Position numbers and translations under genes: made by a program. Positions 1-64,000 of a DNA stretch of 64,000 bases are shown piece by piece (the stretch's first letter is position 1; each line of letters begins with the position of its first letter). Source of the stretch: Bacillus cereus (GTDB taxonomy: Bacteria > Bacillota > Bacilli > Bacillales > Bacillaceae_G). The notes under the pieces were generated by a model. That model was given only the letters and a program-made list of their open reading frames with translations. It made no database searches and was not told the DNA's origin. The DNA is taken from the NCBI RefSeq assembly GCF_002584535.1, contig NZ_NUOT01000005.1, positions 22,413 to 86,412 on the forward strand, written 5' to 3'.

Positions 1-830
1 TTAAAAAGGGGGTGCAATGTATTCAAATTTGGCACGCAGCAGGTGCTATAAAAAAATTTGGATTGTTGGCACCTTCTTTTAATAAAAGGAGCCTACGAGC
101 GCAAAAGCGATTTCTTGATGTCTATAAAAATTTCCATAAGATTGTTGTTGGTTCAGATGCTCTTGCTAGCATTTATAAGGGTGCTTTTGGGTTATCAGAC
201 GATAGGATATTAAAAACAGGTATTCCGAGAACCGATTTATTTTTTTATGAACAGCGTAAGAGGGAAATTAAAGACAATGTTCTATTAATAAATCCAGATT
301 TAAAAAGTAAGAAGGTCATTTTATATGCTCCAACTTTTAGAGATAAAGAATTGGTAGATTTTGATTTACATTTGGATATGGAAGCTATGTATGAAGCATT
401 AAAAAATGAGTATATCGTTTTAATCAAGCTTCATCCAGCGGTAAGAAACGGATTGAATTATAAGGATAAGTATAAAGGTTTTTTATATGATTATTCTATG
501 TACCCCAATATAAATGATTTATTTTTAGTAACAGATATTTTGGTAACGGATTATTCATCCGTTCCTTTTGAATTCTGTCACTTAAATAAACCAATGGTAT
601 TTTTTCCATATGATTTGAAGAAGTATACAAAAAGACGAGGGGTTATCGGAGACTACACAACTACCGTTCCAGGACCAATTGTGTACAATACGACTGAATT
701 AATTCAAGTGATTAAAAGAAATGCATTTAATATGGAAGTCTTAAAAGACTTTGATGTGAAGTGGAATAAATATTCTCAAGGGAATTCAAGTGAGAAATTG
801 GTTAACTATTTATTTAGTCGTGAAATATGA
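1..830 (+). CDS. CDP-glycerol glycerophosphotransferase family protein, 5' end cut by the window
   Basis: The reading frame is open from the first base (KKGVQCIQIWH...), so the true start lies outside the window; the GTG at 12 is internal. The visible part has the C-terminal half of the TagB/TagF family: IQIWHAAGAIKKFG near the start holds the family His, then a second region with VTDILVTDYSSVPFEF and KPMVFFPYD. Family members transfer glycerol phosphate (or ribitol phosphate) from the CDP-activated form to a lipid-linked wall polymer at the inner membrane face. The WHAAGAxKKFG form differs from the WHGTPLK form of the two related proteins downstream, so it is probably a different subfamily (primase or ribitol type). 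A strong hairpin follows the stop. Confidence 0.8.
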   Translation, partial: KKGVQCIQIWHAAGAIKKFGLLAPSFNKRSLRAQKRFLDVYKNFHKIVVGSDALASIYKGAFGLSDDRILKTGIPRTDLFFYEQRKREIKDNVLLINPDLKSKKVILYAPTFRDKELVDFDLHLDMEAMYEALKNEYIVLIKLHPAVRNGLNYKDKYKGFLYDYSMYPNINDLFLVTDILVTDYSSVPFEFCHLNKPMVFFPYDLKKYTKRRGVIGDYTTTVPGPIVYNTTELIQVIKRNAFNMEVLKDFDVKWNKYSQGNSSEKLVNYLFSREI

Positions 831-835
831 TTGAA

Positions 836-874
836 AAATATCAGAAGGTTAATGTATTAGACCTTCTGATATTT
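836..874 (+). terminator. Hairpin terminator after the first glycerophosphotransferase
   Basis: Perfect 14-bp inverted repeat AAATATCAGAAGGT (836-849) and its reverse complement (861-874) with an 11-nt loop, six bases after the stop codon at 830. The downstream U tract is short, so termination may be bidirectional or factor-aided. Confidence 0.7.
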
Positions 875-927
875 GCTCGATTGCAGAGGCTTTCGATATA
901 TTAATATTTATAGAGGGAGATAATTTA

Positions 928-3900
928 ATGGGTTTACCTAAATTAAGTATAGTAGTACCTATCTACAATGTAGAGGGTTATTTAGAAGAGTGTCTTGATT
1001 CACTATTGGAGCAAGAGTATAACAATTATGAAGTAATTATGGTTGATGATGGTTCTCAAGATAATAGCTCTGATATTATGTTTCAGTATGCTAATAAGTA
1101 CACAAACTTTCATGCATATAAAAAGCCTAATGGCGGCCTAGGGAAAGCAAGAAACTTTGGTTATGAATTTATTACAGGAGATTATGTGACATTCGTTGAT
1201 TCAGATGATATTATTCCTAATGGCTCATATAAGGTTATGATGAACACAATTTTACAAACGGGTTCAGATTTTATTATAGGAAATGTTGTGAGATTTAACT
1301 CTACAAAAGAGTTTCCATCTGTATTACACAAAAAAGTATTTAGTGAAAATAAGCTAAAGACACATATCACGGAATCGCCAGAATTACTTTATGATACAAC
1401 AGCATGGAATAAAATCTATAAAGTTAGTTTCTGGGAAGAGCATAAATTCCAATTTCCAGAAGGAATGCTGTATGAGGATATTCCAGTAACGATTCCAGCT
1501 CACTTTAAAGCAAGAAGTGTGGATGTGTTAACAAGTATTGTATATAAGTGGAGAGCGCGGGATGCTGGTGACCAATCTATTACACAGCAAAGAACAGATA
1601 TCAACAATTTAACAGATCGCTTGAAGGCTTTAGGAATGGTAGATCAACATTTTAGTGAAAATAATATTGGTGGGCTAGTAAAAGAGGAAAAAGACTTTAA
1701 ATATCTTAGTATTGACTTACTGGTATACCTTAATCAACTTGATAAAGCTGATGATGAGTATATAAACACGTATTTTAAAAGTGTATCGGAGTATTTGGAA
1801 AATGTAGATATGCCTGTGTTTAAAAAATTAAAAGTTATTGATCGATTAAAGTATCAGCTAGTGAAAAACAATGAGAAACAGGAATTATTACAGTTATTAG
1901 AGTTTCAAAAAACTGAATTGAAGAATTCTAAACCAATTAAAAAGGGTAACGTTTACGTTGCTGATTATCCTTATATAGAAAAATTACCAATGGAATTAAG
2001 GGCATTAGAAGAAGAATTTGAAGCAATTAAAAGAGTGGAAAGTGTAAGCTGGAACGAAAATTGTTTAGAAATTAAAGGGTATGCTTATATCAAAAATTTA
2101 AATGTAAAAAGCAAATCTGACGCTGAAATTAACGTTTTCATAAGTGATGAAAAAGGTTCAATTAGGATTCCAGTGGAGGATGTAACAATCCACAAAAGAA
2201 CAGATATTACAGCTAAAAGAGGTATCGCAATAAGTTCGAAGATTCCTCTGAGAAGAGCTTTTAACTATAACTGGTCAGGGTTTGAAATTAAAATTAATTT
2301 TGCTGACATTTTAAAATCCTATGAGTTAAAAAATGATAAATATTATATTTTTTATTCTATTAAAAATGATGGGATTGAGAGAACGGTTAGATTGGGACAG
2401 CCAGCTGCTGGTTTGAAAACAAAGCCTAAGTACAGGGTTTTTGCTGAGAATATTATTTATCCAAAGTATAATGCTGCATGGGATATTCGCTTAGAAGTGA
2501 ATCAAACAACATCGACAGTTAAAAAAATATATAGGAATAAGAAGCATTTAATATTTGAAGGAAATACTTCATCCTTATTTGAAAATTCAAAGTTATTACT
2601 GATTAATTATGAGCTAGGAAAGTCTATTGTAAAACCTTTACAAAAAATGGATGATACGAATGCATTTAAGGCAATTGTAGAGGTATCTAAGTTAAGTAAG
2701 GTAAAAGATCGTGGAGAATGGTTTGGTCATATTGTTGAAAATGGGAAGAAAAATCCTTTAACTCTTATGTCGATTCAATTCAATGAAATTAGTAGTATTG
2801 GTGTAAATGAAATAGAAATTGATCATAGTCCAGCAGGGAACTTGCTAGTTAGAGTGGATAAATTCTCTCCTAAAGTAGAAACGTTAAAAATTGTTGATAA
2901 TAGAGCGGAACTGAGTGTTAAAGTTGCAAATAATTTTTATCTCGGCATTGACAGAAAGAACATTGAACACAGTTTAATGATTGAAAAAATAAATGGACAC
3001 CAAAAGATAGATGTGAAGATGAGTAAGTCTGAAATTAATAAGGGGCATACACGTTTATATTTTGATTTTCCATTATATAAAGACAAAGTATCTATGTTTG
3101 AAAGTGGACGTTGGCAGTTAAGGTTAAAGACAACTGGGGCAAAGAATTTAGAAAATGGAATAGAATTTAAAAAAGAAAATATGGATAGTGTTCGAACCAT
3201 TTTTCAAGATTATAAGTATGTAATTTACCGTTCAAAAAAGAATAATCTTTTAAGATTGAGAGTGGAACCTGAGTGGAAATGGATTGAAAGAGGCCCAAGA
3301 AGACAAGAGGTTATCAGAAAAGTGTTATATCCTTTAATGAGATTATTACCTCTGAAAAAGAAATCTGTAGTATTTGAATCTTATTGGGGAAAAAATTTCG
3401 AATGTAATCCAAGAGCAGTGTATGAGTATATTGATGAATATAAAAAAGACTACAAAACAGTTTGGTTTTTAAGGGATCATCATACAAACGTACCAGGAAA
3501 TGCAGAAACAGTTAGAATTAATTCGTTAAAGTATTATTATTATTTGGCAACAGCTAAATATTTTGTAAATAATGTAAACTTCCCTGATTTTTATGAAAAA
3601 CGTAAAAATGTAATTGAAATTCAGACGATGCACGGAACGCCATTAAAGACTCTAGGTCTAGATGCGCCTGGAGAGGTTGTTAGTGAGACCCAGAAAGAGA
3701 AGTTTTTAAGAAGATGTCATCGTTGGGATTATTTATCAGTTCCGAGTGATTATGTTTCTGAGATTGCCAAAAGTGCGTACGATTTTAACAATAAGTTCTT
3801 AAAAGTTGGTTATCCACGAAATGATAAGTTATTTAGAGATAATAATAAAGAGAGTATTAATAAGATCAAAGAAAGAATGGGTATACCTTTAGATAAGAAA

Positions 3901-4410
3901 GTTATTGTTTACGTTCCAACATGGAGAACAAAAGGTAAATTTAGAATGCCAATAAACCTGGGGCAATTGAAACAACATCTTGGTGATGAGTATATATTTA
4001 TTGTTAAGCTACATCATTTCTCGAAAAAAGGATTTTCATTAAGTGAGTACGAAGGTTTTGCGTACGATTATAGTCATTATGGTGATATTCGAGACATGTA
4101 TTTAATCGCTGATATTTTGATTACTGATTATTCATCAGTTATGTTTGATTACTCATTATTAAATAAACCGATGCTGTTTTACACGTATGATTATGATAAC
4201 TACAAAAATAAATTACGAGGTATGTATGTTGACTTTGAAGAAGAGGCACCAGGCCCACTTATCGAAGACACAGAGACGCTTGTAAAAGAAATTCAAGATA
4301 TTGCTACATTCTCAGAAAAGTACCAAGAGAGAATATTCCGTTTTCAAGAGAAGTACAATCAATTTGATGATGGAAGAGCATCCGAACAGATTGTTAACCA
4401 ATTGCTGTAA
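928..4410 (+). CDS. GT2 glycosyltransferase fused to CDP-glycerol glycerophosphotransferase (1160 aa)
   Basis: Large two-enzyme protein. Residues about 5-120 form a GT2 (GT-A) domain: LSIVVPIYNVEGYLEECLDSLL, VDDGSQDNS and FVDSDD (metal/nucleotide-sugar site). Residues about 380-800 are a beta-rich middle part that I cannot assign. Residues about 810-1160 are a TagF-type domain: ESYWGKNFECNPRAVYEY, QTMHGTPLKTLG near 900 with the catalytic His, and ITDYSSVMFDYSLLNKPMLFY near 1065. It probably adds a sugar and glycerol phosphate units to the same wall polymer, as a membrane-associated enzyme. A GAGGGAGA ribosome site precedes the ATG at 928. It stands between two hairpin terminators, so it may be its own transcription unit. 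Confidence 0.85.
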   Translation: MGLPKLSIVVPIYNVEGYLEECLDSLLEQEYNNYEVIMVDDGSQDNSSDIMFQYANKYTNFHAYKKPNGGLGKARNFGYEFITGDYVTFVDSDDIIPNGSYKVMMNTILQTGSDFIIGNVVRFNSTKEFPSVLHKKVFSENKLKTHITESPELLYDTTAWNKIYKVSFWEEHKFQFPEGMLYEDIPVTIPAHFKARSVDVLTSIVYKWRARDAGDQSITQQRTDINNLTDRLKALGMVDQHFSENNIGGLVKEEKDFKYLSIDLLVYLNQLDKADDEYINTYFKSVSEYLENVDMPVFKKLKVIDRLKYQLVKNNEKQELLQLLEFQKTELKNSKPIKKGNVYVADYPYIEKLPMELRALEEEFEAIKRVESVSWNENCLEIKGYAYIKNLNVKSKSDAEINVFISDEKGSIRIPVEDVTIHKRTDITAKRGIAISSKIPLRRAFNYNWSGFEIKINFADILKSYELKNDKYYIFYSIKNDGIERTVRLGQPAAGLKTKPKYRVFAENIIYPKYNAAWDIRLEVNQTTSTVKKIYRNKKHLIFEGNTSSLFENSKLLLINYELGKSIVKPLQKMDDTNAFKAIVEVSKLSKVKDRGEWFGHIVENGKKNPLTLMSIQFNEISSIGVNEIEIDHSPAGNLLVRVDKFSPKVETLKIVDNRAELSVKVANNFYLGIDRKNIEHSLMIEKINGHQKIDVKMSKSEINKGHTRLYFDFPLYKDKVSMFESGRWQLRLKTTGAKNLENGIEFKKENMDSVRTIFQDYKYVIYRSKKNNLLRLRVEPEWKWIERGPRRQEVIRKVLYPLMRLLPLKKKSVVFESYWGKNFECNPRAVYEYIDEYKKDYKTVWFLRDHHTNVPGNAETVRINSLKYYYYLATAKYFVNNVNFPDFYEKRKNVIEIQTMHGTPLKTLGLDAPGEVVSETQKEKFLRRCHRWDYLSVPSDYVSEIAKSAYDFNNKFLKVGYPRNDKLFRDNNKESINKIKERMGIPLDKKVIVYVPTWRTKGKFRMPINLGQLKQHLGDEYIFIVKLHHFSKKGFSLSEYEGFAYDYSHYGDIRDMYLIADILITDYSSVMFDYSLLNKPMLFYTYDYDNYKNKLRGMYVDFEEEAPGPLIEDTETLVKEIQDIATFSEKYQERIFRFQEKYNQFDDGRASEQIVNQLL

Positions 4411-4555
4411 ATAATTATCCGGATGCTAGATCTGAACTACAGGAAAAAGCTTCTTTAGAAAATGAACTAAAAAATTAATTCCTGGTTTTAGTTGATGAAA
4501 AATAAGACTACCATTATAACTTGTATATTTATTATATTTTAAGCCGAAAAACTCA

Positions 4556-4595
4556 AAGAAGCTAAGTGAATTATATCTATATCACTTAGCTTCTT
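4556..4595 (+). terminator. Hairpin terminator upstream of gpsA
   Basis: AAGAAGCTAAGTGA (4556-4569) pairs perfectly with TCACTTAGCTTCTT (4582-4595) across a 12-nt AT loop. It closes the transcription unit of the 1160-aa transferase and lies 52 bases ahead of the gpsA start. Confidence 0.7.
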
Positions 4596-4647
4596 ACGTA
4601 AATAGTGATGTTTCTAACGTTTTTAAGGTGATAAGAGGGGGATTATT

Positions 4648-5655
4648 TTGAAACAGATTGCAGTCATAGGTGCAGGAAGTTGGGGAACAGCGTTATCTAT
4701 GGTTCTTGCAGATAACGGACATGAAGTACGGATTTGGGGAAATAAAGCGGAACAAATACATGAAATTAATGAGAAGCATACGAATGAAGCATATTTACCG
4801 GGGATTCAACTTTCTAAAACAATAAAAGGATACGAGTCTCTAGAGGAAGTAATGGATGGGATAGATACGGTACTATTAGTTGTCCCAACGAAAGCAATTC
4901 GTAGTGTAGTGCAACAATTAAAGAACGTCTTAAAGCAACCGATAGCAATTATCCATGCGAGTAAAGGAATTGAACCGGGATCATTTAAACGTATCTCAGA
5001 AATGATTGAAGAAGAGATGCCGAAAGAGTTAATAGAAAGTGTTGTTGTTCTTTCAGGCCCAAGTCATGCAGAAGAGGTTAGTCTTCGTCATCCTACTACT
5101 GTAACCGCTGCATCTTATCATCTACAGGCTGCGGAGAAAACACAGAAATTATTTATGAATACAAATTTCCGGGTTTACACAAATCGGGATGTACTCGGTG
5201 TGGAATTAGGCGGAGCACTTAAAAATATTATTGCTCTTGGTGCAGGAATTTCAGATGGCCTTGGTTATGGAGATAATGCGAAGGCAGCGTTAATTTCCAG
5301 GGGGCTAACGGAAATTACACGATTAGGGTGTGAGATGGGAGCAAATCCACTTACTTTTGCGGGATTAACAGGTGTCGGTGATTTAATTGTGACTTGTACA
5401 AGTGTTCATAGCCGAAATTGGCGAGCTGGAAATTTACTTGGTAAGGGTCATAATTTAGAAGAAGTATTAGAGAATATGGGTATGGTGGTAGAAGGTGTTC
5501 GTACAGCTGAGGCAGCATATCACCTAGCTGAAAAAATGAATATTGAAATGCCAATTACGAATGCGATATATAATGTTTTATTCAATGGGAAAAATGCAAA
5601 AGAAGAAGTAGATGCATTAATGGGAAGAACGGGAAAAGGTGAGGTTTCACATTAA
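4648..5655 (+). CDS. gpsA: NAD(P)-dependent glycerol-3-phosphate dehydrogenase
   Basis: 335 residues, full length for GpsA. The N-terminal Rossmann motif [13 protein letters not shown] is at residues 5-17; [11 protein letters not shown] and the C-terminal domain motif [36 protein letters not shown] carry the conserved Lys of the active site (about residue 192). The enzyme reduces dihydroxyacetone phosphate to sn-glycerol 3-phosphate, the precursor of CDP-glycerol and of phospholipids. TTG start at 4648 is chosen because AGAGGGGG (4634-4641) sits at the right distance. Its place between glycerophosphotransferase genes suggests a copy dedicated to wall-polymer supply; the housekeeping gpsA of Bacillus usually lies elsewhere, which is an inference from general knowledge. 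Confidence 0.92.
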
Positions 5656-5701
5656 TGTATCATAAGCATAAAGTGACTGAATTAGAAGGTGTGTAAATAA
5701 C

Positions 5702-6901
5702 ATGAGCTTTATAAGAAGAATAAAAAATCATCGTATTGTAAAGAAACTATGTAAGCTAGTATTTCTAATCTGTAGTTGTTTGCCCCCAAAAAAGAAACTA
5801 ATTTTATTTGAAAGTTATTCTGGAAAACAATATAGCTGTAATCCACGGGCCATATATGAATATATGCTACACAATGATATGGGTTTTGAAATGATTTGGA
5901 GTGTAAATAAAAACCATACAACACAATTTCATAAAGAAAATATTCCGTATGTAAGGAGATTTTCAATTCGTTGGTTTATTTTATTGGCACGAGCGCGGTA
6001 TTGGGTAACAAATAGTAGAATGCCACTTTGGCTTCCTAAGCCAAGGCATACTATTTATATACAAACTTGGCACGGTACACCTCTTAAGAAACTAGCGGGT
6101 GATATGAAAGAAGTTCATATGCCAGGTACAACAACTGAAAAGTATAAGGACAACTTTCATCGTGAAGCGCAAAACTGGGATTATTTACTTTCCCCTAATG
6201 GATATTCAACTGAGATATTTAAAAGGGCTTTTCAATTTCAAAAGAATGTTGTTGAAGCTGGATATCCTCGTAATGATTTTTTATATGTAAATAATAATTC
6301 TAAGGCAATCGATGCATTAAAGAAAAAGAATGAATTACCTATAGATAAAAAAATTATTTTATATGCCCCAACGTGGCGAGACGATCAGTTTTATAGTAAA
6401 GGTCGATATAAATTAGATTTACAACTAGATTTAAATCTTTTGCAGAAACGATTAGGTTCAGACTATATTATTTTGTTACGCATGCATTACTTGGTTGCAG
6501 AACAGTTTAATTTAGAACCGTATAAAGGGTTTGTATATGATTTCTCTAAGCATGTCGATATAAATGAATTGTATTTACTATCTGACTTGTTAATTACAGA
6601 TTACTCTTCAGTCTTTTTTGATTATGCGAATTTGAAACGACCAATCATTTTCTATACGTATGATATTGATTCTTATCGTGATAAGTTAAGAGGTTTTTAT
6701 TTTGATCTAGAGACGGAAGCTCCTGGTCCAGTTGTGATGAATACGGAAGAAGTACTTGAGGAAATATTAAGATTCAAAACTCTAGGTTTGGGTGAATTTG
6801 CAGGGAAATATGATACCTTCTATAATAATTATTGTTATTTAGAAGATGGTTTTGCTTCTAAACGAGTAGTAGAGAAAATATTCTTCGGAGAGGCACAGTA
6901 A
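5702..6901 (+). CDS. CDP-glycerol:glycerophosphate glycerophosphotransferase (TagB/TagF type)
   Basis: 399 residues. Family landmarks in order: LILFESYSGKQYSCNPRAIYEYM (about 37-60), QTWHGTPLKKLAGDMKEVHMPGT (about 121-143, with the conserved His), LSPNGYSTEIFKRAF, AGYPRNDFL, APTWRDDQFYSKGRYKLDL, LRMHY, and LLITDYSSVFFDYANLKRPIIFYTYD (about 297-322). There is an N-terminal basic, amphipathic/hydrophobic stretch for membrane association. The length (about 400) is that of a primase or short polymerase rather than the long TagF. It is 46 bases after gpsA and only 2 bases before tagG, so the gene set gpsA-transferase-tagG-tagH probably forms an operon for glycerol-phosphate wall teichoic acid. Confidence 0.88.
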   Translation: MSFIRRIKNHRIVKKLCKLVFLICSCLPPKKKLILFESYSGKQYSCNPRAIYEYMLHNDMGFEMIWSVNKNHTTQFHKENIPYVRRFSIRWFILLARARYWVTNSRMPLWLPKPRHTIYIQTWHGTPLKKLAGDMKEVHMPGTTTEKYKDNFHREAQNWDYLLSPNGYSTEIFKRAFQFQKNVVEAGYPRNDFLYVNNNSKAIDALKKKNELPIDKKIILYAPTWRDDQFYSKGRYKLDLQLDLNLLQKRLGSDYIILLRMHYLVAEQFNLEPYKGFVYDFSKHVDINELYLLSDLLITDYSSVFFDYANLKRPIIFYTYDIDSYRDKLRGFYFDLETEAPGPVVMNTEEVLEEILRFKTLGLGEFAGKYDTFYNNYCYLEDGFASKRVVEKIFFGEAQ

Positions 6902-6903
6902 AG

Positions 6904-7707
6904 ATGAACTCAATGATTATGGTATTAAAAGAACAGGTAAACTGTCTATATTTAATTCAACGTTTATCTATTTATCAAGTAAAAAGTACAAATAATAATA
7001 ATTATTTAGGACTTGTGTGGGAAGTTTTGAATCCTCTCATACAGATGAGTATTTATTGGTTTGTATTCGGCTTTGGGATTAGGGGTGGTCAAGGAGTAGA
7101 TGGAGTACCATTTGTTTATTGGCTATCTGCAGGGCTTGTTGTATGGTTTTTTGTACAACCAGCAATGCTACAAGCATCTAAGTCTATTTATACAAGGTTA
7201 AATATGATTTCGAAGATGAGTTTTCCAATGAGTGTTATCCCAAGCTTTGTAATTATGTCTAATCTTTATCAGCATTTGATACTTATCGGTATTGTGACAA
7301 TTTTATTTTTAGTAACGGGTCAAGGTATTTCTATTCATTATATTCAGCTTGTTTATTACATGTTCGCTACCCTTATGTTAATATTTTCACTCTCCTTAAT
7401 TACGTCAACGCTAGCAACAATTGTGAGAGATGTTCAAATGATTGTTCAATCAATTATGCGAATGTTGCTATACTTAACGCCTATATTATGGACACCTGAA
7501 AAATTACCATCGTTTCTTCAAAAAATTATGCAGTTAAATCCATTTTGCTATATTGTAGATGGATATCGTGCTTCTTTACTAGGAACAAGCTGGTTTTATC
7601 AAGATCTAAATTATGCATTATATTTTTGGTCGTTTGTCCTTGTTACGTTGTTAATTGGTGCAACGCTACATGTGAAATTTAGAAAGCACTTTGCAGATTA
7701 TCTATGA
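6904..7707 (+). CDS. tagG: Teichoic acid ABC exporter, permease subunit TagG
   Basis: 267 residues with about six hydrophobic segments and the ABC-2 permease layout. The N-terminal NNYLGLVWEVLNPLIQMSIYWFVFGFGIRGG and the later IVRDVQMIVQSIMRMLLYLTPILWTPEKLP ... LNPFCYIVDGYRASLLG are typical of TagG/Wzm exporters. It carries lipid-linked teichoic acid from the cytoplasmic to the outer face of the membrane together with TagH. The gene starts 2 bases after the transferase stop and its own stop overlaps an ATG in the next gene region, indicating translational coupling within the operon. Confidence 0.92.
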   Translation: MNSMIMVLKEQVNCLYLIQRLSIYQVKSTNNNNYLGLVWEVLNPLIQMSIYWFVFGFGIRGGQGVDGVPFVYWLSAGLVVWFFVQPAMLQASKSIYTRLNMISKMSFPMSVIPSFVIMSNLYQHLILIGIVTILFLVTGQGISIHYIQLVYYMFATLMLIFSLSLITSTLATIVRDVQMIVQSIMRMLLYLTPILWTPEKLPSFLQKIMQLNPFCYIVDGYRASLLGTSWFYQDLNYALYFWSFVLVTLLIGATLHVKFRKHFADYL

Positions 7708-7721
7708 TGAGGGTTGTAAAA

Positions 7722-9395
7722 ATGAATGAATCAGTGAGGTTTCATAATGTAACAAAAAAATATAAAATGCATAGCAAAAACTCTGAGAAATTAAAGGATA
7801 TTCTGTATCCTGGAGGATTTGGTGAAGACTTTTATGCATTAAGAAACTTAGAATTTGAGGCTCAAAAAGGCGATGTTATTGGTATTGTTGGGGTAAATGG
7901 TTCAGGAAAGTCTACAATGTCTAATTTGATTGCTGGAATTACACCGCCTACAACTGGAAGTATCAACATAAAAGGGAAAGTTGCACTTATTGCAATCGCA
8001 GCTGGTCTTAATAATCAATTGTCAGGTAGAGAAAACATTGAGCTTAAATGCTTAATGTTGGGAATGAGTAAAGTACAAATTGAAAAGTTAACACCTGAAA
8101 TTATTGATTTTGCTGATATAGGTAAGTTTATTGATATGCCAGTAAAAAAATATTCTAGTGGGATGAAATCACGTTTAGGGTTTGCAATTTCAGTTAGTAT
8201 TAATCCAGATGTACTCGTAATTGATGAAGCTTTATCAGTAGGTGATCAAACATTTGCTGATAAATGCTTAAACCGTATGAATGAATTTAAAGAACAAGGA
8301 AAAACAATATTTTTTGTTAGCCATTCTTTAGGACAAGTGAAAAAATTTTGTACAAAGGCTCTATGGCTTGAATACGGTGAAATTAGAGACTATGGTCCTA
8401 TTGAGGAAGTAATGCCGAAGTATGAAAGTTTCTTAAAAGAATTTAAGGCAATGAGTAAAGAAGAACAACAAAAGTTCAAAAAAGAAGCAATGGAGAAGCA
8501 AGCAGGAAAAGGGCTAGAAAAGGTAAATGATGCTCCGGAAGATGACCCAAAAGAAGTCACGGATTCTGTATCTCTACTACGTGGAAAACATTCGCATCAT
8601 AAGAAGAAACGAATAAATCGTAAGTATATTACAAGTTTAATTGGTTTTATATTGCTTATCACTGTGGGTGGACTAACATATTGGCAAAAGGATAATATCT
8701 TTCATTCTTTACAAGCGAAAGAACTGGTGGAAAAAACAACTCGTAAAGAAATGCCTGTAAAAAAAGAGGGGAATCCATTAGCTGATTTAGATGTTCGATA
8801 TGTAAAGTCTGCAAAAGCTCGCGTGAGAAGTACGCCAGCGCTAGACGGACAGGCAATTGCTACTATGACATTTGGAACATCGTTTGTGGTAAAGGATCAG
8901 AAAAAAGATGAAGAATCTGGAGTCAATTGGTTAAAGCTTGTTTATGACAATGGTGGAGAAGGCTGGGTTAGTGAAGAGATAGTAGGTTCGATACCATTTG
9001 ACCATGCTGTACCTTATGAGGGTGTTATGAATAAATTAAAGCAATTAGATGGGACTCCTCAAGATCTAGAACAATCCCTTACTTTTTTGGGTAAGAGTAG
9101 AGAGGTTGTAACTGGTGTGTTAGGTATTCCTCAGGATCAACAAACATTGCCAGAAGGGACATTAACGCAATATAAAAATGTTGATATTTTATATAATAAT
9201 CAATCAATTGTGAAGCAGATCAACCTTAAGAATGCAACCATATTGACATCTAAACTAATAGAACAATTAGGTGATGCACAATTAAAAGATGAGGATAACT
9301 CATTATTAATATATCGATCTAATAAGTTTGATTTTAAGTTTACTTCTAATGGTCCAACGATTGATCAAATAATGATTTCAGACGTTTTAAAATAA
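7722..9395 (+). CDS. tagH: Teichoic acid ABC exporter, ATPase TagH with membrane anchor and SH3-like domain
   Basis: ATPase domain: Walker A GVNGSGKST (about 57-65), AAGLNNQLSGRENIELKC, signature YSSGMKSRLGF, Walker B VIDEALSVGDQTF, and the switch His in FFVSHSLGQ. After a charged linker a single membrane helix (about 301-322, ITSLIGFILLITVGGLTY) is followed by an extracellular SH3-like domain (about 350-420, AKARVRSTPALDGQAIATM ... WLKLVYDNGGEGWVSEEIV) and a further C-terminal domain. It powers TagG-mediated flipping; the outer part probably contacts wall or polymer. I chose the ATG at 7722, with GAGGG at 7709-7713 in front, over the ATG at 7704 that overlaps the tagG stop. Confidence 0.92.
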   Translation: MNESVRFHNVTKKYKMHSKNSEKLKDILYPGGFGEDFYALRNLEFEAQKGDVIGIVGVNGSGKSTMSNLIAGITPPTTGSINIKGKVALIAIAAGLNNQLSGRENIELKCLMLGMSKVQIEKLTPEIIDFADIGKFIDMPVKKYSSGMKSRLGFAISVSINPDVLVIDEALSVGDQTFADKCLNRMNEFKEQGKTIFFVSHSLGQVKKFCTKALWLEYGEIRDYGPIEEVMPKYESFLKEFKAMSKEEQQKFKKEAMEKQAGKGLEKVNDAPEDDPKEVTDSVSLLRGKHSHHKKKRINRKYITSLIGFILLITVGGLTYWQKDNIFHSLQAKELVEKTTRKEMPVKKEGNPLADLDVRYVKSAKARVRSTPALDGQAIATMTFGTSFVVKDQKKDEESGVNWLKLVYDNGGEGWVSEEIVGSIPFDHAVPYEGVMNKLKQLDGTPQDLEQSLTFLGKSREVVTGVLGIPQDQQTLPEGTLTQYKNVDILYNNQSIVKQINLKNATILTSKLIEQLGDAQLKDEDNSLLIYRSNKFDFKFTSNGPTIDQIMISDVLK

Positions 9396-9493
9396 GATAA
9401 ATGTATTCATTTTGTTATAAAGATATAGTTGGTGTTTTATTTATTAATCATTAAATAAATATAAAGTTTTATATATTACTAGGAGGATTACCA

Positions 9494-10375
9494 TTGAAAA
9501 AAATAAGAAAAGCTATTATTCCAGCTGCAGGATTAGGAACTCGATTCTTACCAGTAACGAAAGCAATGCCGAAAGAAATGTTACCGATTGTTGATAAACC
9601 AACAATTCAATATATTGTGGAAGAGGCAATTGAGTCTGGCATTGAAGATATCATTATTGTAACGGGAAAAGGAAAACGTGCAATTGAAGACCATTTCGAT
9701 CATTCTTTTGAGTTAGAACAAAACTTACTTTCAAAAGGGAAATATGAAATTCTTGAAAAAGTACAAGAGTCTTCAAAAATCAATATTCATTATATCCGCC
9801 AAAAAGAGCCGAAAGGTCTAGGGCATGCTGTTTGGTGTGCTCGTAAATTTATTGGAAATGAGCCGTTTGCGGTACTACTTGGTGATGATATTGTTCAAGC
9901 GGATACGCCGTGTTTACGCCAATTAATGAATCAATATGAGAATACACAATCATCAGTAATTGGTGTTCAAGCTGTTCCAGAGAATGAAACACATCGCTAT
10001 GGTATTATTGATCCGTTAGAGCAAAAGGATAGAAGTTATCAAGTGAGTAAGTTTGTTGAAAAACCTGCTAAAGGAACAGCGCCATCTAATTTAGCAATTA
10101 TGGGACGTTATGTGTTAACACCAGAAATCTTTACGTTCTTAGAAGATCAACAAACAGGAGCTGGTGGAGAAATTCAATTAACAGATGCGATTCAACGTTT
10201 AAATGAAATTCAACGTGTATTCGCATATGATTTTGAAGGAAAACGCTATGATGTTGGAGAAAAGCTTGGTTTCATTCAAACAACTATTGAAATGGCACTG
10301 CAACATGAAGAGCTAAAGAAAGAGCTATTAGATCATATGAAGAAGTTAGTAGAAAACGAAAAGGTTTGTAACTAA
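9494..10375 (+). CDS. galU: UTP-glucose-1-phosphate uridylyltransferase
   Basis: 293 residues, normal GalU length. Nucleotide-binding start [40 protein letters not shown], then [57 protein letters not shown] and [12 protein letters not shown]. It makes UDP-glucose from glucose 1-phosphate and UTP in the cytoplasm, feeding the glycosyltransferases and GalE enzymes of this region. The start is TTG at 9494 with a perfect AGGAGG at 9481-9486. The 98-base gap after tagH is AT-rich and the 690-base gap after galU separates it from the eps operon. Confidence 0.95.
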
Positions 10376-10516
10376 TTTTTAATTGGGTAATATGCATATG
10401 ACTATATGATCTTTACTTCCTTGAAACAATTATTTATGAGATTGTGTGTGAATTTATATGAAGATAATTGAATGTAATATTCTGGGGAGAGAGTGAAGTG
10501 GACGTATAAATTTATA

Positions 10517-10545
10517 TTGACGAGGGTATTATCAAGAACTAAAAT
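10517..10545 (+). promoter_or_regulatory. epsA: Candidate sigma-A promoter of the eps operon
   Basis: TTGACG at 10517-10522 and TAAAAT at 10540-10545 with a 17-base spacer match the sigma-A consensus (5 of 6 in each box). Transcription would start near 10552, giving an untranslated leader of about 515 bases before epsA. The spacer contains CAAGAAC, one base off the reverse complement of the SinR box GTTCTYT; that link is speculative. The rest of the 10376-11067 gap holds a palindrome and a terminator-like hairpin (listed separately) and no gene that I can see. Confidence 0.55.
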
Positions 10546-10569
10546 GAATAATACATGAGTATATTATGA

Positions 10570-10599
10570 TTAACAAAACAAAACGTTTGTTTTTATTAA
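10570..10599. promoter_or_regulatory. Imperfect 30-bp palindrome just downstream of the eps promoter (operator candidate)
   Basis: Starts TTAACAAAACAAAACG and ends TTTGTTTTTATTAA. It is centred on the CG at 10584/10585, and 24 of 30 positions are symmetric. It lies about 18 bases after the predicted transcription start, where a repressor could block elongation or initiation. The centre AAACGTTT is LacI-family-like, but I cannot name the regulator. Confidence 0.4.
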
Positions 10600-10829
10600 T
10601 TAAATCTATACTTAAAAAGTTCAATTTTCTTATCTTGCATTAAATTACATTGAATATATATAAATATTAATTTAAATATACGTGTTAACGCTGGGATAAA
10701 TATGTACAATTTTGATTCATTTTCCCTGACTATGAAAAGTAAATATACATAGGTATATTGTTAAAACCTTATAGAGTAAGGATTTGTTTAAAAGACTGTG
10801 CAATGTTCTATGTGGATGATACTAACACT

Positions 10830-10880
10830 AATTCCTTCGTATTGTGACATGAAATAATGTAACAATACGAAGGAATTTTT
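10830..10880 (+). terminator. Strong hairpin in the eps leader (terminator or attenuator)
   Basis: AATTCCTTCGTATTGT (10830-10845) pairs perfectly over 16 bp with ACAATACGAAGGAATT (10862-10877), followed by TT. It lies between the candidate eps promoter and epsA, about 190 bases before the start codon, so it is either the end of an upstream transcript or an attenuator in the eps leader. Confidence 0.65.
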
Positions 10881-11067
10881 GAGGAGTTATTCATGCTTTA
10901 GGGTCAGTCATTGTAATAAAAATTAGAAGTGATTTTGTACATTTTTAAATAATTGAAAATATGTATATTTGGATGGCGATTTGTAAATATATTCAGATGT
11001 AAAATAAATGATGTTGTTCAATATATATTTAACTTCATTTTTAATTAAATAATAGTGGAGGGGAAGT

Positions 11068-11766
11068 ATGGAGAAGGAAATAAATTTAAAAAGTTTGTTT
11101 AATGTTATAAAAAGAAGATTTTGGATTATCGCAGTAATCACACTATTGGCCGGATTCGTTGGTGGGATATACAGTTTTTTTATGAAAACGCCTTTATATT
11201 CGTCTTCCGCAAGGATCCTTATTCCGGCAAATGCTGAAACAATGAGTACACTTAAAGTGATGATTAAAGAACCTGTTGTTTTAGAAAAAGTAGTTCAGCA
11301 ACTAAATTTGAAAAAATCAGCAGGCGCATTAAGCGGGCAGATAAATGTTGGAAAGGTAGAAGAATCGCAGGTTATCACTATAACAGCTGTAGATACTAAT
11401 CCAGTACAGGCTGCTCAAATTGCTAATGTTACAGCAAATGTTTATAAAGAAGAAGTAAAATCTGTTATGAATTTTGGAGGTGTTCGTGTCTTAACAGAAG
11501 CGAACGAAAAAGGAAACCCTTCACCAATAAATTTAAATCATGCAGGTACGATAGAGCTGGCCATGGCTGTCGCATTTATATTGAGTATAGGGATCGTTTT
11601 CTTATTAGATTCCCTTGATGAAACAATTAAATCCGAACGTGATATTGAGAAGTTACTACCGATCCCTATTTTGGGAAGTGTTTCCCAAATGAAAAAAAAT
11701 AACATAGTAGATCAAAACAGTAAGAAAGAAAGTGTAATGGTAGGAGGAAAAACATTTGATTCTTAA
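11068..11766 (+). CDS. epsA: Wzz-type chain-length regulator / tyrosine-kinase activator (EpsA/TkmA-like)
   Basis: 232 residues. Membrane helix 1 (about 19-40, FWIIAVITLLAGFVGGIYSFF) is followed by the outer Wzz-type domain (PLYSSSARILIP ... ITITAVDTNPVQAAQIANVTANVYKEEV) and membrane helix 2 (about 164-184, AGTIELAMAVAFILSIGIVFLL) with a short cytoplasmic tail DSLDETIKSERDIEKLLPIPILGSV. In Gram-positive capsule and EPS systems this membrane protein controls polymer length and activates the separate BY-kinase encoded next. ATG at 11068 with GGAGGGG before it. The last 11 bases overlap epsB, so the two are translationally coupled. Confidence 0.85.
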   Translation: MEKEINLKSLFNVIKRRFWIIAVITLLAGFVGGIYSFFMKTPLYSSSARILIPANAETMSTLKVMIKEPVVLEKVVQQLNLKKSAGALSGQINVGKVEESQVITITAVDTNPVQAAQIANVTANVYKEEVKSVMNFGGVRVLTEANEKGNPSPINLNHAGTIELAMAVAFILSIGIVFLLDSLDETIKSERDIEKLLPIPILGSVSQMKKNNIVDQNSKKESVMVGGKTFDS

Positions 11767-12415
11767 TAAAAAACAAAGTCGTCCTCTTGATAATAGTAAT
11801 TTGATTGCGCATACAGCTCCGAATTCGAAGGTTGCTGAGGAATATCGAACAATTCGTACTAATCTTCAGTTTGTATCTGAAGCAGATAAAAAAAGAACTA
11901 TAATAATTACTTCTCCTGGATATGGGGAAGGGAAAACCATTACTGTGGCAAATTTGGCGGTTTCTATGGCCCAGCAGGATGAAAAGGTCTTAGTCATTGA
12001 TGCGGATTTAAGAACTTCAGAATTACATAAAATTTTTGGAATAGAAAATAGATCGGGATTAACAAATGTTCTAGAGGGGAAAGCAACGCTAGAGAAGGCG
12101 GTAATTCAGACGAAAATCAAAAATGTGCATGTTTTAACAAGTGGTTCTGAAGTTAATAATCCGGCTGAGCTGCTTAGCTTACCATCCATGCAAGATTTAA
12201 TTAACAAAGTAATCGAACAATATGACGTTATTTTATTTGATTCTTCACCTCTTCTGGAAGTAACAGACACGAGTATACTAGCTAGTCAGTGTGATGGTGT
12301 ATTGTTGGTATTAAATTGCAATAAAACTGCTAGTGAAGCAGTAGTTGAAGCAGAAAGAGTGTTAGGTTTAAGCAACAGTAGGTTTCTAGGAGCTATTTTG
12401 AATAAAAAGGTATAA
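11756..12415 (+). CDS. epsB: BY-type tyrosine kinase (EpsB/PtkA-like) lacking a C-terminal tyrosine cluster
   Basis: 219 residues. VAEEYRTIRTNLQF is the usual linker to the modulator; the P loop reads TSPGYGEGKTITVANLAVSMA; Walker A' is KVLVIDADLRTSELHK; the Walker B region is YDVILFDSSPLLEVTD. Such kinases autophosphorylate on a C-terminal tyrosine cluster and phosphorylate polysaccharide enzymes. Here the protein stops right after SNSRFLGAILNKKV, with no tyrosine-rich tail. The start is TTG at 11756 with AGGAGG at 11742-11747, inside the end of epsA. The EAR-type RNA follows within about 25-50 bases of the stop. Confidence 0.82.
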   Translation: MILNKKQSRPLDNSNLIAHTAPNSKVAEEYRTIRTNLQFVSEADKKRTIIITSPGYGEGKTITVANLAVSMAQQDEKVLVIDADLRTSELHKIFGIENRSGLTNVLEGKATLEKAVIQTKIKNVHVLTSGSEVNNPAELLSLPSMQDLINKVIEQYDVILFDSSPLLEVTDTSILASQCDGVLLVLNCNKTASEAVVEAERVLGLSNSRFLGAILNKKV

Positions 12416-12439
12416 GAGATTTATTCAAATCAGTTATGC

Positions 12440-12605
12440 GGGAGATGCTCGTACAGTACTTTTTAGTCCATGGGGTAAGGAGGAAGGACATTCTTCGGTA
12501 GAGAATGAAAGGTCACCTATAAAAAAAAGTATAGGGTACGGTGATGTCTCCTTACCGCTATCAATGGAGGCACTCGATTATGCTGTGGGTTAAAAGACCT
12601 TAGAC
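12440..12605 (+). ncRNA. EAR-type (epsC) RNA element, cis-acting antitermination RNA
   Basis: Structured RNA in the leader between epsB and epsC, where the Bacillus eps-associated RNA (EAR) lies. Nested pairings seen: CTTTTTAGTCC (12459-12469) with GGGTTAAAAG (12587-12596), one bulge; GGTAAGGAG (12474-12482) with CTCCTTACC (12548-12556), perfect; an inner hairpin CATTCT/AGAATG; and CACC/GGTG enclosing CTATA/TATAG. The EAR element is known to promote readthrough of distant terminators in eps operons, and here a terminator-like hairpin follows at 12659. The identification rests on position and fold, not on a covariance-model search; edges are approximate. Confidence 0.78.
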
Positions 12606-12658
12606 GTTAGTCGTCAAGAGCGTGATGTGAGGGAGGGTTAAATGCCCGTATTTATTTG

Positions 12659-12710
12659 AAGTTTCTGTCTAGAAAGTCTTTTTGAAGGATCTTGTAGACA
12701 GGAACTTTGT
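12659..12710 (+). terminator. Terminator-like hairpin between the EAR RNA and epsC
   Basis: AAGTTTCTGTCTA (12659-12671) pairs with TAGACAGGAACTT (12695-12707), 13 bp with one G-U. The T tract after it is short. Placed downstream of the EAR element and ahead of epsC, it is a plausible target of EAR-dependent readthrough. Confidence 0.55.
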
Positions 12711-12802
12711 ATTAGTTATTCATTTATTTCCTTCATTAAATCTTTAGTTGGGTATATATAAATAAAAATATCAGTTGCAAAAAATTGAGAGAGGGGCTTA
12801 TT

Positions 12803-14617
12803 ATGACGTATCATCAAAGGTTGTTTCTATTAATTTTAATAGATTCCTTAATTGTATTAACCACGATTTTCTTTAGTCGCTTTTTAGTAAGTGCTGATTT
12901 CCATGTCATAACATTGCCTATTGTAGTAAGTGCACTGACCTTGCTTCTTAGCCATCATGTTTTTTCTTTTATTTATAAGTTATATAAAAAAGCATGGGAG
13001 TATGCAAGTATAGGCGAACTATTCATTGTTTTGAAAGCAGTTACACTTTCTGTTATCACAACAGCAGTAGTACAACAGATATTGCTCCATGATATTTATT
13101 TCCGTCTGCTTGTTGTAACGTGGATGATTCATGTTTTACTGATTGGAGGATCACGCTTTCTATGGCGAATATTTAGAGATGCATATATTAAAAAGGGTGA
13201 CGACAAAAAAAGAACAATGATTATTGGGGCAGGTTCTGCGGGAGCAATGGTTGTACGACAGCTTTTGAATAATAATGAAACAGAATTACTGCCTGTTGCC
13301 TTCATCGATGACAATATAAAGAAACATGGATTGGATATTCTTGGGGTACCAGTAATCGGAGGGGTTAAACATATTGAATCTGCTGTTCAGCAATTAGATA
13401 TTGATAATATCATAATAGCAATTCCGTCGCTTAGCAAGAAAGCATTAAATACGATTTTCCAAGAATGTTCCAAGACAAAAATAAAAACACAAATTCTCCC
13501 AAGGTTAGAGGATTTAATGACTGGGAAGGTTTCAGTAAATGAATTTCGTGATGTTCAGGTAGAAGATTTATTAGGGCGTGAACCTGTTGAATTAGATATT
13601 GAAAGTATTTCAGGTTTCATTACTGATAAAGTTATTTTGGTAACTGGTGCCGGTGGTTCAATTGGATCTGAAATTTGTCGTCAAATCGCAAAATTTAATC
13701 CAAAACAATTGGTTTTATTAGGCCATGGGGAAAATAGTATCTATTCTATTGAAATGGAATTAAAAGAGCTATACAGTGACACCGATATTATCTTTACTAC
13801 AGAAATTGCTGATGTACAGGATGATATGAAAATGATGTCAGTCATGAGTCAATATCATCCTCAAGTTGTTTATCACGCTGCTGCACATAAGCATGTACCC
13901 TTAATGGAACGTAATCCTGAAGAAGCGGTAAAAAATAATTTGATCGGGACAACAAACGTAGCAAAAGCAGCAAGTTGGCATGGCGTTGAGACGTTTGTAA
14001 TGATTTCTACAGATAAAGCTGTGAATCCTACGAGTGTAATGGGAGCGACAAAAAGGCTTGCTGAAATGGTAATCCAAAACTTAGATAAAACAAGTAGTAC
14101 GAAATTTGTGGCTGTACGATTTGGAAATGTATTGGGGAGCCGTGGTAGTGTTATACCACTGTTCAAAAAGCAAATTAAGCAAGGAGGACCAGTGACTGTC
14201 ACTGATCCAAAAATGATTCGTTACTTTATGACAATTCCAGAGGCATCTAAACTTGTAATACAAGCCGGGGCATTAGCTAAAGGTGGGGAGATATTCATTT
14301 TGGATATGGGTGATCCTGTCAAAATAGTGGATCTTGCGAAAAACTTAATTACATTATCAGGACATTCATTAGATGAGATACAAATAAAGTTCACTGGAAT
14401 GAGACCTGGAGAGAAGCTTTTTGAAGAATTGTTGAAAAAAGAGGAAGTACATGAGCAACAAATTCATCCTAAAATTTATATAGGTAAAAGGTCTGATCTT
14501 TACATAAAAGAAATTGAAGAAATTATTCAAACATATCATAATATTGAAAAATCAGAATTAAGAGAAGAGCTATTGAAATTGGCAAATAGTCGTATAGTTC
14601 TGCAAAATATAGTATGA
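12803..14617 (+). CDS. epsC: Membrane-bound UDP-GlcNAc 4,6-dehydratase-type enzyme (EpsC, CapD/PglF family)
   Basis: 604 residues. Four N-terminal membrane helices (residues 1 to about 115), a first Rossmann-like domain with RTMIIGAGSAGAMVVRQL, and a catalytic SDR domain starting ILVTGAGGSIGSEICRQIAKF (about 278-298). The active-site region STDKAVNPTSVMGATKRLAEM (about 402-422) has Met where ordinary SDRs have Tyr, as in the PglF/CapD group. It probably converts a UDP-N-acetylhexosamine to the 4-keto-6-deoxy sugar, which EpsN could then aminate and EpsM acetylate. Start: ATG at 12803, because GAGAGGGG (12788-12795) lies in front of it; the upstream TTG at 12785 has no ribosome site. Confidence 0.92.
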   Translation: MTYHQRLFLLILIDSLIVLTTIFFSRFLVSADFHVITLPIVVSALTLLLSHHVFSFIYKLYKKAWEYASIGELFIVLKAVTLSVITTAVVQQILLHDIYFRLLVVTWMIHVLLIGGSRFLWRIFRDAYIKKGDDKKRTMIIGAGSAGAMVVRQLLNNNETELLPVAFIDDNIKKHGLDILGVPVIGGVKHIESAVQQLDIDNIIIAIPSLSKKALNTIFQECSKTKIKTQILPRLEDLMTGKVSVNEFRDVQVEDLLGREPVELDIESISGFITDKVILVTGAGGSIGSEICRQIAKFNPKQLVLLGHGENSIYSIEMELKELYSDTDIIFTTEIADVQDDMKMMSVMSQYHPQVVYHAAAHKHVPLMERNPEEAVKNNLIGTTNVAKAASWHGVETFVMISTDKAVNPTSVMGATKRLAEMVIQNLDKTSSTKFVAVRFGNVLGSRGSVIPLFKKQIKQGGPVTVTDPKMIRYFMTIPEASKLVIQAGALAKGGEIFILDMGDPVKIVDLAKNLITLSGHSLDEIQIKFTGMRPGEKLFEELLKKEEVHEQQIHPKIYIGKRSDLYIKEIEEIIQTYHNIEKSELREELLKLANSRIVLQNIV

Positions 14618-14721
14618 ATGTCAATTTGAGTACGTGTGCGTAGATACGTATTTTATTATTTAAAAAAATGAAGTATGTGCAAGTTGGTTAGACAGATTAT
14701 AACGAGTGTAGGGTGATATAT

Positions 14722-15888
14722 GTGAGAAATAAAGTATTATTCTGTGCAACAGTTGATTTTCATTTTAAAGCTTTTCACTTGCCGTATATGAAATGGTTTA
14801 AAGAACAAGGGTGGGAAGTTCATGTTGCTGCTGCTGGCAACATGGAACTTCCCTACGTGGATAAGAAGTATGAAATTTCTATCCAAAGATCACCTTTGCA
14901 GTTCAAAAATATTAAGGCCTATAAAGAATTGAAAGCTATTATTGATGAAAATGGATACAAAATTATTCATTGCCATACACCAATGGGGGGCGTGATTACA
15001 CGTTTAGCGGCAAGAAATGCTAGGAAATATGGCACGAAGGTTTTATATACTGCTCACGGGTTCCATTTTTGTAAAGGTGCCCCGCTTATAAATTGGTTAT
15101 TATATTATCCCATTGAAAAAATAATGGCAAATTACACAGACTGCCTGATAACAATAAATCAAGAGGATTATAATCTGGCTGTTCAGCGGCGTTTCAAAGC
15201 AGTTAAAATTGAACAGGTTCACGGAGTGGGAGTAGATACAGAATACTTTAAACCAGTTGATGAGATTCAAAAGCTTTGTATAAGGAGTGAGATGGGATAT
15301 AAACCTAATGATTTCTTAATGTTCTATGCGGCTGAGTTTAATAAAAATAAAAATCAACAATTTTTGATTCGGTCATTGGCTTTAATAAAAGATATTGTCC
15401 CAAACGCAAAGCTCCTATTAGCTGGAAACGGTCCCTTACTAGAGGATTGTAAGGACTTGGCCAAACAAATTGGCGTATATGAAATGGTGGACTTTCTTGG
15501 TTATCGAAATGATATCCCGAAATTTTTGCCAGCCTGCGATATTGCGGTTGCATCGAGTCTTCGCGAAGGTTTACCGGTTAATATTATGGAGGCAATGGCT
15601 TGTGGGTTGCCAATAATTGCAAGTGAGAATAGGGGACATTTGGAGCTTGTAGAAGATGAAGTAAATGGTCATATCATTTCCAATCAAGATGCTCAAGTGT
15701 TTGCTTTAAAAGTAGTAGAGATGAGCAAGTCAAAGGAATTACTTGTAAAAATGGGTATTGAAAGTAAGCGGAAAGTACATAAATATTCGATTATTCAAGT
15801 TAAATCGGAATTGAGTTCTATTTATGGGAAATATATTCTGGAGGAAACGGATGAAGCCGAAAGTAAGTATAATAGTTCCTGTCTATAA
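14722..15888 (+). CDS. epsD: GT4 glycosyltransferase, EpsD-like
   Basis: About 388 residues, GT-B fold. N-terminal KVLFCATVDFHFKAFHLPYMKWFKEQGWEVHVAAAG and IIHCHTPMGGVITRLAA, YTAHGFHFCKGAPLINW; C-terminal nucleotide-sugar domain with AAEFNKNKNQQFLIRSLA, LLAGNGPLLEDCK and the ESREGLP-like motif SSLREGLPVNIMEAMACGLPIIASENRGH. The opening and the position directly after epsC match B. subtilis EpsD. It adds a sugar to the lipid-linked repeat unit in the cytoplasm. The GTG at 14722 is preferred because GTAGGGTG (14708-14715) sits 6 bases upstream; GTG 14713 overlaps that site. Confidence 0.87.
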   Translation: MRNKVLFCATVDFHFKAFHLPYMKWFKEQGWEVHVAAAGNMELPYVDKKYEISIQRSPLQFKNIKAYKELKAIIDENGYKIIHCHTPMGGVITRLAARNARKYGTKVLYTAHGFHFCKGAPLINWLLYYPIEKIMANYTDCLITINQEDYNLAVQRRFKAVKIEQVHGVGVDTEYFKPVDEIQKLCIRSEMGYKPNDFLMFYAAEFNKNKNQQFLIRSLALIKDIVPNAKLLLAGNGPLLEDCKDLAKQIGVYEMVDFLGYRNDIPKFLPACDIAVASSLREGLPVNIMEAMACGLPIIASENRGHLELVEDEVNGHIISNQDAQVFALKVVEMSKSKELLVKMGIESKRKVHKYSIIQVKSELSSIYGKYILEETDEAESKYNSSCL

Positions 15889-16918
15889 TGTTGAAAATTT
15901 ATTAGGAAGATGTTTAAACAGCTTAATATCACAAACACTTGAAGATATCGAAATCATCGTGGTAAACGATGGCTCAACAGATAAGAGTGCAAATATACTT
16001 AATGAGTATGCAAAGAAAGATAAAAGGATTATAGTGATTGAAAAAGAAAATGGTGGTGTTTCTTCAGCAAGAAATGCAGGTATACAAACTGCGAGCGGGG
16101 AATATATTGGGTTTGTTGATCCGGATGATTGGATAGACGTGGAAATGTATGAAACCTTGTATAAGGAAGCAGTTCAAGGTAAAGCAGACGTTGCTATGTG
16201 CACATATACTCGTGAATTTGGAAGTCATTCAAAAGAGAAGAAATTTGATCTTCCTGAAAAAATTTGTTATGAAGGCGAAGAAATTAAAGCAAATGTAATG
16301 AGACGTTTAATCGGTCCTATAAATGAAGAAATGGGAAATCCAGAATTCTTAGATGCGTGGGGCACTGTTTGGTCAAAGCTTTATCGTTCTGCGGTTATTA
16401 AAGAAAATGCTATTCAGTTTGTGGATTTGAGTTATATTGGTACAAATGAAGATTCATTATTTAATATACAGGTGTTTTATTATATAGATCATTTTGTTTT
16501 CTTAAACGAGCCATTTTATCATTATTGGAAAACAAATGCGGCTTCGGTGACATCTAATTACAAATCGGAATTGATGAACCAATGGTTTAACCTGTATGAC
16601 ATCATCGAGAGATTTTTAAAAGATAAGGGGCTATCAGGGAATTTCCAATTAGCTTTAAATAATCGTATTTGTCTTAATACGCTCGGACTTGGTCTGAATA
16701 CAATCAGTAAAAGTAATCGTGTATCTCCATTAACGAAATTTAATATATTAAGTAAAATACTGAATGATAATCGTATAAAACGTTCTTTTAAACAATTAGA
16801 AATGAATTACTTTCCGATTGTTTGGAAGGCGTTTTACTTTTGTGTAAAATACAGATTTACTGCAGGATATTATTTCATGTTAGTGGCAATAGATTCACTC
16901 AGAAAGATGATTAGATAG
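15851..16918 (+). CDS. GT2 glycosyltransferase in the epsE position
   Basis: 355 residues. Opens MKPKVSIIVPVYNVENLLGRCLNSLISQTLEDIEIIVVNDGSTDKS, then GGVSSARNAGIQTASGEYIGFVDPDDW with the DxD-type metal site. The GT-A domain is followed by a C-terminal part of about 200 residues. The start is ATG 15851, with GGAGG at 15840-15844, inside the last 38 bases of epsD (overlapping genes). By order it occupies the place of epsE; B. subtilis EpsE is shorter and also acts as a flagellar clutch, and nothing here shows whether that second role exists. Confidence 0.83.
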   Translation: MKPKVSIIVPVYNVENLLGRCLNSLISQTLEDIEIIVVNDGSTDKSANILNEYAKKDKRIIVIEKENGGVSSARNAGIQTASGEYIGFVDPDDWIDVEMYETLYKEAVQGKADVAMCTYTREFGSHSKEKKFDLPEKICYEGEEIKANVMRRLIGPINEEMGNPEFLDAWGTVWSKLYRSAVIKENAIQFVDLSYIGTNEDSLFNIQVFYYIDHFVFLNEPFYHYWKTNAASVTSNYKSELMNQWFNLYDIIERFLKDKGLSGNFQLALNNRICLNTLGLGLNTISKSNRVSPLTKFNILSKILNDNRIKRSFKQLEMNYFPIVWKAFYFCVKYRFTAGYYFMLVAIDSLRKMIR

Positions 16919-16929
16919 GGGTGGTACTC

Positions 16930-18042
16930 TTGAAACCTATTCGTATACTTCAAGTAGTTACCGTCATGAATCGTGGCGGGCTTGAAACTATGTTGATGAA
17001 TTATTATCGAAGAATAGATCGCAGTAAGATTCAATTTGATTTTATGGTACATAGAACAGATAAGGGACATTATGATGATGAAATTGAGGAGCTTGGTGGA
17101 AAAATTTATCGAATGCCACAGATACGTCCTGGAAATTATCGACGTTACTTTAAATTGCTCAATGAGTTCTTTGCTACTAATCCTGAGTATAAAGTAGTGC
17201 ATTCCCATATCAATGAGAACAGTAGTTTTGTATTAAGAGCAGCAAAAAATGCAGGTGTTCCGTGCCGTATTGCTCACAGTCATTTGAGTGATTTAGGTAT
17301 CGACATAAAACTTCCTTTTCGATTATATGCACGATTCACAATGAAAGAAAATCCGACTGCATATTTTGCATGTTCAAAAAAAGCAGGGGAATGGTTGTTT
17401 GGGAAGAAAAGAGCAAACTCTAATGAAGTAAAAGTTCTAAATAACGCAGTGAATGCTGCAGAATTTAAATATAACGAAAGTAACAGAAATAAGGTAAGAG
17501 AAGAAATTGGAGCAAACGATAATACGTTAGTTATCGGGCATGTAGGAAGATTCAATAAGCAAAAAAATCATGAATTTTTAATAGATATTTTCCATGCTGT
17601 ACATAAAAAGAACCCGGAATCCATACTGGTTCTCATAGGAGAGGGTACTCTACGTGCAAGCATTGAAAAAAAAGTCGCTGACTTAGGATTGTCTTCTAAA
17701 GTCAGATTTCTAGGAACTAGAACTGATATCCCGCAATTGATGCAAGGATTTGATGTTTTTCTATTTCCATCGCTTTTTGAAGGCTTGCCAGTTGTACTAG
17801 TGGAAGCACAGGCTGCTGGTTTAAATTGTGTGGTGTCTGATGCAATTACTAGTGAATCTAACTTGACTGGTCGAATGAAATTCATGAGCTTAAAGAGTTC
17901 AACGGAATTATGGGCAGATTCAATTCTTTCCTCATCATTAGAGCATGAGGATACAACAAATGTCATGCAAAATAAGGGCTATGATACGGCTACTATGGCA
18001 AATTGGCTGACAGATTACTATTATGCACATGCCTATAAATAA
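16930..18042 (+). CDS. epsF: GT4 glycosyltransferase, EpsF-like
   Basis: About 370 residues. IRILQVVTVMNRGGLETMLMNYYRRIDRSKIQFDFMVHR is almost a signature of EpsF, followed by VVHSHINENSSFVLRAAKNAGVPCRIAHSH; C-terminal GHVGRFNKQKNHEFLIDIF, LVLIGEGTLRASIE, FLFPSLFEGLPVVLVEAQAAGLNCVVSD. It is a retaining GT-B enzyme expected to extend the repeat unit at the membrane. Gene order epsC-D-E-F is the same as in B. subtilis. Start taken as TTG 16930 with AGGGGTGG at 16917-16924; GTG 16921 overlaps that site. Confidence 0.87.
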   Translation: MKPIRILQVVTVMNRGGLETMLMNYYRRIDRSKIQFDFMVHRTDKGHYDDEIEELGGKIYRMPQIRPGNYRRYFKLLNEFFATNPEYKVVHSHINENSSFVLRAAKNAGVPCRIAHSHLSDLGIDIKLPFRLYARFTMKENPTAYFACSKKAGEWLFGKKRANSNEVKVLNNAVNAAEFKYNESNRNKVREEIGANDNTLVIGHVGRFNKQKNHEFLIDIFHAVHKKNPESILVLIGEGTLRASIEKKVADLGLSSKVRFLGTRTDIPQLMQGFDVFLFPSLFEGLPVVLVEAQAAGLNCVVSDAITSESNLTGRMKFMSLKSSTELWADSILSSSLEHEDTTNVMQNKGYDTATMANWLTDYYYAHAYK

Positions 18043-18069
18043 TAAAAATTTGATGCAGGAGGGCTTGCA

Positions 18070-18972
18070 ATGACACAACTCTTAACCATTTTTACGCCTA
18101 CATATAATCGTGCATATACCCTTCATTTATGTTACGAAAGTTTAAAGAGACAAAAATGTAAAGATTTTATTTGGTTAATTATTGATGATGGCTCTACTGA
18201 TAACACAAAGGAACTTATAGATACTTGGATTGCAGAAGATGTCGTTCCCATTCGTTATCATTACCAAGAAAATCAAGGTATGCACGGAGCACACAATACC
18301 GCTTATGAATTAATTGATACAGAGCTAAATGTTTGTATAGACTCGGATGATTATATGGCTGAAGATGCAGTTGAAAAGATTGCTTCATTTTGGAAGACAC
18401 ATGGAAGTAAGAAGTTTGCTGGAATAGTCGGTTTGGATGCGAAACAGAATGGGGAGATCATTGGAACAAAAATGCCATCTAATATTCAGGCTTCCACACT
18501 ATCAGGTTTGTATGGTCTTCATGGGGTTAGAGGCGATAAGAAACTAGTTTATCGTTCGGAATTGACAAAAAAATCTTTGCCATATCCTATATTTTCAGGA
18601 GAAAAGTACTGTCCGCTCAGTTATAAGTATATTTTAATTGATCAACAATGTCCTTTACTTATTATGAACGAAGTCTTATGCCATGTGGAATATTTAGATG
18701 ATGGTTCAAGCATGAACATGATTAAACAATATAAGAAAAATCCGCGTGGGTTTTTATTCTTTAGGAAGGTTGCTATGAAGTATGCTCCTTCTTTTAAGGA
18801 GAGATTTCGAGAATCCATACATTATGTATCGAGTAATCTAATGATTAGAAATTATGCTTTTCTTAAAGAATCACCATGTAAGGGCACGACTCTCTTGGCG
18901 ATACCTTTCGGGATTCTTCTCTATCTTTATATACAGAATACGAGTAATAAAACCATTTCGAAGCGTCATTAA
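18070..18972 (+). CDS. GT2 family glycosyltransferase
   Basis: 300 residues. LLTIFTPTYNRAYTLHLCYESLKRQKCKDFIWLIIDDGSTDNTKELIDTWI and ENQGMHGAHNTAYELIDTELNVCIDSDDYM define a GT-A domain with the DDG and DSDD metal/nucleotide-sugar motifs. The remaining 170 residues contain LYGLHGVRGDKKLVYRSEL and CHVEYLDDGSSMNMIKQYKKNPRGFLFFR, a pattern shared with the other small GT2 protein at 29812. ATG 18070 has GCAGGAGGGC in front. It probably acts with EpsD-F on the lipid-linked oligosaccharide; the sugar and linkage cannot be told. Confidence 0.83.
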   Translation: MTQLLTIFTPTYNRAYTLHLCYESLKRQKCKDFIWLIIDDGSTDNTKELIDTWIAEDVVPIRYHYQENQGMHGAHNTAYELIDTELNVCIDSDDYMAEDAVEKIASFWKTHGSKKFAGIVGLDAKQNGEIIGTKMPSNIQASTLSGLYGLHGVRGDKKLVYRSELTKKSLPYPIFSGEKYCPLSYKYILIDQQCPLLIMNEVLCHVEYLDDGSSMNMIKQYKKNPRGFLFFRKVAMKYAPSFKERFRESIHYVSSNLMIRNYAFLKESPCKGTTLLAIPFGILLYLYIQNTSNKTISKRH

Positions 18973-19123
18973 GAAGGTAAAGACGTGCGGGTAATTGCTG
19001 TTTAAGGTTGCAATCATTGGCTGATGAATCTGTTGATATATTTATGTATAAATATATCTATTTTTTCAGTGTCTTTGCTTGTCTAAGTTACTTGCTTGTT
19101 TGCTGTGTGGAAGGAGTTATGGA

Positions 19124-20191
19124 ATGACTATATTATGGATAAACCTTTTTGTAGTTTACATTTTATCTTTTTTTGCAAGGTATTCTGCAAAGAGCATGAG
19201 CAACGGGATCGTTCCGGTTCAACCAAATAAGATGCTTAGTTTCTTGGCAATGGCATCTCTTGTTATTGTATCGGGACTTAGAAATAATATTGGTGATACT
19301 TATTTTTACATGTATTCCTATGCCCACAATGAATTCAGTTGGAGCAATATTGATTTTTCAGGGGATTTTGGATTTGATATTTTACAGATGTTTCTGCAAC
19401 ATTTCTCAAAAGATCCGCAGATCATGATATTTTTTGTCGCTTTAGTAACAAATGTATTAATTGTAATAACTCTTTATAAATACTCCCGAATGTTTGAATT
19501 AGCTTTATTTGTATATATTACAGGTGGAATGTATTTGGTATCCATGAATGGAATCAGACAATTTTTAGCAGCATCCATTGTCTTTCTGGCCACGAAATAT
19601 ATTTTTAATGGAAATTGGAAAAAATATATTTTAATTGTACTTTTAGCAGCTATGATTCATAAGTCAGCGCTTATCTTAATCCCAATTTATTTTTTGGTTA
19701 GGAGAAAGGCTTGGGCTTGGGATACGTATGTATTGCTGTTCTTTTCGGTCATTATAGTAATTGGTTTTAACCAATTCTCATCCGCTTTGTTTTCGGCATT
19801 AGAATCAACTCAGTATGGACACTATAAGAACTTTGCAGAGGGAGGAGCAAATGTATTACGTGTTGCAGTTAGTGCTGTGCCAATAGTTATTGCATATCTT
19901 GGCAGAGAAAAATTAAGAGAAGTCTTTCCGAAAAGTGATTACATTGTAAACATGTCTTTAATTGGTTTAGTGTTTATGATTATTTCAACGCAAAATTGGA
20001 TATTTGCAAGATTTACCATTTATTTCAGTTTATATCAATTAATTTTAATTTCATGGATTGTTGTATTATTTTCTAAAAAGGATAGGAAGTTTGTATATTA
20101 CGGCCTTTTATTATGTTATCTCATTTATTATTTTTATGAGAATGTAATAAGTTTAGGTATCATTTATACAAGTAAATATATATCTTTATAG
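19124..20191 (+). CDS. epsG: EpsG-family polysaccharide polymerase (membrane protein)
   Basis: About 355 residues with some ten hydrophobic segments. SGLRNNIGDTYFYMYSYAHNEFSW, FFVALVTNVLIVITLYKYSRMFELALFVYITGGMYLVSMNGIRQFLAASIVFLATKY and AAMIHKSALILIPIYFLVRR (conserved His) are typical of the EpsG/Wzy-like family. It would polymerise repeat units on the outer face of the membrane after flipping. Start ATG 19124 has GGAAGGAG at 19109-19116; the longer TTG-initiated frame (19079) has no ribosome site. The stretch 18973-19123 holds no other gene. Confidence 0.83.
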   Translation: MTILWINLFVVYILSFFARYSAKSMSNGIVPVQPNKMLSFLAMASLVIVSGLRNNIGDTYFYMYSYAHNEFSWSNIDFSGDFGFDILQMFLQHFSKDPQIMIFFVALVTNVLIVITLYKYSRMFELALFVYITGGMYLVSMNGIRQFLAASIVFLATKYIFNGNWKKYILIVLLAAMIHKSALILIPIYFLVRRKAWAWDTYVLLFFSVIIVIGFNQFSSALFSALESTQYGHYKNFAEGGANVLRVAVSAVPIVIAYLGREKLREVFPKSDYIVNMSLIGLVFMIISTQNWIFARFTIYFSLYQLILISWIVVLFSKKDRKFVYYGLLLCYLIYYFYENVISLGIIYTSKYISL

Positions 20192-20251
20192 ATTTTTAAG
20201 TAACCCCTACTTTTAAGTATAAATTTAAGCATATCGGGGAGAGTGTATCAA

Positions 20252-21019
20252 TTGGAGAACGTGAGGAAAATTCCATCAATCATACATTATTGTTGGTTTG
20301 GTGGTGGAGAGAAACCTGAGATCGTACAAAAATGCATAGATAGCTGGAAGAGGAACCTCCCAGAATATGAAATTATTGAGTGGAATGAAAAAAATTTTGA
20401 CATAGAATGTAACCTATATGTCAAAGAAGCCTATGATGCGAAAAAATTTGCATTTGTAAGTGATTATGTAAGAGTATATGTTCTTTATAAGTTTGGAGGT
20501 ATTTATTTAGATACTGATGTAGAGGTATTTAAACCTTTTGATAATATGCTTCATCATGATTCATTTTGGGGATTTGAACAAGAAAATTATATAGCTACAA
20601 GTACTATAGGGGCTATGAAAGGAAATAAGTTAATTAAAACATTTTTGGATTCATATGAAGGGAAAGAGTTCATCAAAGAAGATGGAAAACATGATGAATT
20701 AACCAATGTGGCTATTGTAACGAATATACTAAAAAATGCAGGGTTAAAATTAAATGGAGAATATCAAGAAATAAGCGGTATGGGGGCCTTTTATCCACAA
20801 ACTTATTTTTCTCCATATGATTATATCAATTGCAGAAAATTTATAACTGAAAATACATATGCAATGCATCATTTTTATAAAAGTTGGTTGCCGCCCAAAG
20901 TAAGAATCAAGGGTAATATAAAATTGATCTTAGCGAAAATAATAGGTGGAAATAATATTGCTAGGCTAAGAAAGTACATAATAGGAAAAAAAGGTTTTAA
21001 GGAGAATACACATGATTAA
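20252..21019 (+). CDS. GT32-type glycosyltransferase (DXD sugar-binding region)
   Basis: About 255 residues. KIPSIIHYCWFGGGEKPEIVQKCIDSWKRNLPEYEIIEWNE, then KKFAFVSDYVRVYVLYKFGGIYLDTDVEVFKPFD with the DTD (DXD) metal site, as in capsular-polysaccharide and mannosyl-type GT32 enzymes. It would transfer a hexose or amino sugar from a nucleotide sugar in the cytoplasm. TTG 20252 is the preferred start, with GGGGAGAG at 20236-20243 eight bases ahead; the GTG at 20243 is too close to it. It overlaps the acyltransferase gene by 8 bases. From here to about 34.8 kb lies the variable centre of the operon. Confidence 0.82.
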   Translation: MENVRKIPSIIHYCWFGGGEKPEIVQKCIDSWKRNLPEYEIIEWNEKNFDIECNLYVKEAYDAKKFAFVSDYVRVYVLYKFGGIYLDTDVEVFKPFDNMLHHDSFWGFEQENYIATSTIGAMKGNKLIKTFLDSYEGKEFIKEDGKHDELTNVAIVTNILKNAGLKLNGEYQEISGMGAFYPQTYFSPYDYINCRKFITENTYAMHHFYKSWLPPKVRIKGNIKLILAKIIGGNNIARLRKYIIGKKGFKENTHD

Positions 21020-21629
21020 TGTATTCAAGAAAATTATTCAAACAATAGTTGCAGAAAGCCGTAATAGAGGGCTGTACTTTACTGTACTAATGAATATTTC
21101 ACATGTAATTGGTGCATTAAGAGGTGCCTTCTATAAGGTAATATATTTTCGTAATATAAAGTGTTCAATCTTTTTTCTCCAAGCAAATAGCAAGATTGAG
21201 ATCTTTAATAAGCGTTCAAAAGTTAATATTGGAAAGTTTGTATTTGTAAGAAAGAATGCCAGCATGAGACTGGATTTTGACGGAGTATTAGATATAGAAG
21301 AAAAAGTGTTTATTAATGATAACTGTAATATCAACTGTGTAAATAGAATATCGATTGGAAGAGGTACAAAGATAGGACCCAATGTGTGCATTAATGACCA
21401 CGATCATAATTATAAAGACCCTACAGATGGTCATCTGGTAAAAGGTGAAGTAAAGATAGGGAAGAATGTTTGGATTGGTTCTAATGTAGTTATATTGAAG
21501 GATACTGTTATAGGCGATAATACCGTAATAGCTGCCGGAAGCGTTGTAAAAGGGCGTATTCCTTCTAATACGCTATTTGTGAATAAAAGAGAGAATATCT
21601 GTATTGATCGCACTAGTTTAAGCAGCTAA
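21012..21629 (+). CDS. Hexapeptide-repeat (left-handed beta-helix) O-acyltransferase
   Basis: 205 residues. The C-terminal half has the hexapeptide repeat pattern (IEEKVFINDNCNINCVNRISIGRGTKIGPNVCINDHDHNYKD, then VKIGKNVWIGSNVVILKDTVIGDNTVIAAGSVVKG), with His residues of the NDHDH motif in the position of the catalytic His of acetyltransferases. It probably O-acetylates a sugar of the exopolysaccharide using acetyl-CoA. The ATG at 21012 overlaps the preceding glycosyltransferase by 8 bases, so translation is coupled. Residues 1-60 are basic and partly hydrophobic and may help membrane association. Confidence 0.82.
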   Translation: MINVFKKIIQTIVAESRNRGLYFTVLMNISHVIGALRGAFYKVIYFRNIKCSIFFLQANSKIEIFNKRSKVNIGKFVFVRKNASMRLDFDGVLDIEEKVFINDNCNINCVNRISIGRGTKIGPNVCINDHDHNYKDPTDGHLVKGEVKIGKNVWIGSNVVILKDTVIGDNTVIAAGSVVKGRIPSNTLFVNKRENICIDRTSLSS

Positions 21630-21714
21630 TGAAAAGTTTATTCCATATGAATTCACATACTACGATTGCTTTCATTTACTTACATCAAAACAAAACATGA
21701 ATGTGAGGAAGCGT

Positions 21715-22917
21715 ATGAAAAAAAATGTTTTAATCTCTATCTATGATATGGAGATAGGTGGAATAGAGAGAAGTCTAATTAATATGTTGGAAAGCTTCGA
21801 CTATGATACATACAACATAGATTTATTGATTTTTAATCATAGCGGAGAGTTCTTAAATCTAGTACCTAATAAAGTTAACGTACTACCACAGATAGGTGGA
21901 TATACCGTCTTTAGGAAGTCAATTGTGCAATGTATACGTGGAGGATATTTTGGGGCAGTAATCACAAGAATAATCAGTAAGTATATGGCAGGCAGAATAT
22001 CAAAAAAGAGACAGTTAAAGGAAGGTTCGGGATATATTCAGATGCAACTTGTGTCAAAATATGCAGCATATTTTTTGCCTAAACAGAAAAAAAAATATGA
22101 CGTTGCGATTAGTTACGCATGGCCACACGATGTTTTAGCTGATAATGTCAGCGCTGATAGGAAGGTTGCTTGGATTCATACAGATTATAGCACACTAGAA
22201 ATTGATAATAAAATTGATTTTTCTATGTGGAATAAATTTGATTACATAGCATCTATATCAGACGAATGTACAAAGACGTTTTTAACTGTATATCCATCGC
22301 TAAAAAATAAAATTGTACAAATAGAAAATATTACTTCACCCCAATTTATTCGAAATATGGCTGAAAGCATTGTGAATTTTAATAAAAAAAATAACGATAC
22401 CTTTAATATTTTATCGGTTGGAAGGTTGTCATATGCGAAAGGGTTTGATGTTGCTATACAAGCTCTTAAAGCATTACATAATAAAGGATTAAACAATATA
22501 AAATGGTATGTGATAGGATACGGATCGGATGAATCTATCCTTAAAGAACTGATAATGGAACAACAGTTAGAAGACAGTTTTATACTATTAGGCAAACAAA
22601 CTAATCCATATCCGTATATGAAGTTATGTGATTTATACGTTCAACCGTCCAGATATGAGGGAAAGGCAGTTACGGTTACGGAAGCTAAAATCCTTGAAAA
22701 GCCTATATTGATAACTAATTATCCTACTGCGGCCAGTCAATTGGATGATGGAATTGAAGGCGTTATATGTGATTCAAGTGTAGAGGGGTTAGTCGAAGGT
22801 ATCGAAAATTTATATAGAGATGATGAGCTAAGGAAAACATTAATCAATAATTTGCGAGATCGAGATTATAGTAATAACGCTGAATTAAATAAGTTATATA
22901 AAATTATCCCGCATTAA
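21715..22917 (+). CDS. GT4 glycosyltransferase (paralogue 1 of 3)
   Basis: About 400 residues. MKKNVLISIYDMEIGGIERSLINMLESFDYDTYNIDLLIFNHSGEFLNLVPNKVNVLPQI at the N terminus; C-terminal ILSVGRLSYAKGFDVAIQALKAL, WYVIGYGSDESILKELI, and LYVQPSRYEGKAVTVTEAKILEKPILITNYPTAASQLDDGIEGVICD. It is clearly related to the two genes at 25383 and 26586. Start ATG 21715 with TGAGGA at 21704-21709; ATG 21697 overlaps that site. The stop codon touches a structured IS605-like remnant that begins at 22917. Confidence 0.86.
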   Translation: MKKNVLISIYDMEIGGIERSLINMLESFDYDTYNIDLLIFNHSGEFLNLVPNKVNVLPQIGGYTVFRKSIVQCIRGGYFGAVITRIISKYMAGRISKKRQLKEGSGYIQMQLVSKYAAYFLPKQKKKYDVAISYAWPHDVLADNVSADRKVAWIHTDYSTLEIDNKIDFSMWNKFDYIASISDECTKTFLTVYPSLKNKIVQIENITSPQFIRNMAESIVNFNKKNNDTFNILSVGRLSYAKGFDVAIQALKALHNKGLNNIKWYVIGYGSDESILKELIMEQQLEDSFILLGKQTNPYPYMKLCDLYVQPSRYEGKAVTVTEAKILEKPILITNYPTAASQLDDGIEGVICDSSVEGLVEGIENLYRDDELRKTLINNLRDRDYSNNAELNKLYKIIPH

Positions 22918-23060
22918 CGGGCAGTAAGACCCCCACCTCAAAATTCGGCAAAAACAAAGAAGTTAGGTGGGAGATCAACGGCCCGTAAAAACCCGATTGG
23001 TTCAACTAATAATCATTGGGGGATGAAGAAAATCCTCAATGATTAAAGTTCCACTTTATA
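22917..23060 (+). mobile_element. IS200/IS605-family end, possible omega-RNA (TnpB guide scaffold) remnant
   Basis: Compact nested structure: ACGGGC (22917-22922) with GCCCGT (22981-22986); CCCACCT (22932-22938) with AGGTGGG (22965-22971); and AATCATTG (23011-23018) with CAATGATT (23037-23044) plus an inner GGAT/ATCC. The sequence around CCCGATTGGTTCAACTAATAATCATTG resembles the 3' end of tnpB elements in Bacillus, where the guide RNA scaffold is encoded. No tnpA or tnpB frame is present, so this is a solo end, a small palindrome-type derivative, or a domesticated RNA. Boundaries are approximate, and the remaining bases to 23157 hold no gene. Confidence 0.5.
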
Positions 23061-23157
23061 AGCGCCTAACCAATTCATACATCAAGTATAGGGGATAATA
23101 ATAGAGGTGTATTTATGATAGTGGCGTAAGAGATTTCCCATAAAGGTGTGATTAGGC

Positions 23158-24189
23158 ATGAGCCAAAAAGTAAGTGTAATAATACCAGTTTATAACGTAG
23201 AAAAATATATCACTCAGTGCATAGAGTCACTTTTAAATCAAACACTTCAAGAGTGTGAGTTTATATTTATTAATGATGGTTCAACAGATAACAGCAGAGA
23301 AATAATTGAGAAGTATAAGGAATTAGATGACCGGATTATACTTATCAATCAAAGAAATCAAGGTGTAAGTGTTGCTAGAAATAGGGGCTTACATTTAGCG
23401 GTTGGGGAATATGTTGGATTTGTTGATGCTGATGATTCTGTAAAAAGAGATATGTATAGGGTGTTATATAATTCGGTAAAAGAAAGTAATTGTGATGTAG
23501 TTATATCAAATTTCGAGAGTGAAACAGAAGGGCATAAGGTAACTACAAAATATCCATTTCCTATAGATACTGTTCTCAAAAGGGATTATATAGATCGAGA
23601 ATTATTACCTTATTTTCTGAAGGCAGATAACTTGAATACCGTTGTAAATAAGATTTATCGAAATAATGTAATCAAGGAAAATGACGTTAAATTTCCAAAT
23701 GGAATTGCATTGGGGGAAGATGGAATGTTTAACGTTGAATTCTTTAGTGTTGCAACCCGTATGAAATATATCAATTATGCAGGTTATCATTATAGGGAAG
23801 TAGCTGGTAGTGCTACTAGAAATATATCGAAAAGAGATTACTTTCAGAGGGCTGTAGAAGTATATACTATGGAATTGCCTAAAATATATACTGATAAATT
23901 TAATAAAGTAAAAATAGATCAATTAAAATCAATAAAGTTTATTAATAGTGTAATGTCCTATATACACGTTTATTTTACACCGTCTAAAGATGTAAGTTTC
24001 AGTAAGCGGTATAAATACGTAAAAAGTATGATACGAAATAAACATGTGAGAGAGGCACTACCTATATATTATAGTGAAATTTATAGCAAGCTAGGAAGAT
24101 ATGAGCGGCTAATAATAAATTTAATAAAGAGACAATCAACGGTTGGGTTATATTGCGTCACAGCCTACAGTAGATTTAGAAATAAATAA
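23158..24189 (+). CDS. GT2 family glycosyltransferase
   Basis: 343 residues. KVSVIIPVYNVEKYITQCIESLLNQTLQECEFIFINDGSTDNSREIIEKY, QGVSVARNRGLHLAVGEYVGFVDADDS with the DADD metal site, and NTVVNKIYRNNVIKENDVKFPNGIALGEDGMFNVEFF, the common C-terminal GT2 element with the ED acidic pair. It resembles the protein at 15851 in layout. Predicted role: cytoplasmic addition of a sugar to the lipid-linked repeat unit. ATG 23158 follows an AAGGTG-type site. It is the first gene after the IS605-like remnant. Confidence 0.84.
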   Translation: MSQKVSVIIPVYNVEKYITQCIESLLNQTLQECEFIFINDGSTDNSREIIEKYKELDDRIILINQRNQGVSVARNRGLHLAVGEYVGFVDADDSVKRDMYRVLYNSVKESNCDVVISNFESETEGHKVTTKYPFPIDTVLKRDYIDRELLPYFLKADNLNTVVNKIYRNNVIKENDVKFPNGIALGEDGMFNVEFFSVATRMKYINYAGYHYREVAGSATRNISKRDYFQRAVEVYTMELPKIYTDKFNKVKIDQLKSIKFINSVMSYIHVYFTPSKDVSFSKRYKYVKSMIRNKHVREALPIYYSEIYSKLGRYERLIINLIKRQSTVGLYCVTAYSRFRNK

Positions 24190-24207
24190 TAGTGAGGGAG
24201 TTTAAGT

Positions 24208-25368
24208 ATGAAAATCATGATGTTTGCCCATGGCGGAAGTCTGAATAGAGGGTGTGAGGCTATTGTTCGTTCCTCTACTAATATCATAAAAGAAGAGGTA
24301 GATGAAGCAAAGATATATTTGATATCAAGTAAGCCTGAAACAGATAGGATTATAACAAAGTTAGATGGAATATATGATGGTTCTACTAAGAGTATAGCAA
24401 AGTACTCATATGATTGGTGGATGGCTTTACTTAAAGTAAAAATGTTTAATGATGAATCTTATGCAATAGCTAAAATGGAAGATAATATAATTAAACATAT
24501 AAAGAATATGGATGTATGCTTATCTATAGGCGGAGATAATTATTGTTACGGGGAGCAGCCTGCATTGTATGAAATAGATAAAAAAGTAAAAGCAGCAGGA
24601 AAGAAGTTAGTGTTATGGGGATGTTCTATAGGTGAAGAGGATATGTCGGAGAGAAAGTTAGGTGACTTAAAACAGTTTGATTTAATATTAGCTCGTGAAA
24701 CTCTTACCTATAATATGTTGAAAAACAAGGGACTGAATAATGTTAAATTGTGTGCAGATCCTGCATTTACCATGGAGAAAGAAGAGTTGGAATTACCTAA
24801 AGGATGGCAAGAGGAAAATACAATAGGTCTTAATTTTAGTCCACTTGTATGGAATAGAAATAAGGATTCACAAGTTGCGGTAAGAGATTTAATTAATCAT
24901 ATACTAGATACTACAGATTCAACAATTGCCCTCACACCGCATGTTATGCAGGATGGGAATAATGATTATGAGGTTCTGCATACATATTATGAGGAATTTA
25001 AAAATACAGGTAGGGTAATTATATTACCAAACAATTTAAATGCAATACAATATAAAGGCTATATAGCTAGGATGCGATTCTTTATAGGAGCTAGAACACA
25101 TGCCACGATAGCGGCTTACTCAAACTGTGTTCCAACTATGGTATTGGGATACAGTATAAAATCGAAGGGAATAGCTAAAGACTTATTTGGAGAAGAGAAA
25201 TTAGTCTTAAATATAGAAGAAATATCTAATAGTAATAAATTAAAAGCTAAATTCGATGAGATGGTAAGAGAAGAAGATCAATTAAAACGAAAACTAGAGC
25301 AAACTATGCCTAATATTAAAAGAATGTCATATAAAGCGGTAGAATACTTACAAGAATTAGCTAAGTAA
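24208..25368 (+). CDS. Polysaccharide pyruvyltransferase family protein
   Basis: 386 residues. MKIMMFAHGGSLNRGCEAIVRSS at the N terminus, CLSIGGDNYCYGEQPALYEI (about 106-125), KKLVLWGCSIGEEDMSERKLGDLKQFDLILARETLTYNML, CADPAFTM, and IARMRFFIGARTHATIAAYSNCVPTMVLGYSIKSKGIAKDLFG, which together make the PS_pyruv_trans pattern. Enzymes of this group add a ketal-linked pyruvate from phosphoenolpyruvate to a sugar, giving the polymer a negative charge; B. subtilis EpsO is a relative, encoded at the end of its operon. ATG 24208 has a GAGGGAG site. It is 18 bases after the previous gene and 14 before the next. Confidence 0.83.
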   Translation: MKIMMFAHGGSLNRGCEAIVRSSTNIIKEEVDEAKIYLISSKPETDRIITKLDGIYDGSTKSIAKYSYDWWMALLKVKMFNDESYAIAKMEDNIIKHIKNMDVCLSIGGDNYCYGEQPALYEIDKKVKAAGKKLVLWGCSIGEEDMSERKLGDLKQFDLILARETLTYNMLKNKGLNNVKLCADPAFTMEKEELELPKGWQEENTIGLNFSPLVWNRNKDSQVAVRDLINHILDTTDSTIALTPHVMQDGNNDYEVLHTYYEEFKNTGRVIILPNNLNAIQYKGYIARMRFFIGARTHATIAAYSNCVPTMVLGYSIKSKGIAKDLFGEEKLVLNIEEISNSNKLKAKFDEMVREEDQLKRKLEQTMPNIKRMSYKAVEYLQELAK

Positions 25369-25382
25369 ATCGAGGTTATATT

Positions 25383-26573
25383 ATGAAAAAAAATTTATTA
25401 TTTGTTATGCCTAGTCTATCTGCTGGTGGTGGAGAAAAAAGTCTGGTAAATTTACTATCCCAAATAGATTATCAGTTATATAATGTGGATTTATTTTTGT
25501 TTAACCATGAAGGTATATTTATGGAATTTGTACCAAAAGATGTACAAATTTTGCCTATACCAGAAGCATATAAGACGTTTACTTTACCTTTGTTTAAATC
25601 GGTCAAAGCATTTTTATTAAAAGGAGAAATATCACTAGCATATAATAGATGTATGTTCACTATGAAGAATAGAATAGGAAAAAATACATCGATAAAGGAA
25701 CAATGCAGCTGGAAATATATTGCTAAGTCTTTAAATGAAATTGAGAAACAGTATGATGCTACTATAGGGTTCTTAGAAAAAACCGCTACATATTTTTGTG
25801 TAGATAAGGTGAAAGCACATAAAAAAATAGGATGGGTACACATTGATTATAATAAATTAGGAATGGATTCGAACTTTGATGTTTTGTACTTCAAAAAGCT
25901 AAACAATATAGTTACAGTATCGGAAGAGTGTGCCAACATTCTAAAAAATAGATTTCCTAATCAAAAAGATGAAATAAGTGTTATTTACAATATTGTATCA
26001 CCGACAATGATACATAAAATGGCTAATCAAGAAAATAAGGATGTTTATGTTAAGCAAGATAATGAAATTATTATCCTTTCGATAGGTAGGTTGCACTATC
26101 AAAAAGGCTTTGAAATGGCTATAGAATCCTGTAAGAAATTAATAGATAAAGGATACAAAATAAAGTGGAATATTATAGGTGAGGGGGAAGAAAGAGAACA
26201 ACTGACTAATTTGATAAAAGCAAATAAATTAGAAAATAATTTCAAATTGTTAGGGTTAAAATCTAATCCTTACCCGTATATAAAACAAGCAGATATTTAT
26301 GCACAGACATCTAAATTTGAAGGGAAATCTATAGCAATTGATGAGGCAAAAATATTGAATAAGCCTATACTTGTTACTGATTTTAGTACTGCGAAAGATC
26401 AAATTGACAACGAGATAAATGGATTAATTGTAGACATGAAACCAGAGGCTATTGCAGAAGGAATTGAGAGACTTATAAAAGATATAAAACTAAAGAAAAC
26501 ATTAGTAAGTAACCTTTCGAAAGAGAAATTAGGAACGGAAGAAGAAATATATAAGTTATATGAAATTCTATAA
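25383..26573 (+). CDS. GT4 glycosyltransferase (paralogue 2 of 3)
   Basis: 396 residues. KKNLLFVMPSLSAGGGEKSLVNLLSQIDYQLYNVDLFLFNHEGIFMEFVPKDVQILPIPE, IGWVHIDYNKLGMDS, VSEECANILKNRFP, ILSIGRLHYQKGFEMAIESCKKLIDKG, WNIIGEGEEREQL, and the sugar-nucleotide site YAQTSKFEGKSIAIDEAKILNKPILVTDFSTAKDQI. It is very like the next gene over its full length and more distantly like the protein at 21715, so a tandem duplication produced this pair. Codon use is AT-rich even for this window. Its role is extension of the EPS repeat unit; donor and linkage are unknown. Confidence 0.86.
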   Translation: MKKNLLFVMPSLSAGGGEKSLVNLLSQIDYQLYNVDLFLFNHEGIFMEFVPKDVQILPIPEAYKTFTLPLFKSVKAFLLKGEISLAYNRCMFTMKNRIGKNTSIKEQCSWKYIAKSLNEIEKQYDATIGFLEKTATYFCVDKVKAHKKIGWVHIDYNKLGMDSNFDVLYFKKLNNIVTVSEECANILKNRFPNQKDEISVIYNIVSPTMIHKMANQENKDVYVKQDNEIIILSIGRLHYQKGFEMAIESCKKLIDKGYKIKWNIIGEGEEREQLTNLIKANKLENNFKLLGLKSNPYPYIKQADIYAQTSKFEGKSIAIDEAKILNKPILVTDFSTAKDQIDNEINGLIVDMKPEAIAEGIERLIKDIKLKKTLVSNLSKEKLGTEEEIYKLYEIL

Positions 26574-26585
26574 TGGGTGAAGTTC

Positions 26586-27779
26586 ATGAAAAAAAATATA
26601 TTATTTATAATGAATAATCTAAATTGTGGTGGGGCTGAAAAAGCCCTAATTTCTTTATTGGAAGTTATAGATTATTCTAAATACAAAGTAGATTTATTTT
26701 TATTTAAGCATGAAGGAATATTTATAAATAAGTTACCAAAAGAAGTCACTGTATTACCAGAACCGATAAAATATAAATATTTTGATATGCCCATAAAAAA
26801 GTCTTTTACAGAATTAATAAAAATAGGAGATTTTAAAACGATATTTTCTAGAGGGGTATTAGGTTATCTGGCTAAGACAGAAACAAATGGGGCTATAATT
26901 GAACAAAAAATATGGAAATATATGTCAAACTCGATAGGTAAAATCAATGAGGAATACGATGTAGCTATAGGATTCCAGGAAAAAAACCCTATATATTTCT
27001 GTGTAGACAAGGTAAAAGCAAAAAAAAAGATTGGATGGATACACACGGATTATAACAAATTAGGGATTGATTATAGCAAAGAAAAATTTTATTTTGGTAA
27101 ACTGGATCATATAGTGACTGTATCAGAAGAGCTAGTAAATATTTTAAAAGAGAATTTTCCTGAACATGAAAAAAAAATTGGGTGTATACATAATATAGTT
27201 TCTTCCAGAATGATAAGGAAAATGTCATTAGAGAAAGTTGATTTTAAAGAAGAGAACGATAGAAGTATATCATTAATTTCGGTAGGAAGATTGGCTAAAG
27301 AAAAGGGATTAGATATCTCTTTAGAAGCATTTAATATACTCATAAAAAAAGGGTACGACCTTACATGGTATTTGATTGGAGAAGGCAACGTAAGAGAAGA
27401 ACTTAAAAGAATTATAAAGGAAGAAAAACTGGAGAAAAGAGTAAAATTATTAGGTGTAAAAGAAAATCCATATCCATACATAAAACAAGCAGATATATAT
27501 ATGCAAACATCTAGATATGAAGGTAAATCTATTTCTATAGATGAGGCAAAAATACTGGCAAAGCCAATATTAATTACTAATTTTGAGACAGCTAATAATC
27601 ATATAAGAAATAATATCAATGGAGTAATTGCAGAGATGACCCCTATGTCAGTGGCAAATCATCTTGAGTTATTAATAAAAGAAGAAAAGTTAAGAAGTAA
27701 GTTTATCGATAATCTCAAGAAAGAAGAATTGGGGACAGAAGATGAAGTGGATCATTTGTATAACTTAATAAATGGTTAA
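26586..27779 (+). CDS. GT4 glycosyltransferase (paralogue 3 of 3, tandem copy)
   Basis: 397 residues. KKNILFIMNNLNCGGAEKALISLLEVIDYSKYKVDLFLFKHEGIFINKLPKEVTVLPEP, IGWIHTDYNKLGIDY, VSEELVNILKENFP, LISVGRLAKEKGLDISLEAFNILIKKGYDLTWYLIGEGNVREEL, YMQTSRYEGKSISIDEAKILAKPILITNFETANNHI. Aligned by eye it keeps nearly every landmark of the preceding gene, so both copies appear functional. Start ATG 26586 with GGGTGA at 26575-26580; the GTG at 26577 lies within that site. Only about 12 bases separate it from the preceding stop. Confidence 0.86.
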   Translation: MKKNILFIMNNLNCGGAEKALISLLEVIDYSKYKVDLFLFKHEGIFINKLPKEVTVLPEPIKYKYFDMPIKKSFTELIKIGDFKTIFSRGVLGYLAKTETNGAIIEQKIWKYMSNSIGKINEEYDVAIGFQEKNPIYFCVDKVKAKKKIGWIHTDYNKLGIDYSKEKFYFGKLDHIVTVSEELVNILKENFPEHEKKIGCIHNIVSSRMIRKMSLEKVDFKEENDRSISLISVGRLAKEKGLDISLEAFNILIKKGYDLTWYLIGEGNVREELKRIIKEEKLEKRVKLLGVKENPYPYIKQADIYMQTSRYEGKSISIDEAKILAKPILITNFETANNHIRNNINGVIAEMTPMSVANHLELLIKEEKLRSKFIDNLKKEELGTEDEVDHLYNLING

Positions 27780-27827
27780 ATATAGCATTTAAAAATAAGT
27801 TAAATAATACATCCATTGGAGGTCATT

Positions 27828-28387
27828 ATGTTAAGTCGGGTAAAAAAATCCTCAATGGTGAAATTAGGAATTGTATCCCTTGAAGATTTAACAATAGAAG
27901 CGTGTGTGCAAAGAGTTATGAAGATAGGGAAAAATTGTAGTGGATTAGCTGGAAGTACAATTGACTATGCTCATTGTTGGCTAATAGAAATAGGTGATAA
28001 TGTTACATTTGCCCCCAAGTATATCTCCTTGCACATGACGCCAGTACGAAACGATATTTAGATTATACAAAAATAGCGAAAATAAAAATAGAAGACAATG
28101 TATTTGTAAGAGCAAGGGCCTTAATTATGCCTGGGATTACAATAGGGAAAAATGCTATTGTGGCTGTGGGAAGTGTAGTAACAAAATCAGTTCCAGAAGG
28201 GTACATTGTTGGGGGAAATCCAGCGGAAATTATAGGGAAAACAAAAGATTATATCAATAGGCACAAATTAAATCTAGAGACAGCACATCGTTATGATAAA
28301 AGCTGGACAATAGGTGAGAATATCACGCTAGATATGTGTACCAAAATGTCAGAAGCATTAGGTAGTACTGTTGGATATGTTAAATAA
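27828..28387 (+). pseudogene. Frameshifted hexapeptide-repeat acetyltransferase
   Basis: The gene starts at ATG 27828 with TTGGAGGTC in front and reads VKLGIVSLEDLTIEACVQRVMKIGKNCSGLAGSTIDYAHCWLIEIGDNVTFAPKY before leaving frame near 28016-28030. In the shifted frame the sequence continues ILAHDAST-like (LAHDASTKRYLDYTKIAKIKIEDNVFVRARALIMPGITIGKNAIVAVGSVVTKSVPEGYIVGGNPAEIIGK), the classic end of a sugar O-acetyltransferase. A net one-base loss (or two-base gain) explains the break. It lies in the variable part of the operon, so the strain may have lost one O-acetyl substitution. A sequencing error in the short AT-rich stretch cannot be excluded. Confidence 0.85.
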
Positions 28388-28426
28388 GTATTTAAATTAT
28401 TTTTACATTGAAAGGGCAATATAAAG

Positions 28427-29608
28427 ATGATATTTCAAATTTTGAGTTGCATTGTAGTTTTTATTATTCTAATGATTATTACCATAGATGTAGTACCTGT
28501 AATAAAAGATTGGGTACTGAGAATTCATATGGGGAGATATGAGGATAAATCCATATGGAATAACACTATAACGAAAAAAGGGTCTAAGTGGTTACTAAAC
28601 ACACCAAAAATAAAAGTAACAGACAATACAAGATTAGTTGTATTAGATATGCTGAAAGGAAATTATACGAAAAGTACGATACAACATTGGCAAGAAGCAT
28701 CATTAGTATTAGGTTTATCTGAGTATTTAAGACATAATGATGATAAGGAAATGAAATATGAGATTGAAAAATTTTTGAATTCAAAATTTGATAGTAGTGG
28801 TCAATGGCTAGAAAAACCTAAGCATATAGATGGAGCTATACTCGCTTACGCTATTATGAAGTTGGATCATATCGACATAAACAAATATAAAAAGGCATTA
28901 GATTATACATGGGAAATGATTAAAGATCATATAGGTGAAGACGGCACAGTAGAATATAGGAAGTTTATGAAGAGCTACAGATATGTAGATACTATAGGAT
29001 TTATATGCCCCTTTTTAGTTTGTTATGGTACTAGATATAACGAGGAAGAATGTATAGATTTAGCAGTGAAACAAATTAGGGAGTATGAAAAGTACGGAAT
29101 GTTACATAAACATTCGCTACCATGTCATGTCTACAAGATAGAGAATAAAGTCCCTCTTGGATTATATGGATGGGGAAGAGGTCTTGGTTGGTTTGCTATT
29201 GGTCTTATAGATGCTTGGAATGAATTGCCCCAAGATAGTAAATATAAATTATCACTTGAGGAGAGTGTTAAAAGGTTTGCGAAAACTGCAATGAGTTTTC
29301 AACAAGATAATGGAAGTTGGAATTGGACTGTAACTAGAAATGAGAGTAGGCCTGATTCTTCTGCTACAGCTACACTTGGATGGTTTATGTTAAATGCTTC
29401 AAAGATAGATGAAATTTCAAGTGAATGCATGGATAGTGTAGAGAGAGCTATGCATTATTTAATGCAAGTTACAAGAAAAGATGGAGCAGTTGAATTTTCC
29501 CAAGGAGATACAAAGGATATAGGAGTATATTCTACATTGTTTAATATTCTGCCTTTTACCCAAGGATTTTGTATGAGGAGCATTAATTTATATTTAAATA
29601 AAAATTAA
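28427..29608 (+). CDS. Membrane-anchored GH88/GH105-type glycoside hydrolase
   Basis: 393 residues. An N-terminal hydrophobic helix (about 2-23, FQILSCIVVFIILMIITIDVVP) anchors or exports the protein. The rest has the (alpha/alpha)6 pattern of unsaturated uronyl hydrolases: WLEKPKHIDGAILAYAIMK, YRYVDTIGFICPFLVCYG (candidate catalytic Asp about 187), LPCHVYKIENKVPLGLYGWGRGLGWFAIGLIDAW, and SWNWTVTRNESRPDSSATATLGWFML. Such enzymes remove the 4,5-unsaturated uronic acid left by polysaccharide lyases. Its place within the eps operon suggests trimming or turnover of the polymer. Which of the two families it belongs to, and whether the Asp is truly catalytic, needs a profile comparison. Confidence 0.72.
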   Translation: MIFQILSCIVVFIILMIITIDVVPVIKDWVLRIHMGRYEDKSIWNNTITKKGSKWLLNTPKIKVTDNTRLVVLDMLKGNYTKSTIQHWQEASLVLGLSEYLRHNDDKEMKYEIEKFLNSKFDSSGQWLEKPKHIDGAILAYAIMKLDHIDINKYKKALDYTWEMIKDHIGEDGTVEYRKFMKSYRYVDTIGFICPFLVCYGTRYNEEECIDLAVKQIREYEKYGMLHKHSLPCHVYKIENKVPLGLYGWGRGLGWFAIGLIDAWNELPQDSKYKLSLEESVKRFAKTAMSFQQDNGSWNWTVTRNESRPDSSATATLGWFMLNASKIDEISSECMDSVERAMHYLMQVTRKDGAVEFSQGDTKDIGVYSTLFNILPFTQGFCMRSINLYLNKN

Positions 29609-29702
29609 GTATAAATAATGTATAAGATAGGTTTTTATAAATTAGATGGATATGTTAGGAAGTTAATAATTTTGGTTGAATGAAGTAAGACATGATTTCC
29701 CG

Positions 29703-29733
29703 CCAGTAGAGTAAAATCTGTGGTGCTTTTTTT
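29703..29733 (+). terminator. Weak terminator-like hairpin after the hydrolase gene
   Basis: CCAGTAGA and TCTGTGG can pair imperfectly around GTAAAA, and are followed by CTTTTTTT (29726-29733). It lies in the 203-base gap between the hydrolase and the next glycosyltransferase, where no gene is seen. The stem is short, so it may only partly stop transcription. Confidence 0.35.
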
Positions 29734-29811
29734 ATGGGAAAATGAAATAAAAAGGTGAAAGTAATAGATTATATGAGAAGTAAGCAAGGTTCATACAAAG
29801 GATGATTATAA

Positions 29812-30693
29812 ATGAGAATAACAGTATTCACCCCAACGTATAACAGAGGATATATTATAGAGAAATTATACAGATCATTACAGGAGCAAACGTATAGAAA
29901 TTTTGAATGGTTAGTCATTGATGATGGATCAAGTGATAATACAGAGGAATTATTTAAAGTGTGGAAATTAGAAGAAAATTCATTTTCCATACGATACTAT
30001 AAAGTTGAAAATGGAGGAAAACATAGAGCAATTAACAAGGGTGTTGATTTGGCTGAAGGAGAAATGTTTTTTATCGTAGATTCCGATGATCATGTTACGG
30101 AGGATGCATTAGAAAGTATAGTAGAATGGGAAAATAGTTTGGAGGATAAAAAATTATTTTGTGGTGTTTCTGGTAATAGGGGAGGGAGCAGTAAGGATTT
30201 TTTAGGAACAACGTTTAAAGGTGAATATGTTGATGCAACTTCACTTGAACGGAATAAATACAATATAACAGGAGATAAAGCTGAAGCCTTTTATACCGAT
30301 ATACTAAGGAAATACAAGTTTCATGAGTTTGAAGGGGAAAAATTTATGACAGAGGCTACGGTATGGAATCGGATGGCTTATGAAGGTTATAAAATAAGAT
30401 GGTTTAATAAGACAATATATATATGTAATTATTTAGAAGATGGTTTAACAAAAAATATGAGGGATATATTTGCTAAAAGTCCGAAAGGTACCGCATATTA
30501 CATAAATCAGCAAATTGAATTTTATAAGTGTGGCCTGAAAGGGAAATTATCCTATTATAATTTATATTATGATTTTGTTAAGTCTAATTTAAATGTAAAG
30601 AAAGCTGCAGAGCATTTGGGGATTCATTCGTTTACTTTAATATCAGCTATCTTGTTGGCTACATGTAAAAAATCTATATCAAGAAGGTTTTAA
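29812..30693 (+). CDS. GT2 family glycosyltransferase
   Basis: 293 residues. MRITVFTPTYNRGYIIEKLYRSLQEQTYRNFEWLVIDDGSSDNTEELFKVW, ENGGKHRAINKGVDLAEGEMFFIVDSDDHVTEDAL (DSDD metal site), then GVSGNRGGSSKDFLGTTFKGEYVDATSLERNKYNITGDKAEAFYTDILRKYKFHEFEGEKFMTEATVWNRM. It is a single GT-A domain with a short helical tail and is related to the protein at 18070 (both have the HxAxN element and a YLEDG motif). The next gene follows after one base, so flippase and transferase are probably translated together. Confidence 0.84.
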   Translation: MRITVFTPTYNRGYIIEKLYRSLQEQTYRNFEWLVIDDGSSDNTEELFKVWKLEENSFSIRYYKVENGGKHRAINKGVDLAEGEMFFIVDSDDHVTEDALESIVEWENSLEDKKLFCGVSGNRGGSSKDFLGTTFKGEYVDATSLERNKYNITGDKAEAFYTDILRKYKFHEFEGEKFMTEATVWNRMAYEGYKIRWFNKTIYICNYLEDGLTKNMRDIFAKSPKGTAYYINQQIEFYKCGLKGKLSYYNLYYDFVKSNLNVKKAAEHLGIHSFTLISAILLATCKKSISRRF

Positions 30694-30694
30694 T

Positions 30695-32242
30695 ATGAGA
30701 GTAAAAAATTCCCTAATTAATATATCTGCTGGAATCGGAAATCAAATCATTGTCACATCTTTAAGCTTTATTTCAAGAACCGTATTTATCAATAATCTGG
30801 GCATTGAATATCTAGGTATAAATGGATTTCTTACTAATATACTTTCTATGCTTTCGTTAGCGGAGGCAGGAATAGGTGCTAGTATAATGTACAGTCTTTA
30901 TAAGCCGGTCGCAGAAAATGATCAAGAAAAAATCAACATACTTATGAGATTGTATCGGAAAGCATATATGGTAATTGCCTTGATTGTCTTGTTACTCGGT
31001 TTGTCCTTAATGCCGTTTCTTGGATACTTTATTAAAGATTCGAATGTTGAAAATATTCATTGGATTTACCTTATATTTTTATTCAATACAGTTGCTCCTT
31101 ATCTGTACATGCATAAGAATTCGTTTTTAAGTGTTTCTCAGAAGGGCTATATTGTAACAGGAATATATTCCATATCTTCAATTGTATCTGCTTGTCTCAA
31201 AATTGGAATACTTCACTTTACAAAAAATTATATTTTATATTTAGTTATCGACAGTATGATAACAGTTACTACTAGCATTGCTTTGGCAATCATAGTCAAC
31301 AGGATGTACCCGTTTTTAAAAGATAAAGTTTCGGGTGTATTAGATGCTGAAACTAAAGATAAAATTGTTAAGAATGTGAAAGCAATTGTGTTGCAAAACA
31401 TAGGAAATTACTTAGTATTAGGTACCGATAACATTATCATATCTTCATTTATTAGTGTAGCAGCAGTTGGACTGTATTCTAACTACAGTATGTTAATAGA
31501 CATTTGTAGGAATTTTACTTATCAAATTTTTAATAATACATACCATAGTGTAGGGAATTTAGTAGCAAAAGAAAGTATAGAGAAGGTTTATAGTGTGTAT
31601 AAGGTCTATATGCTTTTGAATTTTTGGTTATACTCATTCTTCTCTATATTATTATGTATTATAATGGAGCCCTTTATCACTTTATGGATTGGATCAGAGT
31701 ATCTTATGAGTAAAAGTGTGTTGTTTGTATTAGTAATTATTTTTTATGAAAGAGGCATGAGGAACTCCATAACAACTGTGAAAACTACAGCGGGTGTTTT
31801 TCATGAGGATAGATATGCACCTTTGTTTCAAGCTGCTGTCAACCTAGCTTTTTCTATCGTACTAGTTAAATATCTGGGGATAATGGGTGTATTTCTTGGT
31901 ACCCTTGTAAGTGTGATTACTGTTCCTTTCTGGCTTACCCCTTATTTAGTATACAAAAATGTATTTAATAGGCCTGTAATGGATTATTTCTTAAAATACG
32001 CCTACTACGCAGCAATAGGTATAGGAACGTATTTTATTACAAGTTTTGCGAGCAATTTCACGTTATCAAGCAATTTCTTGGAGTTATTGTTAAAGGGAAT
32101 CATATGTATCATAGTTCCTAATGTGATTTATATATTGATTTTTCATAAAACAACGGAATTTAAATATTTATTTGGGATTATTAGAGGGATTTCACAAAAG
32201 TTATTAAAAAAATTTAAGTTAAATAAGGGGATTCCCTCCTAA
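30695..32242 (+). CDS. Oligosaccharide flippase, Wzx/MATE-like
   Basis: 515 residues with 12-14 predicted membrane helices. The N-terminal SLINISAGIGNQIIVTSLSFISRTVFINNLGIEYLGINGFLTNILSMLSLAEAGIGASIMYSLYKPVAENDQEKINILMRLYRKAY is typical of the polysaccharide_synt/Wzx family. It would move the finished lipid-linked repeat unit across the membrane to the EpsG-like polymerase, giving a Wzx/Wzy-type assembly route with EpsA as chain-length regulator. ATG 30695 is one base after the previous stop, with AGAAGG upstream. The 162-base gap after it contains no gene or clear terminator. Confidence 0.88.
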   Translation: MRVKNSLINISAGIGNQIIVTSLSFISRTVFINNLGIEYLGINGFLTNILSMLSLAEAGIGASIMYSLYKPVAENDQEKINILMRLYRKAYMVIALIVLLLGLSLMPFLGYFIKDSNVENIHWIYLIFLFNTVAPYLYMHKNSFLSVSQKGYIVTGIYSISSIVSACLKIGILHFTKNYILYLVIDSMITVTTSIALAIIVNRMYPFLKDKVSGVLDAETKDKIVKNVKAIVLQNIGNYLVLGTDNIIISSFISVAAVGLYSNYSMLIDICRNFTYQIFNNTYHSVGNLVAKESIEKVYSVYKVYMLLNFWLYSFFSILLCIIMEPFITLWIGSEYLMSKSVLFVLVIIFYERGMRNSITTVKTTAGVFHEDRYAPLFQAAVNLAFSIVLVKYLGIMGVFLGTLVSVITVPFWLTPYLVYKNVFNRPVMDYFLKYAYYAAIGIGTYFITSFASNFTLSSNFLELLLKGIICIIVPNVIYILIFHKTTEFKYLFGIIRGISQKLLKKFKLNKGIPS

Positions 32243-32404
32243 TTCGAATCAAAGTGTTATTATATGCTATTAACACGTGTTTTAAGGGGAAAATTCAAGA
32301 GCTATAAGCTATGGAATGAAAGGATCCTTTTTATTGTTAGAGTTCATATACCCAATCTATTTAAGCTATAGAAGCATAATATATAGAAAAAAGGAAGTGG
32401 GAAT

Positions 32405-34825
32405 ATGGACGTAAACTTAAATGCGAATCTTGGGGACCTTAATGATGTAGATGTAACAACAGCATCTCCTACTCATGGTGATGTATTAACTTATGATGGC
32501 CCAAAAGCACACTGGTCTCCAAAAAAGGTACCAGTTTCAAATGCAGAGGACGTTTCAAATTCATATATATTAGAATTGGTAAGATGGAATATTAAAAACG
32601 ATGGTACCAATTCTGTTGCCACTACAAAGGGGATAAATGATGCTTTGGTTTGGGCTAAGTCCCAAGGATACAATCATGTTATACTACCGAGCGGCATATA
32701 TAAGTTGAAAATTGACAATACATCATTCTCGTGTATTGCCATACCAAGCGGTTTACATTTTGAAATGTCGGGAGAGTGTGTCTTACAACTGGAAACTAAT
32801 TCGTCACCCTGGTATCGAGTATTTGATATTAAGGGAGTTAAAAATGTGAAAATTTCTGGTGGGAAAATAGTCGGAGATAAAAAAACACATATTTACGAAA
32901 TAGGTGTGAAATTTGTAAGAGGAGGAGTGAATACTGACGGTTCATTGAATAATAATCCCAATTTTATCCGTAGTGAAATAGTGGACAGATATGAGAATCC
33001 TGGGCTCCTTAAAGCTTTTAGGCTATGGTCTATCTCTGGAATAAACACCACAGCATACAGTTTTTATCAATATAAAGATACTGTTGCAATTGGCACGCTA
33101 GTCGGTTCTAGAACAAACGGTCAATTTGCTCCTGCATCTTCGACTGGGAGAGGTTGGTTCGCTCCAATAGAAGATGCTAATAAAATGATTTTTGTTATTG
33201 ATATTACGTCTTCACCTTTAAGCGATGCCCAAATTGCAAAAATAAATGCAAAAGTGGACAGCCAGAATTACACTCATGAGTGGGGACAAGGAATAGAAAT
33301 AAGGGGCTCAAACTTTGTGGAGATAGATTGTGTAGAAATAAGCAATTGTACAGGGGATGCCATTTCAACAGGCTGGTTAGAATATAAGATTAATCCAGCT
33401 GATTATACACAGGAACAGATGGGTTCGCATATTTACATTCATAACTGTGATATTCATAACTGCAGAAGGCAAGGGATTACTCTCGGTGGTTCAAATGACA
33501 CTTATATTTTTGAAAATAAAATTTATTCAATTGGTAAAGCTGATGACGGCATTACAACCGATGGCGTTGCCCCGATGTTCGGAATAGATATCGAATCCAT
33601 GTGGTCTGAAAGTAACATACCGACATGGCGACCTGAACTGAATCAATCGGGGTTTGAATTGAATACTAGAATTTATATTTATAATAACTATATTTCTAAT
33701 AATGCTCGTGGACATTTTGTAAATGCAGACGGCATTCATATAGTTTTGGAAAATAATATATTTGAAGGATATAACATAGGGGGAATTAGTTCTTATCAGA
33801 ATAACTGGTATGTCAAATACATTCACAACACTTTCATTGGATGTGAACTCGTTGTGAAAGGGGATAATTTTGTCAATGGAGCTATATGTAATAACGGTAA
33901 TATCAAACTGCAGGATATCCGAGGAGCCGTCATTCAAAATTGCCAGATAAAAAATGGTTTATTTTACGGTTCAAGCATCTATGGATATTTTGGCAGCCCT
34001 ACTGTAAATGTCGCCAATGGAATGTTTTCCTATAGTACTCCACATGGAATGGGGAATGGTGCGAAAATATGTTTTGAACAATGGGTTGGCAAAGTGCCTA
34101 CTGGAATTAGTGTGGATAAACTCTACTATACGATTAACGTAACGGCAACAAGTTTTCGAGTATCTGAAACATTGAATGGGCCACCAGTGGTGATAACTGA
34201 CGCTGGAAAAGTCGGATTTAATATAAGCAGGTATGATTATGGCAGATGCTATATTTCGGACATCACAGTTGAAAGAGAGTGGCGAAGTGATAATGCGGTA
34301 ACACAAAACTTTTCAGTGCTTTTGACAGGTGGAGTCATTAAGAATATTACCGTCAAGAATTATGATGTTAATATTAAGCCACCTGCTAATTATGGTGGTC
34401 GCCCTATTGCTATAGAAGGTCTCATTTTAATAGAAGGGGCCGCAGATTTGGAATGTTGTAACCTTAGTAACGGTAAATTTATAAGAGCAAAAACAAGCAG
34501 AATAGGTGGGGATATATCTTTTGGTTCCAATAATGCCCAATATACGCGAAAAATTAATGCGGATAATTGTTTGTTTCAAAATGTTGGTATAAACTTCGAA
34601 GGGAATATTGTTCATAGTTGTAACACATTTCTAAATTCTGTTATTAGGAAGACTGATAATCCTGCTGTTTCTATCATTACGCACAGCTATTTAGAAGACA
34701 CTCTTCTTAGTTTACATTGGTTAACTAGGGAAAAGGCGATGACTGTAGTCAAATGTGTATTCAATAATGTATCTAGTGATATAAGCACGGCCACTAGATT
34801 GATAGATAATACTATCATCAACTGA
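32405..34825 (+). CDS. Parallel beta-helix protein, polysaccharide-lyase or tailspike-like
   Basis: 806 residues without a recognisable signal peptide or membrane helix. Residues 1-45 (LGDLNDVDVTTASPTHGDVLTYDGPKAHWSP) look like the small repeat that starts many phage tail-fibre and tailspike proteins. Residues about 60-100 (VRWNIKNDGTNSVATTKGINDALVWAKSQGYNHVILPSGIYKLK) match the opening of the pectate-lyase-3 superfamily, and the rest shows beta-helix rungs rich in Asn and Gly (IYIHNCDIHNCRRQGITLGGSNDTYIFENKIY, IYIYNNYISNNARGHFVNADGIHIVLENNIF). It probably binds or cuts a polysaccharide, perhaps the EPS itself. No catalytic residues can be named. ATG 32405 follows AAGGAAGTGGG. Confidence 0.7.
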   Translation: MDVNLNANLGDLNDVDVTTASPTHGDVLTYDGPKAHWSPKKVPVSNAEDVSNSYILELVRWNIKNDGTNSVATTKGINDALVWAKSQGYNHVILPSGIYKLKIDNTSFSCIAIPSGLHFEMSGECVLQLETNSSPWYRVFDIKGVKNVKISGGKIVGDKKTHIYEIGVKFVRGGVNTDGSLNNNPNFIRSEIVDRYENPGLLKAFRLWSISGINTTAYSFYQYKDTVAIGTLVGSRTNGQFAPASSTGRGWFAPIEDANKMIFVIDITSSPLSDAQIAKINAKVDSQNYTHEWGQGIEIRGSNFVEIDCVEISNCTGDAISTGWLEYKINPADYTQEQMGSHIYIHNCDIHNCRRQGITLGGSNDTYIFENKIYSIGKADDGITTDGVAPMFGIDIESMWSESNIPTWRPELNQSGFELNTRIYIYNNYISNNARGHFVNADGIHIVLENNIFEGYNIGGISSYQNNWYVKYIHNTFIGCELVVKGDNFVNGAICNNGNIKLQDIRGAVIQNCQIKNGLFYGSSIYGYFGSPTVNVANGMFSYSTPHGMGNGAKICFEQWVGKVPTGISVDKLYYTINVTATSFRVSETLNGPPVVITDAGKVGFNISRYDYGRCYISDITVEREWRSDNAVTQNFSVLLTGGVIKNITVKNYDVNIKPPANYGGRPIAIEGLILIEGAADLECCNLSNGKFIRAKTSRIGGDISFGSNNAQYTRKINADNCLFQNVGINFEGNIVHSCNTFLNSVIRKTDNPAVSIITHSYLEDTLLSLHWLTREKAMTVVKCVFNNVSSDISTATRLIDNTIIN

Positions 34826-34843
34826 ATATGGAAAGAAAAAAAC

Positions 34844-34877
34844 CGCTATATTTGTATAAAAATATAGCGATTTTATT
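34844..34877 (+). terminator. Terminator after the beta-helix gene
   Basis: CGCTATATTT (34844-34853) pairs with AAATATAGCG (34860-34869), followed by ATTTTATT. If it works, epsL-N depend on readthrough (compare the EAR RNA upstream) or on another promoter. The stretch 34878-35087 shows no gene; GGAG near 35073 serves epsL. Confidence 0.7.
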
Positions 34878-35087
34878 ATTGAGTTTAGGCGTCTGATCTT
34901 CAGGGAACGGGGAAATGTATTTATAACATACTGAATGAAGTTCATAGCAGAATGTAAGTTGCGAATTGATTTCATTTTATACAAGAGTATGGTTGAATTA
35001 GAAGAATCCCCTAAAGGTAGTTGGAAGGTTATAGCCTCGTTCTGTAGGAAGCGCCTCAAAAAATTTTCGATAGGAGTATAATTACTT

Positions 35088-35684
35088 ATGAAAAGGCTTT
35101 TTGATTTATTCGTTTCTTTGTCATTATCGATGTTGTTTTCATTTCTTATTATAATAGTAGCAGTTTTAGTTAGAGTTAAGCTAGGTTCCCCTATCCTATT
35201 TAAGCAACAACGTCCAGGATTACATGGTAAGCCTTTTTTTCTGTATAAGTTTAGAACTATGACTGATGAGACAGATAGCGAGGGGAATATGCTGCCTGAT
35301 AATGTAAGACTTACTAAGTTCGGTAAATTTCTTAGAAAATATAGTTTGGATGAGTTGCCACAGTTAGTTAATGTTATAAAAGGGGATTTAAGTTTGGTGG
35401 GTCCTAGACCATTATTGATGGAATATTTGGAGCTATATACAGAAGAACAGGCTAGGCGGCACAATGTAAGACCAGGAATTACAGGGTGGGCTCAAGTGAA
35501 TGGAAGAAACGCAATTTCATGGGAAGAAAAATTCGATTTTGATGTGTGGTATGTGAAAAATCGTACTTTTTTTCTTGATATGAAAATTTTGTTATTGACG
35601 GTGAAGAAGGTATCTAAATCGGAAGGCATTAACCAAGTTGGGCATGTAACTATTGAGAAATTTACTGGTACTAAGGACTTTTGA
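35088..35684 (+). CDS. epsL: Initiating sugar-phosphate transferase, EpsL-like
   Basis: 198 residues. One N-terminal membrane helix (about 8-31), then the bacterial sugar-transferase core: LGSPILFKQQRPGLHGKPFFLYKFRTMTDETDSEGNMLPDNVRLTKFGKFLRKYSLDELPQLVNVIKGDLSLVGPRPLLMEYLELYTEEQARRHNVRPGITGWAQVNGRNAISWEEKFDFDVWYVKN. The match to B. subtilis EpsL runs over the whole length. It transfers a sugar 1-phosphate (for EpsL, probably a diacetamido-trideoxy sugar made by EpsC, EpsN and EpsM) to undecaprenyl phosphate, starting each repeat unit. It is 13 bases before epsM. Confidence 0.92.
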   Translation: MKRLFDLFVSLSLSMLFSFLIIIVAVLVRVKLGSPILFKQQRPGLHGKPFFLYKFRTMTDETDSEGNMLPDNVRLTKFGKFLRKYSLDELPQLVNVIKGDLSLVGPRPLLMEYLELYTEEQARRHNVRPGITGWAQVNGRNAISWEEKFDFDVWYVKNRTFFLDMKILLLTVKKVSKSEGINQVGHVTIEKFTGTKDF

Positions 35685-35697
35685 GGAGGTGAAATGA

Positions 35698-36333
35698 ATG
35701 CAAATAATCATGATTGGGGCAGGTGGTCATAGTAAGGTTATCCAAGATATTATACTATCATCATATGGGAATTATGAAATTATTGGTCGATTAGATGATA
35801 TGTATGAACAATTAAGAGTTGAGGATGGCGTATATTTTGGACCTATTTCTGCAGCTAGAAAATTAATGAATGAACATACAGATGTAAGGTTCGTGGTAGC
35901 TATAGGAAATAACAGAACACGAAAACGAATTATGGAGCAGTTAGAGATTCCCAGTCATCGTTATGTGACGCTTATACATAAGCAAGCTATCGTTAGTTTA
36001 AGTGCAAAGATTGGAGCTGGTACGGTTATTATGCCAGGTGCAATTGTTAATGCAGATGTTGAAATTGGGAATCACGTTATTGTCAATTCAGGCGCTATTA
36101 TTGAACATGATAATAGGGTAAAAGATTTTGCACATATTTCCCCCAATGCTGTGCTTACGGGATCTGTTACTGTAGGAACAGGAGTACATATAGGAGTAGG
36201 AGCTAATGTAATTCCCAATATTACAATTGGTGACTGGTCCATTATCGGTGCCGGGGCAACAGTAACCTGTGATATTGCAGCAAATTGTACAGCAGTGGGC
36301 GTTCCAGCTAGAGTAATAAAAAAAGAACTGTAG
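35698..36333 (+). CDS. epsM: Sugar N-acetyltransferase, EpsM-like (PglD/NeuD family)
   Basis: 211 residues. N-terminal nucleotide-binding MQIIMIGAGGHSKVIQDIILSSYGNYEIIGRLDD, then a left-handed beta helix: AIVSLSAKIGAGTVIMPGAIVNADVEIGNHVIVNSGAIIEHDNRVKDFAHISPNAVLTGSVTVGTGVHIGVGANVIPNITIGDWSIIGAGATVTCDI, with the EHDN motif holding the catalytic His. It acetylates the amino group added by EpsN. ATG 35698 has GAGGAGG in front (TTTTGAGGAGGTGAA). The gene order epsL-epsM-epsN is that of B. subtilis. Confidence 0.9.
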   Translation: MQIIMIGAGGHSKVIQDIILSSYGNYEIIGRLDDMYEQLRVEDGVYFGPISAARKLMNEHTDVRFVVAIGNNRTRKRIMEQLEIPSHRYVTLIHKQAIVSLSAKIGAGTVIMPGAIVNADVEIGNHVIVNSGAIIEHDNRVKDFAHISPNAVLTGSVTVGTGVHIGVGANVIPNITIGDWSIIGAGATVTCDIAANCTAVGVPARVIKKEL

Positions 36334-36346
36334 GATGGTGTTTAAA

Positions 36347-37516
36347 GTGGTATATTCACAGGAAAAAACAAGAATCTATCTCTCCGCCCCACATATGAGC
36401 GGTAATGAACAAAAATATATAAAAGAAGCATTTGATATGAATTGGATCGCTCCACTTGGTCCAAATGTGGATGCATTTGAAAGCGAGCTTTCATCTCACG
36501 TGGGAGTTCGTGATGCAGCTGCAGTTAGTTCAGGAACCTCTGCTATTCATTTAGCGCTGCGTTTATTGGATGTAGAAGATGGTGATACGATATTTTGTTC
36601 AAGTCTTACTTTTATAGCAAGTGCAAATCCAATTTTATATTTAGGTGCTACACCGGTGTTTATTGATTCAGAGCCTGAAACATGGAATATGTCACCACAA
36701 GCTTTAGAATGTGCATTGCATGATGCAAATGAAAGGGGAATGCTCCCAAAAGCGGTAATTGTTGTAAATCTATATGGACAAAGTGCTAAAATGGATGAAA
36801 TTCTCTCATTATGTAATAAATATGAAGTTCCAATAATTGAGGACGCAGCAGAATCACTTGGCTCTTACTACAAAGGTAAGGCGAGTGGAACATTTGGGAA
36901 GTTTGGGATTTATTCGTTTAACGGAAATAAAATCATTACAACCTCAGGTGGAGGAATGCTTGTATCTAATGATGTTGAGGCATTAAGAAAAGCAAGGTTT
37001 TTAGCTACTCAGGCAAGAGATCCTGCTCCACATTATCAACACAGTGTAATAGGATATAACTATCGAATGAGTAATGTTTTGGCAGGTATAGGTAGAGCAC
37101 AGTTGCAAATCCTCCAAGATAGGGTACAGGCAAGAAGAAAAATATTTGATAGATACTATCAAGAATTATCTCATATTCCAGGTGTACAGTTTATGCCTGA
37201 GTTAGAGGATACTTATTCAAATCGATGGCTTACAGTTCTTACTATAGATGAAGAAAAAACAGGAGTATCGATTCAGGAATTACTGAAACACCTGGAAAAT
37301 GAAAATATTGAGGCACGCCCTGTTTGGAAGCCTCTTCACATGCAACCCCTATTTAAGGGAACAACTTATTACCCTCATAGTGATTGCGAAGATATTGCTA
37401 GAAAATTATTTGAAACTGGATTCTGTCTTCCATCTGGATCAGGTATGACAGAAAAAGATCAGACAAGAGTTATTACATGTATCAAAAATGCGTTGACAAT
37501 AAATGTTGGTATATAA
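36347..37516 (+). CDS. epsN: UDP-sugar aminotransferase, EpsN-like (DegT/DnrJ/EryC1)
   Basis: About 389 residues. RIYLSAPHMSGNEQKYIKEAFDMNWIAPLGPNVDAFE, SSGTSAIHLALRLLDV, VVNLYGQSAKMDEILSLCNKYEVPIIEDAAESLGSYYKGKASGTFGKFGIYSFNGNKIITTSGGGMLV with the pyridoxal-phosphate Lys in GNKIITT, and NYRMSNVLAGIGRAQL. The match to B. subtilis EpsN is strong throughout. It aminates the 4-keto sugar made by EpsC. I prefer GTG 36347, with TAGGATGG at 36331-36338, to the ATG at 36335 that lies in that site; the difference is four residues. It is the last gene of the operon. Confidence 0.92.
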   Translation: MVYSQEKTRIYLSAPHMSGNEQKYIKEAFDMNWIAPLGPNVDAFESELSSHVGVRDAAAVSSGTSAIHLALRLLDVEDGDTIFCSSLTFIASANPILYLGATPVFIDSEPETWNMSPQALECALHDANERGMLPKAVIVVNLYGQSAKMDEILSLCNKYEVPIIEDAAESLGSYYKGKASGTFGKFGIYSFNGNKIITTSGGGMLVSNDVEALRKARFLATQARDPAPHYQHSVIGYNYRMSNVLAGIGRAQLQILQDRVQARRKIFDRYYQELSHIPGVQFMPELEDTYSNRWLTVLTIDEEKTGVSIQELLKHLENENIEARPVWKPLHMQPLFKGTTYYPHSDCEDIARKLFETGFCLPSGSGMTEKDQTRVITCIKNALTINVGI

Positions 37517-38050
37517 AAAGAAACAATAAGAGAATTTTAATAGGATATAGGTTAATGGACTAGGAGGATTCAATATCTAATTTAGTTCGGTTTTTGTGAA
37601 ATTTCATTTTGTGGAAATAAACCTCTTTTGAATGAAAGTCAAGGCAATCCCTATAGAGAGCGAAATAGTAAGCGTACATAATTTTGTGGTAAATACGAAT
37701 TATGTTTTTGGTTAGCATTATCAATGGTGAACGCATATTATATGACCTCCTTAGTAAAAATGGTATAACTATAAAAAGTTACTTGCCTTTTGTTCAATTA
37801 TAAAGAAACAGCTATGTTGAATAACATGGCTGCTTCTATTAAAGCAGCAGAGGAATATAAAATATGTTTTTTAATTAGCATGTTTATACTAAACTATATA
37901 AAATATCATAGCACAAAAATTATGTTAATATCAAAAAAATGAAAAAATATGGAGATAAATCCATTTATTTGCAAGATATAATTTTATTATTCATTTTTTA
38001 ATTATCCAAAAAAGAGGGGTTAACATTTAATATTTGGAGTATATAGATAC
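37517..38050. other. Gene-poor AT-rich gap after epsN, with one hairpin
   Basis: No convincing gene. A 33-codon frame at 37702-37803 (MFLVSIINGERILYDLL...) ends just before a hairpin and may be the tail of a decayed gene that I cannot identify. The hairpin pairs CAGCTATGTT (37809-37818) with AACATGGCTG (37823-37832), extended by AGAA/TTCT beyond one mismatch, and is a reasonable end for the eps transcript. The bases from 38109 to 38409 also show no gene. Confidence 0.5.
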
Positions 38051-38079
38051 TTGACAATACAATAGTGAAATGATAACCT
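38051..38079 (+). promoter_or_regulatory. Candidate promoter of the lasso-peptide operon
   Basis: TTGACA (38051-38056) is a perfect -35 box; 17 bases later TAACCT (38074-38079) is a weak -10 box, which could make the promoter dependent on an activator or de-repression. It lies about 330 bases before the cyclase gene and is followed at once by a 26-bp palindrome. Confidence 0.4.
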
Positions 38080-38082
38080 GGG

Positions 38083-38108
38083 TTTATATTCTTTATAAAG
38101 AATATAAA
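38083..38108. promoter_or_regulatory. Perfect 26-bp palindrome, operator candidate for the lasso cluster
   Basis: Half-site TTTATATTCTTTA (38083-38095) is followed directly by its exact reverse complement (38096-38108). Every one of the 13 base pairs is symmetric, with no loop, so a dimeric DNA-binding protein is more likely than an RNA hairpin. It covers the expected transcription start of the promoter at 38051-38079. No regulator gene is seen inside the cluster. Confidence 0.55.
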
Positions 38109-38409
38109 TACTTTATTGATATATTAAATTTATCTATTTTTATTTGAATCAACAAACAAATACATAATACTTTTTAGCGAAAATAAGAAAATTATACCCT
38201 TGTTCTTTTTTTGAATATCAAAATTAGAAGGCGAGGGTTTATTTATAAGGTAGATAGCCTGAAAATTTCAACTTTAAAATCTGTTATGCGGAAACACGGT
38301 AGTTTGAGAAAGGATTTTTCTGGTATATAAATAACGTTTTATTGATATATCAGGTAATTATCTTATTTATCGGGTTTGCCCTTACTTGTTTCGTAGCGGG
38401 AGGAAAGAA

Positions 38410-40347
38410 ATGAGCGCAATAGCTGGAATTTATCATTTAAATAGGGAACCCATACCGTTTGAGCATAGCAATGGAATCATGTCAGCTTTATCTCGTTATC
38501 CAGCCGATAGTACCAATACGTGGCACAAGGAAAATATTTTTTTGGGTGCCCATATGAAATGGATAACACCCCAATCTATCAACGAACAATTACCTTATTA
38601 TGATTATGAAAAGCAATTGGTCATAACGGCTGATGCTATTATTGATAATCGCGATGAATTATTTGATAGATTACAAGTGGAACAGGCACTTAGAAGGGAG
38701 ATGCCTGACAGTAAGCTGATTTTATTGGCTTATCAAAAGTGGGGGGAAAATGCGCCGAAATATTTGATTGGCGATTTTGCTTTTATGATTTGGGATGAAA
38801 GAAAACGCTTACTTTTCGGTGCGCGTGATTTTTCGGGAAGCAGAACATTTTACTTCTTCCGTAATCAAAATCGATTTGCCTTTTGTACCAGCATAGGACC
38901 ACTATTTTCCTTACCTTACGTCGGGAAGGATTTAAATGAGCAGTGGTTAGCTGAATATTTAGCGATACCTAATATGCTTGATACGATAGATGCTTTTTCT
39001 ACAGTCCATAAAAATATAGAACAAGTACCTCCTTCTCATACTATTTCTGTAGTCGATGGAAAAGTTAGTATTTCGAAATATGACGTGTTATTTGTAGGAG
39101 AGAAGTTGCATCTCAAATCAAATCAAGAGTATGAAGAGGCATTTCGGGACGTATTTGAAAGTGCAGTGACATCAAGATTGCGTACGCACCGTAATGTTGG
39201 TTCCCATTTAAGTGGAGGATTAGATTCAGGTGCTGTTGCTAGCTTTGCTGCAAGAGCCTTGCAAAAGGAAAATAAAAAATTATATACATACAGCTCTGTA
39301 CCTGCAGAAGGATTTATTGATTGGACTCGTAGTCATATGGTTGCAGATGAGAAGCCGTTTATCCAATCTACAGTACAGCATGTAGGGAATATTACGGATC
39401 ATTATTTGAATTTCCCAGGGAGAAATTCATTCTCTGAAATTGATGATTGGCTTGATATTATGGAAATGCCCTATAAATTCTTTGAAAATTCTATTTGGGT
39501 AAAGGGAATTTATGAAAAAGCCCAGCAACAAGGAGTTGGAGTGCTCTTAAATGGAGCGAGGGGGAATTTTACCATCTCTTGGGGACCAGCTCTAGATTAT
39601 TATGCAGTTTTACTTAAAAAGTTCAAATGGTTCCAACTTTATCATGAAATCGACTTATACGGTAAAAGTATTGGAGTCAAAAAGTCACGAATACTGAAAG
39701 TCGTAGGACAGAAGGCATATCCATCTATAAATAACATGTTCTCTCCACAACAGCAATATGAGTTGCCGACGTTAGTCAATCCAGAACTTGCAAAACGTAC
39801 TGATGTATTCAACAAACTGGAGGAACATGGTGTTAAAGTAACGGGGGCTTCTATACCTAACATATATGAAATAAGGCAGAAACATTTTGAGCAGTTAAAT
39901 TTATGGAATACCACTGGTACAAGTGGTACAAAACTTTCCTTGCGCTATGGCTTGCAGGGGCATGATCCGACGAATGACTTACGAGTAATTCGATTTTGTT
40001 TATCTCTACCACTCGAACAATTTGTTCAAAATGGCTTAAATCGGGCACTTATCCGAAGATCTACAAAGGGATTGCTTCCTGACAAAGTAAGGTTGAATCA
40101 ACGTGTGCGAGGGATACAGGCTGCCGATGTGATTCATCGCATGATTCCTTCATGGAAAATGTTTATCAAGGAACTAAAACAGCTTAGCACAGATCCTGTA
40201 GCTTCTAACTTTTTTAATATGGAAATCATTAAGAGTGCGATTTTGAAAATTCAAGGAGAACCACAGCCAGAAAACGTGTTTGATCCTGATTTTAGAATTT
40301 TAATGCGCAGTCTTATCGTTTATCGATTTATCAAGAAATTTATTTGA
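38410..40347 (+). CDS. Lasso peptide cyclase (asparagine-synthetase-like, C protein)
   Basis: 645 residues. The N-terminal glutaminase-like half begins MSAIAGIYHLN: residue 2 is Ser rather than the Cys nucleophile of true asparagine synthetase, so it cannot hydrolyse glutamine. The C-terminal half holds the ATP-pyrophosphatase loop SHLSGGLDSGAVASFAARAL (SGGLDS about 268-273) that adenylates the side-chain carboxylate of the precursor. In lasso systems this enzyme joins that acid to the N-terminal amine to close the ring around the tail. Start ATG 38410 with GGGAGGAAAG in front; the upstream TTG 38386 lacks a site. The precursor gene follows 14 bases after its stop. Confidence 0.92.
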   Translation: MSAIAGIYHLNREPIPFEHSNGIMSALSRYPADSTNTWHKENIFLGAHMKWITPQSINEQLPYYDYEKQLVITADAIIDNRDELFDRLQVEQALRREMPDSKLILLAYQKWGENAPKYLIGDFAFMIWDERKRLLFGARDFSGSRTFYFFRNQNRFAFCTSIGPLFSLPYVGKDLNEQWLAEYLAIPNMLDTIDAFSTVHKNIEQVPPSHTISVVDGKVSISKYDVLFVGEKLHLKSNQEYEEAFRDVFESAVTSRLRTHRNVGSHLSGGLDSGAVASFAARALQKENKKLYTYSSVPAEGFIDWTRSHMVADEKPFIQSTVQHVGNITDHYLNFPGRNSFSEIDDWLDIMEMPYKFFENSIWVKGIYEKAQQQGVGVLLNGARGNFTISWGPALDYYAVLLKKFKWFQLYHEIDLYGKSIGVKKSRILKVVGQKAYPSINNMFSPQQQYELPTLVNPELAKRTDVFNKLEEHGVKVTGASIPNIYEIRQKHFEQLNLWNTTGTSGTKLSLRYGLQGHDPTNDLRVIRFCLSLPLEQFVQNGLNRALIRRSTKGLLPDKVRLNQRVRGIQAADVIHRMIPSWKMFIKELKQLSTDPVASNFFNMEIIKSAILKIQGEPQPENVFDPDFRILMRSLIVYRFIKKFI

Positions 40348-40361
40348 AGGGAGGTGAAACT

Positions 40362-40493
40362 ATGAAACAAGAATGGCAATCACCAGTATTAGAAGTGCTT
40401 GATATCAACATGACAATGGCTGGACCTGGAAAACGAATTGTTGACCAAGTGTTTGAAGATGAGGATGAGCAAGGCACACTTAGCCACAGCTAA
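40362..40493 (+). CDS. Lasso peptide precursor (43 aa), paeninodin/pseudomycoidin type
   Basis: Encodes 43 residues from ATG 40362 with GGGAGGTGAAAC in front. The leader (residues 1-19) has the W-x-x-P-x-L-E-V-L-D pattern (W5, P8, L10) recognised by B1 proteins, and Thr at the penultimate position (T18), needed by the B2 protease. The core (residues 20-43) starts AGPGKRIVD: Ala1 and Asp9 give a nine-residue macrolactam ring. The tail is acidic (EDEDE) and ends in SHS, so the C-terminal Ser is a likely phosphorylation site for the kinase encoded next. This layout matches paeninodin and, as far as I remember it, pseudomycoidin even more closely. Too short for standard gene callers with a 60-codon limit. 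Confidence 0.93.
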   Translation: MKQEWQSPVLEVLDINMTMAGPGKRIVDQVFEDEDEQGTLSHS

Positions 40494-40530
40494 TGCACTA
40501 ATATTTAAATGAGATTTATATGCTTTACAG

Positions 40531-40566
40531 CCCTTATATAGTTTAACAACGGTATAAGGGTTTTTT
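40531..40566 (+). terminator. Intrinsic terminator between precursor and kinase genes
   Basis: CCCTTATA (40531-40538) pairs with TATAAGGG (40553-40560), followed directly by TTTTTT (40561-40566). Placed 37 bases after the precursor stop, it should make precursor mRNA more abundant than the message for the enzymes downstream. Confidence 0.8.
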
Positions 40567-40600
40567 CTAATCAATTTTTCAACTAGGTGGAGTGAGAAAG

Positions 40601-41530
40601 ATGATACATACTGTAAAGAAAGTGGTTTACAAAGCCTTCGGATTAACCCTATTAAGTGAGATTCCTCTGCCGGAATTGCCTCAATTAAACAATTATGAAA
40701 ATGAAGTAGACGTCAGAATCGAAACTGCAGATTTGTCCAAGTTATGGAAGGAGTTATCCTCCAAAAAGTCAGCATTCGTAGTCGAAGAAGAATTAGTTAT
40801 GTTTCAAATCCCCGAAACAGCCACGTTTTGTATTCAAAATGGAGAAAAAATTATCGTTTCACCTATGGAAGGATCTGACCAAGATAAGATTAGGCTTTAT
40901 ATTCTTGGAACTTGCATGGGCGCATTATTGATGCAAAGAAAAATACTTCCCTTGCATGGAAGTGCAATAGCCATCAATGGGAAGGTATATGCTTTTGTAG
41001 GAAGATCGGGAGCTGGAAAGTCAACTCTTGCATCAGCTCTCTTGAGCAAGGGATATCAACTTTTAAGTGATGATGTAATTGCGGTATCTCTTTCTGAGGA
41101 TAATATTCCTTTTGTTACACCCTCTTATCCACAACAAAAGTTATGGAAAGAAAGTCTTGATCAATTTGGAATGGAAACAACGCATTATCAGCCTTTATTT
41201 GAAAGAGAGACCAAATATGCTGTACCAGTGTCGTCAAGCTTTTTCAATGAGCCGTTACCGCTAGCGGGTGTATTTGAATTGGTGAAAACGGAAAATGAGA
41301 ATGTTGAAATTCAGCGTATTGAAGGACTAGAAAGGTTACGTACATTGCTACGCCATACATATCGAAATTCATTAATCCCACGATTGGAGATGATGGAATG
41401 GCATTTTATGAACTCTACAAATATTGTAAATAAGGTGGAGATGTTTCAATTAAGGCGCCCTATTTCAAAGTTTACGGCGCATGATTTAGTATCCACAGTC
41501 CTAGAGTCTTTAAAAGAGGAGGAAAAATAA
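40601..41530 (+). CDS. HPr-kinase-like lasso peptide kinase (PadeK/PsmK type)
   Basis: 309 residues. The P loop AFVGRSGAGKSTLASALLSKGYQLLSDDVIAVSL (Walker A about 134-141, SDD downstream) is that of the HPr kinase/phosphorylase fold. In the paeninodin family this enzyme phosphorylates the side chain of the C-terminal Ser of the precursor. The N-terminal 100 residues (LTLLSEIPLPELPQL ...) are the extra domain usual in RiPP-associated HPr-kinase-like proteins. The start is ATG 40601 with AGGTGGAG at 40585-40592; the GTG 40592 overlaps it. The stop codon shares its last base with the ATG of the B1 gene (TAATG), so translation is coupled. Confidence 0.9.
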   Translation: MIHTVKKVVYKAFGLTLLSEIPLPELPQLNNYENEVDVRIETADLSKLWKELSSKKSAFVVEEELVMFQIPETATFCIQNGEKIIVSPMEGSDQDKIRLYILGTCMGALLMQRKILPLHGSAIAINGKVYAFVGRSGAGKSTLASALLSKGYQLLSDDVIAVSLSEDNIPFVTPSYPQQKLWKESLDQFGMETTHYQPLFERETKYAVPVSSSFFNEPLPLAGVFELVKTENENVEIQRIEGLERLRTLLRHTYRNSLIPRLEMMEWHFMNSTNIVNKVEMFQLRRPISKFTAHDLVSTVLESLKEEEK

Positions 41531-41829
41531 TGATTACTAACAAAAAAATTTCATTAAATAGTTTTATCGTACAGGGGCAAGAAAATGTAGTGAGTGATAT
41601 GGATGGAGAAAAAGTGATGATGAGCATCCATAATGGAAAATACTACAATTTAGGAGGGATAGGCGGTGAAATTTGGGAGTTAATAAATGAATTGATATCA
41701 GTTAATCAATTGGTCAATATATTAATGTCCCGATATATGATTGAAGAGGCAGAATGTCAGGAACAAGTACTCTCTTTCTTGAATCACTTGTATGCAGAAG
41801 GATTAATCTTGGTTGGGGATAAAAATTGA
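41530..41829 (+). CDS. PqqD-like RiPP recognition element (lasso B1 protein)
   Basis: 99 residues. The winged-helix PqqD pattern is clear: VVSDMDGEKVMMSIHNGKYYNLGGIGGEIWELINELISVNQLVNILMSRYMIEEAECQEQVLSFLNHLYAEGLI. It binds the precursor leader and brings it to the B2 protease. In many Proteobacteria B1 and B2 are one protein; in Firmicutes and Actinobacteria they are split, as here. Its ATG overlaps the kinase stop by one base, and the B2 gene starts 45 bases further on. Confidence 0.93.
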   Translation: MITNKKISLNSFIVQGQENVVSDMDGEKVMMSIHNGKYYNLGGIGGEIWELINELISVNQLVNILMSRYMIEEAECQEQVLSFLNHLYAEGLILVGDKN

Positions 41830-41874
41830 TTTATAGCTGAATGTTTCAGATTTAATAGATTAGGAGTAGGATCG

Positions 41875-42327
41875 ATGAATATCATAAATAAAGCAAAAGC
41901 TTTCTTATCGTTCGATATGGGAACAAAATTATTACTTATAGAAGCTTTCTTTTATTTAGGTTGGGCTCGTATTCTTAAAAGTATACCGTTTTCTAAAGCT
42001 GCTCCTATATTAGGAATTCATATGGCAGAAACGTCTTTAAGCTATGATGAGTCGGAAAAGATTACGTTAAGGAAAATTTCTCAAGCAGTGCATATGATGA
42101 GCCGTTATACATTTTGGGAAAGCCAATGTCTTGTTAAAGCTATCGCTGCAATGAAAATGTTGGAGAAGCGTCAAATTGAAAGCACCCTTTACTTGGGGAC
42201 CGCGAAAGATGAGACAGGAAATATGATTGCCCATGCGTGGTTACGTAGCGGGCCCTTTTATATTACTGGCGTAGAAGAAATGAAGAGATTTACTGTTGTT
42301 AGTAAATTTGCAAAAAGGATAGGGTAA
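41875..42327 (+). CDS. Lasso leader peptidase, transglutaminase-like (B2 protein)
   Basis: 150 residues, usual length for B2. The cysteine-protease landmarks are FWESQCLVKAIAAMKMLEKRQIESTLYLGTAKDETGNMIAHAWLRSGPFYITG: nucleophile Cys85 and His120 in the AHAW motif. With B1 it cuts the precursor after residue 19 to free the Ala1 amine for ring closure by the cyclase. The N-terminal stretch FLSFDMGTKLLLIEAFFYLGWARILKSIPF is hydrophobic and common in this family. It is preceded by TTAGGAGTAGG as the ribosome site and followed after 22 bases by the nucleotidyltransferase gene. Confidence 0.92.
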   Translation: MNIINKAKAFLSFDMGTKLLLIEAFFYLGWARILKSIPFSKAAPILGIHMAETSLSYDESEKITLRKISQAVHMMSRYTFWESQCLVKAIAAMKMLEKRQIESTLYLGTAKDETGNMIAHAWLRSGPFYITGVEEMKRFTVVSKFAKRIG

Positions 42328-42349
42328 AAAAATCTTGAAGGAGAATGAG

Positions 42350-43537
42350 ATGGATACCGGTTGTAATCTTGATTTGAGCCATTTGCCTAAAGAACTAAAA
42401 TTGTTACTTGAAATTATAAAGAAGGAAGATAAAGAGATACAAACAATCCCAAAAGATTGGTTTATCGATATTGATTGGAAAAAATTTCTGAAATTGGCGC
42501 TGCATCATCGCATGTATGCCTTCATTTATACAAAAATGAAGAATATCGATAATCAACTCATTCCTTCGCATGTTGTACAAGTGTTAAGTACATACTTTAA
42601 AAGGAATACATTTCATATGCTTCATTTAAGTGGAGAAATGGGAAAGATAAGCAAATTATTTGCCGAAAATCAGCTCCGGCTCCTATTTTTGAAAGGACCT
42701 ATTCTTGGGGTAGATTTATATGGAGATATTTCTCTTAGAACATCTGGGGATCTGGACGCTCTTGTTCCTATAGATGATCTTGAAAAAGTAAATGAAATAC
42801 TTGTAAAGAATGGTTATGTCAAAGAGGAAGATTTTCCAACAGTTATGAATGAATGGAAGTGGAGACGCCATCATACAACTTATATGCATCCAATGAGTAA
42901 GGTAAAATTGGAGATTCATTGGCGTCTACAACCAGGCCCTGGAAAGGAACAAAACTTTGATGAGTTGTGGGGACGAAAAAGAATGAGCCCTATTACGAAT
43001 TATCCTGTCTATTTTCTAGGTAGAGAGGATTTGTTTATGTTTCTTGTGACTCATGGGACTAGGCATGGTTGGTCCAGGCTTCGATGGTTAACAGACATTG
43101 ACCGTATGGTAAGGCAAGAAATAGATTGGAAAGAACTTACTGTTCTGTTGAAAAGATATGGATGCAAGCAGTTAGTAGGTCAGGCGCTTATTTTATCTTC
43201 CGAGCTTTTAGATACTCTTATAATAGAAGAAGAGGCAAAAGTATTAATGTCAGGGAGAAGGGTAACGCAGTTAGCGCAGCTTGCTATATATTACTTGGAA
43301 AATATGATTAACTTGCATACAGATCCCGTTCCAGAAGAAGTTTCAAAATATCATGAGCGATATTTATATTTGTTAAAAACAAGCTCTCAAAAGCTACTGT
43401 TTCATCTTAGCTGGTTATACCCTTACCCTCAGGATGTGGAAACTTTACCACTACCAAAACAATTGCATGTTTTGTATTTTCCTTTGCGGCCAGTTTTATG
43501 GGCTTGGAGGAAAACGAGATACCGTAAGGAGATGTAA
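42350..43537 (+). CDS. Nucleotidyltransferase-family protein of the lasso cluster (PsmN-like)
   Basis: 395 residues. LRLLFLKGPILGVDLYGDISLRTSGDLDALVPIDDLEKVNEILVKNGYVKEEDFP carries the nucleotidyltransferase acid pair (RTSGDLDALV), then HHTTYMHPMSKVKLEIHWRL, and DLFMFLVTHGTRHGWSRLRWLTDIDRMV; these are hallmarks of the NTP_transf_5 group. Homologues occur in paeninodin-type clusters, and I recall the pseudomycoidin one being tied to further modification of the phosphorylated C terminus. The chemistry here is inferred only from context. Start ATG 42350 with AAGGAG at 42338-42343; TTG 42335 overlaps that site. It is 2 bases before the transporter. Confidence 0.85.
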   Translation: MDTGCNLDLSHLPKELKLLLEIIKKEDKEIQTIPKDWFIDIDWKKFLKLALHHRMYAFIYTKMKNIDNQLIPSHVVQVLSTYFKRNTFHMLHLSGEMGKISKLFAENQLRLLFLKGPILGVDLYGDISLRTSGDLDALVPIDDLEKVNEILVKNGYVKEEDFPTVMNEWKWRRHHTTYMHPMSKVKLEIHWRLQPGPGKEQNFDELWGRKRMSPITNYPVYFLGREDLFMFLVTHGTRHGWSRLRWLTDIDRMVRQEIDWKELTVLLKRYGCKQLVGQALILSSELLDTLIIEEEAKVLMSGRRVTQLAQLAIYYLENMINLHTDPVPEEVSKYHERYLYLLKTSSQKLLFHLSWLYPYPQDVETLPLPKQLHVLYFPLRPVLWAWRKTRYRKEM

Positions 43538-43539
43538 AA

Positions 43540-45342
43540 ATGAGAAATATTTTATACTTTACAAAGCAGTTATACTCTTTTACTGGAAACATTCTCATTA
43601 TTAATCTCTTGGGAATGGTATCTGTCAGTCTTGTAGAAGGAATCGGTATTTTATTATTAATCCCTATGCTAAGTATTAGCGGGATTGCGAATATGAACGA
43701 AAAAGCAAGCCCACTTTCAGGAGCTTTGGGATTTTTAAGTGATTTTCCGGCAACTTTAGGGTTACCACTTGTATTAGGGATCTATATCGTATTGGTTGTG
43801 GGACAAGCTGTTTTGCAAAGTAATATAACGATTCGCAATGCGAAAATTCAGATACGTTTTATTAATCACTTGAGACTGGAAACGTATCGTGGATTGTTGC
43901 AGGCCAATTGGAGTTTTTTTGTGAAAAAAAGAAAGTCGGATCTTATTAACTCTTTAACGACGGAATTAGGGCGTGTTAGTGCAGGTACTAACTTATTTTT
44001 ACAATTGCTTACTTCGTTGATTTTCACATTCATACAGATTGGCCTTGCTTTTTGGTTATCCGCAGATATAACACTCTTTGTACTATGTTGCGGTGTAGTG
44101 CTTGCCTTTTTTTCCCGAAGATTTATTAAGAAATCGAAACGGTTAGGTGGCCGGACCTCAGAGAATTCAAAAGCCTATCTTGCAGGCATAACGGATCATT
44201 TTAATGGGATTAAGGATATAAAGAGCAACCTCCTAGAACAATCTCGTTATATGTGGCTACGTAATTGGACGGAAGATGTGGAACGTGAACAGCTTGCATA
44301 TATTAAGGTGAGAAATAATTCCCAGCTTTTTTATAAGATCGCATCAGCGATTTCCATAGCCCTCCTGATTCTGCTATCGGTCAAGTTGTTCCGGACACAG
44401 ACTGAGCAATTATTATTAATTATTCTTATATTTTCTCGATTGTGGCCGCGATTTTCAGGTATACAATCCAATATGGAGCAAATTGCAGCGAATCTGCCTG
44501 CTTTTAAAGCTTTGCTGGACTTACAGGAAGAATGTAAGAAAAGTATAGAATTGCAAGATGTAGAACAAAATTATAATTTTTTGAAGCCTATTCAGATAGA
44601 GCAATCTATTGAGTGCCGCAATATCTCTTTCCGTTACAATAAACAGGATTCTATATATGCCCTGGAAAATATCAATTTGAGTATTCCATCCAATTGTATG
44701 ACGGCCATCTCAGGGCGTTCTGGTGCTGGAAAAAGTACATTGATCGATATTGTAATGGGGCTTCTTCAGCCAGAGAGCGGTCAATTATTAATAGATAATA
44801 AACCGTTAACGAGTAAAAATCTATTGTCATTGAGGAAATCAATTAGCTATGTTTCTCAAGATCCATTTCTATTCAATGCTAGTATAAGGGATAATTTGAG
44901 AATGGTTGAGCCAGATGCGAGTGAAGAGCAAATCTGGGAGGCATTGGATTTTTCCGCTTCTGCTGAGTTTGTCAGTAGGCTTCCACAGGGATTGGATACA
45001 CTTATCGGCGATAGGGGGGTTAAACTCTCAGGAGGGGAACGGCAACGACTTGTTCTTGCGAGAGCGATACTTCGGAAACCTTCTATTTTAGTATTAGATG
45101 AGGCAACAAGTGCGTTGGATGCTGAAAATGAGGCGAAAATACAAGAAGCATTGGAAAGATTGAAAGGAAGCATGACAATTATTGTCATTGCACACAGATT
45201 ATCTACTATACGTAAAGCTGATCAAGTGATTGTAATGGATCAAGGGAAAATTATTCAAAGTGGCGGTTTTACTCAATTAGCAAAAGATAAAAGTGGGTTG
45301 TTTAGTAGCCTACTTGGTCAACAGGCTAAGATAAACATTTAA
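43540..45342 (+). CDS. Lasso peptide ABC exporter (fused permease-ATPase, D protein)
   Basis: 600 residues. The N-terminal half (1 to about 330) has six membrane helices of a type I exporter. The ATPase half contains CRNISFRYNKQDSIYALENINLSIPS, Walker A ISGRSGAGKSTLIDI (about 390-404), the Q loop YVSQDPFLFN, signature LSGGERQRLVLARAIL (about 495) and Walker B ILVLDEATSALDAENEAK, followed by IAHRLSTI. It is a homodimer half-transporter that most likely exports the mature lasso peptide and gives the producer immunity. No peptidase C39 domain is present, as expected since B2 removes the leader. Last gene of the operon. Confidence 0.9.
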   Translation: MRNILYFTKQLYSFTGNILIINLLGMVSVSLVEGIGILLLIPMLSISGIANMNEKASPLSGALGFLSDFPATLGLPLVLGIYIVLVVGQAVLQSNITIRNAKIQIRFINHLRLETYRGLLQANWSFFVKKRKSDLINSLTTELGRVSAGTNLFLQLLTSLIFTFIQIGLAFWLSADITLFVLCCGVVLAFFSRRFIKKSKRLGGRTSENSKAYLAGITDHFNGIKDIKSNLLEQSRYMWLRNWTEDVEREQLAYIKVRNNSQLFYKIASAISIALLILLSVKLFRTQTEQLLLIILIFSRLWPRFSGIQSNMEQIAANLPAFKALLDLQEECKKSIELQDVEQNYNFLKPIQIEQSIECRNISFRYNKQDSIYALENINLSIPSNCMTAISGRSGAGKSTLIDIVMGLLQPESGQLLIDNKPLTSKNLLSLRKSISYVSQDPFLFNASIRDNLRMVEPDASEEQIWEALDFSASAEFVSRLPQGLDTLIGDRGVKLSGGERQRLVLARAILRKPSILVLDEATSALDAENEAKIQEALERLKGSMTIIVIAHRLSTIRKADQVIVMDQGKIIQSGGFTQLAKDKSGLFSSLLGQQAKINI

Positions 45343-45624
45343 ATATGGCCAGTTACAATTATTTTTTATAATCTTAAGGAATACACTGTCTTTACTTTTT
45401 TCGGATCGGTAACATAATTTGATTATTTATGATTTGGGGGATAATTGGTATTTGTGTACTAGTCTTTTTATGGAAATATAAGCTCAATTTAATTATGTGT
45501 ACAGTATAAAAGTGAAAATACTTTTTGTAATTATTAATATACCATCTATATACATGTATAAATATTCGTGTTATGATTGAACATGGAACCTGATTTTATT
45601 TATACCATATAACAAAAAGCAGCG

Positions 45625-45657
45625 AGACCCCTTGTTTTTAGGACGAGGGGTCTTTTC
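45625..45657 (+). terminator. Terminator downstream of the lasso operon
   Basis: AGACCCCT (45625-45632) pairs perfectly with AGGGGTCT (45646-45653), followed by TTT. It is 283 bases after the exporter stop. In between, a 26-codon hydrophobic frame at 45429-45509 (MIWGIIGICVLVFLWKYKLNL...) may be the broken end of a membrane transporter gene; nothing else is seen there. Confidence 0.7.
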
Positions 45658-45748
45658 TATTTTCATTTTAGATAATGAGATTTTTCTATATAATTCTCTT
45701 TTAAGGATAGTTAGAATTTCATAAGAATATTTATTATAAGCTGTTTAA

Positions 45749-45961
45749 ATGAAAGAATTAAATATACCTCTAGATCATGTGAAAAAACACCAATATTGGA
45801 GTGAGAAAAGCTCTCCAGCAATTATGATTAAACGTAATGGTTGGAATGCTTTTTTAAATGAGGCAAAAGATTATTATGATGAAAATAGTGGAAATCAGAA
45901 TCAAGCAAAGAACAGTATAATGAATATTGCTACTATGAAGATGGATATTAATAGTATTTAA
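45749..45961 (+). pseudogene. Fragment of an N-acetylmuramoyl-L-alanine amidase (Amidase_2 C-terminal part)
   Basis: 70 codons reading ELNIPLDHVKKHQYWSEKSSPAIMIKRNGWNAFLNEAKDYYDENSG. The spacing His-x-x-Trp-Ser-x-Lys-x-x-Pro and the following GW-xx-F are those of the end of the T7-lysozyme-like amidase domain in Bacillus endolysins (usual form HQ.WSGKYCPHR). The N-terminal three quarters, including the other zinc ligands, are missing, and an in-frame stop lies directly before the ATG, so this is a relic of a phage lysin or sporulation amidase. No ribosome site is visible. Confidence 0.6.
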
Positions 45962-45973
45962 ATATAATAAAAA

Positions 45974-46117
45974 ATGGATGTTTTAGAAATAGAAATGGCG
46001 ATCTTAAAATTTGTAGATGGCGTAATCTCATTAGCACAAGAGCTCTTAAAAACGGTAATACAATTTATTGATTTTGTAACTAATACTTATACAATTATCT
46101 ATATGAGTAATGTGTAA
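45974..46117 (+). CDS. Possible small hydrophobic peptide (47 aa), unknown
   Basis: A 47-codon frame MDVLEIEMAILKFVDGVISL ... MSNV starts 12 bases after the amidase remnant and stops 5 bases before a hairpin terminator. The product would be a mostly hydrophobic, acidic amphipathic helix. There is no clear ribosome site before ATG 45974, and it could equally be the tail of the same decayed gene. I do not recognise it. Confidence 0.3.
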   Translation: MDVLEIEMAILKFVDGVISLAQELLKTVIQFIDFVTNTYTIIYMSNV

Positions 46118-46122
46118 AAAAT

Positions 46123-46158
46123 AAAAAAGAATCCCAAAGGCATAAGGAATTCTTTTTT
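46123..46158 (+). terminator. Terminator after the small open frame
   Basis: AAAAAAGAATCC (46123-46134) pairs with GGAATTCTTTTTT (46146-46158) with one bulged base. A-rich on the left and T-rich on the right, it could act on both strands. Confidence 0.6.
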
Positions 46159-46778
46159 ATTTAACAGATAAACAAGAAAAAGCCACAATTTCTTATTAAT
46201 TATATTTTATTTTTATGTATTGCTAAATAGATTTAAAAGAATTTATATGCAGTATTGGATATTTATGTAATAAATATGCCTTTTGTGATAATATTTTATA
46301 GAACTGGTATTAAAGGCTAATCCATAAAGATGCATTTTTTATAAAGTATAGTGTTCTAGATTGCGAATCTTAATTTCTAGATATAACATTTAAGATAATA
46401 TAAGAAAAATGAAGAAATTTGTAGAAATTTGTAGAAAATTAAGGTCATAATGGTAAAAATCAGTAAATATTAAATTTTTCTTTCTTATTTTTGTCCTTTA
46501 TAATGAGCTATGAATACGACACATAAGGCAAATAATGTATATTGCCTTTCCCTAACTTTGATATACACCCTTTTTCCAACCTCCGTGTGAATTGCTATTA
46601 TTTTGTTATACCGATTTTAGCGAAGGGAAAAGGGTGTATCTTTTTTGTATGAATAGTTCTAATAAATATTTTGGGTAGAAAGCATTTCTTGTTTTTCGTG
46701 ACAAAAACAATAGAGAATGGGATAATAAGGACAGTATGTTGGTGGTATGACCAATTTGATATATGAGGAGAGAGTAAT
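46159..46778. other. AT-rich gap before fabZ holding two hairpins
   Basis: No gene found. A 7-bp hairpin AAGGCAA/TTGCCTT lies at 46525-46548. A larger one pairs TACACCCTTTT (about 46564-46574) with AAAAGGGTGTA (about 46629-46639), followed by TCTTTTTT (to 46646); its loop is about 55 bases. The larger hairpin is a good intrinsic terminator separating the decayed region from fabZ. AGGAGAGAG at 46765-46773 is the fabZ ribosome site. Confidence 0.55.
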
Positions 46779-47213
46779 ATGCTAGATATAGGGCAGATTA
46801 AAGAAATTATTCCACATCGTTATCCATTCTTACTTGTTGATCAAATTCTAGAAGTAGAAGAAGGAAAGCGTGCGGTTGGAATTAAAAATGTAACGGCAAA
46901 TGAGGAATACTTTAATGGACACTTTCCAGATTATCCTGTGATGCCAGGTGTGCTAATTGTAGAAGCATTAGCGCAGGTGGGTGCTGTTGCGGTATTAAAA
47001 AAAGAGGAGAATCGTGGGCGCCTCGCATTCTTTGCTGGTATTGACAACTGCCGCTTCAAGCGTCAAGTACGCCCGGGTGACCAACTTCGTTTAGAAGTGG
47101 AAATGACACGTGTACGTGGACCAATTGGAAAAGGGAAAGCAGTTGCAACTGTAAATGGTGAAATTGCTTGTGAAGCTGAGGTTACATTCGCGCTTGGTGA
47201 TAAAAAAGAATAG
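46779..47213 (+). CDS. fabZ: 3-hydroxyacyl-[ACP] dehydratase
   Basis: 144 residues, exact FabZ length. [73 protein letters not shown] contains the catalytic His in GHFP and the Glu in the following helix (IVEALAQ). It dehydrates 3-hydroxyacyl-ACP in fatty-acid elongation in the cytoplasm. It is a conserved core gene and marks the chromosomal backbone between the lasso cluster and the pseudogene zone. A GAAAAGGA/TCCTTTTC hairpin at 47239-47269 may end its transcript. Confidence 0.96.
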
Positions 47214-47394
47214 ATATTCTTTATTCTAGGAGATGAATGAAAAGGACTATCCTCATTTGTCTCCTTTTCTAATGAAAAAAGGGCGAGTTTATTTATAACT
47301 TGTGCAATTAAAATTTTATTATCATACTATTAAGATGTTAAATTTGCAACGGATGCATAATTAGAAATGAATTTTATAATTTAGGGTAGGGTCA

Positions 47395-48293
47395 TTATTT
47401 TTAAAAAAGGTAACTTTCATAATAGTGCTGATTTAGAGACAATATTCTCGCATTATAGTATTGAAGCTGTCATGCAGTTTGTTTTTGTCATAACGAGTTT
47501 GATTTATCGTGTTAGTCAAGTCATTCTGTTACAAGTAATGTTGTAGCGACTTTTCAAGTTTTAAAAATGATGATCAGATATCCAATTATACATTTTGTTT
47601 TTTCATCATTTATATCAGTTCACGGTATGCCTTATAAAGATCGAGTGCAGGAAACACATATGTCCCATTCCCAGTTGTTTTTCATGGGAATTCTAACCTT
47701 ATTATTGAATAGGCTTTAGAAGATTTTTATAAGGCATATGATTTACGTTATATGTCTCTTTGTTATCACAATGCTATAGGCGCTCATACAGATAGAACCA
47801 TAGGTGAAGAGCATCGTCCAGAAACACATATTGTACCGAATGTTTTATTGCATATGGTAAAACAACAAGAGGAGAGTTTTATAATAGATGGTGGCTATGG
47901 TACAAAGATGGTAGTGCGGTAGGTGATTATGTCCATGTCATGGATGTAGTGAAAGCACATGTGCTAGCACTACATGGTTTATTAGAAGGCTATATAAAAT
48001 AAACGAAATTTATCATGTAGGCTATGGTGTGGAAACTTCAGAATATGAATTGATTCAAGTGTGTGAGAAAACAACAGGTGAAACGATGAATGCGATATTT
48101 AATGATTTTATAAGAGATACGGATCATTCACTTTTTATATTTGGTAAAAAGATATGTACATAATTAGGATGGAAACCAAAGTATAAGGTATTCAATTGAT
48201 GAAGCCCTTTATTCAGCTTGGAAATGGTATAGTAATCATCCAAACGGTTATGAGAATCAGCCACTTTCATATCAAAAAATGTTTAGTTCTTAG
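47395..48293 (+). pseudogene. Decayed UDP-glucose 4-epimerase (galE remnant)
   Basis: Pieces of GalE can be read in changing frames: NSADLETIFSHYSIEAVMQF near 47425, VVATFQVLKMM near 47540, CYHNAIGAHTDRTIGEEHRPETHIVPNVL near 47770-47850 (true GalE reads RYFNAAGAHPDGxIGEDHxPETHLIP), then HVMDVVKAHVLALHGLL, NEIYHVGYGVETSEYELIQVCEKTTGE, LGWKPKY and SAWKWYSNHPNGYENQPLSYQKMFSS before a stop at 48291. Many stops and frameshifts show long decay. Two intact galE genes follow at 49211 and 55316, so the function is not lost. The coordinates are approximate at the 5' end. Confidence 0.85.
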
Positions 48294-48408
48294 ATTTTAT
48301 GTAAGATGCCCATTTTAAAAAATTATGGTTAAGTTATCCTACTAAGGATTGCTTGTGATATATTTAAATAGTTAAATTGTTAAATTGTTATAAAAAGGAG
48401 AAATAACC

Positions 48409-48701
48409 ATGAGTTTCAAAATTGTTATAAAAAAAGTTCATTAGTCGCTGCACTTGCTCTTGGTTTAAACGCATTTGCTGCAACGGCAGCAAATGCAGAA
48501 ACGAGTAGAAAAGAAGCTTCACAAAAGCTTGTAAATTCATTGAAAACTTTAAACCTTGATCGCGTGGACTATTTATATGCATATTTACAAAAGACGAGCT
48601 TGACTAATCAAGAGCAAGCTTAGATTAAGGCAGATGCTGCACGAGTGAGTGAACTTCTTTCAAGTGCAGCTGCGCTAGTTCCAGCAGTGATTAGCTCGTA
48701 A
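48409..48701 (+). pseudogene. Broken secreted surface-protein gene
   Basis: A good AAAGGAG site precedes ATG 48409. After a one-base slip near codon 4 the frame reads NCYKKSSLVAALALGLNAFAATAANAETS, a typical signal peptide with an AxA cleavage site, then RKEASQKLVNSLKTLNLDRVDYLYAYLQKTSLTNQEQA, an in-frame TAG (48622 region), and IKADAARVSELLSSAAALVPAVISS to a stop at 48701. It resembles the N-terminal part of the acidic surface proteins that go with class D sortases; this is a tentative match, supported by the sortase remnant right after it. Confidence 0.7.
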
Positions 48702-48725
48702 AGTAGAACAAGCATAATACACCCT

Positions 48726-49053
48726 ATGGAAAAGCGAAAGAAAGTACATAAGCGTAAGTCAAAATGGAGATGGGTAACTATTAGGATTCCCGTTTCTATT
48801 ATTTTGTTTGGTCTTGGGATTGTTGCCTTTTTCGGTTGGGAGTTAACGAAGCAAATCGTATGGTGAGGTTGTTTATGAAATAACAGATTTCAGAATTACG
48901 GGATCGAATGACGAGATGATTATCGTGCCAACTGATTATGAGACGTTGATGTTAACAACATGTTATCCATTTGAGTATATTGGCGATGCGTCGGATCGTT
49001 TTATTGTGTATACGAAGCTTGTATCTAAGCCGGATTTAGAGAGACAATTATAG
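48726..49053 (+). pseudogene. Class D sortase remnant with internal deletion
   Basis: The N-terminal piece reads MEKRKKVHKRKSKWRWVTIRIPVSIILFGLGIVAFFGWELTKQ, a sortase-type cytoplasmic segment plus membrane helix. It is joined out of frame to the C-terminal piece VYEITDFRITGSNDEMIIVPTDYETLMLTTCYPFEYIGDASDRFIVYTKLVSK, whose LTTCYPF carries the catalytic Cys of class D sortases. The middle, with the catalytic His, is deleted. Together with the upstream broken secreted protein this looks like a dead sortase-substrate pair. Confidence 0.82.
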
Positions 49054-49060
49054 CTTAAAG

Positions 49061-49096
49061 AAAGCCCAATTGTCGTTCGTGCAATTGGACTTTTTT
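49061..49096 (+). terminator. Terminator after the sortase remnant
   Basis: AAAGCCCAATTG (49061-49072) pairs with CAATTGGACTTT (49082-49093) with one mismatch and runs into TTTTTT. It is the surviving terminator of the sortase unit. Confidence 0.7.
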
Positions 49097-49210
49097 AATG
49101 TAATACAAAAACAGGAGATATATGGATAAATACATTTGGAACTGATCCTGTTCAGCGTTCATAAAAATATGTAATGAAAAGCTAGTAAATAAATTTAGGA
49201 GGTTTTCATC

Positions 49211-50245
49211 ATGGCCATACTTGTAACAGGTGGAGCAGGGTATATTGGTAGTCATACATGTGTGGAATTATTGAATCATGGTTATGAAATTATAGTAGTT
49301 GATAATCTTTCTAATAGCTCAGTAGAATCATTAAATCGAGTAAAAGAAATAACAGGAAAACAATTTAAATTCTATAAAGAAGACCTTTTGAATCGAGAAG
49401 CAATTGATATGATTTTTAAAGAAAATACGATTGAGGCAGTGATTCATTTCGCTGGTTTCAAAGCGGTGGGTGAATCAGTAGCAATTCCGCTTAAGTATTA
49501 TCACAACAACATTACAAGTACATTAGTATTATGTGATGTTATGCAGAAGCACAATGTAAAGAAAATGATTTTTAGTTCATCAGCAACGGTGTATGGTATT
49601 CCTGAGACATCACCAATTACAGAAGAGTTCCCTTTAAGTGCAACAAATCCATACGGTCAAACAAAGTTGATGATTGAACAAATGATGCATGATGTAGTTG
49701 TAGCTGATTCAGAGTGGAGTATGGCATTACTTCGGTATTTCAATCCATTTGGTGCACATGAAAGTGGACGTATTGGGGAAGATCCAAATGGAATTCCCAA
49801 TAACTTAATGCCATATGTAACGCAAGTAGCAGTTGGTAAGTTAAAAGAATTAAGTGTATTTGGAAATGACTATCCAACAAAAGATGGTACAGGTGTCCGT
49901 GATTATATTCACGTTGTGGATCTTGCGAATGGGCATGTGAAGGCTCTTGAAAAAGTACTGCATACAACAGGAGTAGATGCGTATAATCTTGGTACAGGTA
50001 CTGGTTATAGTGTGCTAGAGATGGTGCAAGCATTCGAGAAAGTTTCAGGAAAGGCGGTTCCATATAAAATTGCAGAACGCAGACCTGGAGACGTTGCTGT
50101 ATGTTTTGCAGATGTATCTAAAGCGAAGCGAGAATTAGGATGGGAAGCAAAGCGTGGGATTGAAGAAATGTGTGTAGATTCTTGGAGATGGCAGTCAAAT
50201 AATAAAAATGGCTATCAAGAAGTACAGTCTATATATGTGAAATAG
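49211..50245 (+). CDS. galE: UDP-glucose 4-epimerase
   Basis: 344 residues, full length. [37 protein letters not shown] (NAD-binding GxxGxxG at 7-13), [38 protein letters not shown] with catalytic Ser and the YxxxK motif (Tyr about 147), [30 protein letters not shown], and [14 protein letters not shown]. It interconverts UDP-glucose and UDP-galactose (or the GlcNAc/GalNAc pair) for surface polymers. ATG 49211 with GGAGG at 49199-49203. It is of the longer E. coli/B. subtilis GalE type; the second copy at 55316 is more divergent, so substrates may differ. Confidence 0.93.
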
Positions 50246-50345
50246 AGCATATAATTCAAACGGGAAAAGAAAGAGTTATTTCGTTATCTGTTAGGAAAGC
50301 AATTTTTGATGTGAAATATTCAGTAGATATATATGGGTGATATCG

Positions 50346-50372
50346 GAAACTTCGAGCAGAAGTTTCTTTTTT
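50346..50372 (+). terminator. Terminator downstream of galE
   Basis: GAAACTTC (50346-50353) and GAAGTTTC (50359-50366) form a perfect stem followed by TTTTTT. The rest of the 50246-50588 gap has no gene; TATAAT at 50496-50501 may be the -10 box for the LCP gene, but no good -35 box is visible. Confidence 0.8.
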
Positions 50373-50588
50373 GTTTATAGTGAAAATAGAATATAGTCCC
50401 ATCGTTATTTGAGCAGTGGGGCCTTATTTATATTACGGAGTAAAAAGATAAGAGGCTATATGAGAAAATATATGGGTTTTAATTATGAAATAAAGTATAA
50501 TTTGATGGGTAACTTCACATGTATAATGTGACTTGGTACTTTATTCCTTACAAACCTATAAAGCTGATTCAAGAAAGAAGGTTACACA

Positions 50589-51497
50589 ATGAAGAAAATT
50601 CTATTTTGGATACTTGGTATTATTGGCGTTCTTGTCATTGCGGGAGGCGGTTATGCGTATTATCTGTACTCATCCGTTTCGGGGACAATCGATAAAGTGT
50701 ATACCCCGCTTGAACGTGATCATTCCGAGAAACGATCTACTGATGTGAAGTTAGGAAGTAAACAACCTGTTTCTATTTTATTATTAGGGGCAGATGAGCG
50801 CGGAGCAGATAAAGGGCGTTCGGATTCGATTATGTTATTAACGCTAAATCCGAAAGATAGTTCAATGAAAATCGCAAGTATTCCTCGTGATACATATACG
50901 GAGATTGTTGGTAAAGGGAAGAAGGATAAAATCAACCATGCGTATGCATTTGGTGGAATTAATATGTCTGTGAAGACGGTTGAAAACTTTTTAGATATTC
51001 CAATCGATTATTATATTGAAGTAAATATGGAAGGGTTCCGTGATATTGTAGACGCTGTTGGCGGAGTTGATGTGTATAATGATATCGCGTTCACACTTGA
51101 AGGGATGTCATTTGAGAAAGGAAACATTCATTTAAATGGTGAACAAGCCCTGAAGTATACACGTATGCGTAAGCAGGATGCGCGCGGTGATTTCGGTCGT
51201 CAAATGCGTCAGCGTCAAGTGCTTGAAGCGGTTATTAGTAAAGGAGCTAACATATCGTCCATTACAAAACTTGGTACGATGTTAGAAGCAGTTGAGAAAA
51301 ACGTAAAAACAAATTTAACCCAGGATCAAATGTGGGATCTTCAAAGTAATTATAAGTCTGCGATAAATAAGAAAGAGGAAGTTCAAATCCCTGGTGATGG
51401 TCACAAGCAAGATGGTATATGGTATTACTTTGTACCAGAGAAGGATCGTCAAGATTTGTCTAATAAATTAAAAGCTCATTTAGAGTTAACAAAATAG
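50589..51497 (+). CDS. LytR-CpsA-Psr (LCP) family glycopolymer ligase
   Basis: 302 residues. One N-terminal membrane helix (about 4-27, ILFWILGIIGVLVIAGGGYAYYL), then the outer LCP domain: PVSILLLGADERGADKGRSDSIMLLTLNPKDSSMKIASIPRDTYTEI with the conserved Arg/Asp residues that bind the polyprenyl pyrophosphate, GGINMSVKTVENFLDIPIDYYIEVNMEGFRDIVDAVGGVDV and LNGEQALKYTRMRKQDARGDFGRQMRQRQVL. LCP enzymes attach teichoic acids or polysaccharides to peptidoglycan. Here it could serve the teichoic acid or the eps polymer. It has its own terminator. Confidence 0.93.
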   Translation: MKKILFWILGIIGVLVIAGGGYAYYLYSSVSGTIDKVYTPLERDHSEKRSTDVKLGSKQPVSILLLGADERGADKGRSDSIMLLTLNPKDSSMKIASIPRDTYTEIVGKGKKDKINHAYAFGGINMSVKTVENFLDIPIDYYIEVNMEGFRDIVDAVGGVDVYNDIAFTLEGMSFEKGNIHLNGEQALKYTRMRKQDARGDFGRQMRQRQVLEAVISKGANISSITKLGTMLEAVEKNVKTNLTQDQMWDLQSNYKSAINKKEEVQIPGDGHKQDGIWYYFVPEKDRQDLSNKLKAHLELTK

Positions 51498-51513
51498 CAG
51501 TGAGTATAGTAAG

Positions 51514-51557
51514 AAGCCTAATGATCCTGTGAAATGTATGGGAAATTAGGCTTTTTT
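51514..51557 (+). terminator. Terminator downstream of the LCP gene
   Basis: AAGCCTAAT (51514-51522) pairs with ATTAGGCTT (51545-51553) and is followed by TTTT. The loop is 22 bases. Confidence 0.75.
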
Positions 51558-51612
51558 GACGTTATGTAAAAATAAATAGGATTTACAAACTACACATTAA
51601 ATTTACGAAATA

Positions 51613-51641
51613 TTTACATTATTATCCGTAAATGGTATGAT
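51613..51641 (+). promoter_or_regulatory. Sigma-A promoter of the lic operon
   Basis: TTTACA (51613-51618) and TATGAT (51636-51641) are separated by 17 bases. Transcription would begin near 51648, which rules out the ATG at 51637 as a start for the next gene. Confidence 0.7.
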
Positions 51642-51672
51642 GTGTTCAAAAAATGAATGGATGGATGGGGTT

Positions 51673-53547
51673 ATGGAGAGGGGCGCTACACAGCAAGTAT
51701 TAAATGTATTAGAAGTTATTAATCAAAATCCACAGATGAACCAAAAAAAAATTGCAGAGCACTGCAATATATCTGTTGGTAAAGTAAATTATATTATGAA
51801 TGATTTGGCAAAAAATCAATATATTTATAGCGAGAAGTTAGGAAAGTACATGAATTATTATTTGTATAAGAAAGGCTTTGAATATATGCGCCAGGAGTTA
51901 GTGGCGTACCAAGGGAAGAAGATTAGAGTTCATCATAAAGAGGGAAAGAAGGTTACGCAAGCTGTTGTTCTTGCGGCTGGGAAGCGCCATGATTTTGGGA
52001 AGCCATCTGGTTTATTAACGGTTGGGGAAAAGCTGTTGCTAGATCGTAGTTTAGAAATTCTTGAAAATAATGGGATTGAAAAGATTGTAGTGGTAGTTGG
52101 CTATAAGAAGGAGCAGTTTGAAGGTTGGTCAGGCCGTTATAATGTGCATTTTGTGGAAAATCCGAAGTATAAGTGGACGGGATCAATGGCATCACTAGCG
52201 GAGGTTCAAGAGCTTATTACAGATGATTTCTTATTAATTGAAGATGATATTTTAATCGAAGAGAAGGCTCTTATTAAAGTGTTACATCATCCAGAACCGG
52301 ACTGTGTGTTGATTACAAATGAGAGTGGATCTGGTGATGAAGCGTTTGTTGAACTCCAGGATGGCTATCTTTATAAAATTTCAAAAGATATTCATCAGTT
52401 AAATCGTATTGATGGTGAGATGGTTGGGATTTCTAAAATCTCGTATGAAGTGTTCATGAACATGTTAGCAACATTCCGTCATAATCAAAATCCATATGTG
52501 AACTATGAATATTTACTTCTTGATGCGGCAAGGTTGTATGACGTCGGTTATGCAAAGTTATCGGATGTTGTATGGGCAGAGATTGATACAACGAAGCAGT
52601 ATGAAGTTGTGAAAAATAAAATATATCCTCGTTTAGTGAAGAAAGAAGCAGAGTTTAAAGAAAGACAAATTAAAAGATATGTTTTAGAGGCGCTTTCTAT
52701 TTCAGAAGAGCAAGTTACAAATATTCAGTCATTTGGTGGTATGACGAATACGAATTTCAAAGTAATGGCAGGCGGAAAGGAATATGTATTACGTATTCCA
52801 GGAAGCGGTACGGAAGACATGATTAGCCGCCGTGATGAAATGGAAACGGCTAATTTAGCAAGCGATTTAGGGGTCGATGCGGAACTTTTATACTTTAATG
52901 CAGAAACAGGTGTGAAGTTAGCGAAACTCATTCCAAACGCAGAAACATTAAATCCAAAAACGGCAAAACGCAGTGACAATATGATATTAACAGCAAATAT
53001 ATTAAAGAAATTACACAGTTCGGATATCGTGATGAATAACGTTTTTAATGTATTTGAAAAAGTCGAGCATTATGAAGGGTTATTAAATAAAGTAAACGGT
53101 TCTAACTTCGATGATTATGTCGAAGTGAAGAGCAAAATAATGCAATTAAAGGATATGTATGAGGCGATGGATGTTACGCTCGCGCCTTGTCATAATGATA
53201 CCGTTCCTGAAAACTTTGTTAAGAGCGGCGAAGACAAAGTGTATTTAATTGATTGGGAATATGGGGGCATGAACGATCCGATGTGGGATATCGCCGCACA
53301 TAGCTTAGAATGTGATTTTTCTTTAGAGGATGAGGAATTGTTTTTAAGTTATTATTTTAATGGATCAGTAGAAGAGTCTTATAAAGAAAGAATATTGATG
53401 AATAAGATTTTCCAAGATTTCTTATGGAGTATTTGGACGAAGATTAAAGAAAGTACAGGCAGTGATTTTGGAACATATGGAATAGATCGCTATCATCGTG
53501 CGAAGAAAAACTTACAGCTCTTTTTAGCGTTAGCGTGTGAGGTATGA
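51673..53547 (+). CDS. HTH - nucleotidyltransferase - choline/ethanolamine kinase fusion (LicA-type)
   Basis: About 624 residues with three parts. Residues 1-75 are a winged helix-turn-helix (TQQVLNVLEVINQNPQMNQKKIAEHCNISVGKVNYIMNDLAKNQYIYS). Residues about 94-320 are a sugar-nucleotide-type nucleotidyltransferase (QAVVLAAGKRHDFGKPSGLLTVGEKLLLDRSLEIL, LIEDDILIEE). Residues about 345-624 are a choline-kinase-like domain (GGMTNTNFKVMAGGKEYVLRIPG, catalytic LAPCHNDTVPENF near 505, DWEYGGMNDPMWDIAAH near 527). It probably makes phosphocholine for LicC. The start is uncertain: the promoter excludes 51637; ATG 51661 or 51673 remain. The next gene overlaps by 4 bases. Confidence 0.85.
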   Translation: MERGATQQVLNVLEVINQNPQMNQKKIAEHCNISVGKVNYIMNDLAKNQYIYSEKLGKYMNYYLYKKGFEYMRQELVAYQGKKIRVHHKEGKKVTQAVVLAAGKRHDFGKPSGLLTVGEKLLLDRSLEILENNGIEKIVVVVGYKKEQFEGWSGRYNVHFVENPKYKWTGSMASLAEVQELITDDFLLIEDDILIEEKALIKVLHHPEPDCVLITNESGSGDEAFVELQDGYLYKISKDIHQLNRIDGEMVGISKISYEVFMNMLATFRHNQNPYVNYEYLLLDAARLYDVGYAKLSDVVWAEIDTTKQYEVVKNKIYPRLVKKEAEFKERQIKRYVLEALSISEEQVTNIQSFGGMTNTNFKVMAGGKEYVLRIPGSGTEDMISRRDEMETANLASDLGVDAELLYFNAETGVKLAKLIPNAETLNPKTAKRSDNMILTANILKKLHSSDIVMNNVFNVFEKVEHYEGLLNKVNGSNFDDYVEVKSKIMQLKDMYEAMDVTLAPCHNDTVPENFVKSGEDKVYLIDWEYGGMNDPMWDIAAHSLECDFSLEDEELFLSYYFNGSVEESYKERILMNKIFQDFLWSIWTKIKESTGSDFGTYGIDRYHRAKKNLQLFLALACEV

Positions 53548-54524
53548 AAATGAGAGAAAAGCAAAGTACAGGCATATTGTATGGAGTTTTTTCTGGTTTT
53601 GCTTGGGCTGTAGATACGGTATTGATTGGGATTATCTTATCTTCACAACTTATGTTAGCAACAGAACAAGTTGTGTTGCTTGCGCCGCTTGTGAGTACAT
53701 TTTTGCATGACTTTATGTCAGCGTTATGGATGATGATATATATGGCGATAAAAGGGCAGCTGGGAACGGTTTTTTCTAAGCTGAAAACGAGAAGTGGACG
53801 GTTCGTTATGTTAGGAGCACTTATGGGCGGGCCGGTTGGTATGACGTTTTATGTACTAGCTGTAAAATATATCGGGGCTTCTTATACAGCTGCGATTTCA
53901 GCGGTATATCCAGCGGTTGGTGCACTTTTTGCATTCTTGTTTTTGAAGGATCGCCTTCGCCCCTGGAATTGGTTTGGGCTTATTATTAGTATTACATTTA
54001 TTATCATCCTTGGATTTACAGGGGACGGATTTGCGACTGAAAACTATATGTTAGGATTTATTTTCGTCCTGATTTGTATCGTTGGCTGGGGGTTAGAGTG
54101 TGTAATCTGTGCGTACGGTATGAAAGATGAAGAAGTATCCCCTGAAGAGGCCTTGCAAATTCGTCAGCTTGTTTCAGCGGTCACATATGGACTTGTGATT
54201 TTACCTGTAGCGAGCGGACATTTCTTAACAAGAGAAGTTGTGATGAGCAGTGAGTTTATTTTAATCATTGTGATTGCATTAGTTGGAACAGCTTCTTATG
54301 TATTCTACTATAAGGCAATTCATGAAATTGGACCAACAAAAGCAATGGCGCTTAACATTACGTATTCTGCATGGGCGGTTGTCATTTCTATGTTAGTATT
54401 AGGGTCACCTTTTTCATGGAAGTTAATTATTTGTTGTGTTGCGATTCTTATAGGCGCAATTTTAACGGTTGCAGATATAAATGAATTTATGAAAGCGAAA
54501 AAATATAGAGGTGAAGTAACGTGA
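53544..54524 (+). CDS. licB: LicB-type choline permease (DMT superfamily)
   Basis: 326 residues with ten hydrophobic segments in two EamA-type repeats: GILYGVFSGFAWAVDTVLIGIIL, MLGALMGGPVGMTFYVLAVKYIGASYTAAISAVYPAVGALFAFLFLKDRL, IVGWGLECVICAYGMKDEEVSPEEALQIRQLVS and GTASYVFYYKAIHEIGPTKAMALNITYSAWAVVISMLVLG. LicB proteins take up choline for surface decoration. The ATG overlaps the stop of the fusion gene (ATGA) and its own stop overlaps the licC start (GTGA), so the three genes are one coupled unit. Confidence 0.85.
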   Translation: MKMREKQSTGILYGVFSGFAWAVDTVLIGIILSSQLMLATEQVVLLAPLVSTFLHDFMSALWMMIYMAIKGQLGTVFSKLKTRSGRFVMLGALMGGPVGMTFYVLAVKYIGASYTAAISAVYPAVGALFAFLFLKDRLRPWNWFGLIISITFIIILGFTGDGFATENYMLGFIFVLICIVGWGLECVICAYGMKDEEVSPEEALQIRQLVSAVTYGLVILPVASGHFLTREVVMSSEFILIIVIALVGTASYVFYYKAIHEIGPTKAMALNITYSAWAVVISMLVLGSPFSWKLIICCVAILIGAILTVADINEFMKAKKYRGEVT

Positions 54525-55216
54525 GAGCGATTTTATTAGCAGCAGGTATGGGAACACGTTTACGCCCATTAACGTTAACGACTCCCAAATCATTAGTAGA
54601 GGTAAACGGCAAGCCGATGTTAGAGCGTCAAATTGAATACTTACAAGAAATCGGCGTCCAAGAAATTATTGTCGTTACAGGTTACTTAGCAGAGAAATTC
54701 GACTATCTTGCCCATAAGTATAATGTGAAGCTTGTGCACAATGACAAGTATGATGTATATAACAATATTTATACAATGTATGTAGTTCGTGAATATTTAC
54801 AAGAGGCATATGTAATGGATGCAGATGTTTATTTACACCGTAATATTTTTATAGAGAACCCAGCGTCATCTTTATATTTTAGTGCGAAGAAAGAAGATTT
54901 CCGTAATGAATGGATTATTAAGTATGATGAAAATCGTAAAGTATATGATATTGAAATTGGTGACGGTGATGATGATTACATCTTATGTGGTATTTCCTAT
55001 TGGTCAAAAGAAGATGGTGTCCATATTGTGAAAAAACTAGAAGAAGCAGTAGATCAGGAAAATTTCAGTGAACTGTACTGGGACAATATTGTAAAAGATA
55101 ACATTCAAGATTTAAATGTTCATTTGTACGAAATCGATAGCAATGATAGTTTTGAAATTGATTCTGTAGAGGATTTACAGAAGGTAGAAGAAAAGCTCGC
55201 TGTTTTAGCCAAATAG
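54521..55216 (+). CDS. licC: CTP:phosphocholine cytidylyltransferase LicC
   Basis: 231 residues. RAILLAAGMGTRLRPLTLTTPKSLVEVNGKPMLERQIEYLQEIGVQEIIVVTGYLAEKFDYLAHKYNVKLVHNDKYDVYNNIYTMYVVREYLQEAYVMDADVYLHRNIF, then FSELYWDNIVKDNIQDLNVHLYEIDSNDSFEIDSVEDLQKVEEKL. The run NDKY-x-x-YNN and YWDN-x-VKDNI is nearly the same as in pneumococcal LicC. It makes CDP-choline from CTP and phosphocholine. GTG start at 54521, with GAGGTGAAG in front. No LicD transferase is seen in the window, so the acceptor polymer is not shown. Confidence 0.88.
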   Translation: MRAILLAAGMGTRLRPLTLTTPKSLVEVNGKPMLERQIEYLQEIGVQEIIVVTGYLAEKFDYLAHKYNVKLVHNDKYDVYNNIYTMYVVREYLQEAYVMDADVYLHRNIFIENPASSLYFSAKKEDFRNEWIIKYDENRKVYDIEIGDGDDDYILCGISYWSKEDGVHIVKKLEEAVDQENFSELYWDNIVKDNIQDLNVHLYEIDSNDSFEIDSVEDLQKVEEKLAVLAK

Positions 55217-55315
55217 TAGTGGTATACAATAGTTGGAATTTCTTCTTGCTATATAAAATAAGAGTAGCTAAGCTAGATTTATAGAGTTAAAAAAATGAAA
55301 AGTTGGGTGGAAAAT

Positions 55316-56308
55316 ATGGTATCTATTTTAGTTTGTGGCGGAGCTGGTTATATTGGTTCTCACGCGGTGAAAAAGTTAGTTGATGAGGAACAATCTGTAA
55401 TCGTAATTGATAACTTGCAAACAGGTCATGAAGATGCAATTACAGAAGGCGTGAAGTTTTATAAGGGTGATCTTCGTGATAAAGATTTCTTAAGAGACGT
55501 TTTTAAGCAAGAAACAATTGACGCAGTGATGCATTTTGCAGCGGATTCTTTAGTCGGTGTAAGTATGGAAAAGCCGCTACAATATTATAATAACAACGTA
55601 TATGGTGCACTATGTTTACTAGAGGTAATGGAAGAATTTAAGATTGATAAGTTTATCTTCTCATCAACTGCCGCAACATATGGCGATGTAGATGTTGAGT
55701 TAATTTCAGAAGAAACACCAACAAACCCTACGAACACATATGGAGAAACAAAATTAGCGATTGAAAAAATGTTGCATTGGTATAGCCAAGCTTCTCATTT
55801 GAAATATAAGGTCTTTAGATACTTTAATGTAGCTGGTGCAACGCCAAGTGGTATGATTGGTGAGGATCATCGTCCTGAAACGCATTTAATTCCGCTTGTA
55901 TTGCAAGTTGCTTTAGGACAACGTGAGAAAATCATGATGTTTGGTGATGATTACAATACACCAGATGGTACATGTATTCGTGATTATATTCATGTGGATG
56001 ATTTAGTAGCTGCTCATTTCCTTGGACTTCAGGATTTACAAAATGGCGGGGACAGCGACTTTTATAACTTAGGGAACGGTAACGGATTTAGTGTAAAAGA
56101 AATTGTTGAAGCAGTTCGCGAAGTAACAAAGCATGAAATTCCAGCGGAAGTTGCGCCAAGAAGAGCTGGAGACCCAGCACGCCTTGTTGCATCTTCTCAA
56201 AAAGCAAAGGAAAAATTAGGATGGAATCCGCAATATATAGATATGAAAACAATTATTGAGCATGCGTGGAATTGGCATCAAAGTAAGCCGAATGGGTATG
56301 CAAAGTAA
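55316..56308 (+). CDS. galE: UDP-glucose 4-epimerase, second copy
   Basis: 330 residues. [114 protein letters not shown] (catalytic Tyr about 142), FRYFNVAGATPSGMIGEDHRPETHLIPLVLQVALGQREKIMMFGDDYNTPDGTCIRDYIHVDDLVAAH. This is the Bacillus-type GalE and the one most like the decayed copy at 47395. Start ATG 55316, with GGGTGG at 55305-55310; the ATG at 55295 has no site. It is about 100 bases after licC and closes that transcription unit. Confidence 0.93.
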   Translation: MVSILVCGGAGYIGSHAVKKLVDEEQSVIVIDNLQTGHEDAITEGVKFYKGDLRDKDFLRDVFKQETIDAVMHFAADSLVGVSMEKPLQYYNNNVYGALCLLEVMEEFKIDKFIFSSTAATYGDVDVELISEETPTNPTNTYGETKLAIEKMLHWYSQASHLKYKVFRYFNVAGATPSGMIGEDHRPETHLIPLVLQVALGQREKIMMFGDDYNTPDGTCIRDYIHVDDLVAAHFLGLQDLQNGGDSDFYNLGNGNGFSVKEIVEAVREVTKHEIPAEVAPRRAGDPARLVASSQKAKEKLGWNPQYIDMKTIIEHAWNWHQSKPNGYAK

Positions 56309-56317
56309 AATAATAAA

Positions 56318-56367
56318 AAAGAGTGTATTGTCGTTCAACATATGTTCGATAGTGCACTCTTTTTTTG
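56318..56367 (+). terminator. Terminator after the second galE
   Basis: AAAGAGTG (56318-56325) pairs with CACTCTTT (56355-56362), with further pairing of TTGTCG and CGATAG inside, followed by TTTTT. Confidence 0.75.
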
Positions 56368-56378
56368 TATAGGATATT

Positions 56379-56387
56379 TGCTATACT
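56379..56387 (+). promoter_or_regulatory. Extended -10 promoter of the two-component operon
   Basis: TGC followed by TATACT (56379-56387) is an extended -10 element; no good -35 box is seen. A start of transcription near 56394 fits translation from ATG 56415 rather than 56391. Confidence 0.5.
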
Positions 56388-56414
56388 AAAATGTACTGCG
56401 AAAGGAGGAGAATC

Positions 56415-57086
56415 ATGAAAATACTCGTAGTCGATGATGAATCGAGCATTCGCAATTTAATTCGTATGCAGCTAGAGATGGAAGGATATGAAGTACTAAC
56501 TGCAGCTGATGGAAAAGAGGCTTTGCAAAGATGGGACGAGCAGCCCGATGTATTGATTTTAGATGTGATGCTTCCAGATACGGATGGTTATGAGCTGCTT
56601 CGGCTCTTTAGGGAGAAGGACCGAGATATTCCAGTACTTATGTTAACGGCGAAGAGCCAGATGAATGATAAGCTGCTCGGACTGCAGCTTGGTGCTGATG
56701 ATTATGTAACGAAGCCATTCAATTATGCAGAACTGATTCTTCGGGTAAAGAATATGGCACGGCGCACGACGAAGAAAGAAACTTTGCAACGATATGAAAT
56801 GATCCGTGCTGGTGAATTGGTTATTTATCCGAAGGAACGGAAAGTACATGTCAATGGAGAAGAAATTGATTTAACGTATCGTGAGTTCAATTTATGTCAG
56901 CTATTTGCTTCACATCCGCATCGCGTGTTTATGCGTGATGAGCTATTGGAGAAAGTGTGGGGCTTTGAGTATAGCGGAAATACGAGAGCAGTTGATATTA
57001 TGGTGCAGCGCCTTCGGAAGAAGCTTGGAGCAAGCGGAGAACATATTAAGACGATTTATGGCGTCGGCTATAAGTTAGATTGTTAA
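56415..57086 (+). CDS. OmpR-family response regulator
   Basis: 223 residues. Receiver domain (1-118): MKILVVDDESSIRNLIRMQLEMEGYEVLTAADG, phospho-acceptor Asp in VLILDVMLPDTDGYELL (about residue 50), the Thr of MLTAKS and the Lys of DYVTKPF. DNA-binding winged helix (about 130-223): KVHVNGEEIDLTYREFNLCQLFASHPHRVFMRDELLEKVWGFEYSGNTRAVDIMVQRLRKKLG. Start ATG 56415 with AAAGGAGGAG in front. It is followed at once by the sensor kinase; together with the downstream DUF3919, PgtC-like and PgtP genes it probably controls uptake of phosphoglycerate-type compounds. Confidence 0.93.
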   Translation: MKILVVDDESSIRNLIRMQLEMEGYEVLTAADGKEALQRWDEQPDVLILDVMLPDTDGYELLRLFREKDRDIPVLMLTAKSQMNDKLLGLQLGADDYVTKPFNYAELILRVKNMARRTTKKETLQRYEMIRAGELVIYPKERKVHVNGEEIDLTYREFNLCQLFASHPHRVFMRDELLEKVWGFEYSGNTRAVDIMVQRLRKKLGASGEHIKTIYGVGYKLDC

Positions 57087-57097
57087 AAGGTGATAAG

Positions 57098-58528
57098 ATG
57101 TCGTTAAAACGAAATATGGTAATTGGTATAGTAGGGTTATTGATTCCAATTTTGTTTCTTCTTTATACGGTTGTTTACATTGCATTAGAAAAGAATATGT
57201 ATCATAATGCGGCAGGTTCTTTAGAGAAATTAAGTGTAGAAGCGCAAATTTACACGATGAACTATTTAGAGAAGGAAGAAGAAGTGGAGACGCTAGGGCC
57301 GAATTCGCTTTTGATTGCTTCTTATTTAGCAAAGCGGATGGATGTCCGTGTGCAGATGATTGGGAAGAATGGAGACGTCGTTGCGGATACAGAGAAAGGA
57401 GCTTTGCTTCATAAGAATATAGATATTGACCAGTCGTTACGAGGAAAGAAGGCATATGTATTTGAAAATGGTGACCCAGCACCACTTCTTTTATTTTCGA
57501 GTCCCGTTTATCATGGAAGCGATGTTATTGGGGCAATTCGCTTTATTAACGAATTACAAGATGAGAAAGAAGTTTTAACGAATGTGAGCTGGACATTTCT
57601 CATTACATCGATTTGTTTAGTAGCCGGCGGCATTTTCTTTGCGATTCGTTTAGCGAAATCTCTTCATAAGCCAATTGATCAGTTAAGACAAATGGCAAAG
57701 CGGCTTGCAAATGGCGATTATAAAAGTAAAATTGAGCTAAATGAATATGTAGAAATTGCCCAGTTATCAGCGTCTTTCAATGCGATGGCTGATGCAATTG
57801 AACTTCATATGACGCAGCTAAAGGAAGAGAAAGAGAAGCAGAAGGATTTCTTAGACCGAATTACGCATGAGCTGAAAACACCGCTTACTGCAATTATCGG
57901 ATATGTAGATTTAATTCCAAAATTGCAATCTGCGCGAGATGTAGAAGAAAGCCTTCATTATGTTTCGATTGAAAGTCAGCGTCTATTATCACTCGTTGAG
58001 GAGTTGCTACAATCTTCAAAGTATGGGACGAGTACGTTTGAAGTCTCTCCGACGATTGTAGATATAAAACAAATTGCGGAAGAAGCAATTTCGATTGTGA
58101 AGCCTCGTCTTCAGCAATATGAAATAGAAGTTATAAATGAATTATCTGAAGTGAATGTAGTTGCAGATTTTGATAAGACGAAGCAAATTTTCTTGAATGT
58201 GTTTGATAATGCGATTAAATATAGTGATGCTACGAAAATGAGGATAAATGTCGCGAAAAATGAACATGAAGCGAAAATTCTTATCCATGATGATGGAATT
58301 GGTATAGATGAAGCGATACTTGCAGAATGGAATCGTTCTCCAAAAGGGAAAGTACTCTCCTCTAGTTATGGAAATGGATATGGTTTGTTCATTTGTCAGG
58401 AGATTATGAACAAGCAGGGCGGAAGTATGCGAATTGAAAGTAGTGAGGAAATGGGAACGCTGGTAGTTATCACATTGTTATTACCAAGGTACATGGAAGG
58501 TATAAAAAAATTGAAAGCGATTAAATGA
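57098..58528 (+). CDS. Sensor histidine kinase (HAMP, HisKA, HATPase)
   Basis: 476 residues. Membrane helix 1 (about 6-29) and helix 2 (about 163-185, WTFLITSICLVAGGIFFAIRLA) enclose an outer sensing domain; a HAMP linker (LHKPIDQLRQMAKRLANGDYKSKIELNEYVEIAQLSASFNAM) follows; the phospho-acceptor His is in DFLDRITHELKTPLTAIIGY (about 257); the ATP domain shows NVFDNAIKYSD, DDGIGID and GNGYGLFICQEIM. Start ATG 57098 with AAAGGTGAT in front; the TTG 57080 overlaps the previous gene without a site. It pairs with the response regulator 11 bases upstream. Confidence 0.93.
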   Translation: MSLKRNMVIGIVGLLIPILFLLYTVVYIALEKNMYHNAAGSLEKLSVEAQIYTMNYLEKEEEVETLGPNSLLIASYLAKRMDVRVQMIGKNGDVVADTEKGALLHKNIDIDQSLRGKKAYVFENGDPAPLLLFSSPVYHGSDVIGAIRFINELQDEKEVLTNVSWTFLITSICLVAGGIFFAIRLAKSLHKPIDQLRQMAKRLANGDYKSKIELNEYVEIAQLSASFNAMADAIELHMTQLKEEKEKQKDFLDRITHELKTPLTAIIGYVDLIPKLQSARDVEESLHYVSIESQRLLSLVEELLQSSKYGTSTFEVSPTIVDIKQIAEEAISIVKPRLQQYEIEVINELSEVNVVADFDKTKQIFLNVFDNAIKYSDATKMRINVAKNEHEAKILIHDDGIGIDEAILAEWNRSPKGKVLSSSYGNGYGLFICQEIMNKQGGSMRIESSEEMGTLVVITLLLPRYMEGIKKLKAIK

Positions 58529-58594
58529 TACATTTATGAAACAATTATGCGGTATTTTCGAAACAACGTTTTTTTATTGTGGAGGTAGGCAGAA

Positions 58595-59377
58595 ATGAAA
58601 AGGCTATCATTTCAAATTCTCTTGTTTGTCTGTTGTACGGTTGCGGCTCTTATCTTGTTTTATGTTATAGAAAAGCAATTGTATAACCGCGTTACAACCC
58701 TAGATGACAAGCAGGCTGTTTTAGAAAGAGCAAGTGAATCTCTTCCTACTGAAGTGAAGGTAAGACATGAGAAGTGGGGAGAAGTAGTTGTAACAGATGA
58801 AGTTCGTCTACATGCGATTGTTTCATTCTTTGACCGAATTCGAATGAAGCAAACCGAAGCGAAGATCCACGAACAAGTATTTACTGGAGAAGTAACGTAC
58901 TTGAATGGACATAGGCGTACTTTTGCAGTAGGTGACTTGTTCCAGTACGAGGCAAATGTATATGGGAAGAAGGGGACAGATCCTATGATTTCCGCATTCC
59001 AAACATATTTGCTGGGCCTATATTATACGCCAGAGCGTATTAGCGATTTCTTTGCATCAGCAAAAGAGGTTGTCTTGCGAGAAGGTGATGTAGTGCGTAC
59101 TACGAATCTTACGCCAATACTTGATTCGATTCGGCAAGCAAAGCAAATTACGGACTATGGAGAGATCCAGAAATTGCTGCAATCGCAGAAGAATCCAATC
59201 GCTTATATTACTGCTTATCAAAATGGTAAACATGTAAAGAATGAACGTGAGGATATATTAACGATTTCTGTATATCCTTCTTACTTTGTCGTGCAATACC
59301 TTGGCGATAATAATGGGAATGTGATGTATATGAAAGGCTCCCTAGCAAATCTATTTGTAAAGGAGAATGTTTCATGA
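58595..59377 (+). CDS. DUF3919-like membrane-anchored protein
   Basis: 260 residues. An N-terminal signal anchor (about 5-26, FQILLFVCCTVAALILFYVIEK) and an outer domain of about 230 residues with no motif that I recognise (VKVRHEKWGEVVVTDEVRLHAIVSFFDRIRMKQ ... GEVTYLNGHRRTFAVGD). The layout and neighbours fit the DUF3919 family found in Bacillus beside PgtP. GGAGG at 58580-58584 precedes ATG 58595. It overlaps the next gene by 4 bases (ATGA), so it is probably a partner of that lipoprotein and of the sensor kinase in signal detection outside the membrane. Confidence 0.7.
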   Translation: MKRLSFQILLFVCCTVAALILFYVIEKQLYNRVTTLDDKQAVLERASESLPTEVKVRHEKWGEVVVTDEVRLHAIVSFFDRIRMKQTEAKIHEQVFTGEVTYLNGHRRTFAVGDLFQYEANVYGKKGTDPMISAFQTYLLGLYYTPERISDFFASAKEVVLREGDVVRTTNLTPILDSIRQAKQITDYGEIQKLLQSQKNPIAYITAYQNGKHVKNEREDILTISVYPSYFVVQYLGDNNGNVMYMKGSLANLFVKENVS

Positions 59378-60408
59378 GAAAGATAGCCTTTTTCTTCTTT
59401 TTGCTAGTAATTGGAGGAGCGATGTCTAGTTGCTCTCGAGATACTACCTCTATCAAATATAGTAAAAATGGTCTTCCAAATTTAAAAGATCGCCATCTAG
59501 TTGCGTATGTAGCAGCGCGTGAAGAAGTCGGTGAAGCACTTCTATCATCGTTTTGTAAACCGCGCGGGTGTACGTATGAATTTATTCGCCTCTCTACGGA
59601 GGAGCTTCTTAGAAGAGTTGAAGAAGAAGCGGGAAATCCAAAAGCCGATATTATCATTGGCGGTACATTGGATGCGCATCAAATGATGAAGCAAAAAAAT
59701 CTATCTATTCCTGTTATAAGTCAGCATGCAAGTAGCATTTCAAAAGCCGTTAAAGATCAGGATGGCTTTTGGCATGGCTATGAAGTAGAGCAGCTTGCCA
59801 TCGCGATTAATAAAGAGCGATGGAATAAGGAAATAGCGCCGCTGGGGCTTTCCTATCCGTCAGAGTGGAAAGATTTATTACATCCTGCGTATGCTGGAAA
59901 GATTATCATGCCTGATCCGAATGTTTCAGGAACAGCATATACGTTGTTCCAATCACTTGTTGATACATTTGGTGAAGAAGAGGCTGATCATTATGTAAAG
60001 GAGCTTGCGAGGCAGGTAGCGGAGGTAACGGTGAATGGTTACATGCCCGTAGAATATGTTGCAAGTGGTGAATACATGATCGGAATTAATTTTATGGGAG
60101 ATCAACGGATGCTTCAAAAACAAGGCTTTCCGATTTTAAGTAACGTGCCTGAGCAAACAGGGTTATCTGTCAATGCGATTTCTAAACTGAGACATGCACC
60201 GAGTGGTATTATAGCGGATTTATTTATTGATTATTGTTTATCAGAAGAAGCGGGGCACATTTTAGAAAAGGTTTCGTTTGGCGTACCAACGATGCTTGCG
60301 AAGAATCAGAAAGAAATAGAAGGTCAGCCAGTTAGAAGAACGAGCAAAAACGTATCAGATGGTAGAGTAATCGAGATATGGAATAGACAACGTCTCTCTC
60401 AAAAGTGA
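59374..60408 (+). CDS. Solute-binding lipoprotein, PgtC-like
   Basis: 344 residues. Lipoprotein signal FFFFLLVIGGAMSSCSR with the lipobox Cys at residue 20. The mature part is a family 1-type binding protein (HLVAYVAAREEVGEALLSSFCKPRGCTYEFIRLSTEELLRRVEEEAGNPKADIIIGG, YPSEWKDLLHPAYAGKIIMPDPNVSGTAYTLFQSLVDTFG). PgtC of enteric bacteria is a regulator of phosphoglycerate uptake rather than a transport subunit, and the absence of ABC permease or ATPase genes here, with a PgtP gene next, supports the same sensing role. The start overlaps the DUF3919 gene. Confidence 0.75.
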   Translation: MRKIAFFFFLLVIGGAMSSCSRDTTSIKYSKNGLPNLKDRHLVAYVAAREEVGEALLSSFCKPRGCTYEFIRLSTEELLRRVEEEAGNPKADIIIGGTLDAHQMMKQKNLSIPVISQHASSISKAVKDQDGFWHGYEVEQLAIAINKERWNKEIAPLGLSYPSEWKDLLHPAYAGKIIMPDPNVSGTAYTLFQSLVDTFGEEEADHYVKELARQVAEVTVNGYMPVEYVASGEYMIGINFMGDQRMLQKQGFPILSNVPEQTGLSVNAISKLRHAPSGIIADLFIDYCLSEEAGHILEKVSFGVPTMLAKNQKEIEGQPVRRTSKNVSDGRVIEIWNRQRLSQK

Positions 60409-60427
60409 GAAAAGGAGAAGAGATGAT

Positions 60428-61768
60428 ATGTTTAATTGGCTTAAGCCTGCACCAGCAATAGAGCGTTTGCCAGCGAATATGATTGACAAAGTATACACAC
60501 TACTACGGATTCGCGTGTTACTGGGAATTTCGGTTGGGTATGCAGCGTATTATTTAGTTCGTAGTAACTTTACGTTATCTAGTACGTACTTAATGAAAGA
60601 ATATGGTTTTAGTGCAACGGAATATGGTTTATTAGGTTCCGTTACGGCGATTGTGTATGGACTAAGTAAGTTCTTTATGGGAAATTTATCAGATAAAGCG
60701 TATGCTCAGCGGTTTATTGCGGTTGGTTTATTCTTATCGGCAATTATAAATATTTGTTTTGGTTTTGCATCTTCATTTGGAATGATTTTAACATTATTAG
60801 TTTTTAATAATATTTTTCAAGGGATGGGGGCACCGCCTTGTAGTACCGTAATGACAAAGTGGTTCTCGAAGAAAGAGCGCGGTACAAAAACAGGACTTTG
60901 GAATATTTCGCATAATGTTGGTGCGATGCTTGTAGCACCACTTGTTGGAATTGGTATTGGTATTTTCGGTGAAAGTCATTGGCAAGCCGGCGTGTTTATC
61001 TTCCCTGCGATCATTGCAATGGTCATTTCAGTTCTTATGTGGGTGAATGCGAAGGATACACCAGAATCTGTCGGTCTTCCACCAATTGAAGAATATCGTA
61101 ATGACTATGAAGGTCTTGAGAAGGCAGACAATGCCAACAAAATGTCACCAAAAGAAATTTTGATGAAATATGTAGTGAAAAATAAATTTATTTGGTATTT
61201 ATGTATTGCGAACGCATTTGTATATTTAATTCGTTTCGGTGTTATTAACTGGGTACCGATTTATTTAACAACGGTTAAAGGATTTACAAAAACAGAAGCG
61301 CATGCAGCATATTCAATTTTTGAAGCAATGGCAATTCCCAGTTCATTAATCGTAGGTCTGTTAAGTGATAAGCTATTTAAAGGAAAACGTATGCCACTAT
61401 GTGTATTTAGTATGGTTGGTGTTGTTATCGGAACGCTAGTATACTGGCAAGCATCGAATATACTTGTTGTGAGTGCGGCAGTTTCGATTATTGGTTGTTT
61501 AATTTACGTACCACAATTTTTAATTGGTTTAAGTGCAATGGAATTAGTACCAAAATTCGCAGTAGGTACAACAGTTGGTATGTGTGGCCTGTTCGGCTAT
61601 TTAGGAGGAAGCCTTGTTGCAAACGCAGCGATCGGTGTTATCGTTGATCGCTCTGGTTGGGACGGCTGTTTCATTCTATTATTAGCGGGTGGTATTTTAT
61701 CTACTGTATTCTTATTTATCGTTCAATTTGGTCATGAGAGAAAAGGCCCTGAGAGCAAAATTGCATAA
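60428..61768 (+). CDS. pgtP: Phosphoglycerate/organophosphate:phosphate antiporter, PgtP-like (MFS)
   Basis: 446 residues with 12 membrane helices. MFNWLKPAPAIERLPANMIDKVYTLLRIRVLLGISVGYAAYYLVRSNFTLSSTYLMKEYGFSATEYGLLGSVTAIVYGLSKFFMGNLSDKAYAQRFIAVGL is typical of the GlpT/UhpT/PgtP group, including the two conserved Arg residues of the phosphate site. WFSKKERGTKTGLWNISHNVGA is the family signature. The neighbouring regulators point to phosphoglycerates as substrate rather than glycerol 3-phosphate. ATG 60428 follows AAAAGGAGAAGAG. A strong terminator ends the operon. Confidence 0.9.
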   Translation: MFNWLKPAPAIERLPANMIDKVYTLLRIRVLLGISVGYAAYYLVRSNFTLSSTYLMKEYGFSATEYGLLGSVTAIVYGLSKFFMGNLSDKAYAQRFIAVGLFLSAIINICFGFASSFGMILTLLVFNNIFQGMGAPPCSTVMTKWFSKKERGTKTGLWNISHNVGAMLVAPLVGIGIGIFGESHWQAGVFIFPAIIAMVISVLMWVNAKDTPESVGLPPIEEYRNDYEGLEKADNANKMSPKEILMKYVVKNKFIWYLCIANAFVYLIRFGVINWVPIYLTTVKGFTKTEAHAAYSIFEAMAIPSSLIVGLLSDKLFKGKRMPLCVFSMVGVVIGTLVYWQASNILVVSAAVSIIGCLIYVPQFLIGLSAMELVPKFAVGTTVGMCGLFGYLGGSLVANAAIGVIVDRSGWDGCFILLLAGGILSTVFLFIVQFGHERKGPESKIA

Positions 61769-61783
61769 TCGTTTATGTAAGGA

Positions 61784-61820
61784 AGCTGTCCAAAAGCACT
61801 ACTTTTGGGCAGCTCTTTTT
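61784..61820 (+). terminator. Terminator of the pgt operon
   Basis: AGCTGTCCAAAAG (61784-61796) pairs with CTTTTGGGCAGCT (61802-61814) through 13 bp with one G-U, followed by CTTTTTA. Confidence 0.85.
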
Positions 61821-61971
61821 ATGTGCATCTTGTCAGTGAAGATTTATATAAAGTGAAATTATATTATATATAGAAAATTAACATCCATTTTACAATATCT
61901 TCAAAAACGAATGTTAAAATTTACTAGAAGTTAGCAAGACAAATTATTATGTATAAAGGAGATGCTGAAAT

Positions 61972-62418
61972 GTGGGGATTTTTGTATCAGAGGTAGAGAA
62001 ATTTTTATTTTGTTCAGCAACTGTTACACAGCGAGATTGTACATTTGATTTTGTCGTTCGTAGTACACCGATCGGGATTGCGATTTGTTTAGTTGAAGAT
62101 TATGAAGTAGAGTGGCTTCCGATGAAAGTAGAAACATATTTGGAAGTGAACGGAAGCATGTTTCCAGATGAAGAGGAAAAAGATGAATTTCGTAAACAGT
62201 TAAATAGTGAAACGGGCTGGATGTTGGACATGCAAGGTGATAACCCGGAAGGCATTGTGCAAAGAGCGATGCGCACAGATGAATATGAAGCGTTTCAAAC
62301 GGTAGAAAAGAATATTCCGCGTGAGATGAGAAAAGACGTGACAACTCTTCCGTTTGAGTATGACTTGGATGAAGAGAAACCGAGTTCTTGGAGAAAATGT
62401 CCAAACCGCCTGATGTAA
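61972..62418 (+). CDS. Conserved-looking hypothetical protein, 148 aa
   Basis: Cytoplasmic, acidic protein with no membrane segment: VSEVEKFLFCSATVTQRDCTFDFVVRSTPIGIAICLVEDYEVEWLPMKVETYLEVNGSMFPDEEEKDEF ... GWMLDMQGDNPEGIVQRAMRTDEYEAFQ. I do not recognise the family. The AAAGGAG site (61956-61962) could serve either GTG 61972 (used here) or the ATG at 61970, which is out of frame and reaches a stop after eight codons; a small frameshift near the start is therefore possible. It stands alone between two terminators. Confidence 0.65.
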   Translation: MGIFVSEVEKFLFCSATVTQRDCTFDFVVRSTPIGIAICLVEDYEVEWLPMKVETYLEVNGSMFPDEEEKDEFRKQLNSETGWMLDMQGDNPEGIVQRAMRTDEYEAFQTVEKNIPREMRKDVTTLPFEYDLDEEKPSSWRKCPNRLM

Positions 62419-62430
62419 GGCGGTTTTCTT
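62404..62430 (+). terminator. Terminator overlapping the stop of the 148-aa gene
   Basis: AACCGCC (62404-62410) pairs with GGCGGTT (62419-62425), followed by TTCTTT. The stop codon lies in the loop. The following 270 bases to 62700 hold no gene. Confidence 0.75.
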
Positions 62431-62700
62431 TAGGTTCCTTAAAACTTTCTTAAAAGATAAATCGTTATATTTCTAAACATTTGTATTTTTGTTACAATAT
62501 AAGTGTTGATGTAAAACTTTGTAAAGAAATCGTAATAATGTAAAAGTATATAAATTCATTTTGATATTTCAATATGTAAGTCGTATTGACCTGCACTTAT
62601 TTTCTCTGTCTATTTTTACTTGGATTTATATCGCCATCTTTTTCTGAAAGTTTTACATAATTAAATAACCACTATATTAAGATATAAAAGGAGAGAGGAT

Positions 62701-63888
62701 ATGTTACCAAATACCGTTCGTACTCCAAATAAAAAGAAGAAATGGATTATCATCGGAGTTATTGCACTAATTGTCGTCGTTGCAGCCGTCAATATTTTTG
62801 TTATGCAAGGAAAGAAAAAGGGCGCGGCTGAGGGAGATGCTGTTAGCTTTGAGAAAGTAACAGAACGTTCACTTAACAATACGAAGTTGATTTCTGGACA
62901 AGTAAAACCTGGAAATATTGAGAGCTTCTATGCAGATCCGACAAAAGGAAAAGTAAAAGATATTGCAGTAAAAGAAGGACAGGAAGTAGAAAAGGGCACG
63001 AAATTATTCTCTTATGATAATGAAGAAATCAATTTACAACTGAAACAAGCTGAGCTTGAGCAAAAAATGGCTACTATGCGCTACGATCAGGCACAAAAGA
63101 AAATAGATTCATTAAAGAAAGATATTAAGAAGGCAAAAGATAGTGGCGCGGGGAAAGAAGTAACAGATCAGTTAGAAGAGCAAGTAAGTGAATTAGAAAT
63201 ACAGCAAAAAACAAGTGATCTAGAGAAAGAAAAAGGCCAATTACAATCACAAGAGTTAAAGAAAAAGCAAGGTGAACTCACAATTTATAGTAATTTTGCT
63301 GGCGTTGTCCAAAAGCTAGATAAAGATGCAGCACAAAACTCAGCGCAAGCGGGCGGACAAGGAAAATCATTTCTACAAATTGCATCTAAAGATCCATTCC
63401 AAATTCAAGGAACGTTAACTGAGCTTCAAAAATCACAAATCCAAAAGGATCAAACATTTACTGCAACTGCAAAAGCAAATAGTAAGCAGAAATGGACAGG
63501 GAAAATTACAGAAGTAAGTGAATTCCCAACAAGTGCAGAGATGGCGCAAGCAGCTGGCGCGGGTGAAGGCACACAAAATATGTCTCAGTATACATATAAA
63601 GCAAGTCTAGATGGGCAAGAAGGTTTATCTCCAGGTTATCATGTATCGCTACAAGTAAGCTTAGAAAATAAGAAGATAATTGCGGTTCCTAGTAAGAGCA
63701 TTGTAGAAAAAGACGATGATGCATTTGTTTATGTAGAAGAAAAAGGAAAGCTTCGTAAACAAAATGTGAAAAAAGGTTCTACTGACGGAGACTGGACAGA
63801 AGTTCTTGAAGGCGTAACAGTGGGGCAAAAGGTGGTTAAAAATCCTTCCGACAATGTGTATGACGGAATGGAAGTGAAAGAAAAATGA
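62701..63888 (+). CDS. Efflux periplasmic-adaptor-type (HlyD/MacA-like) membrane fusion protein
   Basis: 395 residues. Membrane helix (about 17-38, WIIIGVIALIVVVAAVNIFVM), half-lipoyl motif (GNIESFYADPTKGKVKDIAVKEGQEVEKGTKLFSYDNEE), a long coiled coil (about 95-190, LKQAELEQKMATMRYDQAQKKIDSLKKDIKKA ... QSQELKKKQGEL), second lipoyl half (LTIYSNFAGVVQKLDKDA) and a beta-barrel domain (DPFQIQGTLTELQKSQIQKDQTFTATAKANSKQKWTGKITEVSEFP). It resembles YknX-type adaptors that work with a YknY/MacB-type ABC pair in Gram-positives. ATG 62701 has AAAGGAGAG in front. Its stop overlaps the next ATG. Confidence 0.88.
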   Translation: MLPNTVRTPNKKKKWIIIGVIALIVVVAAVNIFVMQGKKKGAAEGDAVSFEKVTERSLNNTKLISGQVKPGNIESFYADPTKGKVKDIAVKEGQEVEKGTKLFSYDNEEINLQLKQAELEQKMATMRYDQAQKKIDSLKKDIKKAKDSGAGKEVTDQLEEQVSELEIQQKTSDLEKEKGQLQSQELKKKQGELTIYSNFAGVVQKLDKDAAQNSAQAGGQGKSFLQIASKDPFQIQGTLTELQKSQIQKDQTFTATAKANSKQKWTGKITEVSEFPTSAEMAQAAGAGEGTQNMSQYTYKASLDGQEGLSPGYHVSLQVSLENKKIIAVPSKSIVEKDDDAFVYVEEKGKLRKQNVKKGSTDGDWTEVLEGVTVGQKVVKNPSDNVYDGMEVKEK

Positions 63889-64000
63889 TTACGTTAACCA
63901 ATATTCATAAAACATATTATCAAGGGAAACTTGCAGTACCGATTTTGCATGGTATTAGTTTAACGATTCAAAGTGGTGAGTTTGTTTCGATTATGGGACC
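63885..64000 (+). CDS. ABC transporter ATP-binding protein (MacB/YknY-like), 3' end cut by the window
   Basis: Starts at ATG 63885, overlapping the adaptor stop (ATGA). The visible residues MITLTNIHKTYYQGKLAVPI and ILHGISLTIQSGEFVSIMG are the usual opening of LolD/MacB/YknY-type ATPases just before the Walker A loop, which begins at the window edge. With the adaptor it should form a tripartite-like export or defence pump. Nothing more can be seen. Confidence 0.85.
   Translation, partial: MITLTNIHKTYYQGKLAVPILHGISLTIQSGEFVSIMG

Follow-up and report, generated by a model that had tools for sequence, protein, structure and literature searches.

A predicted paeninodin-family lasso-peptide cluster among polysaccharide-type genes of Bacillus cereus

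Gene content of the locus

The window analyzed here is a 64,000-nucleotide stretch of a Bacillus cereus contig, in which positions 38410-45342 carry seven genes, all on the + strand and arranged in the order C-A-K-B1-B2-N-D (Table 1). The original prediction had described a single-direction cluster of seven genes, and the frames were indeed found on that strand close to where it had placed them. All seven open reading frames are intact and their assembly is well past chance expectation. The same gene order occurs at 49 of 80 related loci. The G+C content of the cluster is 37% compared to 34% for the window. Thus far, the genes, their families, their conserved residues, their order, and their setting are established for this cluster. 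The hairpin 3' of D likely marks the cluster end; a 70-aa frame at 45749-45961 was considered as AbiV and dismissed, as its match was below threshold (E 0.049, 14 bits, cut-off 27). The hairpin between A and K is a possible attenuator or partial terminator. It is absent from the list of the hairpin scan that reported the one 3' of D, and 16 of 63 A-K gaps, the window's included, were terminator-like, versus 1.7 expected by shuffling. At the gathering score, Rfam yielded no match inside the cluster and one in the window, an epsC leader at 12539-12648.

Table 1. Coordinates of the cluster genes and associated hairpins within the window
Feature	Description	Length	Coordinates	Strand	Matches and remarks
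C	Lasso macrolactam cyclase (asparagine-synthetase-like)	645 aa	38410..40347	+	NF033535, PF00733, GATase domains
A	Precursor	43 aa	40362..40493	+	NF033524; leader MKQEWQSPVLEVLDINMTM, core AGPGKRIVDQVFEDEDEQGTLSHS
A-K hairpin	CCCTTATA...TATAAGGG then TTTTTT, between A and K		40531..40566	+	RNAfold -14.3 kcal/mol over 55 nt
K	HPr-kinase-like precursor Ser kinase	309 aa	40601..41530	+	Weak profile matches; GTG alternative start 40592
B1	PqqD-like RiPP recognition element (RRE)	99 aa	41530..41829	+	NF033536
B2	Transglutaminase-like leader peptidase	150 aa	41875..42327	+	NF033537
N	Nucleotidyltransferase-like tailoring enzyme	395 aa	42350..43537	+	PF14907; TTG alternative start 42335
D	ABC exporter	600 aa	43540..45342	+	PF00005 and PF00664 above cut-off
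Terminator-like hairpin			45624..45654	+	14 pairs, ~280 bases 3' of D

The precursor and its predicted product

The small precursor gene proposed from the initial inspection held up well, as its 43-residue frame is open and its product matches NF033524, the NCBIfam model for the paeninodin family lasso peptide (64.3 bits, E 5.9e-18, cut-off 27). This model found matches in 7/7 genomes of relatives and in 0/14 named control genomes. The ATG at 40362 is the likely start because the sequence GGGAGGTG sits directly 5' of it. A TTG start at 40344, which would give 49 aa, is unlikely; its first residues are the ribosome-binding sequence GGGAGGTG in translation. When frames of 25-90 aa on either strand of the window were scanned for the motif, this was the only paeninodin-like precursor to turn up. 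The precursor had also been called overlooked, which does not hold as a general claim, given that NCBIfam has a dedicated model and RefSeq already names such a gene in a Priestia plasmid. In this Priestia aryabhattai plasmid (NZ_CP064100.1), a 135-base precursor gene is called 'paeninodin family lasso peptide' and the adjoining cyclase is named correctly. The misnamed gene there is the kinase, labelled 'aldolase'. A plasmid search returned six records, the best being a Priestia plasmid with 67% DNA identity across 62% of the query.

The leader carries the WxxPxL motif as WQSP, which is the WxxP leader of the PadeA family. Its 19-residue end was placed from the PbaA leader numbering in the accessible part of PMC13381572, and with this end the core acid is D9 of AGPGKRIVD, within the ring-acid range of 7-9. 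By analogy with characterized systems, the product is likely a 24-residue lasso whose sequence is AGPGKRIVD-QVFEDEDEQGTLSHS and whose ring joins Ala1 to Asp9. The predicted ring has two basic residues (KR) and the tail is acidic. A C-terminal Ser is present, as it is in 82 of 83 motif-selected related precursors, and on the same analogy this residue is likely (poly)phosphorylated and perhaps also bears a sugar. The predicted monoisotopic neutral masses are 2595.22 for the lasso, 2675.19 with HPO3, and 2837.24 with HPO3 and a hexose. Among the 83 cores, the closest is that of Paenibacillus pectinilyticus, identical at 16/24 positions, while the next best reaches 12.

Processing enzymes and the proposed pathway

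For B1 and B2, the lack of a profile match had been named as one of two refuting outcomes, and both exceed lasso-specific cut-offs: B1 scored 129 bits against NF033536 (lasso PqqD; cut-off 80) and B2 scored 114 bits against NF033537 (cut-off 33). With these two matches, the cluster encodes a split B, with a separate RRE and transglutaminase-like peptidase. B2 has Cys85 and His120, found in 73/73 aligned proteins. The side chains described for the PbaB1 leader pocket in the available text of PMC13381572 are identical in B1, save for V71 to I, while the PbaB1 backbone-contact residues D68 and E70 are replaced by R and M. When compared with PadeB1 by the residue numbers given in the available portion of PMC5067487, both proteins having 99 residues, and not by sequence alignment, D23, K28, Y38, N40, and W49 agree in both residue and number, while L replaces I61 and Q replaces D79.

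K scored 29.6 bits against Pfam Hpr_kinase_C, short of the cut-off of 33.3, and among the matches listed (25 of 44 families) none placed it above an NCBIfam cut-off. The kinase H-K-D-D residues named in the accessible text of PMC9266682 are nonetheless all present, as H119, K140, D157, and D158, which occur in 77/77 aligned kinases. N matches PF14907 (NTP_transf_5; E 5e-58) and had no match in NCBIfam; its D-x-D is intact, both aspartates (D134 and D136, within RTSGDLD) being found in 69/69 aligned proteins, as is typical of the pseudomycoidin type. Since PF14907 is an uncharacterized nucleotidyltransferase family, N might instead perform other work on a phosphorylated lasso, such as nucleotide addition, rather than glycosylation. 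PMC9266682 itself leaves room for PsmN acting by nucleotidylation, with a host glycosyltransferase following, and deletion of lppN left the detectable products unchanged (PMC13381572, accessible text), even though its authors there attribute the lack of effect to inactivity of LppN, the counterpart of N in linear polyphosphorylated peptide (LPP) clusters, in their host. On the other hand, the psm knock-outs reported in the accessible text of PMC9266682 tie PsmN to hexose addition, so a non-glycosylating N seems unlikely, if still a serious prospect.

C aligns over its full length with the cyclases of the 80 related loci at 55-66% identity, 66% being the best cyclase match found. It passes the Pfam Asn_synthase cut-off and scores 402 bits against NF033535 (E 3.9e-120), which is below the curated cut-off of 525. 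The original prediction singled out a Ser at position 2 in place of the catalytic Cys, together with an SGGLDS loop. Both are present, but the former is no anomaly; Ser2 is unremarkable because it occurs in 81/81 aligned cyclases, and SGGLDS occurs in 80/81, with one L to I. The cyclase does differ from columns conserved at ≥95% among the 81 aligned sequences at five positions, A47, K50, Q55, F147, and H518. A47, K50, and Q55 fall within nine residues, in columns that hold Cys (77/81), Gln (80/81), and Glu (80/81), respectively, and K50 and Q55 are unique to the window cyclase. These departures are what one might see if the cluster were decaying, with frames still open and a cyclase that no longer functions. 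We consider this very improbable, as every one of the seven frames is open, no departure from a column conserved at ≥95% was seen in K, B1, B2, N, or D, the ATPase motif is intact, and the precursor fits its family. That the product might be a linear polyphosphorylated peptide and no lasso is a reading we dismiss as exceedingly improbable: LPP clusters have K, B1, N, and D in common with paeninodin clusters, but the available text of PMC13381572 defines them by a SipW-like signal peptidase and no cyclase, whereas the window has both C and B2 and its leader is WxxP and not the LPP YxxP. No signal-peptidase family appeared among the profiled subset of window frames.

The gene set had been predicted to be of the paeninodin/pseudomycoidin type, which is borne out by the presence of all components and their profile matches. 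We consider it very probable that the locus is an intact paeninodin-family lasso-peptide cluster, and each chemical step of the proposed pathway is modelled on characterized relatives. B1 would bind the WxxPxL motif in the leader, K would add one or more phosphates to the C-terminal Ser of the precursor, and B2 would cleave the leader after Thr-Met. C would then activate Asp9 using ATP and couple it to the Ala1 amino group, such that the nine-residue ring traps the tail. N would probably attach a sugar to the phosphate and D would export the finished product, whose biological role is possibly connected to the cell surface. Overall, the locus is a sound annotation without surprise, a known paeninodin kind with standard machinery and a new peptide sequence. 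It adds one further predicted phospho-lasso and, alone, leaves the understanding of lasso peptides unchanged.

Polysaccharide setting and comparison with known systems

Using polysaccharide-type genes of the window as queries, such genes were found near 68/80 related lasso loci (60 with two or more) versus 0/20 control stretches. These are corrected figures, obtained after three of the initial 23 queries were removed, namely 57080-58525, a histidine kinase, and 21012-21626 and 54521-55213, which had entered the count unprofiled and later matched hexapeptide transferase and nucleotidyltransferase families. With all 23 queries, the counts were 68/80 lasso loci and 2/20 controls, both control matches being to the histidine kinase query. 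The control stretches came from 10 genomes, where they were chosen by hand to start from round coordinates, and each is 20 kb long, compared to 12.5-22.8 kb for the lasso loci. The capsule/teichoic-acid setting of the window cluster is typical among the related loci, and this controlled comparison backs an already published remark that such clusters frequently adjoin capsule loci. One speculative explanation, to which we assign little credence, is that producers make paeninodin-type lassos for their own surface polymers. The K/N phosphate-sugar on the C-terminal Ser would then be a handle by which the lasso is linked to, or exchanged with, building blocks of the capsule or of teichoic acid. 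If true, this would explain the placement of these clusters inside polysaccharide loci.

Among known systems, the pade cluster for paeninodin (Paenibacillus dendritiformis C454) has the order C A K B1 B2 D, the published Firmicute order, along with a split B and a 99-residue B1 (PMC5067487, accessible text), as well as a C-terminal Ser kinase (PMC9266682, accessible text). These features are shared with the window, which additionally has N. The pseudomycoidin cluster (psm) of Bacillus pseudomycoides DSM 12442 combines a K-type kinase with an N-type nucleotidyltransferase, as does the window, according to the available text of PMC9266682. The pba locus of Paenibacillus alginolyticus DSM 5050 (L028) shares C-A-K-B1-B2-N-D and an almost identical B1 pocket, but its core, LDPKNGNHLD..., has acidic residues at positions 2 and 10 and lacks any at positions 7-9. 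A subset of the relatives apparently has its ring acid at core position 10. Ammoniphilus sp. YIM 78166 (L001) has the closest cyclase (66%), the same seven-gene order, and a similar A-K hairpin, but a different core, AGPGVTTPDAFQPDPDETIHYES. The P. pectinilyticus core (L011) has D9-Q10 and DEDEQG in common with that of the window, although the cyclase of that cluster is 61% identical, its N lies 3' of D, and it has a second precursor.

A paeninodin-family cluster and its relatives

All seven reading frames of the original prediction were found where it placed them, on a single strand and separated by short gaps, and both the gene set and its profile matches argue for an apparently intact new member of the paeninodin family, the nucleotidyltransferase (N) included. 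The precursor (A) scored 64.3 bits against the NCBI paeninodin-family model (cut-off 27), which had matches in 7/7 relatives' genomes versus 0/14 named control genomes. The RRE protein B1 and the peptidase B2 both exceeded lasso-specific profile cut-offs, N matched PF14907 (5e-58) and D is a standard ABC exporter. The cyclase (C; 402 bits against NF033535, cut-off 525) and the HPr-kinase-like protein K (29.6 bits against Hpr_kinase_C, cut-off 33.3) both fell below their cut-offs. Profile support is strong for the precursor, B1, B2, N, and D and weaker for the cyclase and kinase taken alone, and comparison with relatives supports these two assignments. By analogy with relatives, the product is probably a phosphorylated lasso peptide and is perhaps glycosylated as well.

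Scanning species genomes with the window cyclase identified 247 stretches with a relative, and the best 80 of these were kept as 79 loci (78 from Bacillota, going by their titles, and one, L063, labelled Pseudomonas); a Priestia locus from a plasmid search brought the total to 80. Among these 80 loci, tblastn recovered the order C-A-K-B1-B2-N-D in 49, and in the remaining 31, N, D, or other genes were moved or a part or detectable match was absent, with only the short precursor undetected by tblastn in some of them. A motif scan placed a precursor directly behind the cyclase in 68/80 loci. The highest identity to the window cyclase in this set was 66% (Ammoniphilus L001). Among 299 genomes sampled separately from the class of genome G004, a set that includes at least the known carriers G001 and G004, some match was present in 220 and a full-length relative above 600 bits in only 29, the next match being 272 bits. 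On these figures, the family is widespread and its member in the window distinct.

Precursors and the A-K gap

The leader MKQEWQSPVLEVLDINMTM contains WxxPxL, and its end was tentatively placed from the Thr before its last residue together with the numbering of PbaA, the precursor of the Paenibacillus alginolyticus pba cluster, in which PMC13381572 puts the W at -15. The putative core AGPGKRIVDQVFEDEDEQGTLSHS has an acid at position 9 and a terminal Ser, the latter present in 82 of 83 motif-selected precursors from related loci (the exception, L039, ends in Cys; a chance frame in L022 was not counted). The closest of the 83 cores, from P. pectinilyticus L011, is identical at 16/24 residues, and the next best share 12/24. 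The precursor had been described as overlooked, which does not hold generally: the NCBI annotation library has a model for this family of precursors, and the corresponding gene on the Priestia aryabhattai plasmid NZ_CP064100.1, where the kinase is labelled 'aldolase', is named in RefSeq.

In 16/83 paeninodin-like precursors (L014, L028, L030, L031, L034, L035, L036, L038, L046, L055, L064, L067, L068, L074, L075, and L077), there is no acid at core positions 7-9, counted from the usual Thr-x cut, and beyond position 6 no acid appears until D10, as in ASTVWGPYTD, LDPKNGNHLD, and LNVKTPTKLD. The ring of these peptides may have ten residues, or the cut may fall one residue further on. On the cyclase tree, the 13 usable D10 rows lie within one starred group of 24 together with 11 rows having an acid at 7-9, four of which carry D10 as well (L027, L062, L066, and L069); the D10 label required 3 changes versus 12.1 when shuffled, the bootstrap not being settled. 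A literature search combining ten-membered rings and lasso peptides found no dedicated paper, broad reviews aside. A separate precursor type, with (N/G)GPGNA... or similar and two Cys (DCFDVSEG...SNASC, YCTNN...C, and the like), was observed at L013, L018, L021, L030, L054, L055, L059, L060, L066, L067, L072, and L073. Two cyclase genes were present in the fetched stretch of 10 of these 12 loci and just one at L021 and L073. This type is possibly a disulfide-bearing partner lasso peptide with its own cyclase.

The hairpin in the A-K gap of the window has the shape of an intrinsic terminator. Terminator-like signals were found in 16/63 A-K gaps, the window counted, versus 1.7 expected from shuffles, and in 12/77 of the 400-base stretches 3' of D versus 4.5 expected; no hairpin matching the search pattern was found in 47/63 A-K gaps. 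A partial terminator at this position would raise the precursor level above that of the enzymes.

The polysaccharide setting

As a teichoic-acid and exopolysaccharide region, the window carries TarF-like proteins, TagH, an epsC RNA, numerous glycosyltransferases, EpsG, a pyruvyl transferase, and a LegC-like aminotransferase upstream of the cluster, and fabZ, galE, and LytR-CpsA-Psr downstream of it. Three adjacent genes further resemble a phosphocholine-decoration set, which may be akin to the lic genes. When 20 profiled proteins of polysaccharide type from the window served as queries, at least one relative was present in the fetched stretch of 68/80 lasso loci (at least two in 60/80) versus 0/20 control stretches, an effect of only rough size because the queries come from one locus, the lasso loci are mutually related, and the controls are few. 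An initial set of 23 queries gave 68/80 versus 2/20, both control matches being to a histidine kinase mistakenly included among the queries. The link between lasso and capsule loci is already published and not new: according to PMC13381572, paeninodins often adjoin capsule loci and have no known role.

Positions of features in the window
Feature	Position	Detail
epsC RNA leader	12539-12648	109 bits; ahead of exopolysaccharide genes
Lasso-peptide cluster	38410-45342 (+)	C, A, K, B1, B2, N, D
Cyclase residues 47-55	38548-38574	A47, K50, Q55 where C, Q, E stand in 77/81, 80/81, 80/81
A-K hairpin	40531-40566	8 pairs, then six T
B2 around catalytic His +12	42232-42276	Gly at +12 in 73/73 aligned
fabZ to galE	47214-49210	~2 kb without a frame of at least 110 codons among the frames listed
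Three adjacent genes	51637-55216	HTH + NTP-transferase + choline-kinase protein; EamA-type transporter; second NTP transferase

Conserved residues and comparison with the pba cluster

Residue totals include the window and omit loci without a long enough match. The cyclase has Ser at position 2 in 81/81 aligned sequences and therefore the Ser in place of Cys, which the original prediction had pointed out, is the family norm; SGGLDS is present in 80/81. The window cyclase does deviate at five columns that are ≥95% conserved (A47, K50, Q55, F147, and H518), and no such deviations were found in the aligned K, B1, B2, N, and D. The kinase residue set H-K-D-D, named in PMC9266682, is present in 77/77 aligned kinases, including that of the window. 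N retains D134 and D136 in 69/69 and B2 retains Cys85 and His120 in 73/73 aligned proteins. The Gly of B2 at catalytic His +12 stands where McjB carries its Asp, and an acid is found at +14 in 72/73 aligned proteins; the third triad residue of this B2 family may differ. Compared with PbaB1, the B1 protein of the pba cluster, as described in PMC13381572, the window B1 has the same side-chain pocket except for I in place of V71, whereas the backbone contacts D68 and E70 are R and M.
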